Positions 1-64,000 of a stretch of DNA of 64,000 bases are shown here, piece after piece. The stretch is from a virus. The notes below the pieces were generated by a model. The model was not told the DNA's origin, made no database searches, and saw only the letters and a program-made list of their open reading frames with translations. The stretch is from positions 1 to 64,000 of the IMG/VR virus record IMGVR_UViG_3300034108_001154. The stretch is one strand, 5' to 3'. Positions within the stretch are counted from its first letter, which is position 1; every line of letters begins with the position of its first letter. Position numbers and translations under genes: made by a program.

Positions 1-2
1 TA

Positions 3-221
3 GCTAATTCAAATACGGATTTCTCTATTGAAAAGGTAAGTGGTGGTGGATTCCAAGTGGCAGCATTAAACTTCTTAACTCCAATTACATCCGGAAGTTA
101 TGTAGAATTGTATTGGTCAAAAACAACCGCAAACGGACAATTGCAATATAAAGGAACGCAAGTATCACCAACTAGACCCGCAACACCATCGGTAATTGTG
201 ACTGTAACTCAAATAGCATAA
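3..221 (+). CDS. C-terminal fragment of a virion surface/fibre protein
   Basis: An open frame enters from the left edge and ends at TAA 219-221, giving the last 72 residues of a protein. The fragment has a hydrophobic, strand-rich pattern with GSYVELYWSKTT followed by a Pro/Thr-rich stretch and ends in SVIVTVTQIA. From memory this ending (YVEL-W, then a P-A-x-PSVI-TVTQI tail) is common at the C-terminus of trimeric or jelly-roll phage capsid-decoration and fibre proteins. It lies directly before the neck genes, which fits a head or virion structural protein. The N-terminus is outside the window, so identity beyond 'structural' is inference. Confidence 0.6.
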   Translation, partial: ANSNTDFSIEKVSGGGFQVAALNFLTPITSGSYVELYWSKTTANGQLQYKGTQVSPTRPATPSVIVTVTQIA

Positions 222-262
222 TTTTATATAATCCCATTCTAAACCACTATTCTTTTTTTTCT

Positions 263-274
263 TATATTTATAGG
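263..274 (+). promoter_or_regulatory. Late-type promoter box TATATTTATAGG before the neck operon
   Basis: TATATTTATA at 263-272, behind a T-run, ends 29 nt before the ATG at 302. The same ten-base box, with small variations, recurs upstream of most transcription units in the window. No TTTG lies about 20 nt upstream, unlike the two host-type promoters at 50.8 and 51.8 kb. Reading it as a phage late promoter is inference from position and recurrence. Confidence 0.6.
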
Positions 275-301
275 TAAGATAAAATTAGAAAGGAATAGTA
301 A

Positions 302-1450
302 ATGGCAATAGAATACATATACCCAGGTTCATCATCATTCTTTCCGGGAGAAACTCCATTTGGAACTTATGATAACGATTATGAATTTAGTGAAGATGCT
401 CCAAAGGTAGCCCACTGGGTTGCTACTCGTTTGGGATACCCAATTCAAAATGTGGAATTAGTAGATGCAAGTTTATTTGCTTGTTTCGAAGAATCCGTAT
501 CTGAATACGGTGCACAGGTAAATCAATTTAATATCAGAAACAATTTGGATGTACTTAAGGGTAATCCAACTGGTACCGATTACACTGGTAAATTTGTTGA
601 AGGTTCATTCTTACCAACTCTTATTGGTATTGTTGAGGCATATGGTACATTAGCTGGTGCTGGTGGAAGTACTGATATCAAAAAAGGTAGTGTTGATTTA
701 GTGGGTGGACAACAAAATTACGATTTACAAACTTTATTTGCTGATGTAAGCGAGTCTGGAAAGCGAATACAAATAACAAAAGTATTTCACGAACCAACAC
801 CTGCAATCAATAGATTCTTTGACCCGTATTCAGTAAGTGGACAGGGAACTCTTAACTTAATTGATGAGTTTGGATTTGGTTCATTCTCACCAGCAGCTCA
901 ATTTATCTTAATGCCAATTTTCGAAGATATGTTAAGAATTCAAGCAATTGAATTTAATGATGAAATTAGAAAATCAGCACACTCCTTTAATATTACTAAC
1001 AACAAATTACAAATATTCCCTATACCAACTACTGCTGGTAAATTATATTTTGAATATTTTGTATCCGATGAATTTGTAACCAATTCTACAAAGGTAAAGC
1101 CAAATGTAGTTTCTGATTATGCTAATATTGGATATAGTTTTATTCAATATGAAAGTATAAATGATGTTGGTAGACAATGGATTAGAAAATATACACTTGC
1201 TCTTGCTAAGGAATTATTAGGAGCAATTAGAGAAAAATATAGTTCAGTTCCAATTCCAGGTTCTGAAATTTCATTAGATGGTGCTGCTCTAAGAGCTGAA
1301 GCTCAAACTGAAAAGGATAATTTAATGGAACAATTGAGAGAAAACTTAGAGGAGTTGAGTAGAAAAAACCAATTCGAAGTTAAGGCTCAGGAATCAGAAC
1401 ATCAGCAAGAGATGTTGAAAAAAATTCCATTACTAATATATGTAGGATAA
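302..1450 (+). CDS. Neck / head-completion protein, gp13-like
   Basis: A 382-aa protein, first gene of the neck operon. The N-terminus carries YPGSSSFFPGETPFG. The middle has the FNDEIRKSAHSF and KLQIFPIPTTAGKL segments, and the C-terminus is a charged helix (about residues 330-370) ending in PLLIYVG. I recognise this layout from neck-type structural proteins of marine and freshwater T4-like phages. In T4, gp13 with gp14 closes the portal after DNA packaging and forms the tail attachment site. The next two genes resemble gp14 and gp15, which supports the assignment by order (13-14-15). The start is preceded by GAAAGGAATAG, a plausible ribosome site. It stops one base before the next ATG. The family call rests on remembered similarity and synteny. 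Confidence 0.6.
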   Translation: MAIEYIYPGSSSFFPGETPFGTYDNDYEFSEDAPKVAHWVATRLGYPIQNVELVDASLFACFEESVSEYGAQVNQFNIRNNLDVLKGNPTGTDYTGKFVEGSFLPTLIGIVEAYGTLAGAGGSTDIKKGSVDLVGGQQNYDLQTLFADVSESGKRIQITKVFHEPTPAINRFFDPYSVSGQGTLNLIDEFGFGSFSPAAQFILMPIFEDMLRIQAIEFNDEIRKSAHSFNITNNKLQIFPIPTTAGKLYFEYFVSDEFVTNSTKVKPNVVSDYANIGYSFIQYESINDVGRQWIRKYTLALAKELLGAIREKYSSVPIPGSEISLDGAALRAEAQTEKDNLMEQLRENLEELSRKNQFEVKAQESEHQQEMLKKIPLLIYVG

Positions 1451-1451
1451 T

Positions 1452-1907
1452 ATGCCAAGATTTGCATTAGATAGAGATATCCGATTTTTTGAAGGAATAT
1501 CAAGAGAATTGGTAGATGCAGTTATTGAAACAACTGTAGTTCTATACAAACTTGTCATTTCTGATATGAAAACAAATTTGTATGGGGAATCTTTAAATAA
1601 ATCGTATTTTCAAGGAACACAATGTACTGCTGTAATTGAGAGAGATGATACTGGTATTTCGTATGAAGGATTTGGACCAGATAGTGGACAGACTGTACAA
1701 TTCCGTTTTAATCGTTTCACATTAGAGGGAAAGGGATTCTATCCAGAAATTGGAGATATTATTTCTCATAATAATGCATACTTTGAAATTGATAATGTAA
1801 GAGAGGACCAATTAATTGGTGGACAGACTGGAGAAAAATTCTCAATTATATGTTCTACATTTATGACACGTAGAAGTTCTATACAAACTGAAATGAGAGA
1901 TATCTAA
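1452..1907 (+). CDS. Neck protein, gp14-like
   Basis: A 151-aa protein. Near the C-terminus FYPEIGDIISHNNAYFEIDNV matches in pattern the 'YP..GD.I......FEI..V' segment of T4-type gp14 neck proteins. It is preceded by an Asp/Gly-rich FGPDSGQTVQF segment. It is shorter than T4 gp14 (about 256 aa), so it is a compact version. Its place between gp13-like and gp15-like genes agrees with a role in sealing the filled head and docking the tail. The ATG follows the previous stop by one base, and its own stop (TAA) shares a base with the next ATG, so translation is probably coupled. Confidence 0.6.
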   Translation: MPRFALDRDIRFFEGISRELVDAVIETTVVLYKLVISDMKTNLYGESLNKSYFQGTQCTAVIERDDTGISYEGFGPDSGQTVQFRFNRFTLEGKGFYPEIGDIISHNNAYFEIDNVREDQLIGGQTGEKFSIICSTFMTRRSSIQTEMRDI

Positions 1908-2989
1908 TGAATAAAAAAGAAACAAATAGAGGTTTACAGCGTTCGATATCTAAAGAGTTCACTAAAGGTGTAAAACTTATTGATATAGATACTACCATAG
2001 CTGAGTATATGGTAGATACCATTATTCCTGATGTGGAAGAAAATGGTAATGCGGTTAAAGTACCACTTATATATGGTAATGCAGAACGTTGGAAAAACGC
2101 TAGAGTAGATGGGTATTTGAGAGATGCTAGAGGTAAGATTCAAATACCATTAGTAATGTTCAAACGAAACTCTATTGAAAGAGATGCCGCTATGGCTCAA
2201 TTCAAAGATGTTAATACGTTACCTGCTTATGTAAGATACTCTAAAACAAATAGATACGAACGATTTTCATTACAAAGTGGTACAAAACCCGCATATGAAC
2301 AATATGAAGTTTCGGTACCCGACTATGTAACAGTAACTTATGAGGTAATGGTGTGGTCATCATTCACCGAGCATATGAATAAAATTGTTGAACAATTTCA
2401 ATACGCAACTGATAGATATTGGGGAACTGAAAATGGATTCAAATTTAGAACTCGTATTGATTCGTTTGATAATCAACAAGAAGTTGGAGAGGGTTCGGAA
2501 AGAATTATAAGAACAACATTCACAATGGTGGTAAATGCATATTTACTTCCTGAAACTCGTGATGAGGCACCAGTTGTTAAAAAATCATTCACACCAAAGA
2601 AAGTTGTATGGGGTGTAGAAACGGATTTAAGTGGTACTATGTTCACCAATCCTAACATATATAATGAATATCAGTTTGTTATAGATTTTGTTGCTATAAG
2701 GGGTTCTCAAGCAGCACAATTTGTAGGTATAACTGGTGGGGTAAATAGAGGTGTTGTTAAATTAACAAATGTTAGAAAACCAATATTACCAAATGAACTA
2801 ATTGGTTCGTTTGATACTTTAAATTGGTTTAGAGTTTATGTTAATTCAGAATTTAAACCAGCATCAACTTATAGTTATTCTTTTAACGGAACTACAAATG
2901 AAATCGTTTTTACATTTAATAATACATTAGGATTTGATATTGATATAAATGATGAAGTGGATATTGTAGGAAAATTTGAACAACTATGA
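1907..2989 (+). CDS. gp15: Proximal tail sheath stabiliser, gp15-like, with extra C-terminal domain
   Basis: A 360-aa protein. Residues about 1-235 follow the T4 gp15 plan: an N-terminal KVPLIYGNAERW strand, a central YEVMVWSSFTEHMNKIVEQ segment, and the strand pair FTMVVNAYLLPE near residue 215. In T4, gp15 caps the last ring of tube and sheath and joins tail to neck. T4 gp15 is about 272 aa; the extra length is a C-terminal beta-rich domain (about residues 300-360, FRVYVNSEF to DEVDIVGKF). A similar domain recurs at the C-terminus of the next two proteins. The ATG overlaps the previous stop by one base, and the end overlaps the next gene by 4 nt (ATGA). Confidence 0.7.
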   Translation: MNKKETNRGLQRSISKEFTKGVKLIDIDTTIAEYMVDTIIPDVEENGNAVKVPLIYGNAERWKNARVDGYLRDARGKIQIPLVMFKRNSIERDAAMAQFKDVNTLPAYVRYSKTNRYERFSLQSGTKPAYEQYEVSVPDYVTVTYEVMVWSSFTEHMNKIVEQFQYATDRYWGTENGFKFRTRIDSFDNQQEVGEGSERIIRTTFTMVVNAYLLPETRDEAPVVKKSFTPKKVVWGVETDLSGTMFTNPNIYNEYQFVIDFVAIRGSQAAQFVGITGGVNRGVVKLTNVRKPILPNELIGSFDTLNWFRVYVNSEFKPASTYSYSFNGTTNEIVFTFNNTLGFDIDINDEVDIVGKFEQL

Positions 2990-3360
2990 ACATAAAGACT
3001 CTTAAAAATATAATGAAAGAAGTTAACGAACCAAATGAATTCATTTTGGAACCCGTTGATTTGGTACATTCATTATATTGGATATGGAAAGCTACAAATT
3101 GTAGATTAAAAACATTAGATAGTAGAGTTGCTGATAAAAGAAGAACTGCTGCTAGATTTGATGTATTTGTATGGGGTGGATTTATTGCCGCAAGAGATTA
3201 TCAATTTGAACAAGTTGGAAATGATTTTCACATAAAATTTATAAGAACAAATTTCCCAACAACAATTGAAAATACAAATGACCCAAATTATGGACAACCT
3301 TGGGCATTTGAATCTAATGATGAAGTAAAAATAGAAGGTGATTTAGAAAATATTAATTAA
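2986..3360 (+). CDS. Small head-tail joining-region protein of unknown function
   Basis: A 124-aa protein. The N-terminal half is helical (KTLKNIMKEVNEP, then LVHSLYWIWKATNCRLKTLDSRV). The C-terminal half is beta-rich, from FDVFVWGGFIAARDYQF to NDEVKIEGDLENI, and resembles in layout the C-terminal domains of the proteins before and after it. It starts inside the gp15-like gene (ATGA overlap) and its stop overlaps the next ATG, so all three are probably co-translated. I recognise no named family. Location suggests a tail-terminator or neck-associated structural role, or a collar/whisker anchor for the giant fibre proteins that follow. Confidence 0.65.
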   Translation: MNIKTLKNIMKEVNEPNEFILEPVDLVHSLYWIWKATNCRLKTLDSRVADKRRTAARFDVFVWGGFIAARDYQFEQVGNDFHIKFIRTNFPTTIENTNDPNYGQPWAFESNDEVKIEGDLENIN

Positions 3361-3740
3361 TGGCTAGATTAAAACCAAATATAGATATAGGTAGTATAAC
3401 TACAAAGAGGGATAGAGAATCTTTTCAAAATTTTGTGTTGGAAGTAATCAAAGATACGTTTATCTATGAGGCAACTCCAACATCAATTTCTTTAAATGGT
3501 GAACTATTTACTTTAAATTTGGATGATTTTAGATTTGTTTATGAAGATTTAATCGTTGCAGATTCCAAGGATTATTTAGATGTATATTTATACGGAGTGA
3601 AGCAAACAAACGATAGATATTCGGTAACATTTGATGATACTTCTATAACTATAACCTTTACTGAAAGTATAACAAGAGTTCCGGCTGACGTAGTTAGAAC
3701 TGATTTTGAAATTAAAGGTAAAATTACACAAATAGTATAA
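3360..3740 (+). CDS. Small structural protein sharing the gp15-like C-terminal domain
   Basis: A 126-aa protein that opens MARLKPNIDIGSITTKRDRESFQNF. The following giant protein opens similarly (MARLIPQKQIEEVNQFRDS), which suggests a shared docking peptide. The C-terminal half runs from LDVYLYGVKQTNDRYSV to DFEIKGKITQIV and matches the beta-domain of the two preceding proteins in length and in the final charged I-x-G-K/D strand. It is joined to both neighbours by TAATG overlaps. Function unknown; possibly an adaptor between neck or tail and the fibre array. Confidence 0.65.
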   Translation: MARLKPNIDIGSITTKRDRESFQNFVLEVIKDTFIYEATPTSISLNGELFTLNLDDFRFVYEDLIVADSKDYLDVYLYGVKQTNDRYSVTFDDTSITITFTESITRVPADVVRTDFEIKGKITQIV

Positions 3741-6700
3741 TGGCTAGATTAATACCACAGAAACAAATAGAAGAAGTAAATCAGTTTAGGGATAGTATAT
3801 CCGTAGGCAACTCTGTATTTATATCTGGCTCTTTATTAGTATCACAAAGTATTGATATTGGTACTCGTACTTCGGATAAGCAAAGAATAACTGGTTCGGT
3901 TGAAATTACTGGGTCATTACAAATTGATGGTGCATTATCATTTGCCAATGCGGCAAGTAGATTGGATGCAACTGCATCTTTTTCTGATATATCGGTTGAT
4001 ACACAAAGATTTGGTGGAATATTAGTTGAGGATTTTGCAAAAAGTGATTCAACTATCTATGTATCATCTACAAATGGTAATGATAATAATAGTGGTACTT
4101 CACCGCAATTTCCATTAAGAACTATTAAGAAAGCTGCTCAATTAGCAACTCCGGGTGATGATGGTAGATATGGTTTACCAACTGGTTCTCTTTTTAGTGG
4201 ATTTAGAATCACTGTTGATGCGGGTACTTATTTAGAAGAAAACCCAATTGAACTTCCAAGAAACACAACTGTTTGGGGAGCTGGATTAAGGGTAACTAAA
4301 ATTATTGCTAAAAACGAAAACGAAGATTTATTTTGGGTAAATAGTGGTTGTTATCTTGCTGAGATGACATTTGCTGGTTTGAGAGTATATCCATCGGTTG
4401 ATGATTCTCAAAGTGGATTCGCAATTGCATTCGCACCAAACGCATTTATTACAACATCACCATACGTTCAGAACTGTTCTATGATTTCAAATCAGGAGAA
4501 CTCATTCCTTGAGCTGTATGAGGATATTCCTGCTGGAGGTGGTGGATTGAACGTAGATGGAAATAGAATCCATCCTGATTCTCCATTAGCCTCTATGGTA
4601 TTGGATGCATATACACAGGTTGCACCAAATGGTGTGGGTTGTCAAGTTGTTGGAAGGGGATTCATTCAGTTGGTATCATTCTTCACAAACTTCTCAGCAT
4701 ATTCAGTAAAAGTTATCGATGGTGGACATGCGGTATTACTTAACTCTAACACCTCATTTGGTGATTATGGTATGTACGCATCTGGTTCACGTTTTATTAC
4801 GGGTAGTGGTGGTAACTTTGATGCGTTCTTAAATGTACAAGATAATTACTCAATTATTGTTAATACTATTGAAGGTGGATTATCTACGATTCCTGCATTG
4901 GTACCAAATACTGAAAACGGAATTAGAGTAACTGACCCTAATGTTTTACCACAATACTTTTTATCGGAAGATTCTTCGAATGAAGTGTCTGATATAGTTA
5001 AAGCTGATTTTAAATTAATAAGTTCAATTATTGACAATGGAATTGTAAATAAACCAAGTTTAATTGCAAAAAGTAGTATAAATGGATATTCATCGCAATC
5101 TGTTTACAATATTTCTGGTGAAAATCAATATACTTCATCAACAACCGCATCATTACAAAATATTGCAAGTGTTGATACTAATTTTAATATATTATATGAT
5201 ATAATTGAAAGAGGAAATCCTGCAACCGAATCATATGTTCGTATATCAAATGTATCTCATTCAATTCAAGCAACTGATATTGTTCAATACAAAACCTCAG
5301 CTGTAGATTCACCTACAATTACTACAACTAATAATAGTTTTGATACAATTATGTCTATTGTAGCTGGTGGTATAGCTCCAAATATTGTAAGTAATACATC
5401 TGCTAGTTTTAAATTTAGTAATGTAAACCAATATCAAACAGGTACAACATCATCTTTACAAACAATAAATTCGGTATCATCATCATTTTCAATTGTGTAT
5501 GATACTATTGAATATGGGACTGGTGATTTACCTACAATTATACCAAGTAGTTCAAATGCTAGCACATCAAGTGAAAAACAAAACGCATATAATTTACTTA
5601 TAAATAATATACCATTTATACAATCTGAAACTATTGCATATATGAGTTCGTCTTGGAGTGAGTTTTCATATAATGAAACAACTTGTAAGAGAGATATTTC
5701 ATATATTGTAAGTGGAGCTGCATATGATATTCTTTATGGTGGAAATGAAGAATCTATAAAGAGTGCAAGATTTTATTACTTATATCCATCTGAAGCTACT
5801 ACAACTCAATTAGAACCAACATTAACTGCGGTTAAATACGCAAGTGGTGTTGCACAAAATATTTTAAAAGGAAATCAATACATAACATCATCCGCTAATA
5901 TTAATAATGGATATAATATTATTTTTAATAACAAAGATTTTGTTAGAGCAGAAACCATTGCATATATTTCATCATCTTGGTCTGAATTCGAATATAATGA
6001 GGTAAGTTGTTCACGTGATATTGGATATATTTTAGATGCAGTAGGAACTGATTTAAAATATGAAGGTAACGACCGAAGTGTAACTGCTGGACAATTCTAC
6101 TTTAGATATCCATCGGAGGCAACAACTACTCAGTTAAATCAAACATTAGATGCTATTAGATATGCTAAACGATTAACTGAAAAATTATTAAACAACGATA
6201 CATTTGTAACGGCATCTAATTCTGTAATTGGGGCTGTTGATTTAATGAGAAAAAATCGTAGTTTAATTCAAACTGAAACTATTACATATATCAATACTCA
6301 ATATCCTAATTTAGATTATAACCAAGCTAAATGTAGAAGAGATGTTGGATACATTGTTGATAATATTACAACTGATTTATTGTATGGTGGTAATGAAAGA
6401 ACTGAAACTGCTGGATTATATTATTTCTTATTTCCATCAGTAGCAAATACTACTCAATTAACTGAAACAATAAATGCACTTCAATATGTAAATGCGTTAA
6501 CCGATAAAATTTTAATATCAGAAATATTACCAACTCCAAAAATTGGATTAAATATTGATAGTAACATAAAAGTTACGGCATTTAATTCGGTAACATCATC
6601 TATATCTGCAAGTAATACTGAAGTTACATTAGTATCACAATCATTTGGTATTATTGAGGATATTATTAGATATGGAACTGATTATATACCATCGGCAATA

Positions 6701-9700
6701 GTTGGTAATTCAAACGATTATATTTGGAATATAAATAATCCAATAAATGTTAGTGGTATAACACAAATTCAATCAACGTTAGCAAACGCAAATACTCAAA
6801 GTATTTCTAACAACGTTAATACAATTATTAAAATAATTGAAAGTGGTAGTTCAGTTACAACCGAACAAACAATTGGAACTGATAGAAATGGGGCTCCGAT
6901 TTCAACGGTTGGTATTCCTAAAAATTCATATGGAAGTAATTTAATAACAACTGTTATTGGAACAACTATTCCTGCTGAAATTCAATTGGTTAAAAATACT
7001 GCAGCTGGTATTAAATTTGGTAATGGCTTACAAATCACATCATCTATATCTGCTAGTGCTACTGAAATACAAAAAGTATCATCATCATTTTCAATTGTAA
7101 CTGATATTATCAAATATGGTATTAGTGGAAGTTTGAGTTTAAGTGGTTCATCTGAATACTCAACTTATTATGAAGTAATTGCATTTGAATCTGCAAATTA
7201 TTTATTTAATGAAAATCAATTAAATAAATTTGATAACGTATTAACTGCATCTATCGAAGATGGTAGTATAGACCCTACTTTAACATTAAAGAGAGGTGAA
7301 CTTTATACATTCTCTGTAAATTCACTAAATATTGTAAATGCAACTGAATTAGATTTTAGACCATTTTATATTAAAACTGATATAAAACCAGGTCTTAGAA
7401 ATCAATATACAAAAGGTGTAACTAATAATGGTGTTACCTTTGGAACTTTAACATTTATTGTACCATTCGATGCACCTGATACTTTATACTATGTAAATGG
7501 TAAAGATATTGAAGCAAGTGGAATTATTAATATTGTTGATGAGTTACCAATTTCAGATACGCAAAGATATATTGAAATACCATCATTGGGTGATTTTGAG
7601 GTTGTAGCAAATACTATTAATAATATTAAAGTTACTAACATACCACAAATTCAATCAATATATACTGCTTCTATATCAGAATCATTATCAGTAAGTTCAT
7701 CATTCGCAACTACAATTGATATTTTATTTAATGGTGTGAGTAATTTACCAACTACAATTACAAATGTAAGTGGATTAATTAAGAAACGTGAACTATCACA
7801 ATATACATCATCATTTGCGGTATCATCGGCATTAAGAAATACTATAAGTTCATCATTTAATATTGTAACTAATATAGTAACAAATGGTACGGGCTCAGTT
7901 CCAGCATTAATTGAAAATACTAACGATTTAATTAAAGTAACTTCGGTACCTCAAATAATTGGATTACAATCTGGAAGTATAACTCAGGTTAACAACGTAA
8001 GTTCATCTTTTGCTAATATAATTAATATTATTAAAAATGGTACTGGTTCAATTCCGGTTGAAATTAGTAATATAAATGGATTAACTAAGTTTAGTAGCAC
8101 AGAGCAATTTACAGCCTCTTTAAGCGCTAGTTTAGAAGATGTAACCTTTGTATCCAATTCGATATCAATCGTTTCTACAATCATTACAAATGGCAGTGGT
8201 TCGTATATTACGGCTAGTTTATATGGAGCGGCCTCAACCCAACCATCTACATTAGCAGCTTATCAAATTATTAAGCAAAATATTCCATTTATTCAAATAG
8301 AAACTTTATCTTACTTATCTTCTTCTTGGAGTACGGCTTCATATAATGAAGCAAGTTGTAGTAGAGATATTGGATTGATTGTAAGTGGAGCAGCTGAGGA
8401 TTTATTATATAATACTATTTCATCATCAATTGTGAATGGTAAGTATTATTTAGAATACCCATCGGCAGCAGAAACTACTCAAATAAACCAAACATTAGAT
8501 GGTATTGAGTACGCAAGTAAATTAACACAAAAATTAATTCAAAATATAATTTTTGAAACCGCATCAATGGAGGTTTCGGCATCTTATAATTTGATTAGAA
8601 AAAATAGAGAATTTGTTAAGAGTGAAACTATCGCTTACTTATCATCTTCTTGGAGTACATTCGATTATAACGAATCATTATGTAGAAGAGATATCGGACA
8701 TATAATTGATGCAGTTTCTACGGATTTATTATATGGTGGAAATGAAAGAAGTAACACCGCTGGTGAATTCTATTACAAATATCCATCATCTGCAACTGTT
8801 AGTGGTAGTGTATCTCCAACAACCGCAGCACAATTATACCCAACATTGGATGGTATTAATTATGCTAGACGATTAGTTCAAAATATTGTTGTAAATAATC
8901 AATTTGCATTAGCACCTGATAGTAGAACAAACGCATATGATTTAATCGTTGAAAATAAATCATTAATTCAATCGGAAGTTGTTTCTTATGTATCATCTTC
9001 TTGGAGTGGTGTATTATACAATGATATAAGTTGTTCTCGTGATATTGGATATATTTTAGATGCAGTAGCAACTGATACCTTATATGGTGGAAATGAACGT
9101 AGTTCAGTAGCTGGTGAATTCTATTATCTATTCCCATCAAGAGCAACAAATGGTGGTGTTCCATCTGAAAATAATCAATTAGATTCAACTTTAAGTGGTA
9201 TTAATTACGCTAAAGGAATGGTAAATCAGTTATTACAAAATAATATCTTTGTAACTGCTTCATTACAAACCATTGGTGTAACAAATTTAATAATCGATAA
9301 CAAACCATTAATTCAAAATGAAGTAATTTCATATATTTCTTCATCTTGGAGTAATTTTCAATATAACGAAGCAAGTTGTAGTAGAGATGTTGGATATATC
9401 TTAGATGCAGTAGCAACTGATTTCTACTATGGTGGAAATGAAAGAAGTATTACCGCTGGAACATTCTATTACCTATTCCCATCAGCAGCAACTGTTAGTG
9501 GAAGTTCATCCCCAAGCGTTGATGCTCAATTATACCCAACGGTTGATGGTGTAACATACGCACAAAGATTGACTAACAAAATAATTAATAATATAACATT
9601 AGTAACTGCTTCATTAGAAAGACAAACTACATATGACTTATTATTAGATAACAAATTATTAATCCAAAACGAAGTAATTTCATTTATGAGTTCTTCTTGG

Positions 9701-12058
9701 AGTGGATTTGAATATATTGAATCTAAATGTAAGAGAGATGTAGGATATATTGTAGATGCAGTAGCAACCGATGTATTATATGGTGGAAATGAAAGAAGTG
9801 TAACTGCTGGTGAGTTTTATTACTTATATCCATCACAAGCTACTTCGGTTCAATCCGACCAAACAATCACCGGTGTAAATCATGCATTTGGTTTGGCTGA
9901 TAAAATAGTTAGAAATACTTTATTAGTAACCGCAAGTGCTGAAACTATTGCAAATTATGATGTAATATTAGATAATAAAGGATTAATACAAACAAACGTA
10001 ATTTATTATATAGATTCAGTATATCCATACTTTACTTACAATAGAACTAAGTGTAGAAGAGATGTTGGTTACATTGTAGATGCAATAGCAACCGATTTAC
10101 TATGGGGTGGTAACGAAAGAAGTATTGTAGCAGCTGATTACTATTATAGATATCCATCTGAAGCTACAACTATTCAGTTAAATGAAACTACTGAAGCAAT
10201 ATCATATGTTAAAACAATTATAAACAAATTAATTCAAAATAATATATTACAAGTACCAACTGTAACTTCAAATACTAATAATAATATTAAATTTACTAAT
10301 AGTAATCAAATAAGTGGAGCAGGTACATCTAATATTAATGTATTAAACGCATTAAGTTCATCATTTGGATTAGTAATGAATACTATAACAAATGGAACGG
10401 GTTCACTCCCAGCCATTTCTCAATATACTGCATCGTTAATAGATTCTGGAACTTTACAAGCATATTCATTAATAAAATCAAATATACCATTTATCCAAAA
10501 TGAGGTAATTGCATATATTAGTTCTTCTTGGAGTGGATTCGCATACAATGAAGCTAGTTGTAGTAGAGATGTGGGATTAATTGTAAGTGGGGCAATTGAA
10601 GATTTACTATTTGGTTCAGTATCAGCATCAGTAGTAAATGCTAAATACTATTTTGAATACCCATCAGCGGCAACTGGTTCACAACTATATCAAACATTAG
10701 ATGGAATCAAATACGCAGCTAGTTTAAGTAATAAAATAGCACAAAATATTCAATTCGTAACTGCTTCAAACGAAGTATCTGCATCTTGGCATTTATTAAG
10801 AGATAATAAGGAGTTTATCCAAAATGAGGTAATCGCTTATGTATCATCTTCTTGGAGTGGTGTTTATTATAATGAAGATAAGTGTAAGAGAGATGTTGGT
10901 TATTTAATTGATGCAGCTGCAACTGACCTTTATTATGGTGGAAATGAGAGAAGTGTAACCGCTGGTTCATTCTATTATCTATTCCCATCTGCGGCTACTC
11001 AAAATGGAGTTCCTTCAACAACTTCTCAATTGGACCCAACTGTTGATGGTATAATATACGCAAGTGGATTATCACAAAAAGTAATTCAAAATGTAGAATT
11101 TGTACAACCATCGGCTTCAGTATTAGTAGGTGCTGATTTATTAATTGGAAATAAAAGATTCATCCAAACTGAAGTAATTCAATATCTTTCATCATCTTGG
11201 AGTGAATTTTATTATAATGAAGCAAGTTGTTCTCGTGATATTGGGTATATTATAGATGCAGCTAGAACGGATTTAGTTTATGGTGGAAATGAAAGAAGTA
11301 TTAAGGCTGGAACGTTTTATTACTATATTCCATCGGAAGCAACAACTAAACAAAAACCACAAACAATTGATGGTATTGATTTTGCTAAGGGAATGGCTGA
11401 AAAGGTAATTTTGAAAGAACAATTAGTAAGACCATCATTCCAAACAAAATTATCGGTTGATTTATTAAGGGGAAGTAAAAAAACATTACAATCAATCGCA
11501 ATATCATATACCGCTGGAGCATTTCCTAACTTTGTTTATAATGAAGAAAAGTGTTATAGAGATACTGGATTTATTGTAGATGCAATAGCAACGGATTTAT
11601 TATATGGTGGAAATCTAAGAAGTGTTAGAGCAGCATCATCATATTATACTGGGGTATATGGTTCAGCAGCAGTAGTTGTAAACGAACAAAAGAAAGAAAC
11701 AGCTGAAACTAATAGATATTTAAGAACACAATTCCAAAGAATAGTGAGAAATGCTCCTGTTGAAGAATTTGGTTCTTTGATAATTACTACTGGACATGAC
11801 TTTTCTTATTCTGGAGCTGGAGTAACTTATAAGGCATTACCTTTTAACCAGGGTGGAGCTGGAGTTGCTGACCCAACGAAAGAAATTACCGAATTGGCTG
11901 GAGGTAGAGTTTACTTTACATCTGGTAACGAGCTTGGTGACTTTAAAATTGGTACGGGGCTTATAATTAATCAAGCAACCGGAACATTGCAAGGTAGAAC
12001 ATTCTCTCGTTCATTGTTCTCATTAGTAACACCATTCTCATTAGCATTAGAAGGATAA
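3740..12058 (+). CDS. Giant 2772-aa tail fibre/virion protein with pectin-lyase-like head and 13 tandem repeats
   Basis: N-terminal GSLxVSQS/ITGSVEITGS strands (residues 25-75) form a stalk. Residues about 105-400 resemble the right-handed beta-helix (pectin-lyase-like) domain of T4-like phage structural proteins: TIYVSSTNGNDNNSGTSP, ITVDAGTYLEENPIELPRNT, then SPYVQNCSMIS. From about residue 610 a 100-120 aa module recurs 13 times; its core is YNEASCSRDVGYIxDAxATDLLYGGNERSxxAGxFYY-PSxAT. Between these lie about 12 copies of a shorter SSFxIVxDIIxNGTGSLP module. Residues about 1142-1270 resemble a cupredoxin fold without copper ligands. The last 100 residues (FGSLIITTGHDFSY to the end) form a distinct cap. 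Likely a very long tail-associated adhesin or whisker. The repeats are seen directly; the function is inferred. Confidence 0.75.
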   Translation: MARLIPQKQIEEVNQFRDSISVGNSVFISGSLLVSQSIDIGTRTSDKQRITGSVEITGSLQIDGALSFANAASRLDATASFSDISVDTQRFGGILVEDFAKSDSTIYVSSTNGNDNNSGTSPQFPLRTIKKAAQLATPGDDGRYGLPTGSLFSGFRITVDAGTYLEENPIELPRNTTVWGAGLRVTKIIAKNENEDLFWVNSGCYLAEMTFAGLRVYPSVDDSQSGFAIAFAPNAFITTSPYVQNCSMISNQENSFLELYEDIPAGGGGLNVDGNRIHPDSPLASMVLDAYTQVAPNGVGCQVVGRGFIQLVSFFTNFSAYSVKVIDGGHAVLLNSNTSFGDYGMYASGSRFITGSGGNFDAFLNVQDNYSIIVNTIEGGLSTIPALVPNTENGIRVTDPNVLPQYFLSEDSSNEVSDIVKADFKLISSIIDNGIVNKPSLIAKSSINGYSSQSVYNISGENQYTSSTTASLQNIASVDTNFNILYDIIERGNPATESYVRISNVSHSIQATDIVQYKTSAVDSPTITTTNNSFDTIMSIVAGGIAPNIVSNTSASFKFSNVNQYQTGTTSSLQTINSVSSSFSIVYDTIEYGTGDLPTIIPSSSNASTSSEKQNAYNLLINNIPFIQSETIAYMSSSWSEFSYNETTCKRDISYIVSGAAYDILYGGNEESIKSARFYYLYPSEATTTQLEPTLTAVKYASGVAQNILKGNQYITSSANINNGYNIIFNNKDFVRAETIAYISSSWSEFEYNEVSCSRDIGYILDAVGTDLKYEGNDRSVTAGQFYFRYPSEATTTQLNQTLDAIRYAKRLTEKLLNNDTFVTASNSVIGAVDLMRKNRSLIQTETITYINTQYPNLDYNQAKCRRDVGYIVDNITTDLLYGGNERTETAGLYYFLFPSVANTTQLTETINALQYVNALTDKILISEILPTPKIGLNIDSNIKVTAFNSVTSSISASNTEVTLVSQSFGIIEDIIRYGTDYIPSAIVGNSNDYIWNINNPINVSGITQIQSTLANANTQSISNNVNTIIKIIESGSSVTTEQTIGTDRNGAPISTVGIPKNSYGSNLITTVIGTTIPAEIQLVKNTAAGIKFGNGLQITSSISASATEIQKVSSSFSIVTDIIKYGISGSLSLSGSSEYSTYYEVIAFESANYLFNENQLNKFDNVLTASIEDGSIDPTLTLKRGELYTFSVNSLNIVNATELDFRPFYIKTDIKPGLRNQYTKGVTNNGVTFGTLTFIVPFDAPDTLYYVNGKDIEASGIINIVDELPISDTQRYIEIPSLGDFEVVANTINNIKVTNIPQIQSIYTASISESLSVSSSFATTIDILFNGVSNLPTTITNVSGLIKKRELSQYTSSFAVSSALRNTISSSFNIVTNIVTNGTGSVPALIENTNDLIKVTSVPQIIGLQSGSITQVNNVSSSFANIINIIKNGTGSIPVEISNINGLTKFSSTEQFTASLSASLEDVTFVSNSISIVSTIITNGSGSYITASLYGAASTQPSTLAAYQIIKQNIPFIQIETLSYLSSSWSTASYNEASCSRDIGLIVSGAAEDLLYNTISSSIVNGKYYLEYPSAAETTQINQTLDGIEYASKLTQKLIQNIIFETASMEVSASYNLIRKNREFVKSETIAYLSSSWSTFDYNESLCRRDIGHIIDAVSTDLLYGGNERSNTAGEFYYKYPSSATVSGSVSPTTAAQLYPTLDGINYARRLVQNIVVNNQFALAPDSRTNAYDLIVENKSLIQSEVVSYVSSSWSGVLYNDISCSRDIGYILDAVATDTLYGGNERSSVAGEFYYLFPSRATNGGVPSENNQLDSTLSGINYAKGMVNQLLQNNIFVTASLQTIGVTNLIIDNKPLIQNEVISYISSSWSNFQYNEASCSRDVGYILDAVATDFYYGGNERSITAGTFYYLFPSAATVSGSSSPSVDAQLYPTVDGVTYAQRLTNKIINNITLVTASLERQTTYDLLLDNKLLIQNEVISFMSSSWSGFEYIESKCKRDVGYIVDAVATDVLYGGNERSVTAGEFYYLYPSQATSVQSDQTITGVNHAFGLADKIVRNTLLVTASAETIANYDVILDNKGLIQTNVIYYIDSVYPYFTYNRTKCRRDVGYIVDAIATDLLWGGNERSIVAADYYYRYPSEATTIQLNETTEAISYVKTIINKLIQNNILQVPTVTSNTNNNIKFTNSNQISGAGTSNINVLNALSSSFGLVMNTITNGTGSLPAISQYTASLIDSGTLQAYSLIKSNIPFIQNEVIAYISSSWSGFAYNEASCSRDVGLIVSGAIEDLLFGSVSASVVNAKYYFEYPSAATGSQLYQTLDGIKYAASLSNKIAQNIQFVTASNEVSASWHLLRDNKEFIQNEVIAYVSSSWSGVYYNEDKCKRDVGYLIDAAATDLYYGGNERSVTAGSFYYLFPSAATQNGVPSTTSQLDPTVDGIIYASGLSQKVIQNVEFVQPSASVLVGADLLIGNKRFIQTEVIQYLSSSWSEFYYNEASCSRDIGYIIDAARTDLVYGGNERSIKAGTFYYYIPSEATTKQKPQTIDGIDFAKGMAEKVILKEQLVRPSFQTKLSVDLLRGSKKTLQSIAISYTAGAFPNFVYNEEKCYRDTGFIVDAIATDLLYGGNLRSVRAASSYYTGVYGSAAVVVNEQKKETAETNRYLRTQFQRIVRNAPVEEFGSLIITTGHDFSYSGAGVTYKALPFNQGGAGVADPTKEITELAGGRVYFTSGNELGDFKIGTGLIINQATGTLQGRTFSRSLFSLVTPFSLALEG
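5581..11752 (+). repeat. 13 protein-level repeats of a Cys-Arg-Asp / YGGNERS module
   Basis: Thirteen units each contain, in order, FIQxExIAYxSSSWS, YNExxCxRDxGYIxD, YGGNERS, FYY-x-(Y/F)PSxAT and a T-I/V-D-G-I-x-Y-A helix. Two divergent units (near 8,380 and 10,570) read RDxGLIVSGAxEDLL and lack GGNERS, and each opens a new block after the SSFxIV modules. The nucleotide copies differ mostly at third positions, so the protein repeat is old or under selection. Confidence 0.85.
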
Positions 12059-12068
12059 AAATAAAATT

Positions 12069-12929
12069 ATGGCAGACGTATTTGTACCACTTAACGCATT
12101 CAAATCGGTAGTAACGACACTAACCGGTGAAGAAGACCAAGTATACACCACTCCGAGTGGTGTATCTACTATTATACTATCGACTCAAGTTACCAATAAT
12201 GGTAATCAAACTGAAGAAGTAACAATTAAATTAGCTTCGAATAGAGAAATACCAGTACCACAAGTTGCTGGAATTATCAACACCGGAAGTATGTATAGCG
12301 CATCAGCGCTTTTAGAACAAAATTTAACATTTTTGAAAAAAGAAGTAGCAGCTTATACTAACTTCAATAATAACTTAGCAGAAGTTCCATTTGGATTTTC
12401 ACAATCTAGATATGAAGCATATGTGGATACTGCAGTAAATGCGGTAGTTTATGATATTCAAAATGGGGGTACTATCCGAACAAATAAAGCAGCTTTATCA
12501 TTTTATAATAAAAATGGTGAAACGTTAGTTCCAACTGGACAGGTAACGGCATCTTACGAAGCAATTAATTATACAGATACATTAGTAAAACAAATTTTAA
12601 TTAACCAATCCATCACTGGTTCGGTTAATGTGGATAGAATTTATCAAACAATTTTCACCCAATCATTCAATTATGGTTTAATTGCAGAAACTGGGTCACA
12701 AGAAATTATTTCTCAACTATTTACTGTTATATCGGATACTATTTATGACCCGGTGAGAGAAACGCAAGAGGCGGTAGAGTTAGTAAGGAACTATCCTATC
12801 CCAAAAAGTGATTCATTTTCACCCGTAGTGGCTGGTAAATTAGTATTAGAGCAAGAGTTTGGATTACTATTCTCAGGTTCTACCGATTTGAAAATAGTTT
12901 TATCACTTCTTGAAAGTGCAAATGAGTAA
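12069..12929 (+). CDS. 286-aa fibre-associated protein: small beta-domain interrupted by one repeat unit
   Basis: Residues 1-70 (VYTTPSGVSTIILSTQV) and 242-286 (IPKSDSFSPVVAGKLVLEQ to IVLSLLE) together resemble the whole 110-aa protein encoded at 26666 (VYTTPSNAVATVIGVSV ... IPQGSSTILVGGDQKVVLE ... VVSVLEI). The intervening residues about 80-240 (FLKKEVAAY, then VVYDIQNGGTIRTNKAALSFY, then YTDTLVKQI) look like a degenerate copy of the 13-fold module of the upstream giant protein. The product is therefore a beta-domain with a helical repeat inserted in a loop. It starts 10 nt after the giant gene and lies before the next giant. A connector or cap between fibre segments is plausible. Confidence 0.7.
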   Translation: MADVFVPLNAFKSVVTTLTGEEDQVYTTPSGVSTIILSTQVTNNGNQTEEVTIKLASNREIPVPQVAGIINTGSMYSASALLEQNLTFLKKEVAAYTNFNNNLAEVPFGFSQSRYEAYVDTAVNAVVYDIQNGGTIRTNKAALSFYNKNGETLVPTGQVTASYEAINYTDTLVKQILINQSITGSVNVDRIYQTIFTQSFNYGLIAETGSQEIISQLFTVISDTIYDPVRETQEAVELVRNYPIPKSDSFSPVVAGKLVLEQEFGLLFSGSTDLKIVLSLLESANE

Positions 12930-12951
12930 TAATTAAGTTGAAAAAACATAA

Positions 12952-15900
12952 ATGAGTCAATTATTAAGTGGTAAGGTAAAAGTAACGCTTCCTCAGAATG
13001 TTTCTGAAGATAGATATGAGTTTCTTCAACTGAATGAAGCAGAACCTAATTTAGGGGTACCTATTAGTGGTAGTTTATCGAGCGGTTCAGTTGCTTTATT
13101 AGCATCTGATGAGTTTGGTAATCGTTTATTTGTAACAAAATTACAATTTCCTGAGTATAGTGGTTCATTTAGTGGTTCATTTCAAGGAGATGGTTCACGA
13201 TTAACCAATTTACCCTTAGTAAAAGATGCTTCTAGATTAATTTCTGGTTCAGCATCGGCATCAATTTCACCACAAACCGGATTTTTAGTAAATGTATCAT
13301 CATCTTTTGATGGTGATATGGATATAAATGGTGATGTTAGGGTTACTGGTGACTTATATGTTAATAATAGGATAGTTGCAAGAGAAATATTGGTTCAAAT
13401 CATATCATCTTCAATTATTTTTTCATCTGGGTCAAACCGATTTGGAAATTCATTAGTAGATTTACAAGAATTCACTGGTTCTGTATCAGTTACAGGTTCA
13501 TTTGATGTAAATGGTGAGGGTAGATTCAGTAATAACGTTTACATATCAAATACAGCTTCAGCATCCTTCTTTGAGGGTGATGGTAGTAAGTTATTTAACC
13601 TTCCTGCGGCAGCAGAATCACCAAGAATCGTTGATGGGGCTGTTACGGCATCCGTTAATGAATCTTATGGGTTTAGATTAGAAGGAACTACAAGAGCAGA
13701 GTTCAGTTCTTCACTTTTTGTGAGTGGAAACATAGAAATTGTTAGTGGTTCATCATTTAGTGGTAGTGGTGCTAACTTATTTGATATTCCGAGGGCAGCT
13801 TTAACGCCTGACGCTCTTCTGTCGGCATTTATTACATCAGGTTCGGTCACCGCATCGGTTAATCCAAATTATGGGTTTCGATTAGAAGGTACCAATAGAG
13901 CAGAATTTAGTTCTTCACTATTTGTAGCTGGTAATGTAACCGCATCGATGTTTACTGGTAGTGGTGCTGGTTTATTCGATATTCCAAGGGCAGCATTAAC
14001 ACCGGATGCATTGGTTTCTCCATTAATTGGTAGTGGAAGTGTAACGGCATCGGTTAATCCAAATTATGGATTTAGATTAGAGGGTACCAATAGAGCAGAG
14101 TTTAGCTCATCGGTATATGTAGATGGTAATGTAACTGCATCAATGTTTAGTGGTAGTGGTGCTGGTTTATTTAATATTCCGAGAGCAGCTTTAACGCCTG
14201 ATGCACTTGTATCACCATTAATTAGTAGTGGAAGTGTAACCGCATCGGTTGACCCTAAGTCTGGATTTGTTGTAACTTCAATCGAAAGCGGTTCACAATT
14301 TACAGGTTCATTATTTGTAAGTGGTGGTATTTCTATAAATAGTGGTTCAATTTTTAGTGGTAGTGGTGCTGGTTTATTTAATATTCCGAGAGCAGCATTA
14401 ACACCTGATGCATTATTGAGTACATTTATATCATCGGGTTCAGTAACAGCGTCTGTTTCTCCAAACTTTGGATTCAGAGTTGAATCACAACAAAGTGGTT
14501 CTGAGTTTACAGGTTCAGTTGATGTTAGTGGAAACGTATCCGCATCAATGTTTAGTGGTAGTGGTGCTGGTTTATTTGATATTCCTAGGGCAGCATTAAC
14601 ACCGGATGCATTATTATCAAATTTAATAACAAGTGGAAGTGTAACGGCATCCGTTGACCCTAAAGCTGGATTTGTAGTAACTTCAATCCAAAGTGGTTCA
14701 CAATTTAGTGGTTCAGTTAGATTTAGAGATAATCTTATAGTAGCTGGTAATGTAACCGCATCGATGTTTACTGGTAGTGGTGCTGGTTTATTCAATATAC
14801 CAAGAGCAGCATTAACACCGGATGCACAATTATCAAATATAATAGCAAGTGGTTCAGTTACCGCATCGGTAACTCCACAAAATGGATTTCAAGTAATTTC
14901 AGTTGCAAGTGGTTCGGAATTTACAGGTTCGGTTAGACTTAGAGATAACCTTAATGTAAGGGGAACTGTAACTGCATCAATGTTTAGTGGTAGTGGTGCT
15001 GGTTTATTTAATATTCCATTATCTGCATTAGCTGAACAAGTAGCTCAAGCTACTAGGATAGCAACCGGTTCAGTAACGGCTTCTGTTGGAAGTAATTTTG
15101 GATTTAAAGTAGAATCTGCACAATTTGGTTCTGAATTTACTGGTTCAATTGATGTAAGTGGTAGTGTAACTCTTAAATCTGGTTCATTTTACTCTGGTAG
15201 TGGTGAGGGATTATTTAATATTCCATTATCAGCATTATCTGAAGAGGTAATTAATAGAAATTTCATAGCAGATGGGCAAGTAACTGCATCTGTTGATAAT
15301 ATAAATGGATTTGTAGTAACATCACCATTAAGTGGTTCTACATTTAAAGGTTCAGTTTATGTTACTGGGTCTGTAAATGTAAGTGGTTCATTATTTGTAA
15401 GTGGTGGTGGTATTATTCAAGCATTAACTGGTTCATTCTTTAGTGGTAGTGGGCAGGGGTTATTAAACATACCTCGTTCGGCATTAACTGAAGATGCACT
15501 TATTTCAACTGAAATAAAATCAGGTTCAGTAACGGCATCGGTATCTCCTAATATTGGATTTGTAGTAAATTCGGCTCAAAGTGGTTCGGAATTTACTGGT
15601 TCAATAGATGTATCTGGTTCGGTATCAGCATCTTTATTTAGAGGTGATGGTAGTGGATTAACAAATATAACTATACCTGTAATTACCGATGGTAATGTAA
15701 CTGCCTCAGTTGATGATTCTAATGGATTTATAGTTACATCTCAGGCATATGGTTCACAATTTACTGGTTCTGTTAGAGTTAATACATTTGTAACTGCATC
15801 TGAATTTAGAGGTAATTTTGCAGGAGATGGTTCTCAAATTACTAATATTCAAATATCTATTATCCAAGATGGTGAAATAACTGCATCTGTTTCAAATGAG

Positions 15901-18900
15901 AATGGTTTTGTAGTTGATTCTTTCAAAAGTGGTTCAACTTTCTATGGTAATATAATAGCAAATAATGGTATTGTATCTAATGATGATATCATAGCAAATG
16001 GAAACATACAAGCTAATATTGGTTCATTCTTTAGTGGTAGTGGAGCTGGATTAACTAATATTCCTTTATCTGCATTTGCTGAAGAGGTAATTGCATCAAC
16101 TCGTATCCAAAGTGGGTCTGTTACTGCATCAGTATCTCCTAATTTTGGATTCAAAGTAGAATCATTGGATAGTGGTTCACAATTTACTGGTTCTGTTAAA
16201 GTATTAGGGCAAGTAAAAATTCTATCTGGTAGTGGATACTTTAGTGGTAGTGGTGAGGGGTTAACAAATATCCCCCGTTCAGCATTAACTGAAGATGCGT
16301 TACTTTCATCATTCATTGTAAGTGGAAGTGTAACTGCATCGGTAGCACCAAATACTGGGTTTGTTGTTATATCATATCAAAGTGGTTCAACTTTCTTTGG
16401 TGATATTCAATTAGCAACTGGTTCTTTCTCTGGTAGTGGTGCAAGATTATTTGATATACCAAAATCAGCAATTTCTGATTTAGATACTTCTAAAATATTT
16501 AGTGGTTCGGTTACCGCATCAACTCACCCTCAAAATGGATTTATTGTAACATCAGTTGTAAGTGGTTCAACTTTCTTTGGTGATGTTCAATTGGTAACTG
16601 GTTCTTTCTCTGGTAGTGGTGCAAAATTATTTAACATACCAAGAACAGCACTAACACCTGATGCACTTATTAGTACAACTATTACATCTGGTTCAGTTAC
16701 CGCATCAGTAGCACCAAATACTGGATTTGTTGTAACATCAATTGAAAGTGGTTCAAAATTCTTTGGTAATATAGAATTAGTAACTGGTTCATTTAGTGGT
16801 AGTGGTAGAAATTTATTCGATATTCCTTTTTCTAATTTAACTGGAGATTCAAATAGAATTGCTAGTGGTTCTGCTACTGCATCTATTTCACCAAATTTAG
16901 GATTAGTTGTTAATACATCCGCATCTATTGATGGTGATTTAAATGTAGCTGGGGCAATCAACGCAACAGAAATAAATGTAACGTTTATAAATTCGGAAGT
17001 AATTTATTCTTCTGGTTCAAATATATTTGGTGATTCATTGACAGATATACAACAAATGACTGGTTCGGTTAAAATAACTGGTTCTTTGACTGTTGATGGT
17101 GTAATCACTGGTGATGGTAGTGGATTATTTAATATCCCACAATCAGCACTTACTGAAGCAGCAACATTAATTGCTAGTGGAAGTGTAACGGCATCGGTTA
17201 ACCCTAATAACGGATTTGTTGTAACTTCAATCGAAAGTGGTTCTACATTTAGTGGTTCACTTTTTGTAAGTGGTGGTGTTTCTATAAATAGTGGTTCAAC
17301 ATTTAGTGGTAGTGGAGCTGATTTATTCAATATCCCAATATCAGCATTTTCACCTGATGCACAAGATGCAATTAATTCACTATTGGCAATCCAAAGTGGA
17401 ATATTGGCTAGTGGTAGTGTAACGGCATCAGTTTCGAATGAGTTTGGATTTAAAGTAGAATCAATTGATAGTGGTTCACAATTTACAGGTTCATTATTTG
17501 TAAGTGGTGGAGTAGAATTAAGTAGTGGTTCATCGTTTAGTGGTAGTGGTGCTAGATTGTTCGATATACCAAGAGCAGCATTAACGCCTGATGCACTTTT
17601 ATCAAACTTAATCGCAAGTGGTTCAGTTACCGCATCAGTAACACCTGATAACGGATTTGTTGTAACTTCAATCGAAAGTGGTTCTACATTTAGTGGTTCA
17701 CTTTTTGTAAGTGGTAATATTGAGGTTGTTAGTGGTTCATCATTTAGTGGTAGTGGTGAAAACTTATTTAATATCCCACTAACCGCACTTTCTACTGAAG
17801 CAATTGAAGCACTTATTTCAACTGAAATTAAAAGTGGTAGTGTAACCGCATCAGTAACACCTGATTTTGGATTTGTAGTAGTATCAGCTGAAAGTGGTTC
17901 TGAATTTACTGGTTCAGTTGATGTAAGTGGAAGTTTATATGTAACCCAAACTATAAGTTCAAGTATTGTAAAAGCAAATGAATTATCTGGTTCATTCTCT
18001 GGTTCATTCTTTGGAGATGGTGGTGGATTAACTAATATTTCACTTGCTAACTTATCATTTGATGTATATCGTTTAGTGAGTGGTTCAGTTACGGCATCCG
18101 TAACACCAACTGAAGGATTCAAAGTTGAATCTTTGGATAGTGGTTCTAAATTTACTGGTTCAATTGATGTATCTGGTTCAATAACTATTGATGGTATTTA
18201 TACTGGAGATGGTAGTGGATTGACAAATATTGATATTGCTAATTTGGCAATTGATACTTCTAGAATTTACACTGGTTCCGTTACTGCTTCGGTATCTACT
18301 GATGGCCACTTTAGAGTTTTAGATGGTACTACATTAAGAGCAATTAAATCCGAATTTAGTGGTTCAGTTTATGTATCTGAATCAATATATGTAAACAAAT
18401 TTATATTTGGTGATGGTACTTTTATCACAAACGTAACCGCTGCAGCATCTCCAAGAATTTCATCTGGTTCAGTAACGGCTTCAGTTTCACCTAATTTTGG
18501 ATTTAAAGTAGAATCCGCACGAAGTGGTTCTGAGTTTACGGGTTCAGTTGATATTAGTGGTTCAATATCGGCATCTTTATTTAGTGGTGATGGTAGTGGG
18601 TTATTCAATATTCCATTAGAAGCACTTGAAGATTTACAATTAGTAAAAATTAACTCTGGCTCTGGTATAGCAATTATTGACCCATTAAAATTAGATGTAA
18701 ACGTTCCAATAACAGCATCTCGATTTGATGGAGATGGTAGTGGATTATTTAACATTCCTGCAAACGCATTACAAGACCTTCAATTAGATAGAATTATATC
18801 TGGTTCAACTCAGGCGGTAATTTCACCTGATAAAGGATTTGAGGTTGGTACAAAAACATCTATATCTGGTTCACTTAGTGTAAGTGGTGGATTATTTGTA

Positions 18901-21900
18901 ACTGGTGGAAGTGTTATTTTATCTTCTGGTTCATCATTTGTTGGAGATGGTAGTGGATTGACTAACATCAATATAGCTAACTTATCATTTGAAACTTCAC
19001 TTTTACAAAGTGGTTCATTTACAACGGTACTTTCACCAAACTTTGGATTAGTTGTTAACGCATCCGCATCAGTTAGTGGAAACTTAAGTGTTGAAAAAAA
19101 TATATACGCACCTGTAATTTATGGTGGACAAATTACCGGTTCATTCTATGGTGGATACTATGGAGAGGGTGATGCTGAAGATAGAGATATTCTTATCTAT
19201 GATGCGGCCCGTTCTAAATATGTACCTGTACCTGAGAGTACACCAACAACCGCAGAACCATTTACAAATGTAACTGAAGTAACGGTTGTACACAACTTTG
19301 ATGTTGATTATCCAATCGTACAAGTTTATGAAGCTGGTACAAATGGAATGATTATACCTCAAGCTATCATACCATTGGACAGTGATAGAGTTAGAGTAGT
19401 ATTTAGTGGTTTAACTTCTGGAGTTGTAGTAGTTGGTAGTGGTGGTTCAAAAATAAGTGGAGCAATTAGTGGTAACAACGTAATTGGAATTGTACCATCA
19501 GCGTCTAGAGCAATTTCAGCAGAAACTGCTGATACTGCATTAAATGTAGCTGGTATTGATTCGGCATCTCTTGCATTATTAAACGATTTACAAAACTTTG
19601 TAAGAAACGAACAAACATCATCTATGACGGTGTTGAGTTCATCTTTCGCTCTTACTGCATCTTACGCATTAAATGCTGGTGAAGCTGGTAGTGGTGGAAC
19701 TGATTTATTCATTTACTATACAAGTTCGTTAGTACAAACTGAAACTGGAAAAATTAACTTTACTGGTTCTGGTGTAAGTGTAATTGATTCTGGTTCTGAT
19801 GGTATATTAGTAACTATCTTAGGTGGCGGTGGTACTGGTGATGGTGATTTACTATCATCTCAAACCGCATCAATGTATGTGTTCTCATCATCATTTGCAT
19901 CAATAGCCGAATACGCATTAAACGCAGTTGGTGGTGGAAGTGGTACTGGTTTCCCATTTGAAGGTTATGCTGCACTAACGGGAAGTTTAAATGTATCGGG
20001 TAGTTTAATTGTAACTGGTAGTACATTCATACAAAATTTACCATTAGGTTCAACAAATTTAGTGGTTACCTATAACCCAACAACTGGAAGATTAGAACAA
20101 CAATCAATCGATGCAGCTGTTGGTACGAGTGGAGTAGATGGTACATCTGGAACTGGTGGTACATCTGGAACTGGTGGTACATCTGGAACAAGCGGAACGA
20201 GTGGAACGAGTGGAAGTAGTGGAACTTCTGGTACGAGTGGAACATCAGGTACATCTGGAACATCAGGTACATCTGGAACAAATGGTACGTCTGGTTCATC
20301 TGGGACAAGTGGAACAAGTGGAACATCTGGAACGTCTGGTACTTCAGCAACATCTGGAACATCTGGAACGTCTGGTACTTCTGGAAGTAGTGGAAGTAGT
20401 GGTTCATCTGGAACAAGTGGGACAAGTGGAACATCTGGAACGTCTGGTACTTCAGCAACATCTGGAAGTAGTGGAACATCTGGTTCTTCTGGAAGTAGTG
20501 GTTCTTCTGGAACATCTGGTTCAAGTGGTTCTTCTGGAACATCTGGTTCAAGTGGTTCAAGTGGTAGTAGTGGTTCATCTGGAACATCTGGTTCAAGCGG
20601 AAGTAGTGGTTCAAGCGGAAGTAGTGGAAGTAGTGGAACCTCTGGTTCATCAGGTTCGTCTGGTTCATCTGGAACAAGCGGAACGAGTGGAAGTAGTGGA
20701 AGTAGTGGTTCTTCAGGAACATCAGGTTCGTCTGGAACCTCTGGTTCATCAGGTTCATCTGGAACAAGTGGTTCAAGTGGAAGTAGTGGTACGAGTGGAA
20801 CGTCTGGTTCAAGTGGTACTACTGGTACATCTGGTTCTTCGGGAACATCGGGCACTTCTGGTTCTTCTGGAACATCTGGTAGAGAAGGTGGTAGACTTTT
20901 CGAAGTAATTAATGATGGATTCAATTATGCATTTGATGGATATGATGATGCTACATTCCCAACCTTAACATTAGTAAGAGGTGAATTATTTTACTTTGAT
21001 GTAAGTGGAGTTTCAGCATCACACCCATTTGCATTAAGATTATCAAGCGGTAATACTTCAGTTGTAGATGGTACAATAAATAATGACCCATTAAATGGAT
21101 TAGCTGGAACAACTGATTTAATAGCATATAGAGTACCTGAAGATGCACCAAACAATATTGTTTATCAATGTGCAGTTCATTCATCAATGATTGGAATTAT
21201 TGAAATTGTTGATAAAAACGGAACTTCTGGTACATCTGGTACTTCTGGTAGTAGTGGAACATCTGGTACGAGTGGAACTTCAGGTTCTTCTGGGACAAGT
21301 GGAACCTCTGGTTCTTCTGGAACAAGTGGAAGTAGTGGTACTTCTGGTACCTCTGGAACGAGTGGTAGTAGTGGAACTTCTGGTTCAAGTGGTAGTAGTG
21401 GTTCAAGTGGAAGTAGTGGAAGTAGTGGAACATCGGGTTCATCAGGAAGTAGTGGAAGTAGTGGGACATCGGGTTCTTCTGGTTCATCTGGTTCATCTGG
21501 TTCGTCTGGAACGAGTGGAACGAGTGGAAGTAGTGGTTCTTCTGGTACGAGTGGTACGAGCGGTGAAAGTGGTTCATCTGGAACTTCTGGTTCAAGCGGG
21601 ACAAGTGGAGTTGATGGTACTTCTGGTTCAAGTGGAACAAGCGGATTAGATGGAACATCGGGTACATCTGGTACATCGGGAACTTCTGGCACTTCTGGTA
21701 CATCTGGGACAAGTGGTACATCGGGAACTTCTGGAACTTCTGGAACTAGTGGTGAGAATGGTTCATCTGGAACATCTGGTTCTTCTGGAACATCGGGAAC
21801 GAGTGGAACATCAGGTACATCTGGAACAAGTGCAACATCTGGAACCTCTGGTACAAACGGAACGAGTGGAAGTAGTGGTACTTCTGGTTCATCTGGTTCA

Positions 21901-24900
21901 ACCGGTACTGATGGTACATCGGGAAGTAGTGGTTCTTCTGGGACAAGTGGTACGAGTGGTTCAAATGGAACAAGCGGAAGTAGTGGAACATCTGGAACAA
22001 GTGGTTCAACGGGAACGGATGGGACAAGTGGTTCTTCTGGAACAAGTGGTACGAGTGGTTCGAATGGTACATCAGGAAGTAGTGGTACTTCTGGTTCTTC
22101 TGGTTCAACTGGTAGTAGTGGAACTTCTGGTACTTCTGGTTCTTCTGGGACAAGTGGGACAAGTGGTTCGAATGGAACGAGTGGAAGTAGTGGAACTTCT
22201 GGTTCAAGTGGTTCAACGGGAACGGATGGTACATCTGGTTCATCTGGTTCATCTGGAACAAGTGGAGTTGATGGAACGAGTGGAAGTAGTGGAACTTCTG
22301 GTTCAACTGGAACGGATGGTACATCTGGTTCATATGGTACATCTGGAACAAGTGGTTTATCTGGTTCAAATGGTACATCTGGAACTTCAGGTTTAAATGG
22401 AACTTCAGGTTCGTCTGGTACAAGTGGTTCATCTGGTTCATCTGGTACTAATGGTACGTCTGGTTCATCGGGAATTAGTGGAACTTCTGGGACAAGTGGA
22501 AGTAGTGGAAGTAGTGGTACATCTGGTTCAAGTGGTACATCTGGAACATCTGGAACCGCAGGTACATCTGGTTTAGATGGAACTTTATTTGGAAGTAGTG
22601 GTACTTCGGGTTCTTCTGGTTCAACTGGAACATCGGGAAGTAGTGGAACTTCTGGAACAAGTGGAGTTGATGGAACATTCTTCGGTTCTTCTGGTTCATC
22701 GGGTACTTCTGGTACAAGTGGAAGTAGTGGAACAAGTGGTTTGAGTGGTTCAAGCGGTACATCTGGAACTTCTGGAACAAGCGGACAAGATGGAACATTC
22801 TTTGGTTCATCTGGAACCTCTGGAACATCTGGTGTTGGTACTAATGGTACATCCGGTTCAAGTGGTACATCTGGAACTTCTGGAACAAGCGGACAAGATG
22901 GAACATTCTTTGGAAGTAATGGAACTGCTGGTACATCTGGTACATCTGGTTCATCTGGAACAAGCGGAAGTAGTGGAACTGCTGGTACGTCTGGAACAAG
23001 CGGACAAGATGGAACTTTATTTGGAAGTAGTGGTACATCTGGTACATCAGGTCAAAGTGGTTCATCAGGTACTTCTGGTTTAGGTACAAACGGAACCTCT
23101 GGAACAAGCGGACAAGATGGAACTTTATTTGGAAGTAGTGGAACATCTGGAACAAGTGGTCAAAGTGGTTCATCAGGTACTTCTGGTTTAGGTACAAACG
23201 GAACCTCTGGGACTAGTGGACAAGATGGAACTTTATTTGGAAGTAGTGGAACATCTGGGACAAGTGGTGAAAGTGGTTCATCTGGTACAAGTGGTATTGG
23301 GACAAATGGAACATCAGGTACTTCTGGACAAGATGGAACTTTATTCGGTTCGTCTGGAACATCTGGTACAAGTGGTGAAAGTGGTTCATCAGGAACATCT
23401 GGGTTAGGTACAAATGGTACTTCTGGAACAAGTGGACAGGATGGTACGTTATTCGGTTCATCTGGTACATCTGGAACATCAGGTGAAAGTGGTTCATCTG
23501 GTACTTCTGGGTTAGGTACAAATGGAACATCAGGTACTTCTGGGCAAGATGGAACTTTATTCGGTTCATCTGGAACATCTGGTACATCAGGTGAAAGTGG
23601 TTCGTCTGGAACATCTGGTGTTGGAACTAATGGAACATCGGGTACTTCTGGACAAGATGGAACTTTATTTGGTTCGTCTGGTACAAGCGGAACATCAGGT
23701 GAAAGTGGTTCTTCTGGAACATCTGGAGTTGGTACGAATGGAACATCAGGTACTTCTGGACAAGATGGAACATTATTTGGTTCATCAGGTACTTCTGGTA
23801 CAAGTGGTGAAAGTGGCTCATCTGGTACTTCTGGTATAACGGGCACCGCTGGTACTTCGGGAACATCTGGACAGGATGGAACTTTATTTGGTTCTTCTGG
23901 AACATCGGGAACATCTGGTATTGGTACTGATGGTACATCTGGTATAACGGGTACTGCTGGAACATCTGGGACAAGTGGACAAGATGGAACTTTATTTGGA
24001 AGTAGTGGTTCTTCTGGAACAAGCGGAGTAAGTGGAAGTAATGGAACATCTGGCATTGGAACAAATGGTTCATCTGGAACAAGTGGACAAGATGGAACTT
24101 TATTCGGAAGTAGTGGTACTTCTGGTACATCTGGATTAGGTACTAATGGTACATCTGGATTAGGTACTAATGGTACTTCTGGAACATCTGGGCAGGATGG
24201 AACTTTATTTGGTTCATCCGGTACATCTGGTACATCGGGTTCATCTGGATTGGGTACAAATGGTTCATCTGGAACCGCAGGTACATCTGGTTTAGATGGA
24301 ACTTTATTTGGAAGTAGTGGTTCATCTGGAACATCTGGAATGGCTGGTTCAAGTGGTTCAAGTGGTTTAAGTGGTACATCTGGTATTACTGGTGATGGTG
24401 GTTCATCTGGTACATCTGGTTCATCTGGGATATCGGCTACAATTACTGGAACTACTAATAACGGAGTTCTTACACTAAATGGGTCATCACCCAATATTAC
24501 AGCTGAAAGTGGACTTACTTATGATGGTACTTTATTAGATGTAACGGGTAACGCAACTATATCAGGTAATATAACTGGAAATAATGTAACTGCAAATACA
24601 TCAGTTTATACACCTAACTTTAGAGAATTATTTTCTAATTTAGGTACGGGTGGAAGTGTAACAATTAATTTAACAACTGCAAATAATTTTAGATATACGG
24701 CTAATGCAAATGTTACTTACACATTCTCAAACCCACCATCATCTCCTCAGGGATTTGGATTTACGTTGGTTTATGTGAATGGTGGTAACTTTACAACAAC
24801 ATGGCCGGCATCAGTAGATTGGGCTGGTGGTATAGCACCTGCGTTAACTGCAAATGGAACTGATATTTTAGTATTCTATACTTATGATGGTGGAACAACA

Positions 24901-24936
24901 TATTATGGATTCTTATCCGCAGCAAATTTAAGTTAA
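12952..24936 (+). CDS. Giant 3994-aa tail fibre with GSGxGLFxIP modules, collagen-like shaft and embedded cupredoxin
   Basis: Residues about 75-2030 hold some 28 modules built on GSVTASVxPNxGFxVxS, GSxFTGSxxVSG and G(S/D)GxGLFNIP; this looks like a segmented beta-shaft. Residues about 2390-2645 and 2757-3826 are collagen-like Gly-Thr/Ser-Ser triplets. Between them, residues about 2650-2755 form a cupredoxin-like domain with candidate copper ligands His2691, Cys2740, His2743 and Met2746. The C-terminal 165 residues (from SATITGTTNNGVLTLNG) form a globular tip ending YYGFLSAANLS. A near-identical linker follows the collagen block in the 3927-aa fibre. Probably a long, flexible trimeric adhesion fibre. 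The reading frame is open throughout, with no interruption. Domain calls are by eye; the trimer is inferred from collagen-like sequence. Confidence 0.8.
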   Translation: MSQLLSGKVKVTLPQNVSEDRYEFLQLNEAEPNLGVPISGSLSSGSVALLASDEFGNRLFVTKLQFPEYSGSFSGSFQGDGSRLTNLPLVKDASRLISGSASASISPQTGFLVNVSSSFDGDMDINGDVRVTGDLYVNNRIVAREILVQIISSSIIFSSGSNRFGNSLVDLQEFTGSVSVTGSFDVNGEGRFSNNVYISNTASASFFEGDGSKLFNLPAAAESPRIVDGAVTASVNESYGFRLEGTTRAEFSSSLFVSGNIEIVSGSSFSGSGANLFDIPRAALTPDALLSAFITSGSVTASVNPNYGFRLEGTNRAEFSSSLFVAGNVTASMFTGSGAGLFDIPRAALTPDALVSPLIGSGSVTASVNPNYGFRLEGTNRAEFSSSVYVDGNVTASMFSGSGAGLFNIPRAALTPDALVSPLISSGSVTASVDPKSGFVVTSIESGSQFTGSLFVSGGISINSGSIFSGSGAGLFNIPRAALTPDALLSTFISSGSVTASVSPNFGFRVESQQSGSEFTGSVDVSGNVSASMFSGSGAGLFDIPRAALTPDALLSNLITSGSVTASVDPKAGFVVTSIQSGSQFSGSVRFRDNLIVAGNVTASMFTGSGAGLFNIPRAALTPDAQLSNIIASGSVTASVTPQNGFQVISVASGSEFTGSVRLRDNLNVRGTVTASMFSGSGAGLFNIPLSALAEQVAQATRIATGSVTASVGSNFGFKVESAQFGSEFTGSIDVSGSVTLKSGSFYSGSGEGLFNIPLSALSEEVINRNFIADGQVTASVDNINGFVVTSPLSGSTFKGSVYVTGSVNVSGSLFVSGGGIIQALTGSFFSGSGQGLLNIPRSALTEDALISTEIKSGSVTASVSPNIGFVVNSAQSGSEFTGSIDVSGSVSASLFRGDGSGLTNITIPVITDGNVTASVDDSNGFIVTSQAYGSQFTGSVRVNTFVTASEFRGNFAGDGSQITNIQISIIQDGEITASVSNENGFVVDSFKSGSTFYGNIIANNGIVSNDDIIANGNIQANIGSFFSGSGAGLTNIPLSAFAEEVIASTRIQSGSVTASVSPNFGFKVESLDSGSQFTGSVKVLGQVKILSGSGYFSGSGEGLTNIPRSALTEDALLSSFIVSGSVTASVAPNTGFVVISYQSGSTFFGDIQLATGSFSGSGARLFDIPKSAISDLDTSKIFSGSVTASTHPQNGFIVTSVVSGSTFFGDVQLVTGSFSGSGAKLFNIPRTALTPDALISTTITSGSVTASVAPNTGFVVTSIESGSKFFGNIELVTGSFSGSGRNLFDIPFSNLTGDSNRIASGSATASISPNLGLVVNTSASIDGDLNVAGAINATEINVTFINSEVIYSSGSNIFGDSLTDIQQMTGSVKITGSLTVDGVITGDGSGLFNIPQSALTEAATLIASGSVTASVNPNNGFVVTSIESGSTFSGSLFVSGGVSINSGSTFSGSGADLFNIPISAFSPDAQDAINSLLAIQSGILASGSVTASVSNEFGFKVESIDSGSQFTGSLFVSGGVELSSGSSFSGSGARLFDIPRAALTPDALLSNLIASGSVTASVTPDNGFVVTSIESGSTFSGSLFVSGNIEVVSGSSFSGSGENLFNIPLTALSTEAIEALISTEIKSGSVTASVTPDFGFVVVSAESGSEFTGSVDVSGSLYVTQTISSSIVKANELSGSFSGSFFGDGGGLTNISLANLSFDVYRLVSGSVTASVTPTEGFKVESLDSGSKFTGSIDVSGSITIDGIYTGDGSGLTNIDIANLAIDTSRIYTGSVTASVSTDGHFRVLDGTTLRAIKSEFSGSVYVSESIYVNKFIFGDGTFITNVTAAASPRISSGSVTASVSPNFGFKVESARSGSEFTGSVDISGSISASLFSGDGSGLFNIPLEALEDLQLVKINSGSGIAIIDPLKLDVNVPITASRFDGDGSGLFNIPANALQDLQLDRIISGSTQAVISPDKGFEVGTKTSISGSLSVSGGLFVTGGSVILSSGSSFVGDGSGLTNINIANLSFETSLLQSGSFTTVLSPNFGLVVNASASVSGNLSVEKNIYAPVIYGGQITGSFYGGYYGEGDAEDRDILIYDAARSKYVPVPESTPTTAEPFTNVTEVTVVHNFDVDYPIVQVYEAGTNGMIIPQAIIPLDSDRVRVVFSGLTSGVVVVGSGGSKISGAISGNNVIGIVPSASRAISAETADTALNVAGIDSASLALLNDLQNFVRNEQTSSMTVLSSSFALTASYALNAGEAGSGGTDLFIYYTSSLVQTETGKINFTGSGVSVIDSGSDGILVTILGGGGTGDGDLLSSQTASMYVFSSSFASIAEYALNAVGGGSGTGFPFEGYAALTGSLNVSGSLIVTGSTFIQNLPLGSTNLVVTYNPTTGRLEQQSIDAAVGTSGVDGTSGTGGTSGTGGTSGTSGTSGTSGSSGTSGTSGTSGTSGTSGTSGTNGTSGSSGTSGTSGTSGTSGTSATSGTSGTSGTSGSSGSSGSSGTSGTSGTSGTSGTSATSGSSGTSGSSGSSGSSGTSGSSGSSGTSGSSGSSGSSGSSGTSGSSGSSGSSGSSGSSGTSGSSGSSGSSGTSGTSGSSGSSGSSGTSGSSGTSGSSGSSGTSGSSGSSGTSGTSGSSGTTGTSGSSGTSGTSGSSGTSGREGGRLFEVINDGFNYAFDGYDDATFPTLTLVRGELFYFDVSGVSASHPFALRLSSGNTSVVDGTINNDPLNGLAGTTDLIAYRVPEDAPNNIVYQCAVHSSMIGIIEIVDKNGTSGTSGTSGSSGTSGTSGTSGSSGTSGTSGSSGTSGSSGTSGTSGTSGSSGTSGSSGSSGSSGSSGSSGTSGSSGSSGSSGTSGSSGSSGSSGSSGTSGTSGSSGSSGTSGTSGESGSSGTSGSSGTSGVDGTSGSSGTSGLDGTSGTSGTSGTSGTSGTSGTSGTSGTSGTSGTSGENGSSGTSGSSGTSGTSGTSGTSGTSATSGTSGTNGTSGSSGTSGSSGSTGTDGTSGSSGSSGTSGTSGSNGTSGSSGTSGTSGSTGTDGTSGSSGTSGTSGSNGTSGSSGTSGSSGSTGSSGTSGTSGSSGTSGTSGSNGTSGSSGTSGSSGSTGTDGTSGSSGSSGTSGVDGTSGSSGTSGSTGTDGTSGSYGTSGTSGLSGSNGTSGTSGLNGTSGSSGTSGSSGSSGTNGTSGSSGISGTSGTSGSSGSSGTSGSSGTSGTSGTAGTSGLDGTLFGSSGTSGSSGSTGTSGSSGTSGTSGVDGTFFGSSGSSGTSGTSGSSGTSGLSGSSGTSGTSGTSGQDGTFFGSSGTSGTSGVGTNGTSGSSGTSGTSGTSGQDGTFFGSNGTAGTSGTSGSSGTSGSSGTAGTSGTSGQDGTLFGSSGTSGTSGQSGSSGTSGLGTNGTSGTSGQDGTLFGSSGTSGTSGQSGSSGTSGLGTNGTSGTSGQDGTLFGSSGTSGTSGESGSSGTSGIGTNGTSGTSGQDGTLFGSSGTSGTSGESGSSGTSGLGTNGTSGTSGQDGTLFGSSGTSGTSGESGSSGTSGLGTNGTSGTSGQDGTLFGSSGTSGTSGESGSSGTSGVGTNGTSGTSGQDGTLFGSSGTSGTSGESGSSGTSGVGTNGTSGTSGQDGTLFGSSGTSGTSGESGSSGTSGITGTAGTSGTSGQDGTLFGSSGTSGTSGIGTDGTSGITGTAGTSGTSGQDGTLFGSSGSSGTSGVSGSNGTSGIGTNGSSGTSGQDGTLFGSSGTSGTSGLGTNGTSGLGTNGTSGTSGQDGTLFGSSGTSGTSGSSGLGTNGSSGTAGTSGLDGTLFGSSGSSGTSGMAGSSGSSGLSGTSGITGDGGSSGTSGSSGISATITGTTNNGVLTLNGSSPNITAESGLTYDGTLLDVTGNATISGNITGNNVTANTSVYTPNFRELFSNLGTGGSVTINLTTANNFRYTANANVTYTFSNPPSSPQGFGFTLVYVNGGNFTTTWPASVDWAGGIAPALTANGTDILVFYTYDGGTTYYGFLSAANLS
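13180..18990 (+). repeat. About 28 tandem GSGxGLFxIP shaft modules
   Basis: The motif G(S/D)Gx(G/N/K)L(F/T)(N/D)I(P) occurs about 28 times, typically 65-90 residues apart, each followed by a helix-like (R/L)(A/S)AL(T/S)(P/E)(D/E)A and then SGSVTASV. Some stretches of neighbouring copies are nearly identical at the DNA level (for example around 14,150 and 14,360), which suggests recent unit duplication or gene conversion. Confidence 0.85.
20122..20880 (+). repeat. Collagen-like Gly-X-Y block A
   Basis: About 250 residues of uninterrupted Gly triplets, almost only GTS and GSS with a few GTN, GTA/GTG and GTT. There is no proline, so any triple helix would be of the Thr/Ser-rich bacterial and phage type. 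Codons for each triplet vary (ACA/ACT/ACG/ACC; AGT/TCA/TCT/TCG/AGC), so the DNA is much less repetitive than the protein. Confidence 0.9.
20889..21215 (+). other. Cupredoxin-like domain inside the fibre, copper ligands present
   Basis: This segment of the 3994-aa fibre reads TLVRGELFYFDVSG, SASHPFALRL, then YQCAVHSSMIGIIEIVD. The His (2691) plus Cys2740-x2-His2743-x2-Met2746 set matches a type 1 copper site, with the short C-x2-H-x2-M spacing known from amicyanin. It sits between two collagen-like blocks, so it would be exposed on the shaft. Metal binding is inferred from sequence alone. Confidence 0.65.
21220..24430 (+). repeat. Collagen-like Gly-X-Y block B with a 36-residue superrepeat
   Basis: About 1070 residues of Gly triplets. 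From about 22,572 to 24,315 a GxDGT(L/F)FG interruption recurs about 17 times. In the regular part the period is 36 aa (108 bp): GTN-GTS-GTS-GQD-GTLF-GSS-GTS-GTS-GES-GSS-GTS-GL. Each period has one four-residue (GTLF) and one two-residue (GL) break of the Gly-X-Y register, so the phase is restored once per repeat. Confidence 0.9.
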
Positions 24937-24943
24937 GAAAGTT

Positions 24944-25822
24944 ATGAGTATAGCAAGAAGATTAGTAACAGCAGCCGGTGGTAGTGAGGTACTACCATTT
25001 CAATTCCAACTAACAGTTGGTGCTGGGCAATTATTTGAATTACCTTTAGTAACTGTTGGTGGTACTCAACCAAAAGTTCAAGTAGGATGGGGTGATGGTA
25101 ATTCATCACCTATTATAGAAAGTGTAACTGATATTAATAGATTTCATACATATGCAACCGCTGGTACATATACGGTATCTGTAATTGGTTCACTACCTGG
25201 ATTTAGGGTTGATAATAGTACATATAGAGTATTATATACTGCGATACTTGATTGGGGAAATGTTGGATTAAGAAGTATTAACTTTTATGGATGTACAAAT
25301 ATAACATCAATACCTGGTGGTGCAATTGGTTTAAGTAGAATAACTCAATTTAACAATACATTTAGGGGTACTGGTATAACATCAATCCCATCTGATTTAT
25401 TTAGTTATTCTCCAATAGTATTGGATTTTATAGATACATTTTCATTTACAAGAATAACATCAGTTCCAAACAATTTATTTGATGAATGTACTTTAGTAAC
25501 ATCATTTAACTCAACTTTTAACGCATGTACATCATTAGTGAGTGTACCAAATGAATTATTCAGATATAATACACAAGTAATTAACTTTTCATCTACATTT
25601 AGAAATAATAGAGCGTTAACAAATATACCAACATTTTCATATAATCCAAATGTTACGGTATTTACGAATATATTTAATATGAGTTCCATAACCAATGGTT
25701 CAGCTAGTTGGGGAACTGTTGAAGCACTTTGGTCTAGGTCACCTGAACCATTAGGTACAAACGCATTTAACAATTGTACTGGAATTACAAATTACGCATC
25801 AATACCTGTAAATTGGAAATAA
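24944..25822 (+). CDS. PKD-like plus BspA/LRR-like repeat protein in the fibre cluster
   Basis: A 292-aa protein. Residues about 45-90 contain VGWGDGNSSP and HTYATAGTYTVSVIG, the signature of a PKD-type beta-sandwich. Residues about 105-270 are LRR-like repeats with a period of about 23-25 residues (TNITSIPGGAIGLSRITQF-NNTF, then ITSIPSDLFSYSPIVLDF-DTF, ITSVPNNLFDECTLVTSF-STF, LVSVPNELF). These resemble the BspA/DUF285 type of surface proteins. There is no signal peptide, so it is probably virion-assembled, as an adhesive tip or accessory to the fibres on either side. It starts 7 nt after the giant gene. Its exact role is unknown. Confidence 0.65.
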   Translation: MSIARRLVTAAGGSEVLPFQFQLTVGAGQLFELPLVTVGGTQPKVQVGWGDGNSSPIIESVTDINRFHTYATAGTYTVSVIGSLPGFRVDNSTYRVLYTAILDWGNVGLRSINFYGCTNITSIPGGAIGLSRITQFNNTFRGTGITSIPSDLFSYSPIVLDFIDTFSFTRITSVPNNLFDECTLVTSFNSTFNACTSLVSVPNELFRYNTQVINFSSTFRNNRALTNIPTFSYNPNVTVFTNIFNMSSITNGSASWGTVEALWSRSPEPLGTNAFNNCTGITNYASIPVNWK

Positions 25823-25829
25823 TAAAGAT

Positions 25830-26282
25830 ATGTATTTAAAATTAGAAAACGGAAATATAAGATATCCTTACACAATTAGTGAACTTAAATTGGAAAATCC
25901 AAATACAAGTTTCCCTGCGGTGTTAACTAATGAGGTATTAGAATCATTTGATGTATATTATGTAGAAGCTACTGAATATACTGATGATTATACAAAAAAC
26001 ATAGAGGAAGGTACTCCAATCCTATCCGATTCATCATATATTCAAGTTTGGAATATAACCGATGCAACTGAATCAGAAATTTCAGTAAAACTTGAAGAAA
26101 AATGGGTAGAAATTAGAATTATGAGAGATGCTTTATTAGCACAATCAGATTGGACCCAATTTCAAGACTCACCTATAAGTGGTACTACTTTAGTTGAGTG
26201 GCAAACATATAGACAATCTTTAAGAGATGTAACATCTCAACAAAATCCATATAATTTAAGCTGGCCGGCTAAACCAATGTAG
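25830..26282 (+). CDS. Tail fibre assembly chaperone-like protein
   Basis: A 150-aa protein. The C-terminal third has the spaced motif RDALLAQSDWTQ, DSPISG, W-x2-YRQSLRDV, then NPYNLSWPAKP. This is the conserved pattern of phage tail fibre assembly/chaperone proteins (a DWT-x-x-D-P-L then W-YR-x-LRD family). The N-terminus (NIRYPYTISELKLENPNTSFP) also fits that family. Such proteins are usually encoded next to the fibre they help to fold. Here it follows three fibre-type genes and precedes the last giant. It starts 7 nt after the previous stop. Not expected in the virion. Confidence 0.7.
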   Translation: MYLKLENGNIRYPYTISELKLENPNTSFPAVLTNEVLESFDVYYVEATEYTDDYTKNIEEGTPILSDSSYIQVWNITDATESEISVKLEEKWVEIRIMRDALLAQSDWTQFQDSPISGTTLVEWQTYRQSLRDVTSQQNPYNLSWPAKPM

Positions 26283-26297
26283 TAAAAGAAATTTGTT

Positions 26298-26307
26298 TAT
26301 ATTTATA
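26298..26307 (+). promoter_or_regulatory. Late-type promoter box TATATTTATA before the second fibre unit
   Basis: TATATTTATA at 26298-26307 ends 26 nt before the ATG at 26334, in the only gap of more than 30 nt within the fibre region. Same box as at 263. Confidence 0.55.
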
Positions 26308-26333
26308 CCTATAAAGAATGGAATAAATAGCAA

Positions 26334-26654
26334 ATGAGAATAGATGCACCAAGTTTTTCGGGCTCAATTAACCAAGCACCTTCCGCATATGCAACCCTAA
26401 GTGGTTCATTTACTGGAAGTTTTACTGGTTCCTTTAAGGGAGATATTGAAGTAACAACTGCTGAATTTACTAACCTAAGTGTAAAAGATAGTTTACGATT
26501 AGGGTATGATAAAGGTAATACTACTCAATATGTATTGGTATCAAGTGGCTCTATTGCGGTTTCTGGTTCGATAGATTTACAAGGCGGTTCATTTAATGTG
26601 GATGGTGTAAATGTATTGGATTCAGCGATAGCATTTGCGATTGCATTGGGATAA
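26334..26654 (+). CDS. Short fibre-type protein with GSFTGSF stalk
   Basis: A 106-aa protein. The N-terminus has the SGSFTGSFTGSFKGD shaft motif also found near the N-terminus of the giant fibres (SGSFSGSFQGDGS; SGSFSGSFSGDGS). It is followed by SLRLGYDKGNTTQYVLVSSGSIAVSGS strands and a hydrophobic C-terminus (DSAIAFAIALG). It looks like a miniature fibre or a base segment onto which the 3927-aa fibre is assembled. No named family recognised. Confidence 0.6.
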   Translation: MRIDAPSFSGSINQAPSAYATLSGSFTGSFTGSFKGDIEVTTAEFTNLSVKDSLRLGYDKGNTTQYVLVSSGSIAVSGSIDLQGGSFNVDGVNVLDSAIAFAIALG

Positions 26655-26665
26655 AAAAATAAAAT

Positions 26666-26998
26666 ATGGCAAATACATTTAAAAATAGTGTTAAAGGACC
26701 AGCCGGAACGGGTGGTTTAAGTGTTTATACGACTCCATCCAATGCTGTTGCAACGGTAATTGGGGTTAGTGTAGCAAATATTGTTGCTCAAAACATCAAC
26801 GTTGATGTTCAGATAACTGATAACTCAGCTGGGGTAACAAAATATTTAATTAAAGGAGTATTAATTCCACAAGGTTCATCAACTATTTTAGTAGGTGGTG
26901 ACCAAAAAGTAGTATTAGAAGCAAATGACTCTATTACTGTAACATCATCGGTGAACACATCAGCTGATGTTGTAGTATCAGTATTAGAAATTACATAA
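26666..26998 (+). CDS. 110-aa beta-domain protein, fibre connector-like
   Basis: An all-beta sequence: FKNSVKGPAGTGGLSVYTT, VIGVSVANIVAQNINVDVQI, YLIKGVLIPQGSSTILVG, DQKVVLEANDSITVTSS, VVVSVLEI. It is the uninterrupted form of the domain split in the 286-aa protein at 12069. Each of the two sits just upstream of a collagen-bearing giant fibre, so a shared job as fibre base, collar or joint is plausible. I recall similar small proteins in marine T4-like phages annotated only as virion structural. Confidence 0.6.
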   Translation: MANTFKNSVKGPAGTGGLSVYTTPSNAVATVIGVSVANIVAQNINVDVQITDNSAGVTKYLIKGVLIPQGSSTILVGGDQKVVLEANDSITVTSSVNTSADVVVSVLEIT

Positions 26999-27010
26999 AT
27001 ATAAAGATTA

Positions 27011-30000
27011 ATGAAGTACGCAGGTAAGAATCCAAATGGTATTAATCAGGTCAGTCAAAGTTTACTATCGGTTGATGTAAACGGAGTACAGCAATTAACG
27101 GTATCAACGGCATCGTTAGATATCAACACTAAATTATCAGTTACTAATGGTGTTTTGGCATCATCATATACTGGTTCTGCTTTTAGTGGTAGTAAATTTG
27201 TTGGTTCTCAATTTTCCGGCTCATTCTCTGGTTCATTTAGTGGTGATGGTTCAAATTTAACCAAAATTCCATTTGAAGGATTAACCGCAGATGCACAATC
27301 TAAAATTCAAAGTGGAGATGGGACAGCTAGAATATCAAATAATAAACTTTCTATAAATGTTAATACTGATATAACCGGTTCTTTATTAACTACTGGAACG
27401 GTATCGGCATCTTTCTTAGCTGGAGATGGTTCAAACATAACAAATATATCAGCGGCATCGATTGGTGATATTAATCGATTAAAATCAGGTTCAGCAACCG
27501 CAACCATTTCTCCTAATAAAGGATTAGAAGTAAATGTAGGAATCGTAACTGAAAAATATTTAGGAGTTAGTGGTTCTGCTCAAATAGCTGGTAATTTAAA
27601 TGTAGATGGTACAACAACTTTAAAAAGTTTAAATGTAGCAGGTACAATTACCGCAACTGAATTAAAAACAACATACATATCTTCATCAATAATATTTTCA
27701 TCTGGTTCCAATAAATTTGGTGACCAATCTTCGGATACGCATGAATTTACTGGTTCGTTAAGAGTTAAAGATACAATACAAATACCATCATATACATCAA
27801 ACCCAGTATCTGGTAAAGTTGGTGAAATATATTATAACACTTCAGATACTAACATATATCGTTGGACTGGATTGATATGGGAACCTGCGGCTGGTACGGC
27901 TGGTACATCAGGTACGAGTGGTACTTCAGGTACTTCAGGTACGTCTGGGACAAGTGGTACTTCTGGGACAAGTGGTAGTAGTGGTTCTTCTGGAGCTAGT
28001 GGTTCAAGTGGAAGTAGTGGTTCAAGTGGAAGTAGTGGAACATCTGGGACAAGTGGAACATCTGGTAGTGGTGGAACATCTGGTAGTGGTGGTTCATCTG
28101 GTACAAGCGGAAGTAGTGGTACGAGAGGAACTAGTGGTTCATCTGGAACTTCTGGGACATCTGGTACAAGCGGAAGTAGTGGAAGTAGTGGAAGTAGCGG
28201 TACATCTGGAACTTCTGGAACAAGTGGAACTTCAGGTTCATCTGGTTCAAGTGGATTCGGTTCAAGCGGAACATCTGGAAGTGGTGGAACATCTGGTACA
28301 AGTGGTACACGTGGTACCTCTGGTTCTTCTGGAACCTCTGGTTCATCTGGAACATCGGGTTCTTCTGGAATAAGTGGTTCGTCTGGAACATCAGCAACAA
28401 GCGGAAGTGGTGGTACATCCGCAACAAGCGGAAGTAGTGGTTCAAGTGGAAGTAGTGGAACATCTGGTTCATCTGGTTCATCGGGAACGAGTGGTACTTC
28501 TGGAACAAGAGGAACTTCGGGAACTTCAGGAACTTCTGGGACTAGTGGGATATCTGGTTCGTCTGGTTCTTCTGGTTCTTCTGGAACATCTGGAACATCT
28601 GGAATATCTGGTTCAAGTGGTAGTAGTGGTTCAAGTGGAAGCTCGGGAACTTCTGGAACAAGTGGTACTCGTGGTACTTCTGGAACGAGTGGTATAGATG
28701 GAGTTGTTGGAGATGGTGGTACATCAGGTTCGTCTGGGAGTAGCGGTAGTAGCGGAACCTCTGGAAGTAGTGGTTCTTCTGGAACCTCTGGAACTAGCGG
28801 TTCATCAGGTACAAATTCAACGGCTGGTACGGGTGGAACGTCTGGTTCATCTGGAAGTAGTGGTTCATCTGGTACAAGTGGAACGAGTGGAACTTCAGGT
28901 TCTTCTGGGACAAGTGGAAGTAGTGGTTCTTCTGGAACATCTGGTTCTTCTGGAAGTAGTGGAACATCTGGAACATCTGGAACGAGTGGAATAAATGGAT
29001 TAATAGGAAGTAGTGGTACAGGTGGAACTGCTGGAACTGGTGGTACATCTGGAAGTAGTGGTTCGTCTGGAACATCTGGCACAAGCGGAACTTCTGGAAC
29101 ATCTGGTACAAGCGGAACTTCTGGAACAAGAGGTACTGCTGGTAGTGGTGGTTCAAGTGGTTCTTCTGGAAGTAGTGGAACATCTGGAACGAGTGGAACA
29201 TCTGGTTCTTCTGGAAGTAGTGGAACTTCTGGGACAAGTGGAAGTAGTGGAACTTCTGGGACAAGTGGAAGTAGTGGAACTTCTGGAACAAGGGGTACTG
29301 CTGGTAGTGGTGGTTCATCTGGGACTAGTGGAAGTAGTGGAACATCTGGAAGTAGTGGAACTTCTGGTTCGTCTGGTTCAAGTGGAACTTCTGGAACGAG
29401 TGGAACTTCTGGAACGAGTGGAACATCTGGTAGTAGTGGAACATCTGGTTCATCTGGTGTATTAGCATTAACTGGTACAACTGATAATGGTGTAATCACA
29501 TTAAACGGAACTGCACCAAACGCAACCGTTGAAAGTAATTTAAGATTCGATGGTACTACATTAGCAGTAACTGGTAACGCTACAATTAGTGGTGACCTTA
29601 CTGTAAGTGGTACAACAACATATATTAATACAACAACTCTTAATGTAGGTGATAATATCATTACATTAAATGCAGATATTGGAGCAGCAACTGCACCAAC
29701 TGAAAATGCTGGTATAGAAGTTAAGAGAGGAAACGCAGCAACAAAACAATTTTATTGGAACGAATCAACTGATAGATGGTACGCTGATTCTGATTTACAA
29801 TCTGCTGGTAATTTATATGGTACTCAAATAGATACTGGGCAAGGATTAACTGAAGTTCATTTGATGAACCAAAACGTTCGTACATCTGATACTATAACAT
29901 TTGCTAGACTAAATCTTACAACAACAGGTAATGATTATTATTTTGCAGCAAATGGATTGACAATGACAAGTATCTCAACTGGTGAAACCATTTGGAGAAA

Positions 30001-33000
30001 CTTATCATCTTTACGTTTTACTGATAATAATGATTGGGATTATAATAGTTGGGCAGGATTAAAATTCATAAACGCATCTAAGAGAATTGTATTGGGTGTA
30101 GGGGGTAATGTTTTTACAGCAAACTCAGCACAAACTGGTAACTTATTGTTGGATAGAATTGATACAATGTATTTATTCGATACAACTTATTATTTAAACA
30201 CCGGTACTTCAAACTTAAACTCATTAACATTAGCTGGTAATTTAGTAGCAGCTCAAGTTAATACTGGGCAAGGATTAACCGAAGTTCATTTGATGAACCA
30301 AAATGTTAGAACTACTGATAGTGTAACTTTTGCAAATATAACTGGTAATACAATTTATGTAGGTGGTGGCACTACATATTTTATTAATAATGATATATCT
30401 CGATTAAATTATATAAATGCTAATGCTTTCGCACAAGAGCAAGGTAGTGTATTAAAAATAACATATCCAAATGGAGGTACATTAAATAATAGTACATCAT
30501 CCGTAACTGGAGCAATAAAGATACGACTTCCTCAATCGTGGACAAACACTATGATGGAGTTAAAAGTTCGTATTTACAATTATAGTGGAGATACTTATTG
30601 GGAATACTCAATGGGTGGATATAATTATTCACCATCAACATCTTGGATTAATACAAATGCAAGTGTTGCTGGGGCAGCTGGGGCACCTGCATATACTGTT
30701 AGATTTGCACATGATGGTACTTATTGTACAATATTCATCGGTGAATTAGCAACAACTTGGTCATACCCTAAAATAGTTGTTACTGAGTTTATTGGTGGAC
30801 ATTCAAACTTCGCTGTATCTCAATGGGATGGTGATTGGGCTCTATCATTTGAAACAACATCATTTGGTACTGTAACATCCACTAAAACTCCAACATTAAG
30901 AACTGGTAATTTTATAGCAGATGGTACAATAAGTGGTACATCGATAGATACTGGACAAGGTTCAACTGAAGTTCATTTAATGAACCAAAACATTCGTACA
31001 ACGGATGATGTTACTTTTTCTACGATAAGAGGTACTAATTTTAGAGCATCAAACGCGTATTACTTAGGTGAAAATAATTTTTATCTTAATTTAACAAATG
31101 GTGGTTGGTATTCTAATGTAAGGATTGCATCTGAAGTAGATATGAGGGCACCTATATTCTATGATACGGATAATACTGCATATTATACAAATCCTGCTGG
31201 ACTTTCTGTACTTAGCCATATCCAATTAGTAAATAACTGGGCTAACACTACTCCTAATGATGGTGCAATAAATATTAGAGGACAGTATCCATCTATGACA
31301 TTTAGAAATACTATATCCAATAATATGTGGTTAAGACATATGGATGGTAGTGGTGATATACAACATTATTTTGCATCTGGCGTTGATAGTACTTCTTGGA
31401 GTATAAGACACTCAATGTTTACAAATGGTAGATTCTTCTCAGCTGAAAGCATGAGAACACCAATATTTTATGATTCAGATAATACCGCATACTATTTAGA
31501 TGCAGCTAGTACTTCAAATATAAATGAAATAGTATCAGTAAGAGGGCAGTTTAGAAAAGCACAAACAAACAACAATTATACTACCGCTGCTTTATGGACT
31601 GAATCATATAGCACTACAACCACTGGTATTGCTTTTCACATTAGTGGTGTTGTTGGTAAGTATTTGGAAATGCGTACTGATGGTATTCTTTATTGGGAAA
31701 ATGAAAAAGTTTGGACAGGTAGTACAGATGGTGCTGGTTCTGGATTAGATGCAGATTTATTAGATGGTCAACAAGGGACATATTATGACCATAGAATATA
31801 TACTTCTACTGGAAATATTGCTGGTTCTTTTTTAGGAGGACATTATTCATCTGGGGGAACTGAAAAACCTAACTCAGCTACATTCGGAGCTGGTAAGTTA
31901 AAGGTAGCCATGCTTAGTAACGGAAACCTTGGATTTGGTGGAAGTTGGAATGATGTTCTATGGATGTCAACTTATAATGGTGGTGATGTTAAACAAAGTT
32001 ACGCAATTGTTGGAGATAAGTATGGTGATAACCTATGGTTCTCAAGACAAGCATTTGATTCTGCAACTTGGGGTACTGGTAGAAGATTGTGGCATAGTGG
32101 GGATACTACCATATCAACAACAGGTGATATGCGTTCTCCAATTTTCTATGATTCGGATGATACAACATATAGAATTGATGGAAATAGTACATCTGTTCTT
32201 AATAACTTAAATATTGCTGGAACTCTTACTGTAAATGGTACAATAAATTTAGGTAATGATTTCCAAATCGGTGATTATAAATATTTTGGAATCAATAACT
32301 TAGGTGCATCTGCAACTCAAGCTAGAAGATTTGAAGTTGCACGAATTGGTATTGATTTTAATGATTGGAACTCTGTTGGTTTATTTGAAGTTGAACTTTC
32401 GGAAAATTACTACGATAAAGGTTTAAGAAAAAGATATATAGTTTCTTATGGATATGTTTCTGCAGCATCAGTTCAATTAGTTGAAGCAAATGGTATAGGT
32501 TCAAATCACTTCCAAGTAACTATTGGTTCTGAAGTAGTTGTAAGTGGTGACCATAGATACATTCCTGTATATGTTGATGTTAGATATTACTCATCAGTTG
32601 ATGCTCTTATTAGAACTACACGAAGTATTACTACCAATACAAATAGTGCAATTGGTGCGGTTTATATTAACACATCACCTTCTGCAACTAACATTTCCGA
32701 TTTTACGGCAGATAGTATTGTATATCCAACTTCAGGTCAATTCGGTATTGCTGCACCAACATTCTACGATTCGGATAATACATCATATTATATAGACCCA
32801 TCTAATGGAGCAAATGGAATTTCTGCTAATTTACAGGGTAGAATTCAAGTTGGTACATTTAATAATTCTCAAACTAATACTGGTGAGGCTTGGATTGGTA
32901 GAGCATCTGATAGAGCAGCCGGTGTATTAACTGTACAATTAGGTGGTGGTGCAGGTAGATATTTAGAAGTAGTAGATAATGCTTGGACTACTGTTGAGTT

Positions 33001-36000
33001 TAGTGTAAATGATAGTGGTGTTGCTACTGCAGCAGCAAGTTTTAGAGCACCTATATTCTATGATTCGAATAATACATCATATTATTTAGACCCTACATCA
33101 ACAACATCGTTAAGAACTGTTGGTAGTTGGAGAAGTGATTCATCTACATGGGATGGTGAATTTAGTGGTAAGATTCAATATCATTCTAATAATTGGTATT
33201 TCCAAGCTGCTGGAGACTGGATTTGGAGAAATTCAGGTGGTAGTAACGTAATTTATGGTAACCAAAGTGGTGAATTGACTGCAACTGGGAACATGCGTTC
33301 ACCTATATTCTACGATTCTGATAATACTGGGTATTATACAAATCCAGCAGGAACATCTCGTATGAATGGAATTGCATTTGATGCAGCATCGCCTGTATAT
33401 AGTGTAACCGCTGGAACATCATATCAACAACATTTTCAAATTAGAGAAGCAGGTGCTAGTGGTGCAAATGGTTCGGCCATTGCATACGCACCATCAATTG
33501 GTTTCCATTGGAGTGGTGTAGTTGCATCCAATATTACAATGGAAGCAAGTGGTAGAATTTCAATAAGAAATAATCCGGGTACATCATATGAAAATTTGGT
33601 TGCTAACAATATGTACGCATATGCATTCTATGATGAAAATAATACTGGATATTACTTAGACCCTGCATCTACTTCTGTACTAAACGCAATTAGATTGGGT
33701 ACATCTGCAAATAATTCTACATTATCTGGAGCTGGTGATTGGGGTGTTAGATTTACTACAGACGTTGGATACATACAAATAGGACCTGCAAATAGTTCAT
33801 ATGCTCATATCTATACGGATAGAGGTAATTTCTATATGAACGTAAATGACCTTTATCTAAATGGAAACCTTGTACCCGCATTTGGATATAATAGAGGTAG
33901 TGGTAACTTATTTGCAGCAATTTATTATGATGCAAATAATACTAATTATTATATAGATGGAGCATCAACATCAAACCTAAATGATTTACAAACTGCGGGA
34001 AGAGTTGTAATTGGTGGTAACTTTAGTAATAACGCATACAATTCAGTAGGTTCTGCTAGATTACATTTTGGAGGAGGTAACTCTGATGCAAATGATAACT
34101 ATTACATAGGTACTAATATAGAAGGTTATGGTGGTTCATATACTAAATTAGATTTAAGATGGCATACTGGTATCCGTATGGGTGCACAACCTGGATATGG
34201 TGGTATTCGTTTTTATGATACTGAAGATTTAGGTACGCTTATATTCTCAATTGGTACTGGTGATGCACATGTTAGGGTAACTAATAATTTATATGTAAAT
34301 GGATACACTTATTTAGGAAATGGTAACGCTGATGAAACTCATATTAATGATACTTTAAGAGTTGGTGCAACCGATAGTGGTGATTCTCATTTCTATTTTG
34401 GAGAAGATTCATCATCTTGGTATGGTGACCATTGGTATTGGGATTCTGGATATAATGTTTATAGATATAGTAGATTCGCTGGAACTGATTCCCTAATTCA
34501 CTACCATGATACGAGAGATACTACTAGAATTACATATGCTAGAAATATTGTATTTGATGATTTCGGAAAAGGTATAGTTGGTAACTATTCAGCAGAGAGA
34601 TTACAATTGGTATTTGCTATGGGTGATTCATACAAACCAAATACGGCAGGTACATCAACGGCAAATATGTATGGTATTGGTTGGTCACATCCAAACGCAG
34701 GTGGATTAGGTGGAGCTAATAATCTTAATGACCACGGTTTATTGATTATCAATAATGGTACATTTAGAGCAGCAATTTCATCTAGAATTGTGGCATCTGA
34801 AGAAGTAAGAGGTACATTATTTAGAGATTACAATGATAGTGGGTATTATTTAGACCCTAATACAACTGGAATTTCTTTAAGAATAGGTGGAACTGTTCAT
34901 TCAGGTGGAGCATTTAGTAGTGATGGTTATTCATCATCATCACCAAACGTTGTGACACGAATAACTGCACCACAAGGAGCAGCATTTTCATCAGATGGTT
35001 CTACTGGAGCTATTAGAATTAAATTACCATTTAGGGGAAATAACCCTATGTGGACTATGAAGGTTCGAATTTATAATTACTCTACTAACCAAACATCAGA
35101 ATATCTATTAGGTAATTATGCTTATGACCAAGGTGGTTATAACTCATCTGCTACTTTTATAGGTGGAGCAAGTGCAACTGCACATACTGTAAGATTTGGT
35201 AATCAGGACGGAGTTGATTGTGTTTGGATAGGTGAAACAAATACTGGATGGAGTTATCCGGTAGTTAGTGTTATTGATTTTACATCTGGATTTAGAAGTT
35301 CAAACGCTGATTCACAATCTAGAAATTGGAATATAGCAGTAGTAACATCATTTGGTACAGTCCAAACTGCAATAACGCCTGAAATTAGATTATCTAATAC
35401 ATACGCTCCTACATTTAGAGCTGATACGGATATGAGGGCACCAATTTATTATGATACCAACACTGCGTATTATATAAATGGTGATGGTGCATCAAACCTA
35501 AATACTCTACAAACTTATTCATATCAAGGTAATGGTAACGTAGGTGGAACTGGAAACGCATCTTGGCATCCATCTGGTATCTATTCAGCTGGTTATAACT
35601 GGTTGTATGGTGGTATCAATATGAATGGTGGCACATTAGATGGAGCAGGTCCAATTTATGGTACTATATATTATGATAGAAATGATTCAGGATATTATGC
35701 AGACCCTGCATCAACATCTAATTTTTATAATTTAAATTTAACTGGAGCTAAACATACCTACCTTACTATAAACCCTGGTAACGGATGGGAAGCAATGGTT
35801 CGTTATATTGGTGGTAGTGGTAGTAGTTGGTATGTTGGTAAACGTACATCAACTCAATTGTTAGGTAGTACTGATGCATTCCATATGTATTCTGAAACTG
35901 CCGGTAGAACAGTTGGTGGATATGATACTGCTGGTAATCATTACGCATATGGTTCATCAAGAGCTACTATATTCTATGATATAGATGATACTACATATTA

Positions 36001-38794
36001 TATGAACCCCAATAGTAACACTTACTTATATGGTACATTTCAAGTAAATGGTGGACATGGGGATTCTCAAATTGGAGTTAGATTATTGTCTGGAAACAAT
36101 GGTGCTGGTGCAGGTGAAATTAATTTAAGAATGTGGGTATCTGAACCTGGTGTAACGTGGAACTGGGGTGGATTTGGATATAACGTAACTAATAATAATG
36201 GTTCACCAAACGGATTTGGTAGAATAAATACCGCACACGGACAGGCATATATGAGATTTAGTGATGGTGGTGATTTGTATTTCTATAATACAAATACATC
36301 TGGTACTAGAGTTACTAATATGGAAATGTATCCAAATAATACCGTATTATTTAACAACTACGCTACGGGTGGTAACTCATTAAGAGCACCAATATTTTAT
36401 GATTCGGATAATACGGGATACTATGGTGATTTTGCATCAACATCTCGTATAAACGCTATTAATTATGATAATTTATATTGGGCGGGAGATACGAGTTATG
36501 GTTTCATTGGTAGAAACGTATATGCTGATACTGTAAATGGTAGAGGTAGTGACCCGTTAGAATTAAACTATTATGATGGTGGTGATGTTTACATTGGACC
36601 TGGTGGTGGTAATAAAAATTTAAGAGCTAATCTTTACTATGATTATGCAAATACTGCATATTATTTAGACCCTAATGGAACTGCTAGATTATCATATGTA
36701 GTAGCAAATGGTGGTATCCGAATTGATGGAAATGAAAACCTTTACTTAGATAACAACTATGGACAATCAATTGTAGGTGTTTATACATCTGTTAGATATC
36801 AGGGTATATTTGCAATGGGTAATGCATATAAATTAGCAATTGATGGTACTGGTACTGGTAACTTATATGGATTATCTTGGTCACATCCTAATGCTGGAGG
36901 ACAAGCTGGATTCTTAAATGACCACGGTTTATTGGTAATGAACTATGGTACAACTTTTGCGGCAATATCATCACGTGGTTGGTTCAGAACTTCAGTTCAG
37001 GCACCTATATTCTATGATAATGATGATACTGGATACTATGGTAATTATGCAGGTGATAGAAGCACCAGCGTTAATGGATTTACCGCAAGAACAGTAGAAG
37101 GAACCAAAGGAACATGGAAATACAATATCCCAAGATTTATTCATACGGGCGACTCTAATTATTGGGTTGGAAGTATGGGTTGGGGTACAACTGACTTCAA
37201 CACTATGATGACATGGGGTAGTGGATTCATTGATTCTTGGTCAAACCCATCAAATCAACCATCTGGTACTTCACATTGGGTAGGTACTCAAGCATATCAC
37301 TACACCAATGCATACAATAGTGCATATGGTTGGCAGTTGGTAGGTGGTCCAATTGGAAATTTACGATTCCGTCAATCTTGGCCAAATGCTGGTACTTGGA
37401 GAACTGTACCTATGCTTGATGTGAATGATGGAAATAGTGGAGCAATGTATGCTGGAATTTATTATGATTCGGCTGATAGTGCATATTATGCAGACCCAGC
37501 ATCAACATCTCGTTTAAATATAACTAAGACTGCATTAAAAGCTCATAATGATATGAGTGGTTATGGAGAAGGAAACTGGGTTTCAGATTTCAATCGAACT
37601 CCAATAAGTTCATTTACGTTTGGTGAAGATAAATATAATGGTGGTCCATCTGGAACTTGGTGGTTCCAGGTAAATATGAGACATGCAAACTCAAGTAACT
37701 ATTGGGGAACTCAATTGGCATATGGATGGGAAGATAATGCAAATGAAATTTATCAAAGAAATATTACCGGAGGAAGTTTCAGCGGATGGGTTAGATATCT
37801 AAATTCAAACAACTATTCTGGTTATTCAAATTTCGGAACAGGTACAGTTTATGGTGGTATATATTACGATGGTAATAACTCTGGATACTATGGTGATTTT
37901 GCATCAACATCTCGTTTCAATACAACCATAACTGATACAACATACTTCGGTTCAGATACTAATAAAGGTAGAGCACAGGGATATGGTACTTGGTCAAATT
38001 CATTCCATAAAACGGCATACATGTCATTTGACTGGAACGCGAATTATGACACTTATTCAAATCATGGTATCGCATCTACTGATTTAAATGGTTCGTTTAG
38101 TGATTCGATGAGTATTAACTCATTTAATGATATCAACTTAAGATTAGATTCAAATGATAATAATGCAAACTCATATGTAAGAATACATGATAATACTACT
38201 GGCCAGTCAGTTTCCGTAGCATATATCGGACGAGAGAGTGGTAACCCTATTGCATATTTCAATAATAGAGTATATGGTAACGTATATTACCACAACAGTG
38301 ATACTGCATATTATTTGGCTCCGAATGGTACTTCCAGATTGAATAGAACAAACTATGATTATGTTTATTCTTATAACTGGGTTTACGCACAGGGTGATGT
38401 TATTGCATACTACTCTGATGAAAGATTAAAAACTAAAGTTGGTTCTATTGAAAACGCTTTAGATAAAATCTCTAAATTGAATGGATTCTATTATGTTGAA
38501 AATGATTTAGCAAAATCATTCGGATACAAAAACGAAAAAAGACAATTAGGTTTATCAGCACAAGAAGTACAAGAAGTTTTACCTGAAATTGTGACATTAG
38601 CACCATTTGATACGGAAACTGATAAAAATAATAATATTGTAGGTTCCAAATCTGGAGAAGATTACTTAACTGTAAACTACGCTAAAGTAGTTCCTCTTTT
38701 AGTTGAAGGTATTAAAGAACAAACCGAAATAATCAATTCTCAGCAAAAACAAATTGATGAATTAAAAGAAATGATTAAATCTTTGATAAAATAA
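27011..38794 (+). CDS. Giant 3927-aa tail fibre: collagen-like shaft, 18 FYDxDNTxYY repeats, S74 chaperone
   Basis: Residues 1-290 form a stalk with two GDGSN(L/I)T motifs. Residues about 295-816 are collagen-like GTS/GSS triplets. Next come TLNGTAPNATVESNLRFDG and TTTLNVGDNIITLNADIG segments and three copies of TGQGxTEVHLMNQNxRTxD. From about residue 1378 a tip region of roughly 2400 residues carries about 18 copies of a (F/Y)YDxxNTxYYxDPxxTSxLN motif, with variable, Trp/Tyr/Asn-rich receptor-type domains between. The C-terminus is a peptidase S74 intramolecular chaperone: YSDERLKTKVG, then LGLSAQEVQEVLPE, then a coiled-coil tail. By homology, autocleavage before Ser3802 (Ser3802/Lys3807) would release 126 residues after trimer folding. 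Probably the main host-recognition fibre. Confidence 0.85.
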   Translation: MKYAGKNPNGINQVSQSLLSVDVNGVQQLTVSTASLDINTKLSVTNGVLASSYTGSAFSGSKFVGSQFSGSFSGSFSGDGSNLTKIPFEGLTADAQSKIQSGDGTARISNNKLSINVNTDITGSLLTTGTVSASFLAGDGSNITNISAASIGDINRLKSGSATATISPNKGLEVNVGIVTEKYLGVSGSAQIAGNLNVDGTTTLKSLNVAGTITATELKTTYISSSIIFSSGSNKFGDQSSDTHEFTGSLRVKDTIQIPSYTSNPVSGKVGEIYYNTSDTNIYRWTGLIWEPAAGTAGTSGTSGTSGTSGTSGTSGTSGTSGSSGSSGASGSSGSSGSSGSSGTSGTSGTSGSGGTSGSGGSSGTSGSSGTRGTSGSSGTSGTSGTSGSSGSSGSSGTSGTSGTSGTSGSSGSSGFGSSGTSGSGGTSGTSGTRGTSGSSGTSGSSGTSGSSGISGSSGTSATSGSGGTSATSGSSGSSGSSGTSGSSGSSGTSGTSGTRGTSGTSGTSGTSGISGSSGSSGSSGTSGTSGISGSSGSSGSSGSSGTSGTSGTRGTSGTSGIDGVVGDGGTSGSSGSSGSSGTSGSSGSSGTSGTSGSSGTNSTAGTGGTSGSSGSSGSSGTSGTSGTSGSSGTSGSSGSSGTSGSSGSSGTSGTSGTSGINGLIGSSGTGGTAGTGGTSGSSGSSGTSGTSGTSGTSGTSGTSGTRGTAGSGGSSGSSGSSGTSGTSGTSGSSGSSGTSGTSGSSGTSGTSGSSGTSGTRGTAGSGGSSGTSGSSGTSGSSGTSGSSGSSGTSGTSGTSGTSGTSGSSGTSGSSGVLALTGTTDNGVITLNGTAPNATVESNLRFDGTTLAVTGNATISGDLTVSGTTTYINTTTLNVGDNIITLNADIGAATAPTENAGIEVKRGNAATKQFYWNESTDRWYADSDLQSAGNLYGTQIDTGQGLTEVHLMNQNVRTSDTITFARLNLTTTGNDYYFAANGLTMTSISTGETIWRNLSSLRFTDNNDWDYNSWAGLKFINASKRIVLGVGGNVFTANSAQTGNLLLDRIDTMYLFDTTYYLNTGTSNLNSLTLAGNLVAAQVNTGQGLTEVHLMNQNVRTTDSVTFANITGNTIYVGGGTTYFINNDISRLNYINANAFAQEQGSVLKITYPNGGTLNNSTSSVTGAIKIRLPQSWTNTMMELKVRIYNYSGDTYWEYSMGGYNYSPSTSWINTNASVAGAAGAPAYTVRFAHDGTYCTIFIGELATTWSYPKIVVTEFIGGHSNFAVSQWDGDWALSFETTSFGTVTSTKTPTLRTGNFIADGTISGTSIDTGQGSTEVHLMNQNIRTTDDVTFSTIRGTNFRASNAYYLGENNFYLNLTNGGWYSNVRIASEVDMRAPIFYDTDNTAYYTNPAGLSVLSHIQLVNNWANTTPNDGAINIRGQYPSMTFRNTISNNMWLRHMDGSGDIQHYFASGVDSTSWSIRHSMFTNGRFFSAESMRTPIFYDSDNTAYYLDAASTSNINEIVSVRGQFRKAQTNNNYTTAALWTESYSTTTTGIAFHISGVVGKYLEMRTDGILYWENEKVWTGSTDGAGSGLDADLLDGQQGTYYDHRIYTSTGNIAGSFLGGHYSSGGTEKPNSATFGAGKLKVAMLSNGNLGFGGSWNDVLWMSTYNGGDVKQSYAIVGDKYGDNLWFSRQAFDSATWGTGRRLWHSGDTTISTTGDMRSPIFYDSDDTTYRIDGNSTSVLNNLNIAGTLTVNGTINLGNDFQIGDYKYFGINNLGASATQARRFEVARIGIDFNDWNSVGLFEVELSENYYDKGLRKRYIVSYGYVSAASVQLVEANGIGSNHFQVTIGSEVVVSGDHRYIPVYVDVRYYSSVDALIRTTRSITTNTNSAIGAVYINTSPSATNISDFTADSIVYPTSGQFGIAAPTFYDSDNTSYYIDPSNGANGISANLQGRIQVGTFNNSQTNTGEAWIGRASDRAAGVLTVQLGGGAGRYLEVVDNAWTTVEFSVNDSGVATAAASFRAPIFYDSNNTSYYLDPTSTTSLRTVGSWRSDSSTWDGEFSGKIQYHSNNWYFQAAGDWIWRNSGGSNVIYGNQSGELTATGNMRSPIFYDSDNTGYYTNPAGTSRMNGIAFDAASPVYSVTAGTSYQQHFQIREAGASGANGSAIAYAPSIGFHWSGVVASNITMEASGRISIRNNPGTSYENLVANNMYAYAFYDENNTGYYLDPASTSVLNAIRLGTSANNSTLSGAGDWGVRFTTDVGYIQIGPANSSYAHIYTDRGNFYMNVNDLYLNGNLVPAFGYNRGSGNLFAAIYYDANNTNYYIDGASTSNLNDLQTAGRVVIGGNFSNNAYNSVGSARLHFGGGNSDANDNYYIGTNIEGYGGSYTKLDLRWHTGIRMGAQPGYGGIRFYDTEDLGTLIFSIGTGDAHVRVTNNLYVNGYTYLGNGNADETHINDTLRVGATDSGDSHFYFGEDSSSWYGDHWYWDSGYNVYRYSRFAGTDSLIHYHDTRDTTRITYARNIVFDDFGKGIVGNYSAERLQLVFAMGDSYKPNTAGTSTANMYGIGWSHPNAGGLGGANNLNDHGLLIINNGTFRAAISSRIVASEEVRGTLFRDYNDSGYYLDPNTTGISLRIGGTVHSGGAFSSDGYSSSSPNVVTRITAPQGAAFSSDGSTGAIRIKLPFRGNNPMWTMKVRIYNYSTNQTSEYLLGNYAYDQGGYNSSATFIGGASATAHTVRFGNQDGVDCVWIGETNTGWSYPVVSVIDFTSGFRSSNADSQSRNWNIAVVTSFGTVQTAITPEIRLSNTYAPTFRADTDMRAPIYYDTNTAYYINGDGASNLNTLQTYSYQGNGNVGGTGNASWHPSGIYSAGYNWLYGGINMNGGTLDGAGPIYGTIYYDRNDSGYYADPASTSNFYNLNLTGAKHTYLTINPGNGWEAMVRYIGGSGSSWYVGKRTSTQLLGSTDAFHMYSETAGRTVGGYDTAGNHYAYGSSRATIFYDIDDTTYYMNPNSNTYLYGTFQVNGGHGDSQIGVRLLSGNNGAGAGEINLRMWVSEPGVTWNWGGFGYNVTNNNGSPNGFGRINTAHGQAYMRFSDGGDLYFYNTNTSGTRVTNMEMYPNNTVLFNNYATGGNSLRAPIFYDSDNTGYYGDFASTSRINAINYDNLYWAGDTSYGFIGRNVYADTVNGRGSDPLELNYYDGGDVYIGPGGGNKNLRANLYYDYANTAYYLDPNGTARLSYVVANGGIRIDGNENLYLDNNYGQSIVGVYTSVRYQGIFAMGNAYKLAIDGTGTGNLYGLSWSHPNAGGQAGFLNDHGLLVMNYGTTFAAISSRGWFRTSVQAPIFYDNDDTGYYGNYAGDRSTSVNGFTARTVEGTKGTWKYNIPRFIHTGDSNYWVGSMGWGTTDFNTMMTWGSGFIDSWSNPSNQPSGTSHWVGTQAYHYTNAYNSAYGWQLVGGPIGNLRFRQSWPNAGTWRTVPMLDVNDGNSGAMYAGIYYDSADSAYYADPASTSRLNITKTALKAHNDMSGYGEGNWVSDFNRTPISSFTFGEDKYNGGPSGTWWFQVNMRHANSSNYWGTQLAYGWEDNANEIYQRNITGGSFSGWVRYLNSNNYSGYSNFGTGTVYGGIYYDGNNSGYYGDFASTSRFNTTITDTTYFGSDTNKGRAQGYGTWSNSFHKTAYMSFDWNANYDTYSNHGIASTDLNGSFSDSMSINSFNDINLRLDSNDNNANSYVRIHDNTTGQSVSVAYIGRESGNPIAYFNNRVYGNVYYHNSDTAYYLAPNGTSRLNRTNYDYVYSYNWVYAQGDVIAYYSDERLKTKVGSIENALDKISKLNGFYYVENDLAKSFGYKNEKRQLGLSAQEVQEVLPEIVTLAPFDTETDKNNNIVGSKSGEDYLTVNYAKVVPLLVEGIKEQTEIINSQQKQIDELKEMIKSLIK
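27893..29458 (+). repeat. Collagen-like Gly-X-Y block C
   Basis: About 520 residues of Gly triplets, mainly GTS and GSS. Rare GSGG, GTRG, GFG, GIDGVVGDGG and GTNSTAGTGG segments punctuate the run. Unlike block B there is no fixed superrepeat. Codon choice for identical triplets is scrambled. Confidence 0.9.
31147..38340 (+). repeat. About 18 copies of FYDSDNTAYYLDPxxTSxLN
   Basis: The motif recurs at 70-250 residue spacing along the tip half of the last giant fibre. It always precedes an N/R-rich turn and a new beta-rich segment. Variants include YYDANNTNYYIDGASTSNLN and YYHNSDTAYYLAPNGTSRLN. It probably marks trimer joints between exchangeable binding domains. Confidence 0.85.
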
Positions 38795-38815
38795 TTGATA
38801 TTTATATAAAAGAAG

Positions 38816-38861
38816 AAAAACTCCCAATCATACAACCAAAATTTATGTTTTGGGATTTTTC
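38816..38861 (+). terminator. Intrinsic terminator after the fibre operon
   Basis: AAAAACTCCCAA (38816-38827) pairs with TTGGGATTTTT (38850-38860) with one bulged C, and an inner CCAAAA/TTTTGG hairpin lies at 38836-38853. The T-rich 3' arm follows directly. It closes the 35 kb fibre region and precedes the promoter box of the sheath gene. Confidence 0.65.
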
Positions 38862-38863
38862 TT

Positions 38864-38873
38864 TATATTTATA
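38864..38873 (+). promoter_or_regulatory. Late-type promoter box TATATTTATA before the sheath gene
   Basis: TATATTTATA at 38864-38873, just past the terminator, ends 48 nt before the sheath ATG. A good ribosome site (TTGGAGAA) lies 8-15 nt before that ATG. A second, weaker copy (GATATTTATATAA) overlaps the stop codon of the fibre gene at 38797. Confidence 0.6.
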
Positions 38874-38921
38874 TGTGTATTTGATATTATAATCAAACTA
38901 AACTTATTGGAGAAATAAAAT

Positions 38922-41258
38922 ATGGCAGAAAGAATTGTATCACCCGGAGTATTCACAAGAGAAAACGATTTATCGTTCTTGGCTCAGGGTATCGGAGAAA
39001 TTGGAGCAGCGTTTATAGGACCTTTCAAACAAGGACCTGCGTTTGTTCCCACAATCGTAAGAACACAATCAGAATTCGAAAACATTTTCGGAACACCTGA
39101 TGGAACATACTACACAGAGTATGCGGTTCAAAACTATTTAAGAGAAGCAGGTACTGTGACTGTTGTAAGGGTAATGGATACCGGAGGATATACACAAGCT
39201 ACACCAATTGGTTTAGTTGCTAGTGGTTCTGCTGGTAAGAAATTAATCTCTACTATTCACTCAACCAACAATGGTGATGCTGAAGTAGGATTTGGTCCAT
39301 TTACTGTAACACCATCATTAACTATATCTGGTTCATTTGTAGTTTCTGGTTCTGGTATTGGTTTTGTATCATCATCTTTAGTTCCATCGGCAACTAATGA
39401 TGTAAGTGATGTATTTGGTGAATCACCATTTGGTTCAAAAGATGGATATGTTTATTCATACTTTGAAAATGAAGCATCTGCATTTAATTACAATACAAGC
39501 AATCCTGCTGGAGCAGTTGTAGCAATTGCATTACCATCTCAAGTATTTGGTGGTACTGATTTAGGATTAGGAGCACCTTCGCAAGCTGGAGCATCTCCTG
39601 CACAAACTCCTTATGTAAAATCACAACTTATTTCTGGTGAGAGATATGAATTATTCCGTTTCCATACATTAGGATATGGTAACAACGAAAACACAAGATT
39701 TAAAATCGGTATTTCTAATGTGAAAGCAGCTGGTGAAGATGGAGCAACTGATTACTCTACATTCTCTGTATCTGTAAGAGCATACAATGATACTGATAAG
39801 AGAAAATCAGTATTAGAAACATTTAACAACGTAAACTTAGACCCTGCATCTCCTAACTTTATAGCTAGAGTAATTGGTGATAGATTTATGACAATTGATT
39901 CAACTGGTAAAATTACTGAATATGGTGATTGGTTGAATAACTCAAAATATATTAGAGTAGAAGTTAAAGAGCAAGGTTCATACCCTGTATCAGCAGCACC
40001 ATTTGGACATGGAGCTTATACTAATCCAATTGAAACAACAACAACAACACAGGCCGAATGGATACCTGCTGTTGTTTTCCAAACTGGTTCAGTAGATAAT
40101 ACTGCTGGTTCACCAATTTATTTTGCTGGTTTTGATTTCGAAACAATTGGTATTAAATTAGATAACGCTAATTATTTGGCACCATTACCAACTACTAAAA
40201 TTGGAGCAAACGTAGATTTCGGATTTGATTCTCAACTTACTTATGTAATGAGTGGTTCTGATTCAACTGATATGGCTAAGAGACAATTTATATTAGGTTT
40301 CCAAGGTGGATTTAACGGACAATCTCCGGCAACTCCAATTAACTTAGGAACGGCAATATCAGCAGCTAACTCACAGGGATTTGATTTATCAACTTCTGTA
40401 GCTAGTGGATATGAGGCATACTCTAAAGCAATCAACGCAATTTCAAACGCTGATGAATATGATATCAATATGGTTGTAACTCCGGGTGTTATTAGAAGAT
40501 TACACACTCCGGTTACTACTAAAGTAATTGATATGGTTGAAGCTAGACAAGATTGTTTCTACATCGCTGATTTTAACGCAGCACCTGATACAATAGCACA
40601 AGCTACTACTCAGGCAGCAGCAGTTGATTCAAACTACGCTGGTACTTACTACCCTTGGGTTAAGATGGTTGATTCAAACACTAACAAATTAATAAGTGTT
40701 CCACCATCAGTATTGTTACCTGCTGTGTACGCATCAAATGACGCTATTGCGGCTGAATGGTTCGCACCTGCTGGTTTGAATAGAGGAGGAATCGTAGGAG
40801 CTGTTTCAGTTCTTAATAGATTAACACATTCTGAAAGAGATACTTTATATGAAAACAAAGTAAACCCAATCGCTTCTTTCCCTGGGCAAGGTATTGTAGC
40901 ATTTGGACAAAAAACGTTGCAAGATAAAGCATCAGCATTGGATAGAATCAACGTAAGAAGATTATTGATTACCGTTAAAAAGTATATCGCATCTACTTCT
41001 AGATTCTTAGTGTTCGAACAAAATACCGCAGCAACTCGTGGTAGATTTATCAACACTGTACAACCTTACTTAGAAGGAATTCAACAAAGACAAGGTTTAT
41101 ACGCATTCAAAGTAGTTATGGATGAATCTAACAACACACCTGATGTAGTAGATAGAAACATTTTAGCAGGACAGATATTCTTACAACCAGCAAAAACTGC
41201 TGAATTTATTGTAATTGATTTCAATATCTTACCTACTGGAGCAAGTTTCTCAGCATAA
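38922..41258 (+). CDS. gp18: Contractile tail sheath protein, gp18-like
   Basis: A 778-aa protein, somewhat longer than T4 gp18 (659 aa). The N-terminus has the sheath signature SPGVFTREND, then GEIGAAFIGPFKQGPAFVPTIV and an F-x-NIFGTPDG-x5-YAV-x-NYLREAG-x-V-x-VVRV segment. The C-terminal domain reads RFLVFEQNTAATRGRFINTV, GLYAFKVVMDESNNTPD, then AGQIFLQPAKTAEFIVIDF, the interlocking arm region conserved in sheath subunits. The protein polymerises around the tube and contracts on infection. It stands as the first gene of its own promoter unit, with tube next, as in T4 (18-19). Confidence 0.95.
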   Translation: MAERIVSPGVFTRENDLSFLAQGIGEIGAAFIGPFKQGPAFVPTIVRTQSEFENIFGTPDGTYYTEYAVQNYLREAGTVTVVRVMDTGGYTQATPIGLVASGSAGKKLISTIHSTNNGDAEVGFGPFTVTPSLTISGSFVVSGSGIGFVSSSLVPSATNDVSDVFGESPFGSKDGYVYSYFENEASAFNYNTSNPAGAVVAIALPSQVFGGTDLGLGAPSQAGASPAQTPYVKSQLISGERYELFRFHTLGYGNNENTRFKIGISNVKAAGEDGATDYSTFSVSVRAYNDTDKRKSVLETFNNVNLDPASPNFIARVIGDRFMTIDSTGKITEYGDWLNNSKYIRVEVKEQGSYPVSAAPFGHGAYTNPIETTTTTQAEWIPAVVFQTGSVDNTAGSPIYFAGFDFETIGIKLDNANYLAPLPTTKIGANVDFGFDSQLTYVMSGSDSTDMAKRQFILGFQGGFNGQSPATPINLGTAISAANSQGFDLSTSVASGYEAYSKAINAISNADEYDINMVVTPGVIRRLHTPVTTKVIDMVEARQDCFYIADFNAAPDTIAQATTQAAAVDSNYAGTYYPWVKMVDSNTNKLISVPPSVLLPAVYASNDAIAAEWFAPAGLNRGGIVGAVSVLNRLTHSERDTLYENKVNPIASFPGQGIVAFGQKTLQDKASALDRINVRRLLITVKKYIASTSRFLVFEQNTAATRGRFINTVQPYLEGIQQRQGLYAFKVVMDESNNTPDVVDRNILAGQIFLQPAKTAEFIVIDFNILPTGASFSA

Positions 41259-41279
41259 ATTAACAAATAAAAAAATAAC

Positions 41280-41290
41280 TAATATTTATT
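41280..41290 (+). promoter_or_regulatory. Late-type promoter box (TAATATTTATT) before the tube gene
   Basis: A variant of the box, TAATATTTATT, ends 20 nt before the ATG at 41311. It is followed by AATAGGAGATAAAAC, which holds a strong AGGAG ribosome site. A separate promoter for the tube gene would fit the need for many copies. Confidence 0.5.
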
Positions 41291-41310
41291 AGTATAATAG
41301 GAGATAAAAC

Positions 41311-41799
41311 ATGGCAGAAGTATTAGAATTTTCACAAATGATGTTTACCAACTTCGAACCGAAGATGAAGAACCGCTATATTATGGAGATTGACGGAATT
41401 CAATCTTACTTAATAAAATCAGCGGCTAGACCATCTATCACTTTCGAACCGGTTAAACTAGACCATATCAACACTTATCGCAAATTGCAAGGTAAGGGAG
41501 AATGGCAGGACATTACAATAACATTGTATGACCCAATCGTTCCATCTGGAGCACAACAAGTAATGGAATGGGTTCGTTTAGGATATGAATCGTTAACTGG
41601 TAGAAAAGGTTACGCCGATTTCTATAAAAAGGACATCGATTTCTATATGCTAGGGCCTGTTGGTGATAAAATCGAACAATGGAAGTTAAAAGGAGCATTT
41701 ATTGTATCTGCTAACTTCGGAGATTTATCATTTGATTCAAACGATGCAGCTGATATCGAATTGACATTGGCTTATGATTACGCAATTTTAGAATTCTAA
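41311..41799 (+). CDS. gp19: Tail tube protein, gp19-like
   Basis: 162 aa, nearly the same length as T4 gp19 (163 aa). It contains NRYIMEIDGIQSYLIKSAARPS, WQDITITLYDPIVPSGAQQV, a helix (VMEWVRLGYES), then YKKDIDFYMLGPVGDKIEQW and the closing strand IELTLAYDYAIL. This is the classical tube (Hcp/gp19) fold order. It stacks as hexamers to form the inner tail tube, directly downstream of the sheath gene. Its AGGAG ribosome site is one of the strongest in the window. A terminator follows. Confidence 0.95.
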   Translation: MAEVLEFSQMMFTNFEPKMKNRYIMEIDGIQSYLIKSAARPSITFEPVKLDHINTYRKLQGKGEWQDITITLYDPIVPSGAQQVMEWVRLGYESLTGRKGYADFYKKDIDFYMLGPVGDKIEQWKLKGAFIVSANFGDLSFDSNDAADIELTLAYDYAILEF

Positions 41800-41825
41800 A
41801 ATAAAAATCAATAATTACATTAATT

Positions 41826-41862
41826 AGAGAGGTTCTTTTATTAAGAATCTCTCTTTTTTTTT
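41826..41862 (+). terminator. Intrinsic terminator after the tube gene
   Basis: AGAGAGGTTCTT (41826-41837), loop TTATT, then AAGAATCTCTCT (41843-41854) with one G-T wobble, followed by a T-run to 41862. A 12-bp stem with a uridine tract is a textbook rho-independent terminator. Confidence 0.85.
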
Positions 41863-41878
41863 AATTTTTCAAAAAGTA

Positions 41879-41888
41879 TATATTTATA
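41879..41888 (+). promoter_or_regulatory. Late-type promoter box TATATTTATA before the baseplate gene
   Basis: TATATTTATA at 41879-41888, immediately after the tube terminator and ending 22 nt before the ATG at 41911. Confidence 0.55.
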
Positions 41889-41910
41889 TACAAACAAATA
41901 AAGGTTAATT

Positions 41911-42684
41911 ATGAGCAATACTAAATTCGATTTCCCAACGGAAATTATTGATTTACCATCAAAGGGGTTAGTGTATCCCGAAAAACACCCATTAAGAAAG
42001 GGTAACATTGAAATCAAATACATGACAGCTAGAGAAGAAGATATCCTTGCATCACAAACTTTAATTAAAAAAGGTGTGGTATTGGATAAATTATTCGAAT
42101 CTATTGTTGTTGAAGAAGGTGTTAATATCAACGATGTATTTATTGGAGATAAAAACGCAATTTTAATGGCAACAAGAGTATTAGGTTATGGGGCTGATTA
42201 TACTGTTGAAATTACTGACCCATTTACATTGGAAAAACAATCAGTAACAATTGATTTATCTAAGGTGAAAACTAAAGATGTTAATGAATCTCTATTAAAT
42301 GGTGAAAATAGATATAAATTCAAATTACCAAAATCAGGTAAAGAGTTGGTATTTAAATTACTAACACACGGTGATGAAACTGAAATTACAAAAGAAATTC
42401 AAGCATTAGAAAGATTATATAAAGGAAAGGGAGAAAAAACATTTGATGTTACTACTCGTTTGAAATATATGATACAATCTGTTGATGGAAATGAAGATAA
42501 AGGGTTTGTTACAAGCTGGATTCAAAATGGATTCCTTGCATTGGATACTAAGGCATTTAGAAAATATGTTAAGGAGTTAAGTCCGGATATGGATTTAAAA
42601 TTTGATTTCACATCAGATGTAACAGGCGAAACGGAGGCGCTAGATATCCCATTTGGGATAAACTTTTTTTACCCTACCGAGTGA
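41911..42684 (+). CDS. gp26: Baseplate hub protein, gp26-like (T4 baseplate family)
   Basis: A 257-aa protein. The N-terminal EIIDLPSKGLVYPEKHPLRKG, then IEIKYMTAREEDILASQTLIKKG, is the hallmark of the T4 gp26 family of baseplate hub/tail assembly proteins. The GYGADYTVEITDPFT segment and the terminal FGINFF also fit. T4 gp26 is 208 aa. In T4 the next gene is 51, and here an overlapping open frame downstream has gp51-like features; a run of seven T at 42664-42670, 12 nt before the stop codon, could allow frameshifting between them. Expected role: baseplate hub assembly before tube polymerisation. Ribosome site AAAGG. Confidence 0.85.
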   Translation: MSNTKFDFPTEIIDLPSKGLVYPEKHPLRKGNIEIKYMTAREEDILASQTLIKKGVVLDKLFESIVVEEGVNINDVFIGDKNAILMATRVLGYGADYTVEITDPFTLEKQSVTIDLSKVKTKDVNESLLNGENRYKFKLPKSGKELVFKLLTHGDETEITKEIQALERLYKGKGEKTFDVTTRLKYMIQSVDGNEDKGFVTSWIQNGFLALDTKAFRKYVKELSPDMDLKFDFTSDVTGETEALDIPFGINFFYPTE

Positions 42685-42877
42685 TTATAGTATTCAACTC
42701 CATACTCAAATTTGGGAGTTGGTTAATTATGGTAATGGATTCAGCTGGAATGATGTGTATTTCATGCCATCACAATGGAGAAAATTCTATTTTAACAAAT
42801 TAATTGAGTTAAAAAAGAAAGAATCCGAAGAACATAAAAAAGCACAACAACAATCGAAAGTGAGGATTAAAAGATAA
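42662..42877 (+). CDS. gp51-like hub assembly extension, probably expressed by +1 frameshift from the gp26-like gene
   Basis: This frame is open from after TAA 42659-42661 to TAA 42875-42877 (71 codons) and overlaps the end of the gp26-like gene. It has no ATG for its first 44 codons. Residues from the overlap read LPSDYSIQLHTQIWELVNYG, then FSWNDVYFMPSQWRKFYFNK and a Lys/Glu-rich helix. The W-x-D-V-x-x-MP-x-x-x-R-x-FY pattern is typical of tail-assembly chaperone and gp51-type proteins. The junction lies in a C-T7-A run, so a +1 (or -2) slip would fuse it to the gp26-like protein. Alternatively it is started at TTG 42718. The reading frame is seen; its expression mode is inferred. Confidence 0.6.
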   Translation, partial: TFFTLPSDYSIQLHTQIWELVNYGNGFSWNDVYFMPSQWRKFYFNKLIELKKKESEEHKKAQQQSKVRIKR

Positions 42878-42892
42878 TCCTCACTTTTTTTT
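42857..42892 (+). terminator. Intrinsic terminator overlapping the gp51-like stop codon
   Basis: AAAGTGAGGATTA (42857-42869), loop AAAGA, then TAATCCTCACTTT (42875-42887): a perfect 13-bp stem followed by T to 42892. The TAA stop of the gp51-like frame lies in the 3' arm. Confidence 0.9.
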
Positions 42893-42897
42893 ATCTT

Positions 42898-42909
42898 TAT
42901 ATTTATAGG
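42898..42909 (+). promoter_or_regulatory. Late-type promoter box TATATTTATAGG before the tape-measure unit
   Basis: TATATTTATAGG at 42898-42909, directly after the terminator and ending 22 nt before the ATG at 42932. It carries the same trailing AGG as the box at 263. Confidence 0.6.
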
Positions 42910-42931
42910 AGTACGAATAACATAAATTATT

Positions 42932-43126
42932 ATGGGAAAGAAAAATTTAAACGAAGGTTCAATTGTTGGATTCATAAATCGTTTTTTAGATGACCTTCAA
43001 AAGGGTACTCAAGACAGGTTTATACAACAAGCCAAAAAGAAAGGAGTTCCTACTCACGTTACTGCCAGATTAACAACCATTGAAAAAGAAATCAAAGAGT
43101 TAGAGAAAATTCTTAAGGATTTATAA
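42932..43126 (+). CDS. 64-aa helical protein upstream of the tape measure
   Basis: Small, highly charged and predicted all-helical: NEGSIVGFINRFLDDLQKG, then FIQQAKKKGVPTHV and TTIEKEIKELEKILKDL, the last segment with heptad-like spacing. It lies 6 nt before the tape measure gene and behind its own promoter box. No family recognised. A chaperone or anchoring partner of the tape measure N-terminus is plausible by position only. Confidence 0.6.
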   Translation: MGKKNLNEGSIVGFINRFLDDLQKGTQDRFIQQAKKKGVPTHVTARLTTIEKEIKELEKILKDL

Positions 43127-43132
43127 TAAATT

Positions 43133-46100
43133 ATGGCAGATAGCAACAGTCTACTTAAAGAAAGAGTTGAGATACTAAAACAAATTAAGCAAATTCAGCT
43201 TGAGCAGGGAAAAGATGCCGCTAAGTTGGATGAAACTTATATTAAATTAAAAAGTAGATTAGAGGGAATAGTAGGTACTTTAAAGACATTTGTTGATAAT
43301 CAAAATAAAACAGTACAGGGTGCTGTTACATTAGAGCAAGAAGCTAAATCGTTGGGTACAATATACTCAGCTGTTTCTAATGAAATGCGAACTCAAGCGA
43401 TATTACAAAGAGATATAGCAACTAGTGTATCAGACCAATTAGCAAGAGGTAGTGAAATTTCTGAAAGAAATAAAACATCATCTGATATTGTAACTGATAT
43501 ATTATCACAATATAACGAACAATCATCGATAGCAAAAGAGTTAGCTCAACTAACCGCTGATGATATTGTTCAAAAAGCTGAATTAGAAGATAAATTAAAT
43601 TCAATTAGTGACCAAATTCAAGAGCAAGTTAATGCATTGGATAAGAGAACTAATGTAGCTAAACAATTTCTAAGTATTCAAGGGCAAATAGAAGCATCCA
43701 TTGAATCTCAGGTTGTAGCTGCAAGGGATATGGCATCTCTAACACAAGAACAAAAAGATATATTAGAAGAACAGGCAACTGCGTTTGATGCTATAAAGAA
43801 AAAAATAGGAGCATTAGGTTCAACCTTAACAACATTTTTACTAAGACCTCAAGCAGCTATTGGAGCATTAGTAATTGCAACTGGTGCGTTCGCCAATAAA
43901 TTTGGTGATATGAATAAAGAGTTGGGGCAATCATTCTCACAAGGATTGAACTCTTCAACTACATCCGCAACTGCATTAGGATTTATATTTGAAGATACTG
44001 CTAGTACTGTAAAATCATTAGCATCTGAATTCGGAGATGTATCTGCTGCAACATTCCAAACACAAGCTAATGTTGGGTTAATAGCTGCTAATATGGGTAT
44101 AACAAATACCGAAGCAGTTGGATTAATGGGTTCATTTGCAAGGTTGAATGGTGGTTCAACCGAAATAGCAGCAAATATGATTAAAACCACTCAGGAGTTT
44201 GCAAACCAAAATGGAATTATACCTGCCGATTTAATGGCAGATTTAGCTGGTTCAGCTGAAGAGTTTGCATTATTTGGAAAAGATGGTGGTAAAAATATAT
44301 TACAAGCAGCAGGATACGCTAAGAAATTAGGTGTAAATATGAGTACCATTAGTGGTGTTGCTGATAACCTATTGGATTTCGAATCATCTATTACTAAGGA
44401 ATTAGAATTAGGTGCAATGCTTGGTAAAGATATCAACTTAGATAGAGCTAGAGCATTAGCATATGAAGGTGATATGCAAGGTGCAATGAATGAAACCTTA
44501 AGTGCATTAGGTGGTATTGAAGCATTCAACAAAATGGATTACTTCCAAAAGAAAGCATCCGCTGATTTATTAGGAGTTTCGGTTGCAGAATTGGAAAAAA
44601 TGGCTACAAACCAAGAGAATGCCAATACAATGGGTGCTGCTGTAAATGAAACGTTTAGTGCTATGGGGGAAACCCTTAACATGGGATTAAATAAATATTT
44701 AGGTACTGGATTAGAGGGGCTTGGTGGGATGATTACAATGAGTGGTCAACTTGGCCAAGGGTTTAAATCATTGGGCATCGATATGGGTGGTATAGTTACT
44801 AAATCAGCTGATTTCTTAAAGAACTTAGTTAAGATGGGTGCACAAAAAGTAGCTGGTTTATTTGGTGGGGGTGCTACTGATGCTGTTGCTGGTGGAGCTA
44901 AAGATAAACTTTTAGCTGGTGTTGGTGATAAAGCAAAAAGTATAAAAACACCGGATACCGATGCTGGGGATAAGATGGGTAAAATGGGTAAGGGTATTAA
45001 GGCAAATGATTTAATTAAAGGAGCCGCAGCTATGTTAATTATGGCAGCCGCATTATATGTAGCAGCTAAAGCATTCCAAGAATTTGCAACTGTTAAGTGG
45101 GAAGATGTTGGAAAGGGTTTAGTTGGGGTAGCTGGTTTGGCCGCAATTGCTTATGTATTAGGAAAAGCACAAGGTGATATGATAAAAGGAGCATTGGCAG
45201 TAGCAATATTAGGATTAGCATTAGTACCATTTGCATACGCAATGAGTTTAATAAGTGGATTGGACATTGGTTCAGTAATAGCAGCTGGAGCTGGTTTAGT
45301 AATATTTGGAGCAGCTGCATTCGCATTAGGTTCATTAATGATGACTGGTGCAGGAGCATTTATATTTGGAGCTGGTTTATTAGCATTAGCTGGATTAGGA
45401 ATTGCAATGATGACATTGGGTGCTGGTTTATTAGTTGCCGCAGCTGGATTTAACGCAATTGGTGGTTCTATGGGAAGTGTAATATCATCAATATCACAAA
45501 TCGGAGATGTATTGGCTGGTATATTCGCATTTGTAGGACCAATGGCTATGTTATCACTTTCATTGGGGGTACTATCATTCGCATTGATAGGATTTGGTAT
45601 GGCTGGTTTAATAGCCGCACCTGGTTTACTTCTTGTGGGAGCTGGTATAATGATGGTTGGTGCTGGATTAACACTAATATCAACTGCACTTACTACATTA
45701 AGTGGTGGATTAGGAAGTGTGTTAGGAATACTTCCACAAATAGGAAGTGTATTGAGTGGAATGTTTGAATATGCTGGACCGATTGCTATGTTATCACTTT
45801 CATTAGGTACATTATCGTTAGCATTGATGGGATTCGGATTAGCCGGTTTAATTGCCGCACCTGGTTTACTTCTTGTGGGAGCTGGTATAATGTTGGTTGG
45901 TACTGGATTAAGTTTAATAACTACTTCACTAGCTACATTAGGTGGTGGATTGACAAGTGTTATAACGGCAATGTCAACGGTTGGTAGTGTTATTGGAGAA
46001 ATGTTCCAATACATTGCACCAATAGCCGCTCTATCTCTTGCGTTAGTAGGATTAGCTGGAGCATTGACTTTAGTAGGTGTAGCTGGTATAGCTGCATTGC

Positions 46101-46342
46101 CTGGTTTAATGGCTGTAGCTGCTGTTGGAGCAATAGCAGTTGGTGTTGGTTCAATGTTAGGAATGGGTGGTGGAGAAGGAGCCGGTGCTGAAGGTGGTGA
46201 TACCGCATTATTAGATGAAATTAAAGGTTTAAGAGCTGACCTTAGTTCTGGTAAGGTTGGTGTTTATATGGATGGAACAAAAGTATCAGCCGCAATTGGT
46301 AGAGTGGTAAATAAGGTAGGAAGTAATTCATACGCAATATAA
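43133..46342 (+). CDS. Tape measure protein
   Basis: A 1069-aa protein. Residues 1-230 are coiled-coil rich (EILKQIKQIQLEQGKDAAKL, repeated QEQVNAL heptads). Residues about 240-520 form the Ala/Gly-rich FGDMNKELGQSFSQGLNSS and ANMGITNTEAVGLMGSFARL region seen in phage tape measures. From about 620 to 1010 there are many hydrophobic Gly/Ala-rich helices, including three copies of an 80-residue unit (GPIAMLSLSLGTLSLALMGFG). The size, position after tube and hub genes, and hydrophobic core are diagnostic. It sets tail length and may form a channel in the host inner membrane. If T4 gp29 scaling (590 aa for about 100 nm) holds, the tail would be near 150-180 nm. Confidence 0.9.
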   Translation: MADSNSLLKERVEILKQIKQIQLEQGKDAAKLDETYIKLKSRLEGIVGTLKTFVDNQNKTVQGAVTLEQEAKSLGTIYSAVSNEMRTQAILQRDIATSVSDQLARGSEISERNKTSSDIVTDILSQYNEQSSIAKELAQLTADDIVQKAELEDKLNSISDQIQEQVNALDKRTNVAKQFLSIQGQIEASIESQVVAARDMASLTQEQKDILEEQATAFDAIKKKIGALGSTLTTFLLRPQAAIGALVIATGAFANKFGDMNKELGQSFSQGLNSSTTSATALGFIFEDTASTVKSLASEFGDVSAATFQTQANVGLIAANMGITNTEAVGLMGSFARLNGGSTEIAANMIKTTQEFANQNGIIPADLMADLAGSAEEFALFGKDGGKNILQAAGYAKKLGVNMSTISGVADNLLDFESSITKELELGAMLGKDINLDRARALAYEGDMQGAMNETLSALGGIEAFNKMDYFQKKASADLLGVSVAELEKMATNQENANTMGAAVNETFSAMGETLNMGLNKYLGTGLEGLGGMITMSGQLGQGFKSLGIDMGGIVTKSADFLKNLVKMGAQKVAGLFGGGATDAVAGGAKDKLLAGVGDKAKSIKTPDTDAGDKMGKMGKGIKANDLIKGAAAMLIMAAALYVAAKAFQEFATVKWEDVGKGLVGVAGLAAIAYVLGKAQGDMIKGALAVAILGLALVPFAYAMSLISGLDIGSVIAAGAGLVIFGAAAFALGSLMMTGAGAFIFGAGLLALAGLGIAMMTLGAGLLVAAAGFNAIGGSMGSVISSISQIGDVLAGIFAFVGPMAMLSLSLGVLSFALIGFGMAGLIAAPGLLLVGAGIMMVGAGLTLISTALTTLSGGLGSVLGILPQIGSVLSGMFEYAGPIAMLSLSLGTLSLALMGFGLAGLIAAPGLLLVGAGIMLVGTGLSLITTSLATLGGGLTSVITAMSTVGSVIGEMFQYIAPIAALSLALVGLAGALTLVGVAGIAALPGLMAVAAVGAIAVGVGSMLGMGGGEGAGAEGGDTALLDEIKGLRADLSSGKVGVYMDGTKVSAAIGRVVNKVGSNSYAI
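45541..46260 (+). repeat. Exact 240-bp period duplication in the tape measure membrane region
   Basis: Units beginning at 45541 and 45781 align without gaps over 240 bp and share long identical stretches, for example around 45,615-45,645 and 45,855-45,885. A third, degenerate unit starts at 46021 (YIAPIAALSLALVGLAG). Each encodes two hydrophobic helices. Confidence 0.8.
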
Positions 46343-46343
46343 T

Positions 46344-47918
46344 ATGGCACAAACATTAGAAGAATTATTTAAAAGTAAACAATTAGCATCTCAGGATGGT
46401 AAAACTGCTGCCGTTGCTTATGATGTACGAAATAGTAAAGATATTAGGATATCTACTACTGATTTATTAGTAAATAATACTGGATTTGCAGCTGCAAGAT
46501 TATTAAGAAAAGTAATTGGTGTAAGAAGAAGTGAAACTTTATTAGAAGAAGAGTTGACAGGAGTTCGTATAATCAGAGGATTATCAACACCTGTAATATA
46601 TGGTAATGAACTAACGAGAATTACACTAAGAACTACACCAATGTTGGATGCTATGAAATCAGCTACATCGGGTGAATTGAGTGATAGCGGTAAGATTGGT
46701 GGAAAGGTTTCAAAATTAAGAGATAGTGTAAATTCTAAATTAGGTATTCCAATAGGAGCAACTCCAACTTATGTAGTTGGTAAATTGATGGCAGGTGGAA
46801 CGCTTGGTACTGAAAAAATAAATTTAGGATTGGTTCAAGATAGAATGAATGATTTAGCTGCAATTAAAAAATCAGCCGAAGGTTCATTATTAGGTAAGTT
46901 ACTAAAAGGTTTAGGTGGTGGTAATTTAAAAACTATTGGTAAACAAGCATTAGGAGCCGCTATAAAACTTGGTAAAGATGCGCTTAGAAATAAACTATTT
47001 GGAGGTTCGGAACGTACTGGATTAAAAACAGAAGGAACTGTAATTGTAAAGGGTAGTGTTACTGGATTTACTAAAACCAGTACTGATTTTTTTGGAGTTG
47101 TTTCAACTAATTATGGATTTGATAAAGATGCAACTCCATCAACTAAACCTGAAAATGGACAGCTTGATGCAAAAGGTGCATCTTATACTAAAACAATATT
47201 TCCAGAAGGAGATACACCTAAAGATAGAAATGATTTATCATATAAGCAGGAATTAGAATTCAAACCAATTATATTCTCAAAAGAACCTGATAAAATAAAA
47301 AAATTCTCAGAATCTAAAAAACAATCTAAGTGGGATAAGACTACATTTTTAGAAACTGATAAGCGTGGTATGTACACCAATAGGGATATAATAAATGAAT
47401 TGGATGTAAATGCAAAAAATGAAGATGCTGATTTTGTTGCTTTAAGATTTCAATCAGTAGCTGATAAAAAGCTTGTTCAATTTAGAGGTACAATTACCGC
47501 ATTAACTGAAACAATGTCACCAAGTTGGGATTCTAATAAATTTATAGGTTCACCATTTAATTATTATACATATACTGGAATTGAACGTAGTGTTAGTTTT
47601 AATTTTAAAGTATTTTCTTTAAATGAAGCTGAACATACAATTGCTTGGAAAAAATTAGATGCGTTGACTGGTATGACTTATCCAACTGCATATTCTGGGT
47701 TATCTGTTACACCACCTTTAATGTATTTTACAGTGGGTAACTTATATAAAGGTAAAGAGGCATTTATAGATTCATTATCATATACAATTGATGATAATTA
47801 TCCTTGGGAAATTAAAAAAGGTATGGTATTGCCAATGATAGTTGATGTTGCTATTAGTATGACACTAATTGAAAGTAAATCAACAACTTATAACAAATCA
47901 AAATATGCATATAAATAA
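46344..47918 (+). CDS. Baseplate/tail-tube initiator-type protein (gp48/gp54 position)
   Basis: A 524-aa protein. The C-terminal 150 residues carry SPSWDSNKFIGSPFNYYTYTGIERSVSF-FKV-SLNEAEH, then WKKLDALTGMTYPTAYSG and SLSYTIDDNYPWEI-KG-VLPMIVDVAISMTLIE. I associate this pattern with the baseplate tube-cap/tube-initiator proteins of T4-like phages. The N-terminal 200 residues are Arg/Lys/Gly rich and could contact the tape measure. The gene lies between tape measure and the LysM-like baseplate gene, and starts one base after the tape measure stop. Which T4 gene it equals (48 or 54) cannot be settled here. Confidence 0.6.
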   Translation: MAQTLEELFKSKQLASQDGKTAAVAYDVRNSKDIRISTTDLLVNNTGFAAARLLRKVIGVRRSETLLEEELTGVRIIRGLSTPVIYGNELTRITLRTTPMLDAMKSATSGELSDSGKIGGKVSKLRDSVNSKLGIPIGATPTYVVGKLMAGGTLGTEKINLGLVQDRMNDLAAIKKSAEGSLLGKLLKGLGGGNLKTIGKQALGAAIKLGKDALRNKLFGGSERTGLKTEGTVIVKGSVTGFTKTSTDFFGVVSTNYGFDKDATPSTKPENGQLDAKGASYTKTIFPEGDTPKDRNDLSYKQELEFKPIIFSKEPDKIKKFSESKKQSKWDKTTFLETDKRGMYTNRDIINELDVNAKNEDADFVALRFQSVADKKLVQFRGTITALTETMSPSWDSNKFIGSPFNYYTYTGIERSVSFNFKVFSLNEAEHTIAWKKLDALTGMTYPTAYSGLSVTPPLMYFTVGNLYKGKEAFIDSLSYTIDDNYPWEIKKGMVLPMIVDVAISMTLIESKSTTYNKSKYAYK

Positions 47919-47929
47919 AATAAAAGTAT

Positions 47930-48220
47930 ATGGCAAGTAGATACGAAAATACAGAAATCAGAAATACTAATGATGGTAGACGAGTATATCGTTCAAAGAT
48001 ATACCCTGATATTCCATTAAGTGATACTGATATCTATGTAGTTACTGAATCAGATGATAGATTTGATACTCTAGCATATCAATACTATGAAGATGCATCA
48101 CTTTGGTGGATAATTGCATCTGCTAATAATATACATGATGCACCATTTGGAATTCAAGATGGAACTGTATTAAGAATACCTACAAATTATATAGAGATAA
48201 GCAACAATTTTAATCAATAA
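47930..48220 (+). CDS. LysM-like baseplate wedge/hub protein (gp53 / tail protein X type)
   Basis: A 96-aa protein. Residues about 34-70, YVVTESDDRFDTLAYQYY, then ASLWWIIASANNI, match the LysM-like domain of small baseplate proteins in contractile tails and injection machines (T4 gp53, P2 gpX). The D-R-x-D-x-LA-x-x-YY-x-x-xxLWW-I-A-x-AN spacing is clear. The C-terminal IPTNYIEISN is a typical closing strand. It joins sheath/tube initiation to the hub, between the tube-cap-like and hub genes, in the expected order. Confidence 0.8.
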   Translation: MASRYENTEIRNTNDGRRVYRSKIYPDIPLSDTDIYVVTESDDRFDTLAYQYYEDASLWWIIASANNIHDAPFGIQDGTVLRIPTNYIEISNNFNQ

Positions 48221-48223
48221 GTT

Positions 48224-50419
48224 ATGTCAACATTTCCAAATTTCTCTCAAATAAAAAGTGGAATTACATCCAAGTTAGATGGTAGAAAGGGTAATTCATT
48301 TAAAGTATCAGGTTTAAACGCGTGGGTTAGATTAACATCTGGAGCAAGTCCGGGTTTAACAATGTATTCAAATCCAAATGTAAAACTATTTGATGCTGCT
48401 GGTATTTATGGTAGCTCTAATTCATCTGGTATTATTGGAACTCGTTGGGATGGTAAATCTGCTGTTGGTGGTGGTAGTAGTGGACCTCAAAGACCTGCTG
48501 CTATTGTAACTTCATTAGAAATTGATGAAGGTGCAGGAAATCTTTCTAGAAAAGCAACATTTTCAATTACTTGTTTTAGTAAATCGCAAATGGAGGAATT
48601 ATCTAAATATTTCTTAGAACCGGGTTATTCCATATTCATTGAATGGGGTTGGAACACTGCTGCTGGAGTTGGTGGATTGGTTGGATTAAATGCGGCAACT
48701 GTATCATCATTTCAATCATTTCAAAAAACTGATGCACAAAGAAAAACGGGAGGTTATGAATACGATAACTACTTAGGATTTAATACTGGTGGAAGTATTA
48801 GTATAGATGGTGATAAATGGATTATTAGTGGCAAATGTACGGGATATACAGAGTTACCATCGTATTTAGTTACATCTGAAACTGGTGTTCAAAAGGATGG
48901 TGATGAAGGTACATTAGCAAGCGAACCTATTTATGGTGAAAATGATATAGAAACTGCTGGTGAAGCTGCTCTTGGTAAACAAAGATGGATGAAGTGTTAT
49001 AATTCACTTCCTGGTACAAGACAAACAGCTCATGTAAAAGCTTTGCAAGATTCTTTATCTGATGTAAATAATTTTATAGGATTTGATGAAGAGGTATCTG
49101 GGATGGTTAATGATTCAACTGATGGTAAAAGTTTATTTGGTATTACATTTGCTGAAAGTAAACTACTTGTTGGTGGTGAAAAAGTTTCATTTCCAAAAGG
49201 AACTAAAATTGTATCTGAGCAAAAATTTATAAGATTTAGTGCATTAATGGAAATATTTAATGCAATTGGTGTAGAGGGATATACTTTAAATGGTGAAGAT
49301 TCTAAAATAATTTCGTTTATATTAAATACAAAAGATACTGCATGTTCTGCATTTAAACATATGTATAGTATTGATTCTACTAAATTATTTATACCAAATA
49401 AAAGTACACCAGCTATGAAATTAGCAGGAATTTCAGATGTATTACCTAATATAAATGCATTAATCAGCGCTGCAACTGTTACTGATAATAGGGTTGGTGG
49501 AGTAGTAGAATTTCCAAACTCAGGTCCATTAAATCAAAAACAAACAAATGGTGCAGATACTATTACTAAAAACCCAGAAGAGTGGGGATATTTGCATGAT
49601 TTGTATATAAATTTTGATTTTGCAAAAGGTGTAATGGATACTAAAAACTTTTTTATTAAAGATGCACTTTATCAAATTTTAAATGGAATATCATCTGCTG
49701 TAAATGGTATGTGGGATTTCCAATTAGTAGAGCATGCTGTAAATGAAACAACTACAGAATTAAGAGTATTTGAAACTAATTGTATAACAAATAGTACACC
49801 ATCTACCCCATATACATTTCAATTAACTGGTCCTGATTCTATTTTTATGGAAGCTAGTCTTGATTTGGATATTAGTGGAGCAAAAATGAACCAAATTATA
49901 GGAAGTAGACTAGGTCAGAGTTTAAATGGGGATACTAAACATATACCAAAAGCTTTATTTAGTAGTAAAACGGATATGATAAAGGTTAAAATGAAAAAGA
50001 AAGACCCACCTCCTAAAATTCCAACAATGGATACGGAAGATGCTAAAGAAGCTAATTTAAATTTAATATTAGGTAAATTATCATTTTATCCTAAAGTTGA
50101 ACATACTGAGCAAAGTACATTAGATGGATTGGATTTATATGATATATGTTATTTAGGTGCATTTAATGACTCATCCATATTTTCAGCATTTAAAACTGGA
50201 AAAAATACCGAAGAAAAGGGAACAGCTCCATTAATGCCGATTAATTTTTCATTTTCAATACATGGTATAAGTGGTATTAAGAGGGGTGATAAATTTAAAG
50301 TAAATGGAATTCCATCTGCATATAATAGTGGATTTTTCCAAGTGTTATCTGTAAAGCATACAATCGAAGGTATGGTATGGACAACTGAAGTTACTGGTGG
50401 ATATAGACCAAAGCGATAA
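48224..50419 (+). CDS. Baseplate hub protein (gp27 / gpD-like)
   Basis: A 731-aa protein. IVTSLEIDEGAGNLSRKATFSI, then MEELSKYFLEPGYSIFIEWGW near residue 130, is the hub signature (a frame for a beta-barrel with a force-bearing loop). The end reads FSFSIHGISGIKRGDKFKVNG, then FFQVLSVKHTIEGMVWTTEV, the second barrel typical of gp27 and late-control-gene-D families. The middle (residues 230-560) is a large insertion rich in D/N/K. The hub trimerises beneath the tube and carries the spike. No lysozyme domain is seen, so a separate spike/lysozyme gene must lie outside the window. Confidence 0.75.
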   Translation: MSTFPNFSQIKSGITSKLDGRKGNSFKVSGLNAWVRLTSGASPGLTMYSNPNVKLFDAAGIYGSSNSSGIIGTRWDGKSAVGGGSSGPQRPAAIVTSLEIDEGAGNLSRKATFSITCFSKSQMEELSKYFLEPGYSIFIEWGWNTAAGVGGLVGLNAATVSSFQSFQKTDAQRKTGGYEYDNYLGFNTGGSISIDGDKWIISGKCTGYTELPSYLVTSETGVQKDGDEGTLASEPIYGENDIETAGEAALGKQRWMKCYNSLPGTRQTAHVKALQDSLSDVNNFIGFDEEVSGMVNDSTDGKSLFGITFAESKLLVGGEKVSFPKGTKIVSEQKFIRFSALMEIFNAIGVEGYTLNGEDSKIISFILNTKDTACSAFKHMYSIDSTKLFIPNKSTPAMKLAGISDVLPNINALISAATVTDNRVGGVVEFPNSGPLNQKQTNGADTITKNPEEWGYLHDLYINFDFAKGVMDTKNFFIKDALYQILNGISSAVNGMWDFQLVEHAVNETTTELRVFETNCITNSTPSTPYTFQLTGPDSIFMEASLDLDISGAKMNQIIGSRLGQSLNGDTKHIPKALFSSKTDMIKVKMKKKDPPPKIPTMDTEDAKEANLNLILGKLSFYPKVEHTEQSTLDGLDLYDICYLGAFNDSSIFSAFKTGKNTEEKGTAPLMPINFSFSIHGISGIKRGDKFKVNGIPSAYNSGFFQVLSVKHTIEGMVWTTEVTGGYRPKR

Positions 50420-50422
50420 AAT

Positions 50423-50794
50423 ATGAATTTGGATAGATATAAAAATATAATTAAATTACCATTAGAGTATAGGCCGGTAAGGGTAGTTACGCATTTACCG
50501 GAACCAAGTGATTTTGATTATAAAAAAGGGTATATAACCAGATACTTTTTACAAAAGGCAAATGATTTTGATTCACCTATATATGAAGTTAAACAAAGTG
50601 CTATGATGAAATACGCTTCTAATAGTTTTTATACTGTTGCTTCATTAGATTGGAGATTAACAGGAACTAAAGAAGAGATTAAAGCTTCAAATTCATCATC
50701 ACTTAAATTAACATCACTTAAATTACCAAAGATAGCACTATATTTACCAAATCTTATACAATTTATTAAATATAATTTGGATAATTCAAAATAA
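50423..50794 (+). CDS. Small conserved baseplate-linked protein, unknown function
   Basis: A 123-aa protein. The motif YRPVRVVTHLPEPSDFDYKK, then GYITRYFLQKANDFDSPIYEV, recalls a small protein found beside baseplate genes in T4-like marine phages (P-T-x-x-DY-x-x-G-(F/Y)-I-x-RYF-x-x-x-ND pattern). The C-terminal third is Lys/Leu rich. It starts 3 nt after the hub stop, so it is translationally tied to the hub. It is followed by the host-type promoter of the next unit. A wedge or hub accessory role is likely, but not shown. Confidence 0.65.
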   Translation: MNLDRYKNIIKLPLEYRPVRVVTHLPEPSDFDYKKGYITRYFLQKANDFDSPIYEVKQSAMMKYASNSFYTVASLDWRLTGTKEEIKASNSSSLKLTSLKLPKIALYLPNLIQFIKYNLDNSK

Positions 50795-50809
50795 TTTCAT
50801 ATATTTGTA
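50776..50809 (+). promoter_or_regulatory. Host-type Bacteroidota promoter TTTG-N20-TATATTTG before the glycosyltransferase
   Basis: TTTG at 50776-50779, 20 nt spacer, TATATTTG at 50800-50807. This matches the Bacteroidota housekeeping consensus (TTTG, 19-21 nt, TAnnTTTG). It overlaps the end of the upstream gene. Start of the downstream gene is the GTG at 50827. Confidence 0.75.
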
Positions 50810-50826
50810 TATAAAATTGTGCAATA

Positions 50827-51804
50827 GTGAAAATAAGTGTTATAGTTCGTACATACAACCGACCTGATTTATTAAAAGAAGCATTGGCATCTGTCCAACT
50901 TCAATCTCATACGAATTGGGAGGTTATTATTTTTGATGATTCAGCATCTGATGTTAATTTTAACATTTATAAAGATTTTAAATCACAAAATCCTAAAAAT
51001 GATGTTTTATACCACACATCAAATACTCCATACGATTTATTTAAGAATTCTTGGAAAATTGGAGTAAAACTTGCTAATGGTGAATTGATTGTACGATTGG
51101 ATGATGATGATTTATTGGCAGAAGATACATTAGAGTACTTATCAAACACATATACACAACATACTGAGTTAGATTTCTCATATGGTTCAGCTGTATTCTT
51201 TGAGAATACTACATTACAACAAATAAATCAAACTCAAACTCCATTAGAGGCCCCAAAGACAAGAGATTTATGGACAGCATATACAATTCCTAATAATCAC
51301 CCTTGGACTCATCCTTGGAGTTGGACAACTAACTATTATGATGAACCAAAGCATTTTACATCTATAATTCATTGTAGTAAAGCAAATATTATGTGCATTT
51401 ATCACACATATGTAATGAGAACCTCATCTTTACTAAAAGTAATCGATAAATTTGATGTAACTTCTAATTTCGTTGATGATTTGGAAGTTATGGGTAGTTT
51501 AGATTATTTAGGATTAGCACACACTTCAATAAAACGAATTTTGACTTATGCTAGAGTACATAATGAAGGTAGGGTAACTGATACTGGTTTAAAAGTAAAT
51601 GGAACTGATTTGTGGAACGATATATTCCATATCAGAGATAAAGTTGACTATTTAAGAACTGAAGGATTTCAATCCAACATATATCTACCTAAATTAGATG
51701 GAAATTTTAATGAAGGTAGTATAACATCAGCACATCAGCACTATTTTTCAAATTATATCTTTAAAATAAAACAAATATCTAATAAATTTGGTAAATTCAA
51801 ATAA
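50827..51804 (+). CDS. Glycosyltransferase family 2 (GT-A)
   Basis: A 325-aa protein from a GTG start. The N-terminus KISVIVRTYNRPDLLKEALAS and the following WEVIIFDDSASD form the nucleotide-sugar binding half of a GT-A fold. The metal-binding DxD motif is in LANGELIVRLDDDDLL near residue 94. FSYGSAVFFEN and the His/Trp-rich acceptor part follow (NHPWTHPWSWTT), then DDLEVMGSLDY, with the likely catalytic acid. It transfers a sugar from a nucleotide donor. Possible targets are phage DNA bases, virion protein Ser/Thr (the collagen-like fibres are an obvious candidate) or host surface glycans; none is shown. It has its own host-type promoter, so it is probably made earlier than the tail genes. 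Confidence 0.85.
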   Translation: MKISVIVRTYNRPDLLKEALASVQLQSHTNWEVIIFDDSASDVNFNIYKDFKSQNPKNDVLYHTSNTPYDLFKNSWKIGVKLANGELIVRLDDDDLLAEDTLEYLSNTYTQHTELDFSYGSAVFFENTTLQQINQTQTPLEAPKTRDLWTAYTIPNNHPWTHPWSWTTNYYDEPKHFTSIIHCSKANIMCIYHTYVMRTSSLLKVIDKFDVTSNFVDDLEVMGSLDYLGLAHTSIKRILTYARVHNEGRVTDTGLKVNGTDLWNDIFHIRDKVDYLRTEGFQSNIYLPKLDGNFNEGSITSAHQHYFSNYIFKIKQISNKFGKFK

Positions 51805-51820
51805 TTTTCGTATATTTGTA
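51787..51820 (+). promoter_or_regulatory. Host-type promoter TTTG-N20-TATATTTG before the polymerase-like gene
   Basis: TTTG at 51787-51790, exactly 20 nt spacer, TATATTTG at 51811-51818, inside the last codons and just past the stop of the glycosyltransferase. The ATG at 51823 is only 4 nt beyond the -7 box, so a transcript from here would be leaderless or nearly so. Confidence 0.7.
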
Positions 51821-51822
51821 GG

Positions 51823-53088
51823 ATGGTTATAGTAGAGTCACAAACTGAAGTAACGGAGTTTTTAAATTTATGGAATACTAAGACATCCATAATCATTCCA
51901 ATATGGTCTGATTTGGAAAAGCATCCTATACATAACAAATTATCATTTCTATATGTTAGATTTGATGATAAGGACTTTATTGTACCATTTAACCATATTG
52001 ATTGTAAGACTCCTACGATTGATTTGACTACTTCTAAGGAAGCAAAATGGGTAATCAACAAAAAGGGATTACTTCAATGTAATTTGGGTTTACAAAACCT
52101 AAATGATTTACAATCTGATGCATTTTTTCAACACAATAAATTATATCCGATAGGTTTTGAGGACCAACCATTTATAACTCACTATACCCGAAGAGGTATA
52201 CGAGATAATTTGGGCAAGATAGCACCTATTATGAAATGGGGTGAGTATCTTAGAGTGATATCTTCTACTTTTACTATTGGTATAGAGAATGATTGGGTTG
52301 GAGATTCGATGATTCCCCTTCTTTCAGATATAGAACATTTTGGTGTTCGGGTCGATAGGGAAAAATTTCTTGATAGATGGCCTCAAGCTTCTAAACATTT
52401 ACACAACGATATCGTTTACACCCAATACAACCCATACACCATTACATCCCGTCCATCCAACCGATTTGGTGGAATCAACTTCTCTGCCCTAAACAAATCC
52501 GATGGTACGAGAGAGGTGTTTATCCCAAAACCAAACCACATATTCCTACAAATGGATTATGATGCGTATCATCCACGTATTATTGGTAAGTTGATTGGTT
52601 ACGAATTACCCAAAACATCCGTACACCAATGGTTAGCTGACCAATATGGTTGTGAGTATGGTGAGGGTAAAGGAATTACGTTCCAATTACTATATGGTGG
52701 TATACCTGAGGAGTTTGAGCAAATACCTTATTATAAGGGTGTTAAGGAGTTCATTGAGAAGTTGTGGGATAAGAGTACCAAAGCTGGATATCTTCAAACA
52801 CAACATAGGAGAATCCCCTTAGATTGGATTGAAGGAAACAATCCGCAAAAATTGTTCAACTACCTACTTCAAGCGACCGAAACCGAATTAAATATGGAAA
52901 GGGTAGCTAAAATATTGGAATTTATCAAAGATACCGATATAGAACTTTCCCTATACACATACGATTCATTCTTATTTTCATATCCTGCTAATTCCGATGT
53001 ATCTCAAGCTAAAAAGTTAAAAGAGATAGCTGAAGGTGGTGGATTCCCCATTAATGCTAGCTGGGGAACTGATTACTCGAAACTTTAA
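51823..53088 (+). CDS. Compact family-A DNA polymerase-like protein with altered active site
   Basis: A 421-aa protein; only the palm/fingers part of Pol I is clear (residues about 205-421). SRPSNRFGGINFSAL equals the primer/template region. Motif A is IFLQMDYDAYHPRIIGKLIGY with catalytic Asp245. Motif B is KGITFQLLYGG with Lys283 and Tyr291, the same eight-residue spacing as Lys758/Tyr766 of Pol I. Motif C is LYTYDSFLFSYP with Asp381. Departures from Pol I: Glu710 becomes His250, Arg754 becomes Tyr279, and the HDE of motif C becomes YDS. The N-terminal 200 residues might be a worn-down 3'-5' exonuclease. Its role could be repair, gap filling, primer-independent synthesis or none. Its place amid tail genes and its own promoter suggest an accessory enzyme rather than the replicase. 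Confidence 0.75.
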   Translation: MVIVESQTEVTEFLNLWNTKTSIIIPIWSDLEKHPIHNKLSFLYVRFDDKDFIVPFNHIDCKTPTIDLTTSKEAKWVINKKGLLQCNLGLQNLNDLQSDAFFQHNKLYPIGFEDQPFITHYTRRGIRDNLGKIAPIMKWGEYLRVISSTFTIGIENDWVGDSMIPLLSDIEHFGVRVDREKFLDRWPQASKHLHNDIVYTQYNPYTITSRPSNRFGGINFSALNKSDGTREVFIPKPNHIFLQMDYDAYHPRIIGKLIGYELPKTSVHQWLADQYGCEYGEGKGITFQLLYGGIPEEFEQIPYYKGVKEFIEKLWDKSTKAGYLQTQHRRIPLDWIEGNNPQKLFNYLLQATETELNMERVAKILEFIKDTDIELSLYTYDSFLFSYPANSDVSQAKKLKEIAEGGGFPINASWGTDYSKL

Positions 53089-53097
53089 TATTTATAT
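53086..53097 (+). promoter_or_regulatory. Late-type promoter box (TAATATTTATAT) before the 669-aa gene
   Basis: TAATATTTATAT at 53086-53097 includes the stop codon of the polymerase-like gene and ends about 28 nt before the chosen ATG at 53126. Confidence 0.5.
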
Positions 53098-53125
53098 AAA
53101 ATATTGTTTCAGAGAATCAGAAATT

Positions 53126-55135
53126 ATGGAGAAAAACGACTTCCTTTTAGACTTATTGCATGAGTTAGCCTATCGTTCCGATGAAGGTTATCCTATATTG
53201 AGTAAACAATCACACATTTATCTTATATCTGAGATATTAGATGAGTGGGGATATACTCATATAAAAAATGAACTTATTCAAAATCTTACTGAAGCTAGTG
53301 AAGAGAAACACTATTCATCACCCGCACTTAATAAGACCGTTAAATACAAAGATAGAGATGGTAAGGATAAAGAAGGTTTAGTTGGTTCATTACTTAGATT
53401 AGCTAAAGACCAACCTGGTAGAGAAGCGGCTGAAAGAGCATTACCTGCTGATGGAACACCTGAAAGAGAAAAAATAAATAATGAATTAGGTGGTGAAGGA
53501 CAACCTAATAGAAATATAGAAAAAGAAAAGGAAGATAAAGCTGATGTTGAAGCTGGAAAGGCTGGCGAAGCACCTGCTGAAGCGGAACCACCACAACCTG
53601 CTGTATTTGCTGGACAGGGTGGTGATTCATATAGAGCTGGGTTATCACCTAATGACCCTGCGTATCAACCAACTAAGGATACTGCTGAAAAAGAAATGGC
53701 ATCTCCTAAGAGAGAAATAGCTGGTAAAGATAAAACACTTACTAAAATAAATTCAATTGAAAGTGAGGAGTTTAATAAAAGTATTCAACCAAGCGATGAG
53801 GAATTTGATATTAAAAATAAAAAAATAGCAAATCCGATTCCACCTCAACCATATAAGTTACCAGCATCATTAATTGAAAATCCTAAATTTCCTAAAAAGT
53901 ATTTAACTGCATTGGAAAGAATGATGAATACAAAACCAACTGGAGATGGTACAAAATGGACACATTATAGTGATTTACCTGGAGGACAAGGCCAAATATC
54001 TGCACAGGCCGGTGAGTTAATGACGATGATGGGTACATCTATGAATGCTGATGAATTTAATGAATTTACTGATTCATTATCAACGCATGAGGCTGAGTTA
54101 ATAAAAAACAATCCAAAATTAAAAACTGAAGGAAGTCGTATTATAACAAAGAGTTGGATTCAATCCGCTAGAAATAATAGACAGGCTATTTTAAATAGAA
54201 TTACAAAAGAATACCCAAACTCAAAAATAGTTGCAACTGCTTGGGATACTAAAGATGATGTTGAATCATTGGGATTATCAGATTATGGTAAAAACAAAGG
54301 ATTCTCAACTGATATGTATATTAAGATAAAAACTGAAAATGGTGATGAGATATTAGATGAGGTTTCTTTGAAAAAATCAACTGAAGTAAACTTTTTAAAT
54401 TCTGGTGCTGGTAAATTTATGGAATGGGATTCTGATTTACCAGATAACATAAACCAAAATGTTTATAAAGAAAATCAAAGAGCTAGATTAAGTGAAACTG
54501 GTACAAACCTAAAATCAGAAATTGAAAAATTATTAGCTAGTGGTTCAGATGAGTCTGTAAAGTTAAAAACTATATTTGATGAAAAGGGAACTACATTTGC
54601 AGATGCATTAAATGACCTTATTAAAGGTAAAGGAAGTAGAGCTAAATCTAAAGTGATATTAGCAAGTATTAAAACATTAGCAGATGGTGGAAATGATATA
54701 GCTAAACAATATATTATGGAAAATGATAAAATCCATAAAGAATTCCAATCAAATGCAATAAAGGCAATTACGGAAAATCCAAAAATGAAAGAAGGTATGT
54801 TAAATGAGATTCGTTCTGAATTTCCACTCAAAGCTGTTTCTGATGGTGAAGAATCTATGGCAATTGGTTCAAATTCATTAGATAAAGCTATTATGAAAAA
54901 CATATTTGGAACATCTGATTACGATATGATAAAAGAAAAGTTGAGTGCTGAAACAGGTCCTCCTCCATTTTTAGGATATCAAGCTGAAGTGGGTGGAAAG
55001 ATAATTCCATTGGCTGAAATTAAAGTTAGAGAAGATGGTGTTGGGTATGGTGGACAGATTAAATTTGAAATGACATTGGATAAACGATTTGCTAAAGTAT
55101 TGAAAACAGCAAATGATGAAGTTTACAAATCATAA
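53126..55135 (+). CDS. 669-aa conserved phage protein, possible virion-packaged or nuclease-like
   Basis: The start is set at ATG 53126 because the open frame upstream runs through the polymerase-like gene and the promoter box, and MEKNDFLLDLLHELAYRSDEG is a natural N-terminus. Residues about 100-260 are low-complexity (Glu/Ala/Pro/Lys), a flexible linker. Residues about 260-669 are ordered; GFSTDMYIKIKTENGDEI, then LDEVSLKKSTEVNFLNSGAG, then KFMEWDSDLP are striking. From memory, similar segments occur in large T4-like phage proteins of unknown function. The D-x(10-15)-E-V-S-L-K arrangement recalls the (D/E/S)xK site of PD-(D/E)xK nucleases, but the fold is not established. Could be an internal virion protein delivered with DNA. 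Confidence 0.7.
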   Translation: MEKNDFLLDLLHELAYRSDEGYPILSKQSHIYLISEILDEWGYTHIKNELIQNLTEASEEKHYSSPALNKTVKYKDRDGKDKEGLVGSLLRLAKDQPGREAAERALPADGTPEREKINNELGGEGQPNRNIEKEKEDKADVEAGKAGEAPAEAEPPQPAVFAGQGGDSYRAGLSPNDPAYQPTKDTAEKEMASPKREIAGKDKTLTKINSIESEEFNKSIQPSDEEFDIKNKKIANPIPPQPYKLPASLIENPKFPKKYLTALERMMNTKPTGDGTKWTHYSDLPGGQGQISAQAGELMTMMGTSMNADEFNEFTDSLSTHEAELIKNNPKLKTEGSRIITKSWIQSARNNRQAILNRITKEYPNSKIVATAWDTKDDVESLGLSDYGKNKGFSTDMYIKIKTENGDEILDEVSLKKSTEVNFLNSGAGKFMEWDSDLPDNINQNVYKENQRARLSETGTNLKSEIEKLLASGSDESVKLKTIFDEKGTTFADALNDLIKGKGSRAKSKVILASIKTLADGGNDIAKQYIMENDKIHKEFQSNAIKAITENPKMKEGMLNEIRSEFPLKAVSDGEESMAIGSNSLDKAIMKNIFGTSDYDMIKEKLSAETGPPPFLGYQAEVGGKIIPLAEIKVREDGVGYGGQIKFEMTLDKRFAKVLKTANDEVYKS

Positions 55136-55157
55136 AATAACCTTTGAAATTTAATTT

Positions 55158-55170
55158 TATATTTATATGG
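55158..55170 (+). promoter_or_regulatory. Late-type promoter box TATATTTATATGG before the 131-aa gene
   Basis: TATATTTATA at 55158-55167 ends 37 nt before the ATG at 55205. The sequence between is AT-rich with a CCCC run; no clear ribosome site is seen. Confidence 0.55.
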
Positions 55171-55204
55171 GATTAATAACCCCCTTTATAATAAAAACTA
55201 ATAT

Positions 55205-55600
55205 ATGAAAACACAATTATTGTGTACATTTACAACGAAAGATGGATTACAACAAACTCTACAAAATATAAGAGAGACATACGTTATTGTCTATAATTAT
55301 ATTTATATTTTACAGAACAAAACTGATTTATCCGAATTGTACATAACGTACAATATCAATACCGAATATAAACCAACATATCCATTAGAGGATACAATTC
55401 TTATTCATAGAAAAAAAGAATCAAATACCTTATACACAATTAATGCTTTAAACCAATTGGTGAAAGAAGAAAATAATGGAGTATTGGATAACAAATTTAT
55501 GTTGGATTGGGCCAAATTTAAGAACTCAATAATACTTACCAATACAGATGGTACAAAACGAATACAAACTAGAGTATTTGAGGTTATAGAATTTAAATAA
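55205..55600 (+). CDS. Conserved 131-aa T4-like phage protein, unknown function
   Basis: Sequence pattern: MKTQLLCTFTTKDGLQQTL, YIYILQNKTDLSELYITYNI, DTILIHRKKESNTLYTINALNQL, then LDWAKFKNSIILTN and VFEVIEFK. I recall a closely similar small protein in cyanophage-type myoviruses, always without a function. It has an alpha/beta composition, with no signal peptide and no membrane segment. The HRKKESNTLYTINALN stretch is the most conserved in memory and might be nucleic-acid binding. It lies between the 669-aa protein and the SpeD-like gene. Confidence 0.7.
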   Translation: MKTQLLCTFTTKDGLQQTLQNIRETYVIVYNYIYILQNKTDLSELYITYNINTEYKPTYPLEDTILIHRKKESNTLYTINALNQLVKEENNGVLDNKFMLDWAKFKNSIILTNTDGTKRIQTRVFEVIEFK

Positions 55601-55626
55601 CAAAAAAACAATAAGGAATATCTAAA

Positions 55627-56022
55627 ATGTTTATACCAAATCATTTACATTTACTTGTAAAGGGAAGCATTAAAACTCCACCTCAAACGGAAAAAATACT
55701 AAACGTTTGGTTTAGTGAATTAGTTAATAAAGTAGGAATGAAAGTAGTTGCCGGTCCTACATCGGTTTATGTTAACGAACCGGGCAACGAAGGAATAACG
55801 GGAACAGTAACATTAGCAACATCGCATGCTAGTATTCACGTTTGGGATAATGATAATCCACCAATGTTCCAATTTGATTTATATAGTTGTTCAGATTTTA
55901 CTGCAACTCAAGTATTAAATCATATAGATGAATGGTTTGGGTTGATAGAAGCTCACTACCAAATGATAGATAGAAATGGAAATGACTTTAAAATTATAGA
56001 TTCCGGTCATTTTAAAAAATAA
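55627..56022 (+). CDS. speD: S-adenosylmethionine decarboxylase (SpeD)-like protein
   Basis: 131 aa, the length of bacterial class 1b SpeD (about 125). The core GITGTVTLATSHASIHVWD, then FQFDLYSCSDF, aligns with SpeD GVSGVVIISESHLTIH and IDVYTCGDL. Ser66 is in the place of the serine that self-cleaves to form the pyruvoyl group, His71 matches the processing His and Cys88 the catalytic Cys. The usual Glu before the Ser is Thr65 here. SpeD makes decarboxylated AdoMet for spermidine synthesis. Cyanophages often carry speD; here it sits next to lysis genes. Polyamines could neutralise packaged DNA. Activity is not assured because of the Glu change. Confidence 0.65.
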   Translation: MFIPNHLHLLVKGSIKTPPQTEKILNVWFSELVNKVGMKVVAGPTSVYVNEPGNEGITGTVTLATSHASIHVWDNDNPPMFQFDLYSCSDFTATQVLNHIDEWFGLIEAHYQMIDRNGNDFKIIDSGHFKK

Positions 56023-56044
56023 CAATTAAATAAAATAATATACT

Positions 56045-56866
56045 ATGTTAGTTAAAAAAGGTGATAATAACGAAAATGTAAAAAAATTACAAGCAAAATT
56101 AGGTTTAACCGCTGATGGAGTTTTTGGTGCTGGTACTGAATCAGCTGTAAAAGCTTGGCAAACAAAAAATGGATTAACTGCTGATGGTATCGTTGGTGAT
56201 GCTACTTGGGAAAAGATGGGATTGGGTGCAAGTACTCCAACTCCTTCTGTTGCTGTACCAGCATCTTCATTTAAATTGGCAGCTCTTAAAGGACACGTTC
56301 CTGATTCTGTAATTGCTCAAATTCCAGACACTGCTTCTAAATTCAATATTACAACTCCTCTAAGATTAGCTCATTTCTTAGCACAATGTGGACACGAAAG
56401 TGGTGGATTCAAAGCCGTTACTGAGAATGTTAACTATTCAGCAGATGGATTAGTAAAAATCTTCGGAAAATACTTTAATTCAACAACTGCAGCTGCATAT
56501 GCTAGAAACCCTGAAAAGATTGCATCTAAAGTTTACGCATCAAGAATGGGTAATGGTGATGAAGCATCTAAAGACGGATTTAAATTTCGTGGACGTGGTT
56601 ATATTCAATTAACTGGTAAATCTAACTATACTAACTTCGCTAAATTCATTGGTGAAGATACTGTTGCAAATCCTGATTTGGTAGCAACTAAATATCCATT
56701 AGCTTCTGCTGCATTTTTCTTTGATTCAAATAAACTTTGGTCTATTTGTGATAAAGGTTTTGATGATGCTACTGTAACATCGGTAACTAAAAGAGTAAAT
56801 GGTGGTACTATTGGATTAGCTGATAGAATCAAACACTTCAAAGAATACTATAACTTATTAAAGTAA
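56045..56866 (+). CDS. Endolysin: peptidoglycan-binding domain plus GH19 muramidase/chitinase-like domain
   Basis: A 273-aa protein. Residues 1-60 are a PG_binding_1 domain (KKGDNNENVKKLQAKLGL, DGVFGAGTESAVKAWQ, DGIVGDATWEKMG). A Pro/Ser/Thr linker follows (about 61-75). Residues 85-273 are a glycoside hydrolase 19-type lysozyme: LAHFLAQCGHESGGFKAV with the likely catalytic Glu, then FRGRGYIQLTGKSNY and SAAFFFDSNKLW. No signal peptide, so release across the inner membrane would need a holin. A holin-like gene lies at 60443. It cleaves the sugar backbone of peptidoglycan at the end of infection. Confidence 0.9.
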   Translation: MLVKKGDNNENVKKLQAKLGLTADGVFGAGTESAVKAWQTKNGLTADGIVGDATWEKMGLGASTPTPSVAVPASSFKLAALKGHVPDSVIAQIPDTASKFNITTPLRLAHFLAQCGHESGGFKAVTENVNYSADGLVKIFGKYFNSTTAAAYARNPEKIASKVYASRMGNGDEASKDGFKFRGRGYIQLTGKSNYTNFAKFIGEDTVANPDLVATKYPLASAAFFFDSNKLWSICDKGFDDATVTSVTKRVNGGTIGLADRIKHFKEYYNLLK

Positions 56867-56876
56867 TATGGGGGTT

Positions 56877-56894
56877 GGTTTATTTAACTAAACC
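56877..56894. terminator. Weak hairpin between convergent genes
   Basis: GGTTTA-TTTAAC-TAAACC at 56877-56894 overlaps the stop codon of the minus-strand gene and lies 11 nt past the endolysin stop. Six-base stem, no T-tract; it may act on either strand, but evidence is thin. Confidence 0.3.
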
Positions 56895-57335
56895 ATAATA
56901 TTCTATATTCTTAAGTGCGTTGTTAACCAACCAAGGTTCTACATTAGGTATTTTTGATAGGAATTCCAATTCATAATGATATGCTAATATTTCCTCATAA
57001 TTCGGAGGTAATTTTATGTTATGCTTTAAATAAAATAAATGTTTAGATTCATGCACTAATATAGCTGCTATGTTATTTATTGAATTAAACCTCATATCTT
57101 TTTGGGATATCATTATGGTAACTGAATCTTCTGTTGTTGAAAAATCACCATCCCAATAGGTGATATGTTTACATACATCATTAATTAATTCATATTTATT
57201 AGGGTCAACTTGTTTTATTAGTGATAATGAAGTAGCTACCTTTGCTTTCCAATTATCACCAACATCATCGATTTTAATTTGTGAGTAACAATCAAACACA
57301 AATAAAAAATTAATTAAAAGTAGAATCAGTTTCAT
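56880..57335 (-). CDS. Secreted HExxH-type metallopeptidase-like protein
   Basis: A 151-aa protein, the only gene on the minus strand. Residues 1-18 are a signal peptide (LILLLINFLFVFDCYS) with Gln19 as the first mature residue. The zinc-site motif HESKH (His95, Glu96, His99) lies in NIAAILVHESKHLFYLKH, followed by an acidic helix (NYEEILAYHYELEFL, Glu114/115/122) that could supply the third ligand, as in gluzincins. It is small for a peptidase, with about 130 mature residues. It is convergent with the endolysin gene and divergent from the T9SS-type gene. It might degrade envelope protein at lysis or act on peptidoglycan peptides; Lys-rich tail. Substrate unknown. Confidence 0.65.
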   Translation of the reverse strand: MKLILLLINFLFVFDCYSQIKIDDVGDNWKAKVATSLSLIKQVDPNKYELINDVCKHITYWDGDFSTTEDSVTIMISQKDMRFNSINNIAAILVHESKHLFYLKHNIKLPPNYEEILAYHYELEFLSKIPNVEPWLVNNALKNIEYYGLVK

Positions 57336-57383
57336 ATTTTATCAATAAATATTTAAAAAAGTTAGATAAAATTGTAATCGCTA

Positions 57384-57395
57384 CATATTTATAGG
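57384..57395 (+). promoter_or_regulatory. Late-type promoter box (CATATTTATAGG) in the divergent gap
   Basis: CATATTTATAGG at 57384-57395 ends 18 nt before the ATG at 57414, in the 78-bp gap between divergent genes. The gap also contains ATAAATATTT near 57346, which reads AAATATTTAT on the minus strand and could serve the minus-strand gene. Confidence 0.5.
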
Positions 57396-57413
57396 AAACA
57401 TTATATAAAACGG

Positions 57414-59318
57414 ATGAAAAAACTATTATTTTTACTGCTGGTATCATTAGTACCAATCTTTGGGTATTCACAAACTTGCCCAACGCCAACAACTTCTGGT
57501 GTTTTTATAACACTTGATTCAAATTATTTAGCTGGTACGGTAGCTGAAGGTTATACTAATGTAGGACTATGTTTTTACAACAATACAACAACTGATATAA
57601 CAGCATTTCAGTTTAGAGTTTATTATGATACACAAGCTTTCACTGGGGTAGACACACTTACTACATTGAATACAACATTTTCTCAGAACCTAAAATATGT
57701 TGATAATCCGGCTGCTGGTTATGTAACTGTCACAATGACTTATACTGGTAGTTCATCTACTTTTGAAATTCCAAATGGACCAATTGTTCAGTTGAAATTA
57801 ACTCACGTAGCTGGATTTGCATCATTATCAACTATTGCTGATATGTCATTTGGAGCGGTAACTTATCCAGCAATTGCATCAAAGCAAAATGGTATGGATA
57901 ACGCACTTACATTACAAAACTTTGGTGGTAATATTATACCTCAAACAATGTCTTATCATGGTAAATTTAAGAACGTAACTGGAACAGCTGCTAAGAATTT
58001 AACTGTAGCTTTAGAAAAGAAACTTAGACCAAGTGGAGCTTGGACTCAGGTTACAACTGATATGACTGATATAAATGGTGACTTTGCATTTAATGCAATT
58101 GCAATTGATACAACTGGTTATGATGTTAGATTAAAAATACAGGGAGATACGTTATCAGTTGGTAATGTAATATCTACGGCAGATGCACAAAGAGTACAAG
58201 ATTATGTATTAGGTACACAAGCACCAACTGGATTTGATTTTTACGCATCGGATGTTAATGGTGATAATGGTTTAAGTATATCGGATGCATATGGTATATT
58301 TGGTAGAATTTCTGGTAGATTCACCGCATGGCCTAATAGTGTTCAAAATGTAAAATTCTTTACACAATCTGAATATACTACTATTAATGGCTCAACAACC
58401 AATTATACATCAACAATTCCTGGTGTAACTAACTTTACGTTTAATATTGTTGCTGGACAACCTGATTCGGTTACATTCTATGTATTAGTACCGGGTGATG
58501 CAAATGGAACGGGATATCGTATGGCACGTATTACTCCAATTGAGGTTTTAGTAGGACCACAACCTGGCGTTCCATCTCAAATTTACAATGTAATTGATGC
58601 TAGGGTAGAATATGATTTTCCAACAACTTCAATTGAAGTAAATGTTCCAACATTATCAGTTCAGGAAGGTAATTTAGTTAATATACCTGTAAAGGTATTA
58701 ACAAATGGTACTGAGGTTGGTTCATTACAATTTGGATTAAAATACAACGATACTCTATTGGAATTTAAAGGAATTGAATCGAAATCAGCTACTTCAAGTT
58801 GGTTAACATATTTGAATACTAATAATAATGAAATTTCTTGGGGTGGATATGATATTAGTGGTACACATATAAAACCATTAAGAGATGGTGATGATGTTGT
58901 AACTTTAAAATTTATTGCAAAAAGACCTCAAGACCAATGGAGTACAAGTCCTCTTTGGACTACTAACAAATACGCTGGTAACAATCAATGTGTTGATTTA
59001 AGTATCACACCTACAAATGGTATTATACAGGTATTTAGAATGGCAAATGTTACTATTGATGAAATAGAGGGTATGCAAATATTCCCTAACCCAACTGATG
59101 ATTATGTTAACGTAAAATTTGAAGTTAAAGAATTTGGACCGGTTAGGTTATCAGTATATGGTCTTAATGGTATTGAATATAGGGTAGTAGTAAATGATAA
59201 TATGCCTGAAGGTAATTACCAATACCAAGTTAGTTTAGGTAACTTAATTCCAGGTGTTTATGTTGCAGTTCTTAGAAAAACTACCAATAACCTATCGAAA
59301 AAAATTATATTAAGATAA
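57414..59318 (+). CDS. Secreted protein with cohesin-like and dockerin-like domains and T9SS sorting domain
   Basis: A 634-aa protein. Signal peptide KKLLFLLLVSLVPIFGYS, then Gln. Residues about 28-185 and 400-540 look like cohesin-type beta-sandwiches (VEGYTNVGLCFYNN; NLVNIPVKVLTNGTEVGSLQF). Residues about 250-302 are dockerin-like, with a full EF-hand loop DVNGDNGLSISDAYGIFGR and a weaker first half (STADAQRVQDYVLG). The last 81 residues (554-634) are a type A T9SS C-terminal sorting domain: MQIFPNPTDDYVNVKF, LSVYGLNG, LIPGVYVAVL and the terminal KKIILR. By family knowledge such proteins cross the outer membrane through T9SS and are anchored on the surface or released. A phage gene of this kind implies a surface role during infection. 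The protein also shares its dockerin plus FFTQSEY region with the last gene of the window. Confidence 0.85.
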   Translation: MKKLLFLLLVSLVPIFGYSQTCPTPTTSGVFITLDSNYLAGTVAEGYTNVGLCFYNNTTTDITAFQFRVYYDTQAFTGVDTLTTLNTTFSQNLKYVDNPAAGYVTVTMTYTGSSSTFEIPNGPIVQLKLTHVAGFASLSTIADMSFGAVTYPAIASKQNGMDNALTLQNFGGNIIPQTMSYHGKFKNVTGTAAKNLTVALEKKLRPSGAWTQVTTDMTDINGDFAFNAIAIDTTGYDVRLKIQGDTLSVGNVISTADAQRVQDYVLGTQAPTGFDFYASDVNGDNGLSISDAYGIFGRISGRFTAWPNSVQNVKFFTQSEYTTINGSTTNYTSTIPGVTNFTFNIVAGQPDSVTFYVLVPGDANGTGYRMARITPIEVLVGPQPGVPSQIYNVIDARVEYDFPTTSIEVNVPTLSVQEGNLVNIPVKVLTNGTEVGSLQFGLKYNDTLLEFKGIESKSATSSWLTYLNTNNNEISWGGYDISGTHIKPLRDGDDVVTLKFIAKRPQDQWSTSPLWTTNKYAGNNQCVDLSITPTNGIIQVFRMANVTIDEIEGMQIFPNPTDDYVNVKFEVKEFGPVRLSVYGLNGIEYRVVVNDNMPEGNYQYQVSLGNLIPGVYVAVLRKTTNNLSKKIILR

Positions 59319-59322
59319 TAAT

Positions 59323-59346
59323 ATGAGGTTACAAATGTGACCTCAT
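59323..59346. terminator. Hairpin after the T9SS-type gene
   Basis: ATGAGGTTA (59323-59331), loop CAAATG, TGACCTCAT (59338-59346): nine pairs including one G-T. No T-run follows, so it may be an attenuator, RNA-processing site or weak terminator. Confidence 0.45.
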
Positions 59347-59392
59347 AATTGTTATAATCAACTCAAAACAAATTAAACAAAAAAACAATACT

Positions 59393-59716
59393 ATGTCAGA
59401 AGAAACAAACGCACCCGAATCAGAAGGAACTTGGTCAGGTTTAAAGAAAACAATTATTGGAACTCTATCAACTGCTGTATTAGCAGGTGGAACTTGGGTT
59501 ACAACAACTCTATTTAATGGTGGAGATGATAAAGAAGAAACTAAAACAGAACAAGCTGCTCCAGCTGCACCTGTAATTATCAATCTACAAAATAATAACA
59601 CTAATCAACAAAAACAATCGGGTGGTACAAATACAATTATTAAAGAAAAAACAATTGTAGAAAAACCTGCACCAGCTGCAGCACCTGCTAAACCAAAAGA
59701 AGAGGATTCTTGGTAA
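59393..59716 (+). CDS. Small single-span membrane protein with Ala/Pro-rich tail
   Basis: A 107-aa protein. Acidic N-terminus (SEETNAPESEGTW), one likely membrane segment at residues about 20-40 (TIIGTLSTAVLAGGTWVTTTLF), then an acidic stretch, an Asn/Gln-rich part and a PAPAAAPAKPKEEDSW tail. Its size and topology would suit a spanin- or holin-like lysis protein, or a scaffold for the CsgG-like pore encoded 2 bases downstream. No family recognised. It starts after a 74-nt gap that contains the hairpin at 59323. Confidence 0.6.
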   Translation: MSEETNAPESEGTWSGLKKTIIGTLSTAVLAGGTWVTTTLFNGGDDKEETKTEQAAPAAPVIINLQNNNTNQQKQSGGTNTIIKEKTIVEKPAPAAAPAKPKEEDSW

Positions 59717-59717
59717 T

Positions 59718-60437
59718 ATGAAAAAATTAATATTAATAATTTCTTCAATTTTATTATTTTCTATTGTTAGTAATGCACAAACAATTGGAACTATTAAAAC
59801 CGAAGAATATAAAGCTGATTTTGAAAAAAAACAATCTATTGCAGTTGTAGGTGACTATGATGGTGATATCGTTTTACCAATTCAAGTTTTAAAAATTGGT
59901 ATTAACGAAGAACTTTACGAAATGTATCCTGAGTTAAAGGATAAGAGAGTTGGGCTTGGTGTTGCTAATATTGTTTTAGAATTCTTAGAGTCAACAGATA
60001 GATTTAAGTTTACTGAGGACCGTGAGGAGATTAAACAAAAAATGATTGCACAGGATAAGGCATCTGATAAGGGTATATCAAGTAATAAGATAGAAGTGAA
60101 GGGTAATGTTATTTTAGCAAAATACTTCGTTTATATTGAGGTATATGACTTTTCAGTATCCGAAGATGAACAAATCAAAATGACTGATGGTTCAAAAACA
60201 ACTCAAACAACTCGTTTGGGTTTACAGGTTAGATTCGTTGATGCTGAAACTGGTGAAATTATTACCGGTAGTGGTTTGGGTGAAGCAAGTACAGTTAAAA
60301 CTGCATCATTATTAGATGGTGTTGATGACATTAAATTTAACCAATCAACTATTGGTATATCAACTAAGAAAGCTCTTGAAACTGGAGCATCTAGAGTTGT
60401 TTCAAAAATGATTAAAAAGGGAATATTTAAAAGTTAA
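59718..60437 (+). CDS. CsgG-family outer-membrane secretion pore protein
   Basis: A 239-aa protein. Signal peptide KKLILIISSILLFSIVSNA, then Gln, not a lipobox Cys as in curli CsgG. The mature part follows the CsgG order: RVGLGVANIVLEFLESTDRF-FTEDREEI, GNVILAKYFVYIEVYDF, TTRLGLQVRFVDAETGEII-GSG, and ISTKKALETGASRVVSKM. CsgG forms a nonameric pore that exports curli subunits. This copy is shorter than E. coli CsgG (277 aa) and may lack part of the membrane barrel hairpins. It lies 2 bp after the membrane gene and 5 bp before the holin-like gene. Possible jobs: exporting a phage product, permeabilising the outer membrane, or forming a superinfection block. Confidence 0.75.
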   Translation: MKKLILIISSILLFSIVSNAQTIGTIKTEEYKADFEKKQSIAVVGDYDGDIVLPIQVLKIGINEELYEMYPELKDKRVGLGVANIVLEFLESTDRFKFTEDREEIKQKMIAQDKASDKGISSNKIEVKGNVILAKYFVYIEVYDFSVSEDEQIKMTDGSKTTQTTRLGLQVRFVDAETGEIITGSGLGEASTVKTASLLDGVDDIKFNQSTIGISTKKALETGASRVVSKMIKKGIFKS

Positions 60438-60442
60438 ATATA

Positions 60443-60805
60443 ATGGGCAAAATAAGTGAATTTTTCGGTGGTAAATCTGATTATGTTAAAGTAGATGATA
60501 AAAATCGTTTCTATTTTATGTTGCAACAAATGCAAAATAATCGTTGGAGAATTACCGCAATTATATTAGGGTTATTTACCTTAATTATTGTTGGAATCAA
60601 CTCTGGTGTATTTTTTGGTGTAGAAATTGGACAAGACTGGAAAGAAATGTTATTAATTTTATTAGGTGCCTTTGTTGGTAACTTAAATAAAGTTATAGAT
60701 TATTGGTTCAACTCTGAAGATAGAGACAAAATGTTAATCCAAAAGGTAGATGAAGAGGATGGCGTATCTTTATCTAATACATTGGATTCGCAAGATGAAA
60801 ATTAA
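60443..60805 (+). CDS. Two-span membrane protein, holin-like
   Basis: A 120-aa protein. Two hydrophobic segments, about residues 33-55 (ITAIILGLFTLIIVGINSGVF) and 68-85 (EMLLILLGAFVGNLNKVI), are linked by a short loop. The charged C-terminus (YWFNSEDRDKMLIQKVDEED) would be cytoplasmic. The L-L-G-A-(F/L)-(V/I)-x-x-x-x-K-V-I-D-(Y/F)-W-F motif is reminiscent of small phage holin-like proteins. It could release the signal-less endolysin encoded at 56045, or it may be a partner of the CsgG-like pore. Its last 11 nt overlap the next gene. Confidence 0.5.
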   Translation: MGKISEFFGGKSDYVKVDDKNRFYFMLQQMQNNRWRITAIILGLFTLIIVGINSGVFFGVEIGQDWKEMLLILLGAFVGNLNKVIDYWFNSEDRDKMLIQKVDEEDGVSLSNTLDSQDEN

Positions 60806-62012
60806 AAAACTTTTAATAACAATAAGTTTTTTGTTCTCTACTATGGTGGTGTTAGGACAAGGGTTCTCATATACATTTACAGACCCATGTACCTTAAAAT
60901 CCAAAGATATTTTTATTAATAGCCCAAATGGTAGCGTATCATTAATATATTCTGGGCAAATTCAAAGTTTTACTCAAACACAATTACAATCCGGTGCATT
61001 AGAAAGTTGGATTAATCAAGTTAATGCGAGTAATCCGCAAGGTTCCGGCCCTTGTGGTGGTGTTGGTATAGCACAAAGTACCAATTTAAATGTAACGGTT
61101 GCAGCTAATAATATAGCAGTGTTAACAAGCGTTATGTCAACCATGTCATCACTTTCATCTATAAGTGGAGCAGCTGGTTCAGCAATACAAGGTACAGTTC
61201 AGAGTAATGAAAAAGTCGCATCTAACGGCAATAAATCAGATGATAAAAATGGTACATCTGGTAGTTCATCGCAATCAACTAAATCAAAAGGAGAATCGGA
61301 AGAAAAAACAGGTGAAGAAAAAGCTGAAGAGGCTGTATCATCTTCATCATCTAATTCATCTCAGGTTAAAGCTAAAGTAGCAGCTGTTAAACGTGGTAAT
61401 ATTATGATGACTGGTGATATTGTTACTATATCAAGTGCTTCTGGTAATGAACCACAACAACTTAAAATTAATATGAGTTTTATCACATCAAATACTGAGA
61501 ATACATTTGCTAAAGGGGCTTTGGTAAATTATACTACTGCAATTGATAATTCTTGTATAACACTATTTGCAGCTTGGAGACGTAAAAACTTAACATCAAT
61601 AGTTGCAAATTCATCTATGTTGAATTTTGAAAAGGATTATTTTAATACAACATCGATAATGGAATCGTATAAAATAAAAAAAATAACAGCAACGTTGGGA
61701 GTAAATTATACTACTGGTAATATTGGTGAATCCAAATTCCAAAGTTTATCAACTTTAGGCGGAGTTGTTGGTAATTTCGATGTAGGAAAAAAAATGAGTA
61801 CTACATTGATGTTTGTTACAGTATATTCACCATTTGTATATTATTATGAAGGCATGTGGTATCAATCGGGACTATTAGCAGTTCCATTTGTTGCAATTGA
61901 TTACAAGCTAACTCAGAAATTTAAAATGAACATCAGTTTTAGTGGTGTTCAACAATTTAAGAGTGATGCTATAAACTACCAAGTATTACTTGGTGCTAAA
62001 GCACTTTTATAA
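60795..62012 (+). CDS. Exported protein with linker and putative outer-membrane beta-barrel
   Basis: 405 aa from ATG 60795; an upstream in-frame ATG at 60750 would add 15 residues before the signal peptide, so it is not preferred. Signal peptide KIKKLLITISFLFSTMVVLG, then Gln. Residues about 25-140 are a Ser/Gly/Asn-rich domain with CTLKSKDIFINSPNGSVSL and a PCGGVGIAQSTN segment. Residues about 145-195 are a Lys/Glu/Ser linker. Residues about 200-405 alternate polar and aromatic strands (ITATLGVNYTTGN, TTLMFVTVYSPFVYYY, LLAVPFVAIDYKLTQKFKMNISFSG) and end LLGAKALL, as in outer-membrane barrels. It overlaps the holin-like gene by 11 nt. Function unknown; a barrel partner for the CsgG-like pore is an inference. 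Confidence 0.65.
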   Translation: MKIKKLLITISFLFSTMVVLGQGFSYTFTDPCTLKSKDIFINSPNGSVSLIYSGQIQSFTQTQLQSGALESWINQVNASNPQGSGPCGGVGIAQSTNLNVTVAANNIAVLTSVMSTMSSLSSISGAAGSAIQGTVQSNEKVASNGNKSDDKNGTSGSSSQSTKSKGESEEKTGEEKAEEAVSSSSSNSSQVKAKVAAVKRGNIMMTGDIVTISSASGNEPQQLKINMSFITSNTENTFAKGALVNYTTAIDNSCITLFAAWRRKNLTSIVANSSMLNFEKDYFNTTSIMESYKIKKITATLGVNYTTGNIGESKFQSLSTLGGVVGNFDVGKKMSTTLMFVTVYSPFVYYYEGMWYQSGLLAVPFVAIDYKLTQKFKMNISFSGVQQFKSDAINYQVLLGAKALL

Positions 62013-62013
62013 A

Positions 62014-62463
62014 ATGAAAAAATTATTATTACTATCTTTGATGTTAATCACATCATTAACTTATGGACAAAAATGCTACACTGTTAAAAATGTAGAGAGT
62101 CTTGCTAAAATTGAAAATATAAATCCTAAAAGATTTACATTAGGTGTTAAACAAATAACTGAAGAAATTCTATCTGAAAAATATAGTATATGTGAAGATG
62201 GTGAATCAGTAATGGTTGTTGTTAAGAGTATTGAGGCACCTACAACAAGTATTTCAATTGGACCATTTGAAAAGAAAAGAAAAGTTACTATTGTGACTGT
62301 TGATTTAATTATTAATGGTAAAGTATATACTGGAATTGGTGAAAGTAAGACTGATGTAAAATCTACATTTATTGAATTGCAAGATGAAAATATTCCATTT
62401 GAAAAATCAGCGTTTTCAGCTGCATTAAAAAAATCATTAATAAGTGCTATTAACCAAATGTAA
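62014..62463 (+). CDS. Small secreted protein, unknown, CsgG-module partner
   Basis: 149 aa from ATG 62014, one base after the barrel stop; an upstream in-frame ATG at 61990 lies inside the preceding gene and would spoil the signal peptide. Signal peptide KKLLLLSLMLITSLTYG, then Gln. The mature part holds KRFTLGVKQITEEILSEKY, SVMVVVKSIEAP, KVTIVTVDLIINGKVYTGIGES and FEKSAFSAALKKSLISAI. The strand-helix order weakly resembles half of a CsgG domain (strand with NG-K-x-x-G followed by a final helix). It could be a periplasmic cap or accessory subunit, like CsgE or CsgF, but similarity by eye is weak. Confidence 0.6.
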   Translation: MKKLLLLSLMLITSLTYGQKCYTVKNVESLAKIENINPKRFTLGVKQITEEILSEKYSICEDGESVMVVVKSIEAPTTSISIGPFEKKRKVTIVTVDLIINGKVYTGIGESKTDVKSTFIELQDENIPFEKSAFSAALKKSLISAINQM

Positions 62464-62464
62464 T

Positions 62465-64000
62465 ATGAGAAGATATCTCACCCTGTTATTATTAATAATA
62501 TCCAATATTGTATTTGCTCAAACATTTACATATTCGGGTTATATGTATAATGCGGGTGGATTACCAGCTCAAAATGTTGCTGTAAAATTATATAAACGTA
62601 CTACACCAACTCTTACTGGGTTTACATCACAAACCAATTATAACGGACACTCTTACTATCGTTCTACTGGTTCAATGACTTGGACTAATGCAAAGGTTGC
62701 TTGTGAAAATATGGGAGGTCACTTAGCTACCGTATCTAATTCAGCTGAGAACAATTTCTTATTTAATACATGGCCATCTGGTTGGATTGGATATTATCAA
62801 GATAGAGTTTCTGGATATACTTATTCGGAAGCAGCTGGTGGATTTCGTTGGACAGAAACTAAAGTAACTGATGGATTGGTTGCTGATTATGATGTTTCTT
62901 CTTATACATCAGGAACCACACTAACTGATATTGTATCTGGTATTAATTCTACATTATACAATACACCATCATACTCAAGTACTGGTGGGAAATATTTAAC
63001 ATTCAATGGAACTAATCAATACGCAATAACAAATAATTTAGCATCCAAATTTTCGAATAATAAAATAACTATAATGGCTTGGATATATCCAACCGGAAAT
63101 GGAGTTATATCATCGGAATTAGGTGTTGGTAGTCCTACATCAGGTTGGCATGAATCAATAATGGAAATCACTGGAAGTAATACCCTTAGAGTTGGATTTT
63201 GGAATGGTAGTGGAATTACTCAATTAAGTACATCTATTACATTAAACGCTTGGCATTTGGTTTCTATTACTTATGATGGGGCATCAATGAAAGGATATTT
63301 AAATAATGTAAATTTTGGAAGTACTAATTTTACTAGAGATGTTCCGTATGTGTATTCGGGAAACGGACAATATTTCGCATTTGGATTAAGTGATGTTACT
63401 AATATGGGTTCTGGAGCTTATGGTAATTTTAGATTAGGTGATTATCAAATATTCAATAGAGCTATAACAGCCGATGAAATTGATAGAACATATAACTTAT
63501 ATGCATATCGATATAAATTAAATCAATACACAAATTGGAATTCCGGAGAACCTAATAACTCACCCAGTGAAGATTATACACAATTTGTTACAGGTGGTAA
63601 ATGGAATGATTTAGGAAATACATCTTTACCTTATGTTATAGAATTTGATTATATTAACGATTTTACTCCATGGGTTTTACATCAAACAGTTTATACTAAC
63701 TCTTCTGGATATTATTCATTTTCTCAATCAACCAATCCAGCAACCGAATGGTATATTCAATATGATATTCCAACACCTACAACACAACTAAGTACCAGTG
63801 ATATTAATTCTATAATGTACAAAGTTATTAGTAATTCATTTAATGGATTAGATTATTATAAGTACGATGTAAATAATGATGGTGAAGTAACTGTATCTGA
63901 TGTTTATTATATTCATATGAAAAAAGTTGGGATGAAATCTATATGGGAAAATTCTTTACCAAATGTTAGATTATTTACCCAATCACAATATAATATAATA
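62465..64000 (+). CDS. Secreted C-type lectin protein split by a LamG domain, with dockerin-like end (partial)
   Basis: 512 codons from ATG 62465 to the window end, with no stop. Signal peptide RRYLTLLLLIISNIVFA, then Gln19. A short carboxypeptidase-regulatory-like strand region (FTYSGYMYNAGGLPAQNVAV) precedes the first half of a C-type lectin fold (about 60-135: WTNAKVACENMGGHLATVS, WIGYYQD, FRWTE). Residues about 137-345 are a LamG/concanavalin-like insert (YLTFNGTNQYAI, TIMAWIYPTG, WHLVSITYDGASMKGYLNN). The lectin then resumes (YTNWNSGEPNNSPSEDYTQF, KWNDLG, LPYVIEF), including EPN and WND calcium/sugar motifs. The end holds a dockerin-type loop (YDVNNDGEVTVSDVYY) and VRLFTQSQY, paralleling the T9SS protein at 57414. 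It probably binds glycan on the cell surface. Confidence 0.8.
   Translation, partial: MRRYLTLLLLIISNIVFAQTFTYSGYMYNAGGLPAQNVAVKLYKRTTPTLTGFTSQTNYNGHSYYRSTGSMTWTNAKVACENMGGHLATVSNSAENNFLFNTWPSGWIGYYQDRVSGYTYSEAAGGFRWTETKVTDGLVADYDVSSYTSGTTLTDIVSGINSTLYNTPSYSSTGGKYLTFNGTNQYAITNNLASKFSNNKITIMAWIYPTGNGVISSELGVGSPTSGWHESIMEITGSNTLRVGFWNGSGITQLSTSITLNAWHLVSITYDGASMKGYLNNVNFGSTNFTRDVPYVYSGNGQYFAFGLSDVTNMGSGAYGNFRLGDYQIFNRAITADEIDRTYNLYAYRYKLNQYTNWNSGEPNNSPSEDYTQFVTGGKWNDLGNTSLPYVIEFDYINDFTPWVLHQTVYTNSSGYYSFSQSTNPATEWYIQYDIPTPTTQLSTSDINSIMYKVISNSFNGLDYYKYDVNNDGEVTVSDVYYIHMKKVGMKSIWENSLPNVRLFTQSQYNII

Follow-up and report, generated by a model that had tools for sequence, protein, structure and literature searches.

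The question raised by this locus is whether the collagen-like fibre of a tailed phage carries a copper site and, if so, what a metal would do in a virion. The window, by which we mean the whole 64,000-nt stretch analysed, lies in a virus record of 143,445 bases, and its tail genes include a tail sheath and a T4-type baseplate protein, a neighbourhood which indicates that a contractile-tailed phage (myophage) encodes the fibre ORF 12952-24936:

12952-24936, plus strand: fibre protein, 3994 aa, with fibre repeats, a Gly-X-Y shaft, a predicted cupredoxin knob and a tip (from the translation and the Gly-X-Y count)
25830-26282: tail assembly chaperone
38922-41258: tail sheath, 778 aa
41911-42684: T4-type baseplate protein

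The tail sheath was closest to that of Microcystis phage Mel-JY01 (47%) and to those of Flavobacterium phages, and a search for a photosystem reaction centre gene across the 143,445-base record, made in an attempt to assign the host, found none. The N-terminus of the fibre gave no match in a similarity search. Two other large proteins are encoded in the window: a giant protein of 3927 aa (27011-38794) that contains 49 His but just 2 Cys, and a protein of 2772 aa (3740-12058) in which a repeat around YNE.SC.RDIGYI.DA..TDL.YGGNERS occurs in many copies, each with one conserved Cys.

The 3994-aa fibre opens with a fibre repeat in numerous copies, continues with Gly-X-Y sequence and ends in an apparent tip domain. 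Gly recurs at every third residue in long runs, as in other collagen-like sequences, and we counted 374 triplets (in runs of at least six) in which X and Y are almost exclusively Ser or Thr; because this sequence is nearly without Pro, it is uncertain whether the shaft forms a stable triple helix. Long minus-strand ORFs across the shaft are probably by-products of the repeat composition. At residues ~2644-2755 the (Gly-Ser/Thr-Ser)n shaft is interrupted by a non-repetitive domain, which is located mid-shaft and off the tip:

20464-20895, plus strand: Gly-X-Y block upstream of the cupredoxin domain, 48 triplets, residues 2505-2648
20881-21216, plus strand: predicted cupredoxin domain, residues 2644-2755 (AlphaFold2, Foldseek and VIA-align matches, family profile)
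21022-21024, plus strand: His2691, predicted N-terminal copper ligand (sequence; aligned with the His of plastocyanin)
21169-21171, plus strand: Cys2740, predicted copper ligand and sole Cys of the protein (sequence and alignment)
21178-21180, plus strand: His2743, predicted copper ligand (sequence and alignment)
21187-21189, plus strand: Met2746, predicted axial copper ligand (sequence and alignment)
21220-21831, plus strand: Gly-X-Y block downstream of the cupredoxin domain, 68 triplets, residues 2757-2960

An initial annotation had placed a cupredoxin between two collagen-like blocks, and indeed the Gly-X-Y sequence is uninterrupted for the 48 triplets before and the 68 after it. The four residues that it had named were all found exactly as described, in the frame of ORF 12952-24936. 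Its span for the domain (20889-21215) marked the right region with a start that was one base out of frame (the codons run from 20890), and the best bounds are 20881-21216. The fibre has one Cys (Cys2740) and five His, two of which are ligands. The spacing of Cys2740, His2743 and Met2746 (C-x2-H-x2-M) is that of the loop spelled CTPHPFM in the title of 2vmj, one of the Foldseek matches, which we take to be the amicyanin loop; the separation of His2691 from Cys2740 is 49 residues in the fibre domain and presumably shorter, at about 39, in amicyanin.

Whether these residues could form one site depends on the fold. The AlphaFold2 model of the domain (alignment of 35 sequences) was of high confidence, with a mean pLDDT of 94.4 and a pTM of 0.88. 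Foldseek against the PDB returned 40 chains at E up to 1e-3 (best 1.5e-4), almost all of them multicopper oxidases, nitrite reductases and single cupredoxins, with no phage protein among the fold matches listed, and the best VIA-align match (Z 10.0, rmsd 2.8, 99 residues aligned) was a three-domain copper nitrite reductase, over its residues 24-136. From sequence information alone, a search with the family profile found a cupredoxin domain of a nitrite reductase (E 0.0012) as well as plastocyanin (E 0.041) and amicyanin (E 0.55); in its alignment the C-x2-H-x2-M motif coincides with the copper loop, and the upstream His is matched to that of plastocyanin. The predicted domain is a Greek-key cupredoxin beta-sandwich with an upstream His and with the Cys-His-Met loop between its last two strands: His47 of the model is just ahead of strand 49-52, Cys96 closes strand 91-96 and Met102 directly precedes strand 103-109, positions that agree with the usual ligand topology of a type 1 site.

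The domain of the window alone had no match in Pfam, in NCBIfam or in a single-sequence PDB search; PF00127 was matched by 11 of its 35 relatives (best E 0.011) and the amicyanin model TIGR02657 by 10 (best E 0.0014), with the window domain matched by neither. For the window domain, kinship with cupredoxins came to light solely through its fold and the family profile. It has the fold, the four ligands and the C-x2-H-x2-M loop in common with the small cupredoxins (amicyanin, plastocyanin, pseudoazurin, auracyanin) and the cupredoxin domains of copper nitrite reductases, to all of which it is related in sequence at the profile level only. However, the known cupredoxins are electron carriers or enzyme domains that are exported to the periplasm or thylakoid, whereas the fibre domain belongs to a virion shaft and has no export signal.

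The claim that a collagen-like fibre contains a cupredoxin fold whose type 1 ligand set is intact is thus supported: the predicted fold does not set the four residues apart, and they fall on the type 1 ligand columns. The sole Cys, the use of two of the five His, the conservation at 30-40% identity described below and the predicted cupredoxin fold together place the ligand set beyond chance. On this modelling, the domain is a cupredoxin by fold and by ligands and type 1 by anatomy, with a predicted copper site. With moderate confidence, we propose that it is a globular, copper-loaded knob in the collagen-like fibre shaft of a myophage.

The window holds a second copy of the domain, in the 2772-aa protein encoded by ORF 3740-12058:

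7163-7540, plus strand: second cupredoxin copy, all four ligands lost (Arg, Asn, Asp, Ala)

This copy retains the scaffold, and although its model is weaker (pLDDT 73), it too matches cupredoxins, at Z 9.9. Because it keeps the fold, the fold does not depend on the ligands, and the idea that the ligands are required for folding was rejected. A copy of the same kind with all four ligands intact is present in a related contig (L017). Virion members that keep the fold with no ligands, including the copy at 7163-7540, are what would be expected if the fibre domain were likewise a metal-free beta-sandwich spacer, in which ancestry or packing accounts for the four residues and the virion contains no metal. 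We consider such a spacer unlikely in view of how the ligands behave among relatives, in which they are retained at just 30-40% identity and lost jointly, whereas packing residues would decay one at a time.

We collected 314 distinct domains, and clustering at 70% gave 88 clusters, 61 of which had all four ligands, 23 none and only 4 a partial set. If the ligands varied independently, 65 partial clusters would be expected, and 10,000 shuffles never gave fewer than 51. Several of the searches used Cys-containing patterns, which biases the collection toward intact members; among the 54 domains that were not selected by pattern, 25 had four ligands, 24 had none and 5 had a partial set. The all-or-none split therefore persists without the pattern-selected domains, and we rejected the idea that the conservation is a mere artefact of how the relatives were found. 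Relatedness also inflates the statistic, and a tree was therefore built leaving out the ligand columns. On this tree 6 switches between presence and absence of the site suffice, of which starred branches force at least 3, so that few independent events underlie the all-or-none count. Among near relatives the domain had a dN of 0.14-0.19 against a dS of 0.5-1.0, a divergence that is mainly silent.

Judged from these sequence comparisons, selection appears to act on the four-ligand site as a whole. Although the fold can do without the ligands, they are kept or lost jointly, which points to a bound metal as their value, and the retention of Met together with Cys and His speaks for copper. Joint keeping and loss is most likely explained by a metal, with copper foremost. 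Cupredoxins made in the bacterial cytoplasm can pick up zinc, and so the site might hold another metal in the virion, such as zinc or iron. We regard this as improbable, because nearly all clusters retain the axial Met jointly with the other three ligands, and its thioether favours copper. Iron has been reported in other phage fibres, where HxH sites predicted to bind it lie at the tips of T4-type fibres (PMC11705849). Those sites are likewise metal sites predicted in a phage fibre, but they differ in metal, fold and ligands; moreover, a scan of all 3994 residues of our fibre found no HxH motif, which rules out an HxH iron site in this protein and argues against iron.

The domain is by no means unique to the 3994-aa fibre, given its many phage and metagenomic relatives. 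It matches phrog_677 (gp9 of cyanophages, a baseplate wedge tail fibre connector) at the C-terminus, with E 1.8e-18 over profile positions 317-410 of 412, and among the 342 phage records matched, nearly all from cyanophages, the C-terminus of gp9 is its typical location. The gp9 domain belongs to the same family with its ligands intact, but it ends a connector of ~400 residues, whereas in the 3994-aa protein the domain interrupts a collagen-like shaft; the latter lacks the N-terminal connector part and the small size of gp9, and is not a gp9 but shares the domain only. His, Cys, His and Met are kept in the gp9-type domains of P-SSM7, Syn9, S-WAM1, P-TIM40, S-CAM22, S-RIM14, S-SSM7 and S-RIM12 and in fibre proteins of P-SSM2, S-SCSM1 and Sf-CH8. 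In metagenomic virus contigs we found 27 distinct domains flanked by Gly-X-Y blocks, and all 27 had the C-x2-H-x2-M loop; cyanophage connectors and fibres were also among the best matches of the domain in a virus structure library. The relatives thus define, at the level of sequence, a widespread module of virion proteins in which many members are intact and some have no ligands, a point absent from the initial annotation. Two further observations concern its distribution: the fibre gene adjoining cyanophage gp9 (L020, L102-L181) encodes more cupredoxin-like domains, including one ligand-free clade, and in Actinomycetia phage DSL-LC01 the domain, with its C-x2-H-x2-M loop, is in a gene (L324 1541-2911) that adjoins two collagen-like genes.

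Cellular proteins carry the domain as well. Exported lipoproteins of many Flavobacteria and marine group II archaea bear it with the C-x2-H-x2-M loop at up to 65% identity, although these are exported cellular proteins, whereas the phage copy is built into a fibre of the virion. On a Bacteroidetes-binned contig, a 133-aa exported lipoprotein (L262 1876-2277) consists of a signal peptide, a short Gly-X-Y piece and a cupredoxin domain with all ligands. Its identity with the phage domain reaches 65%, which is what one would look for if the phage imitated an exported host cupredoxin, or if the knob were recognised by a host receptor for copper uptake or for copper proteins, in the manner proposed for iron under the Ferrojan Horse hypothesis; the spread of such lipoproteins and the tie between iron in fibre tips and receptors (PMC11705849) fit the same idea. 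The knob, however, lies mid-shaft, away from the tip, and in many cyanophages the domain ends a baseplate connector, and we think a lure or mimic rather unlikely, slightly more so than the metal-free spacer.

It was also considered that a copper centre in the virion might exchange electrons with proteins of the host surface or detoxify oxidants. Single-domain cupredoxins with a C-x2-H-x2-M ligand loop are electron carriers, but the virion domain has no known partner and none was suggested by the neighbouring genes searched; a redox role therefore seems to us very improbable, the least probable of the readings.

Under the copper-loaded knob that we prefer, electron transfer would be unnecessary. 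The apo-domain would fold in the host cytoplasm, and copper would be taken up after lysis, either at the cell surface or from the water around it. The bound copper would lock the beta-sandwich and shield the only cysteine of the fibre, giving a rigid, metal-loaded knob that may stabilise the shaft and present a surface for attachment; a trimeric collagen-like shaft would give each fibre three such knobs.

The initial annotation suggested that copper might serve redox, stabilise the trimer or help to bind a host copper protein, roles that stay conjectural. It knew of no described copper role in phage fibres, and we found none in the open-access papers searched. Nor did we find there a cupredoxin linked to phage tails, tail fibers or virions (which leaves its absence unproven), or plastocyanin-like proteins linked to the cyanophage baseplate. 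For cupredoxin together with cyanophage, only the work on Borgs surfaced; the paper on the structure of the A-1(L) tail says nothing of a cupredoxin, and PMC8115048 treats nirK as a metabolic gene and merely lists gp9.

In virion proteins of hundreds of marine phages the four residues are almost always retained or lost as a set, a pattern suggesting that these virions carry copper. Further, we put forward tentatively that the virions of a large share of aquatic myophages, including cyanophages, are copper proteins: their cupredoxin knobs, on fibres and on baseplate connectors, would load copper extracellularly, and adsorption or virion stability would depend on the metal state. Discussion of metal in phage tails has until now concerned iron in HxH sites; if the proposal is true, a type 1 copper site, conserved in virion proteins of abundant aquatic phages, would add a second virion metal. 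It would provide a spectroscopic handle on virions by which the proposal is testable, and would give a likely function to a domain left unnamed by annotation in gp9 and in fibre proteins. It would also possibly tie dissolved copper to phage infectivity.

Follow-up and report, generated by a model that had tools for sequence, protein, structure and literature searches.

A nearly thumb-less divPolA1 polymerase of a large phage carries a family-wide non-canonical active-site signature and is genetically linked to a small conserved gene

The gene at 51823..53088 (+ strand) of the window analysed here, a stretch of 64,000 nucleotides that is part of a 143-kb virus record, encodes a compact family-A polymerase-like protein of 421 aa that is a member of divPolA1, a family already named. 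The reading we favour, to which we give a probability of about 45% as a whole, is that this protein is an accessory DNA polymerase that lacks proofreading and serves to fill gaps or to synthesize DNA during recombination, as the second polymerase of a large T4-like phage in which PolB remains the replicase. The protein has lost several residues that mark canonical PolA enzymes, and the replacements recur throughout its family.

Pfam DNA_pol_A matched the 421-aa reading frame weakly (E 1.3e-4, 21.5 bits, below the curated cut-off of 34.3) and PHROG 17 'DNA polymerase' matched it clearly (E 5.5e-16). Comparison with canonical PolAs by hhalign gave a probability of 98.5% (E 2.5e-15), and hmmsearch against the Klenow sequence gave E 2.6e-10. 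Judged from the sequence, the resemblance to PolA is thus far above chance. Moreover, the two profile alignments, which are independent of each other, place all the key residues named in the initial annotation identically.

Both alignments match Asp245, Asp381 and the Lys283/Tyr291 helix to Asp705, Asp882 and Lys758/Tyr766 of E. coli Pol I. The catalytic pair is therefore correctly placed, as had been proposed for this protein. Motif A (52555..52572, + strand) runs from D245 (Asp705) to H250 (Glu710), a His that is invariant in the family. The fingers helix (52657..52695, + strand) carries Y279 (Arg754), K283 (Lys758), F287 (Phe762) and Y291 (Tyr766), and motif C (52960..52968, + strand) reads Y380-D381-S382 for His881-Asp882-Glu883. 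Further aligned pairs are R252 with Arg712, N346 with Asn845 and Q350 with Gln849. Over the 15 Pol I positions compared (668, 705, 710, 712, 734, 754, 758, 762, 766, 845, 849, 852, 881, 882 and 883), the window protein has R-D-H-R-H-Y-K-F-Y-N-Q-E-Y-D-S and E. coli Pol I has R-D-E-R-H-R-K-F-Y-N-Q-A-H-D-E. The canonical PolA marks Glu710, Arg754 and His881 are absent, their places being taken by His, Tyr and Tyr, and the predicted exchange of Glu710, Arg754, His881 and Glu883 for His250, Tyr279, Tyr380 and Ser382 is borne out. In Pol I, Glu710 is the steric gate against ribonucleotides and Arg754 contacts the incoming triphosphate. The set that contacts the minor groove of template and primer (R668, N845 and Q849) is kept in the window protein, and its fingers are shortened, with 38 residues from motif A to Lys283 versus 53 in E. 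coli. All together, these results support the initial view: the enzyme is compact and PolA-like, its catalytic core is conserved, and the contacts that it makes near the incoming nucleotide are altered.

As far as aligned homologues can tell, the His/Tyr/Tyr/Ser replacements are a family-wide signature and not swaps in one protein. Viral contigs contained 48 close relatives, and a profile search of viral contigs returned at least 585 divPolA1 loci. Across 90 distinct sequences, taken from a first large search whose patterns fixed Y380 and S/A382 in motif C, there was no exception at D245, H250, K283, F287, Y291, R210, Q350, E353, Y380 or D381; the Arg754 position held Y, V, T, I, L, A or Q and never R, and the Glu883 position held S or A. 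A set free of this bias was obtained by retrieving 68 divPolA1s through the neighbouring gene D131, without polymerase patterns. These proteins, about 25-41% identical to the window protein, again showed no exception at D245, H250, K283, Y291, Q350, Y380 and D381, and the added Glu beside Gln849 (E353) was common to all but one of them. Close homologues with canonical residues, which would have spoken against the initial annotation, were looked for in both sets: canonical Glu710, His881 or Glu883 occurred in none of the 90 + 68 sequences, and Arg occupied the Arg754 position in 4/68 of the D131-retrieved set. That His is not seen at the Glu710 position of canonical PolA is a statement based on four sequences and general knowledge. 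The sampled homologues group into a single clade, separate from the canonical PolAs (split support 1.0), and gp1 of Flavobacterium phage immuto falls inside the same clade as the window protein.

We also obtained an AlphaFold2 model from an alignment of 53 sequences (pLDDT 93.5, pTM 0.90), which resembles Klenow and Taq and is closest to Bacillus Pol I. The match to Bacillus Pol I extends over the whole length of the model: VIA aligned 394 of its 421 residues, from 1 to 421, with Bacillus residues 301-875 (Z 27.0, rmsd 3.9), and the best Foldseek E was 1.4e-19. The thumb is nearly deleted. In the profile alignments its landmarks are about 20 residues apart versus about 107 in E. coli Pol I, the remnant between them corresponds to residues 179-197 (52357..52413, + strand), and the length of this remnant ranges from 0 to 23 residues across the family. 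The N-terminal region (residues 1-178; 51823..52356, + strand), delimited from the whole-model structural match, resembles a degenerate 3'-5' exonuclease. Because it superposes within the whole-length Pol I match, it is most simply regarded as a degenerate exonuclease domain; hhalign of residues 1-178 yielded no residue-level exonuclease assignment, and candidate acids such as D30 vary among homologues. Within this region H34, H58, D60 (D/E) and D95 are strongly conserved. The initial annotation had seen neither a 5' nuclease nor a clear proofreading domain. The former is indeed absent from the 421-aa protein, a separate 5' nuclease being encoded downstream in the same genome (PF02739, E 1.2e-31); the latter statement needs to be amended, since residues 1-178 superpose on Pol I in a manner consistent with a degenerate exonuclease.

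Downstream of divPolA1 lie genes for SSB, UvsX/RecA, the 5' nuclease, DnaB helicase, PolB, clamp and clamp loader. The order polymerase, D131, SSB, RecA, 5' nuclease, DnaB holds even for the most distant relatives, and phage immuto has it too. In the arrangement usual among 97 loci, a hub gene is followed by a 123-aa gene, divPolA1, (a variable gene), D131, ..., SSB, RecA, 5' nuclease and DnaB. The 123-aa gene, conserved and with no assigned function (50423..50794, + strand), is upstream of divPolA1 in 81/97 loci, and a family-2 glycosyltransferase gene, a variable insertion (50827..51804, + strand), is directly upstream in 12/97. In the clade of the window, a large uncharacterised gene (53036..55135, + strand) separates divPolA1 from D131; its reading frame was called from 53036, but translation more likely begins at a Met near 53126. 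This gene is absent in several distant relatives, where divPolA1 and D131 adjoin.

D131 itself is a conserved gene of 131 aa with no assigned function (55205..55600, + strand), whose product carries the motif HRKKxSNTxYTINALN. Among close relatives it is 82-87% conserved, against 65-70% for the polymerase. It was present in six of 50,697 phage records, exactly the six with divPolA1. When D131 was searched on its own, divPolA1 was found upstream in 44/44 loci whose upstream DNA spans at least 4.8 kb and in 65/69 of those with at least 1.5 kb, mostly within 100 bases; in the four remaining loci the upstream DNA is shorter than 2.5 kb, so that the polymerase can escape notice behind an intervening gene. 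The structural model of D131 was confident (pLDDT 93.5), convincing structural relatives were found neither with Foldseek (best E 0.14) nor with VIA (best Z 6.2 over 64 residues). Matches to PHROG and Pfam families did not rise above noise. The genetic linkage suggests that D131 may be a partner of divPolA1; it could instead have come from common descent of the operon, with no physical partnership between the two.

The virus record encodes a full-length PolB that has both its exonuclease and its polymerase domain, and the genes for the clamp and the clamp loader come next; PolB also occurs in most long records of relatives, and PolC (PF07733) was not found in the record of the window. Loss of the replicase is ruled out by this intact PolB. 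Toprim_2 (PF13155) had no match in the 143-kb record. Using a profile of the primases of relatives, a DnaG-type primase was detected in a 270-kb record that shares a stretch of 17,263 identical bases with the window, as well as in seven other long records; the four that lacked one are partial records of 131-148 kb. Since the 270-kb record has a primase, the 143-kb record is most likely just incomplete. A primase role for divPolA1 is thus disfavoured, a DnaG-type primase being present in the longer record of the same virus.

Several other features were observed along the same DNA. D131 is adjoined by a gene for an S-adenosylmethionine decarboxylase-like phage protein (55627-56022; PF02675, E 5.8e-12), beside which lies a GH19/peptidoglycan-binding lysin (56045-56866). 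Outside the window, the virus record encodes a DruA-like protein between the sliding clamp and clamp loader genes (83094-84314; PF14236, E 3.2e-19) and two similar tandem proteins of 255 and 267 aa that look Mom-type acyltransferase-like by eye (74960-76921). Within the window, a presumed tape-measure gene contains two direct repeats of about 217 bases that are 82% identical (45495-45951). Two giant reading frames of 3994 and 3927 aa (12952-24936 and 27011-38794), whose products contain GSFSGSF-type repeats, probably encode fibre or adhesin proteins, and the long antisense reading frames opposite them look like composition by-products.

The divPolA1 proteins were described by Yutin et al. (2024, Virol J 21:200; PMC11348598) in 14 phages including immuto, with an intact palm, a truncated thumb and an exonuclease inactivated by replacement of all catalytic aspartates, in genomes that also encode a regular DNA polymerase of family A, B or C and have replication genes downstream; in the literature searched, the name occurs only in that article and its preprint. 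The window protein shares with the published members the truncated thumb, the second genome-encoded polymerase, the downstream replication genes and probably the degenerate exonuclease region, and it is homologous over its length to the published immuto gp1 (29% identity); it belongs to a different, larger phage clade. Neither the His/Tyr/Ser substitutions nor D131 are discussed in the text of Yutin et al. (PMC11348598). In place of PolB, immuto encodes a canonical PolA of 777 aa in which Glu710, Arg754 and His881 are retained, which argues that the odd residues are a trait of divPolA1 rather than of the polymerases of the phage lineage generally. The divPolA2 of barbaviruses is likewise an extra, thumb-less PolA-like protein beside PolB; it is set apart, by the description in that paper, through an unrelated N-terminal globular domain and a variable neighbourhood (PMC11348598). 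Among canonical enzymes, the large fragment of E. coli or Bacillus Pol I has the palm, the fingers and the active-site aspartates in common with the window protein, whose thumb is about 87 residues shorter, in which four key residues are replaced and which lacks the 5' nuclease domain. The nearest canonical PolAs in the phage collection (tblastn) are family-A polymerases of mycobacteriophages, of the same fold and about 25% identical, which keep Glu710, Arg754, His881 and Glu883, unlike the window protein.

How might such a protein work? Catalytic and primer-contact residues are kept in the 90 + 68 homologues down to about 25% identity, as would be expected of an active enzyme. We thus propose that divPolA1 would be an active, template-directed polymerase of low processivity and without proofreading which, judging from its gene neighbourhood, may close the short gaps that primer removal or recombination leaves behind. 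It would act together with the separate 5' nuclease like parts of a split Pol I, D131 might stand in for the missing thumb by helping it to grip DNA or nucleotide, and PolB would stay the replicase beside it. Two points count against this proposal: having lost Arg754, Glu883 and the thumb, the protein should bind nucleotide and DNA less well, and, to our knowledge, T4 fills its gaps with no enzyme of this type. The same losses would fit a catalytically weak or structural component of the replisome that kept the fold and gave up synthesis; this is very unlikely, however, given that both metal-binding aspartates and the equivalents of Lys758, Tyr766 and Gln849 persist without exception in all 90 + 68 sequences. 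A rather unlikely alternative is that divPolA1 extends D-loops or synthesizes across lesions, on recombination intermediates or damaged templates, together with the adjacent RecA/UvsX and SSB. Indeed, these are its closest conserved known neighbours after D131, the fingers are shortened (38 residues against 53), and no working proofreading domain is evident in our model and alignments or in the published description (PMC11348598). The neighbourhood is, however, equally compatible with lagging-strand gap filling, and no lesion-specific feature was recognised in divPolA1.

The initial annotation had suggested changed substrate use, namely ribonucleotides, modified dNTPs or template-independent addition, and an enzyme of this kind could be a maker of primers or an RNA polymerase. 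The substitutions count in favour of this: an invariant His takes the place of the Glu710 gate, an invariant Tyr that of His881 and Ser or Ala that of Glu883. T7 RNA polymerase, which has a related palm, likewise has Ser after the motif C aspartate; there, the Glu710 position is occupied by Gly, Arg627 (the equivalent of Arg754) and the motif C His are retained, and an N-terminal domain binds the promoter. No promoter-binding domain was found in the 421 aa of the window protein, its gate residue is a bulky His and not Gly or Ala, it keeps the residues for reading the template-primer duplex, and a DnaG-type primase is encoded by the same virus. The suggestion thus found no positive support, and we consider it improbable. 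It is also hard to believe that divPolA1 is the true replicase, which stays while the 'regular' polymerase of family A, B or C, serving another role, is exchanged. The replication context of divPolA1 is conserved and that of the regular polymerase variable (Yutin et al., PMC11348598), but the PolB of this genome has both its domains and is followed by clamp and clamp loader, and divPolA1 is almost thumb-less and without evident proofreading. Finally, a bolder proposal, which we think rather unlikely, joins two claims: divPolA1 and D131 would make an undescribed two-part polymerase in which D131 replaces the lost thumb, and the fixed His/Tyr/Ser set would confer a nucleotide or primer preference unlike that of any characterised family-A enzyme.

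What is new here is the abundance of divPolA1, with at least 585 loci in viral contigs versus 14 published phages, together with the fixed, non-canonical signature of its active site and its tight linkage to D131. Why large phages keep a second, thumb-less PolA thus becomes a directly testable two-protein question. If D131 restores DNA binding, the pair would be a natural minimal polymerase with its thumb supplied in trans.

Follow-up and report, generated by a model that had tools for sequence, protein, structure and literature searches.

A phage protein with a type IX secretion sorting domain and a cohesin belongs to a conserved CsgG-like gene cassette of Bacteroidota phages

Proteins that carry a type A sorting domain of the type IX secretion system (T9SS) are expected to reach the surface of their Bacteroidota host. 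What, then, is such a domain doing at the end of a phage protein? The question is raised by IMG/VR virus record IMGVR_UViG_3300034108_001154, a sequence of 143,445 bases whose first 64 kb (positions 1 to 64,000) form the stretch analyzed here, called the window; positions below are those of the window unless the record is named. Both a head-tail adaptor and a tail sheath (phrog_23, E=1.8e-72) are encoded in the record, which thus belongs to a tailed phage; a search for tRNA genes gave none. The gene in question spans exactly 57414-59318 on the + strand and encodes a protein of 634 amino acids, here named the scaffold, and a T9SS domain was found only this once in the whole record. Contamination or a chimeric assembly was rejected as the source of the gene, since ten other viral contigs, including one of 270,865 bases, encode an identical protein, and the synteny is kept in many divergent ones.

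The only cultured phages with a relative of the scaffold are the Flavobacterium phages immuto, whose host is Flavobacterium sp. LMO8. A search of a species-genome collection of ∼85,000 genomes for the gene cassette to which the scaffold belongs gave just two relatives, each on a phage-like contig in a Bacteroidota metagenome-assembled genome (MAG). A host-side origin was therefore rejected and the cassette is taken to be phage-borne.

Several other features of the record were recorded along the way. Two giant ORFs lie in the window at 12952-24936 (3994 amino acids) and 27011-38794 (3927 amino acids); across 20-24 kb and 28-30 kb their GC rises locally to about 0.45, probably in repetitive tail-fibre regions. 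At about 87-102 kb of the record there is a long run of genes that, by their sequences, resemble glycosyltransferases and other sugar-related enzymes. MIxLKxLINEA-like leaders are found on unrelated proteins at record positions 106154, 107131, 126457, 126870, and 127619, as well as at an internal start of the ORF at 105803, and recall the leader that targets T4 internal head proteins to the capsid. GroES-like and GroEL-like genes are adjacent close to the record's end (139149-141053).

The scaffold is modular, and all of its modules are encoded on the + strand. It starts with a predicted Sec signal peptide of apparent Bacteroidota type (residues 1-19, 57414-57470), MKKLLFLLLVSLVPIFGYS, which would leave Gln20 as the mature N-terminus. 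A signal peptide followed by Gln had been proposed from the letters alone; it is present, and Gln20 is invariant among 36 aligned relatives. Next come an N-terminal beta-sandwich that profile and model liken to the cohesin fold (residues 21-172, 57474-57929), a beta module of X/CNA-B or transthyretin-like type outlined by AlphaFold2 (AF2) strands (residues 173-245, 57930-58148), for which the immuto homologue gives a weak transthyretin match, and a dockerin-like module (residues 246-312, 58149-58349). A linker or small beta module with the conserved motif FFTxSEY...VPGDxNGTG in alignments (residues 313-406, 58350-58631) leads into a Cohesin domain (residues 407-540, 58632-59033), and the protein ends in a T9SS type A C-terminal sorting domain (CTD; residues 556-634, 59079-59315). 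No PHROGs family was found for the scaffold. Its AF2 model has a mean pLDDT of 65, and the top Foldseek matches were the Clostridium thermocellum scaffoldins 4fl4 and 3kcp, followed by many type I cohesins.

A profile search, the check proposed along with the sequence-only reading, recognized the sorting domain with both curated models. Por_Secre_tail (PF18962) scored 38.1 bits over residues 556-632 against a cut-off of 27, and the NCBIfam model TIGR04183 scored 26.6 bits against a cut-off of 23; the AF2 model shows seven strands in this domain. The TIGR04183 cut-off was also passed by all ten of the diverse CTD-bearing relatives, and the P-x-P motif and basic C-terminal end are kept in 53/53 CTD-type members. 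On the host side, the T9SS translocon gene sprA is present in 41/41 genomes of the genus of a Flavobacterium MAG (G002), Flavobacterium being the host of the cultured relatives, and in both MAGs with a copy of the cassette, G002 among them. Taken together with the signal peptide, the 72 distinct loci that carry a CTD, and the Flavobacterium relatives, this lends good support to the earlier proposal that the phage would hijack the host T9SS to export the scaffold.

The earlier reading had also described two cohesin-like sandwiches and an EF-hand dockerin loop, and here the profile scores separate what curated models confirm from what is resemblance only. The second sandwich matched Cohesin (PF00963) at 41.8-43.2 bits over residues 407-540 (cut-off 24.1) and was matched to type I cohesins by Foldseek. 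The first reached only 12.9-13.2 bits, although it is a confident beta-sandwich in the model (pLDDT about 90), so that its likeness to cohesins is one of fold. In the dockerin-like module, the second Ca loop is intact, with ligands D280, N282, and D291 invariant in 57/57 proteins of the same one-chain form, and the top PDB sequence match of the module's profile was the ScaB dockerin 4uyp_B (E=0.00047, residues 245-309). However, Dockerin_1 scored 19.3 bits over residues 252-292, under its cut-off of 22.9, and the first Ca loop is degenerate, starting with Thr and missing its ligands. We therefore rejected a dockerin proper. Thus the T9SS domain and the second cohesin stand on curated models, and the first cohesin and the dockerin are resemblances.

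A further dockerin had been placed near 63,860. The loop is real, at 63863-63904 in a lectin gene of the same cassette, but it is weak (14.9 bits against the same Dockerin_1 cut-off of 22.9). Across all 143 kb of the record no other dockerin match was found, and neither of the two is on an enzyme. With one curated cohesin and two dockerin-like loops, none of them on an enzyme, a cellulosome scaffoldin was rejected; likewise, the idea that the protein assembles with host cellulosome-like parts found no support, as the record has no second cohesin gene and no dockerin-bearing enzyme.

To judge whether these modules matter to the phage, we turned to selection. The pooled dN/dS of scaffolds in the one-chain form was 0.108 over 17 independent close pairs; across all moderately diverged pairs it was saturated. 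By module, dN/dS was 0.061 for the dockerin-like module, 0.110 for the cohesin, and 0.129 for the CTD, with a range of 0.06-0.13 over all modules. All modules of the scaffold are under purifying selection, the dockerin-like module most strictly. Because selection acts on every module and all ten relatives exceed the TIGR04183 cut-off, the modules exceed what chance would give.

The scaffold does not travel alone, a point that the earlier reading missed along with the exchange of CTD and lipoprotein described below. Using the CsgG-like protein encoded downstream and a divergent relative of it as queries, we collected 80 loci each, with some contigs common to both sets. The scaffold gene lies upstream of the CsgG gene in 142/142 loci with at least 3.5 kb of upstream flank, at a median distance of 660 bases (distinct CsgG proteins), and three further genes, p107, p157, and p420, are present at all 105 loci with flanks of 6 kb at both ends. 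The same downstream set of p107, CsgG-like protein, p420, and p157, with a C-type lectin nearby, is shared by immuto and the window. In the window, all on the + strand, p107 (59393-59716) has one transmembrane segment and a long Pro/Ala/Gln-rich tail and is probably periplasmic; p420 (60795-62012) is a secreted protein with a low-complexity middle and a beta-rich, outer-membrane-like C-terminus, for which no curated family was found; and p157 (62014-62463) is a small secreted protein. Between the CsgG-like gene and p420 lies h120 (60443-60805, + strand), a small protein with two transmembrane segments that is holin-like by shape alone, gave no Pfam match, and occurs in 42/55 loci of the one-chain form. 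Two genes often adjoin the cassette: an endolysin with PG_binding_1 and GH19 domains (56045-56866, + strand) and p151m (56880-57335, − strand), a small secreted protein found upstream or downstream of the cassette. The HExxH motif of p151m is kept in 26/26 distinct homologues, so that it is probably a secreted zinc peptidase, though of no recognized family.

The CsgG-like protein itself (59718-60437, + strand) carries a signal peptide with Gln at position +1. A CsgG profile search found no PDB relative by sequence, so a fold comparison was required. In its AF2 model, which is of moderate confidence (pLDDT 66), the best 20 Foldseek PDB matches were all CsgG (4uv2, E=2.3e-9), and the predicted fold is thus that of CsgG. 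No Pfam family was recognized in the window protein, and Pfam CsgG matched 2/46 relatives, with a best E of 0.0012. A lipobox-like N-terminus is present in 34/117 of the CsgG-like proteins. No cellular CsgG was found in the two cassette-bearing MAGs.

The lectin gene starts at 62465 on the + strand and runs through the end of the window at 64000 to position 64138 of the record. Profiles place in it a C-type lectin domain (Lectin_C, 38 bits) interrupted by a nested Laminin_G_3 domain (57 bits), besides the dockerin-like loop; immuto_13 is the uninterrupted form. Judging by its EPN and WND motifs, the lectin may bind mannose-type sugars in a Ca-dependent manner, and alignments show in it a motif related to the FFTxSEY...VPGDxNGTG of the scaffold. 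In immuto, the lectin adjoins a gene whose secreted product is a non-specific DNA/RNA endonuclease. Endonuclease_NS proteins with signal peptides (71-93 bits) are encoded at 128480-129079 of the record (L004:13780-14379), at L018:9935-10513, and at L137:16041-16625; in the periplasm, such an enzyme could destroy the DNA of superinfecting phages.

Comparison of the loci revealed three architectures. In the fused type, as in the window (54 distinct loci), the scaffold is one chain of 627-669 amino acids. In the split type (18 distinct loci, including immuto), two genes, each with its own signal peptide, encode the halves: the first (363 amino acids) has the N-terminal sandwich and the dockerin-like module, and the second (243 amino acids) the cohesin (36.7 bits) and the CTD (TIGR04183, 44.8 bits). 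In the lipoprotein type, seen at 45 distinct loci, a scaffold of mostly 574-602 amino acids stops after the cohesin and is followed by a lipoprotein of 117-123 amino acids with a sorting-domain-like fold. A CTD is thus found at 72 distinct loci and the lipoprotein at 45, with no locus having both and none having neither. Fisher's test gives an extreme result for this exchange, but the loci share ancestry: on a tree of 117 CsgG proteins, well-supported branches require no fewer than two changes to account for the exchange, and one change accounts for the split. Hence the independent evidence amounts to two events, not 117. The lectin goes together with the CTD, adjoining 51/55 fused and 16/16 split loci (67/71 of CTD type) and 0/34 lipoprotein-type loci; in one fused subclade that lacks the lectin (L164), its place is taken by a secreted GEVED-domain protein.

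The commonest Pfam match of the lipoprotein family is Por_Secre_tail itself (18/42, best E=0.0021), with the lipoprotein attachment site second (11/42), and in profile comparison the family aligns to the phage CTDs with a probability of 77%. Based on these matches, the sorting domain appears to have moved between scaffold and lipoprotein.

In the reading that we favor, and judge reasonably likely, the scaffold is a phage-made T9SS cargo that forms the backbone of a secreted envelope assembly altering the infected-cell surface. It would be made with a Sec signal peptide, cut before Gln20, and its sorting domain would pass it to the host type IX translocon and on to the cell surface. There, the cohesin and dockerin-like modules probably tie it to the lectin, the CsgG-like protein, p420, p157, and p107. 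We infer such contacts from the fusion/split pattern and the shared modules, and assembly of the cassette proteins by cohesin-dockerin pairing is plausible: a second dockerin-like loop is found only in the cassette's own lectin, and the lowest dN/dS is that of the dockerin-like module of the scaffold. Against it stand the sub-threshold score and missing Ca loop of that module, whose remaining loop is degenerate in the split clade. Since sister lineages place a small lipoprotein with a sorting-domain-like fold beside a scaffold without a CTD, attachment to the outer membrane, and not a given route, seems to be what is conserved. Two points weigh against T9SS export: the CsgG-like protein may offer a second export route, and, as the lipoprotein-type scaffold lacks a T9SS signal, a CTD-like domain need not have an obvious sorting function in this cassette, so that the CTD could be a structural holdover. 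The purpose would be to change the cell surface while infection proceeds, with the blocking or occupying of phage receptors, or adhesion of cells and progeny to sugars, as the most likely aims; remodeling of this kind fits the presence of both a lectin and a T9SS domain.

Alternatively, the cassette could serve as an accessory to lysis. The scaffold, pinned to the outer membrane by its CTD or the lipoprotein, would open or weaken that membrane together with p420 and the CsgG-like protein, and with holin and endolysin the cell would burst. A lysis role has been proposed for the phage CsgGF of methylophage Melnitz and pelagimyophages (PMC9004378), h120 is a small two-transmembrane protein within the cassette, and an endolysin is near 34/34 lipoprotein-type and 37/55 fused-type loci. 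At L114:3199-5603 and similar lipoprotein-type loci, the cassette comes directly after a holin-like gene (in L114 a weak match, phrog_1299, E=0.005), a spanin-shaped protein with one transmembrane segment, and an endolysin; in these lineages the position indicates lysis as much as surface display. However, an endolysin is near only 3/16 split-type loci, where the cassette sits among replication genes, and a T9SS-exported scaffold with lectin and cohesin is no obvious lysis part. For the cassette as a whole we think this explanation unlikely.

A more speculative extension, to which we give about the same low credence, is an extracellular cohesin-dockerin polymer, in which head-to-tail units, or split halves, would carry lectins and reach the surface through T9SS, the lipoprotein, or a CsgG-type pore.

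The adhesins of the Flavobacterium gliding machinery are T9SS cargo, so interference with T9SS display is a further possibility: abundant phage cargo would fill the translocon, host adhesins such as SprB would go undisplayed, and with the receptor gone superinfecting phages would be excluded. Flavobacterium phage receptors are thought to be part of the gliding machinery (PMC7345892) and the phage does make a T9SS cargo, but the conservation of the cohesin and dockerin-like modules, the CsgG linkage, and the CTD-less lineages are left unexplained, and we consider this quite improbable. Lastly, the CTD could have been kept as an Ig-like, purely structural domain in a periplasmic complex, with its export use lost and any secretion passing through the CsgG-like pore; a related domain on a lipoprotein without a recognized sorting signal at 45 distinct loci speaks for this, but the P-x-P motif and basic end in all 53 CTD-type members and scores above export-tuned cut-offs make it very doubtful.

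How does the favored surface assembly compare with known systems? With T9SS type A cargo (TIGR04183/PF18962) the scaffold shares a Sec signal peptide, a CTD with the usual motifs, and surface-type modules, but it is phage-encoded, sits in a fixed phage cassette, and has a sister form that swaps the domain for a lipoprotein. Cryophage also encodes proteins with T9SS type A sorting domains, reported as a unique occurrence (Bellas et al. 2020, PMC7468147); its cargo are variable endoglucanase, GH39, and PA14 genes, whereas here one conserved scaffold occurs with CsgG, lectin, and envelope genes. CsgG modules have been reported in marine phages, namely the curli CsgG/CsgF modules of pelagimyophages and methylophage Melnitz (PMC9004378, PMC9599517), which have in common with the present cassette a CsgG-fold protein. 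Here, in contrast, CsgF and CsgA/B were not recognized, the phages are those of Bacteroidota, and CsgG occurs together with a lectin and a T9SS/cohesin scaffold. Cellulosomal scaffoldins (C. thermocellum CipA, 4fl4, 3kcp) likewise combine cohesin, X-like, and dockerin-like modules in one chain, but the phage protein has a sub-cut-off dockerin with one Ca loop lost, one curated cohesin, no dockerin-bearing enzymes, and a T9SS tail. We did not find this combination, its multi-lineage conservation, or the CTD/lipoprotein exchange in Bacteroidota phages in the open-access papers searched, and the set of cassette genes is apparently undescribed.

These results make a T9SS export tag a conserved trait of a large group of Bacteroidota phages, tied to a CsgG-fold gene set. 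If the polymer existed, these phages would swap entire secretion and anchoring routes while retaining one surface machine. The clean exchange of T9SS domain and lipoprotein is a natural experiment on what the sorting domain is for and, since the cultured immuto phages have the cassette, its role in surface remodeling, exclusion, or lysis is directly testable.
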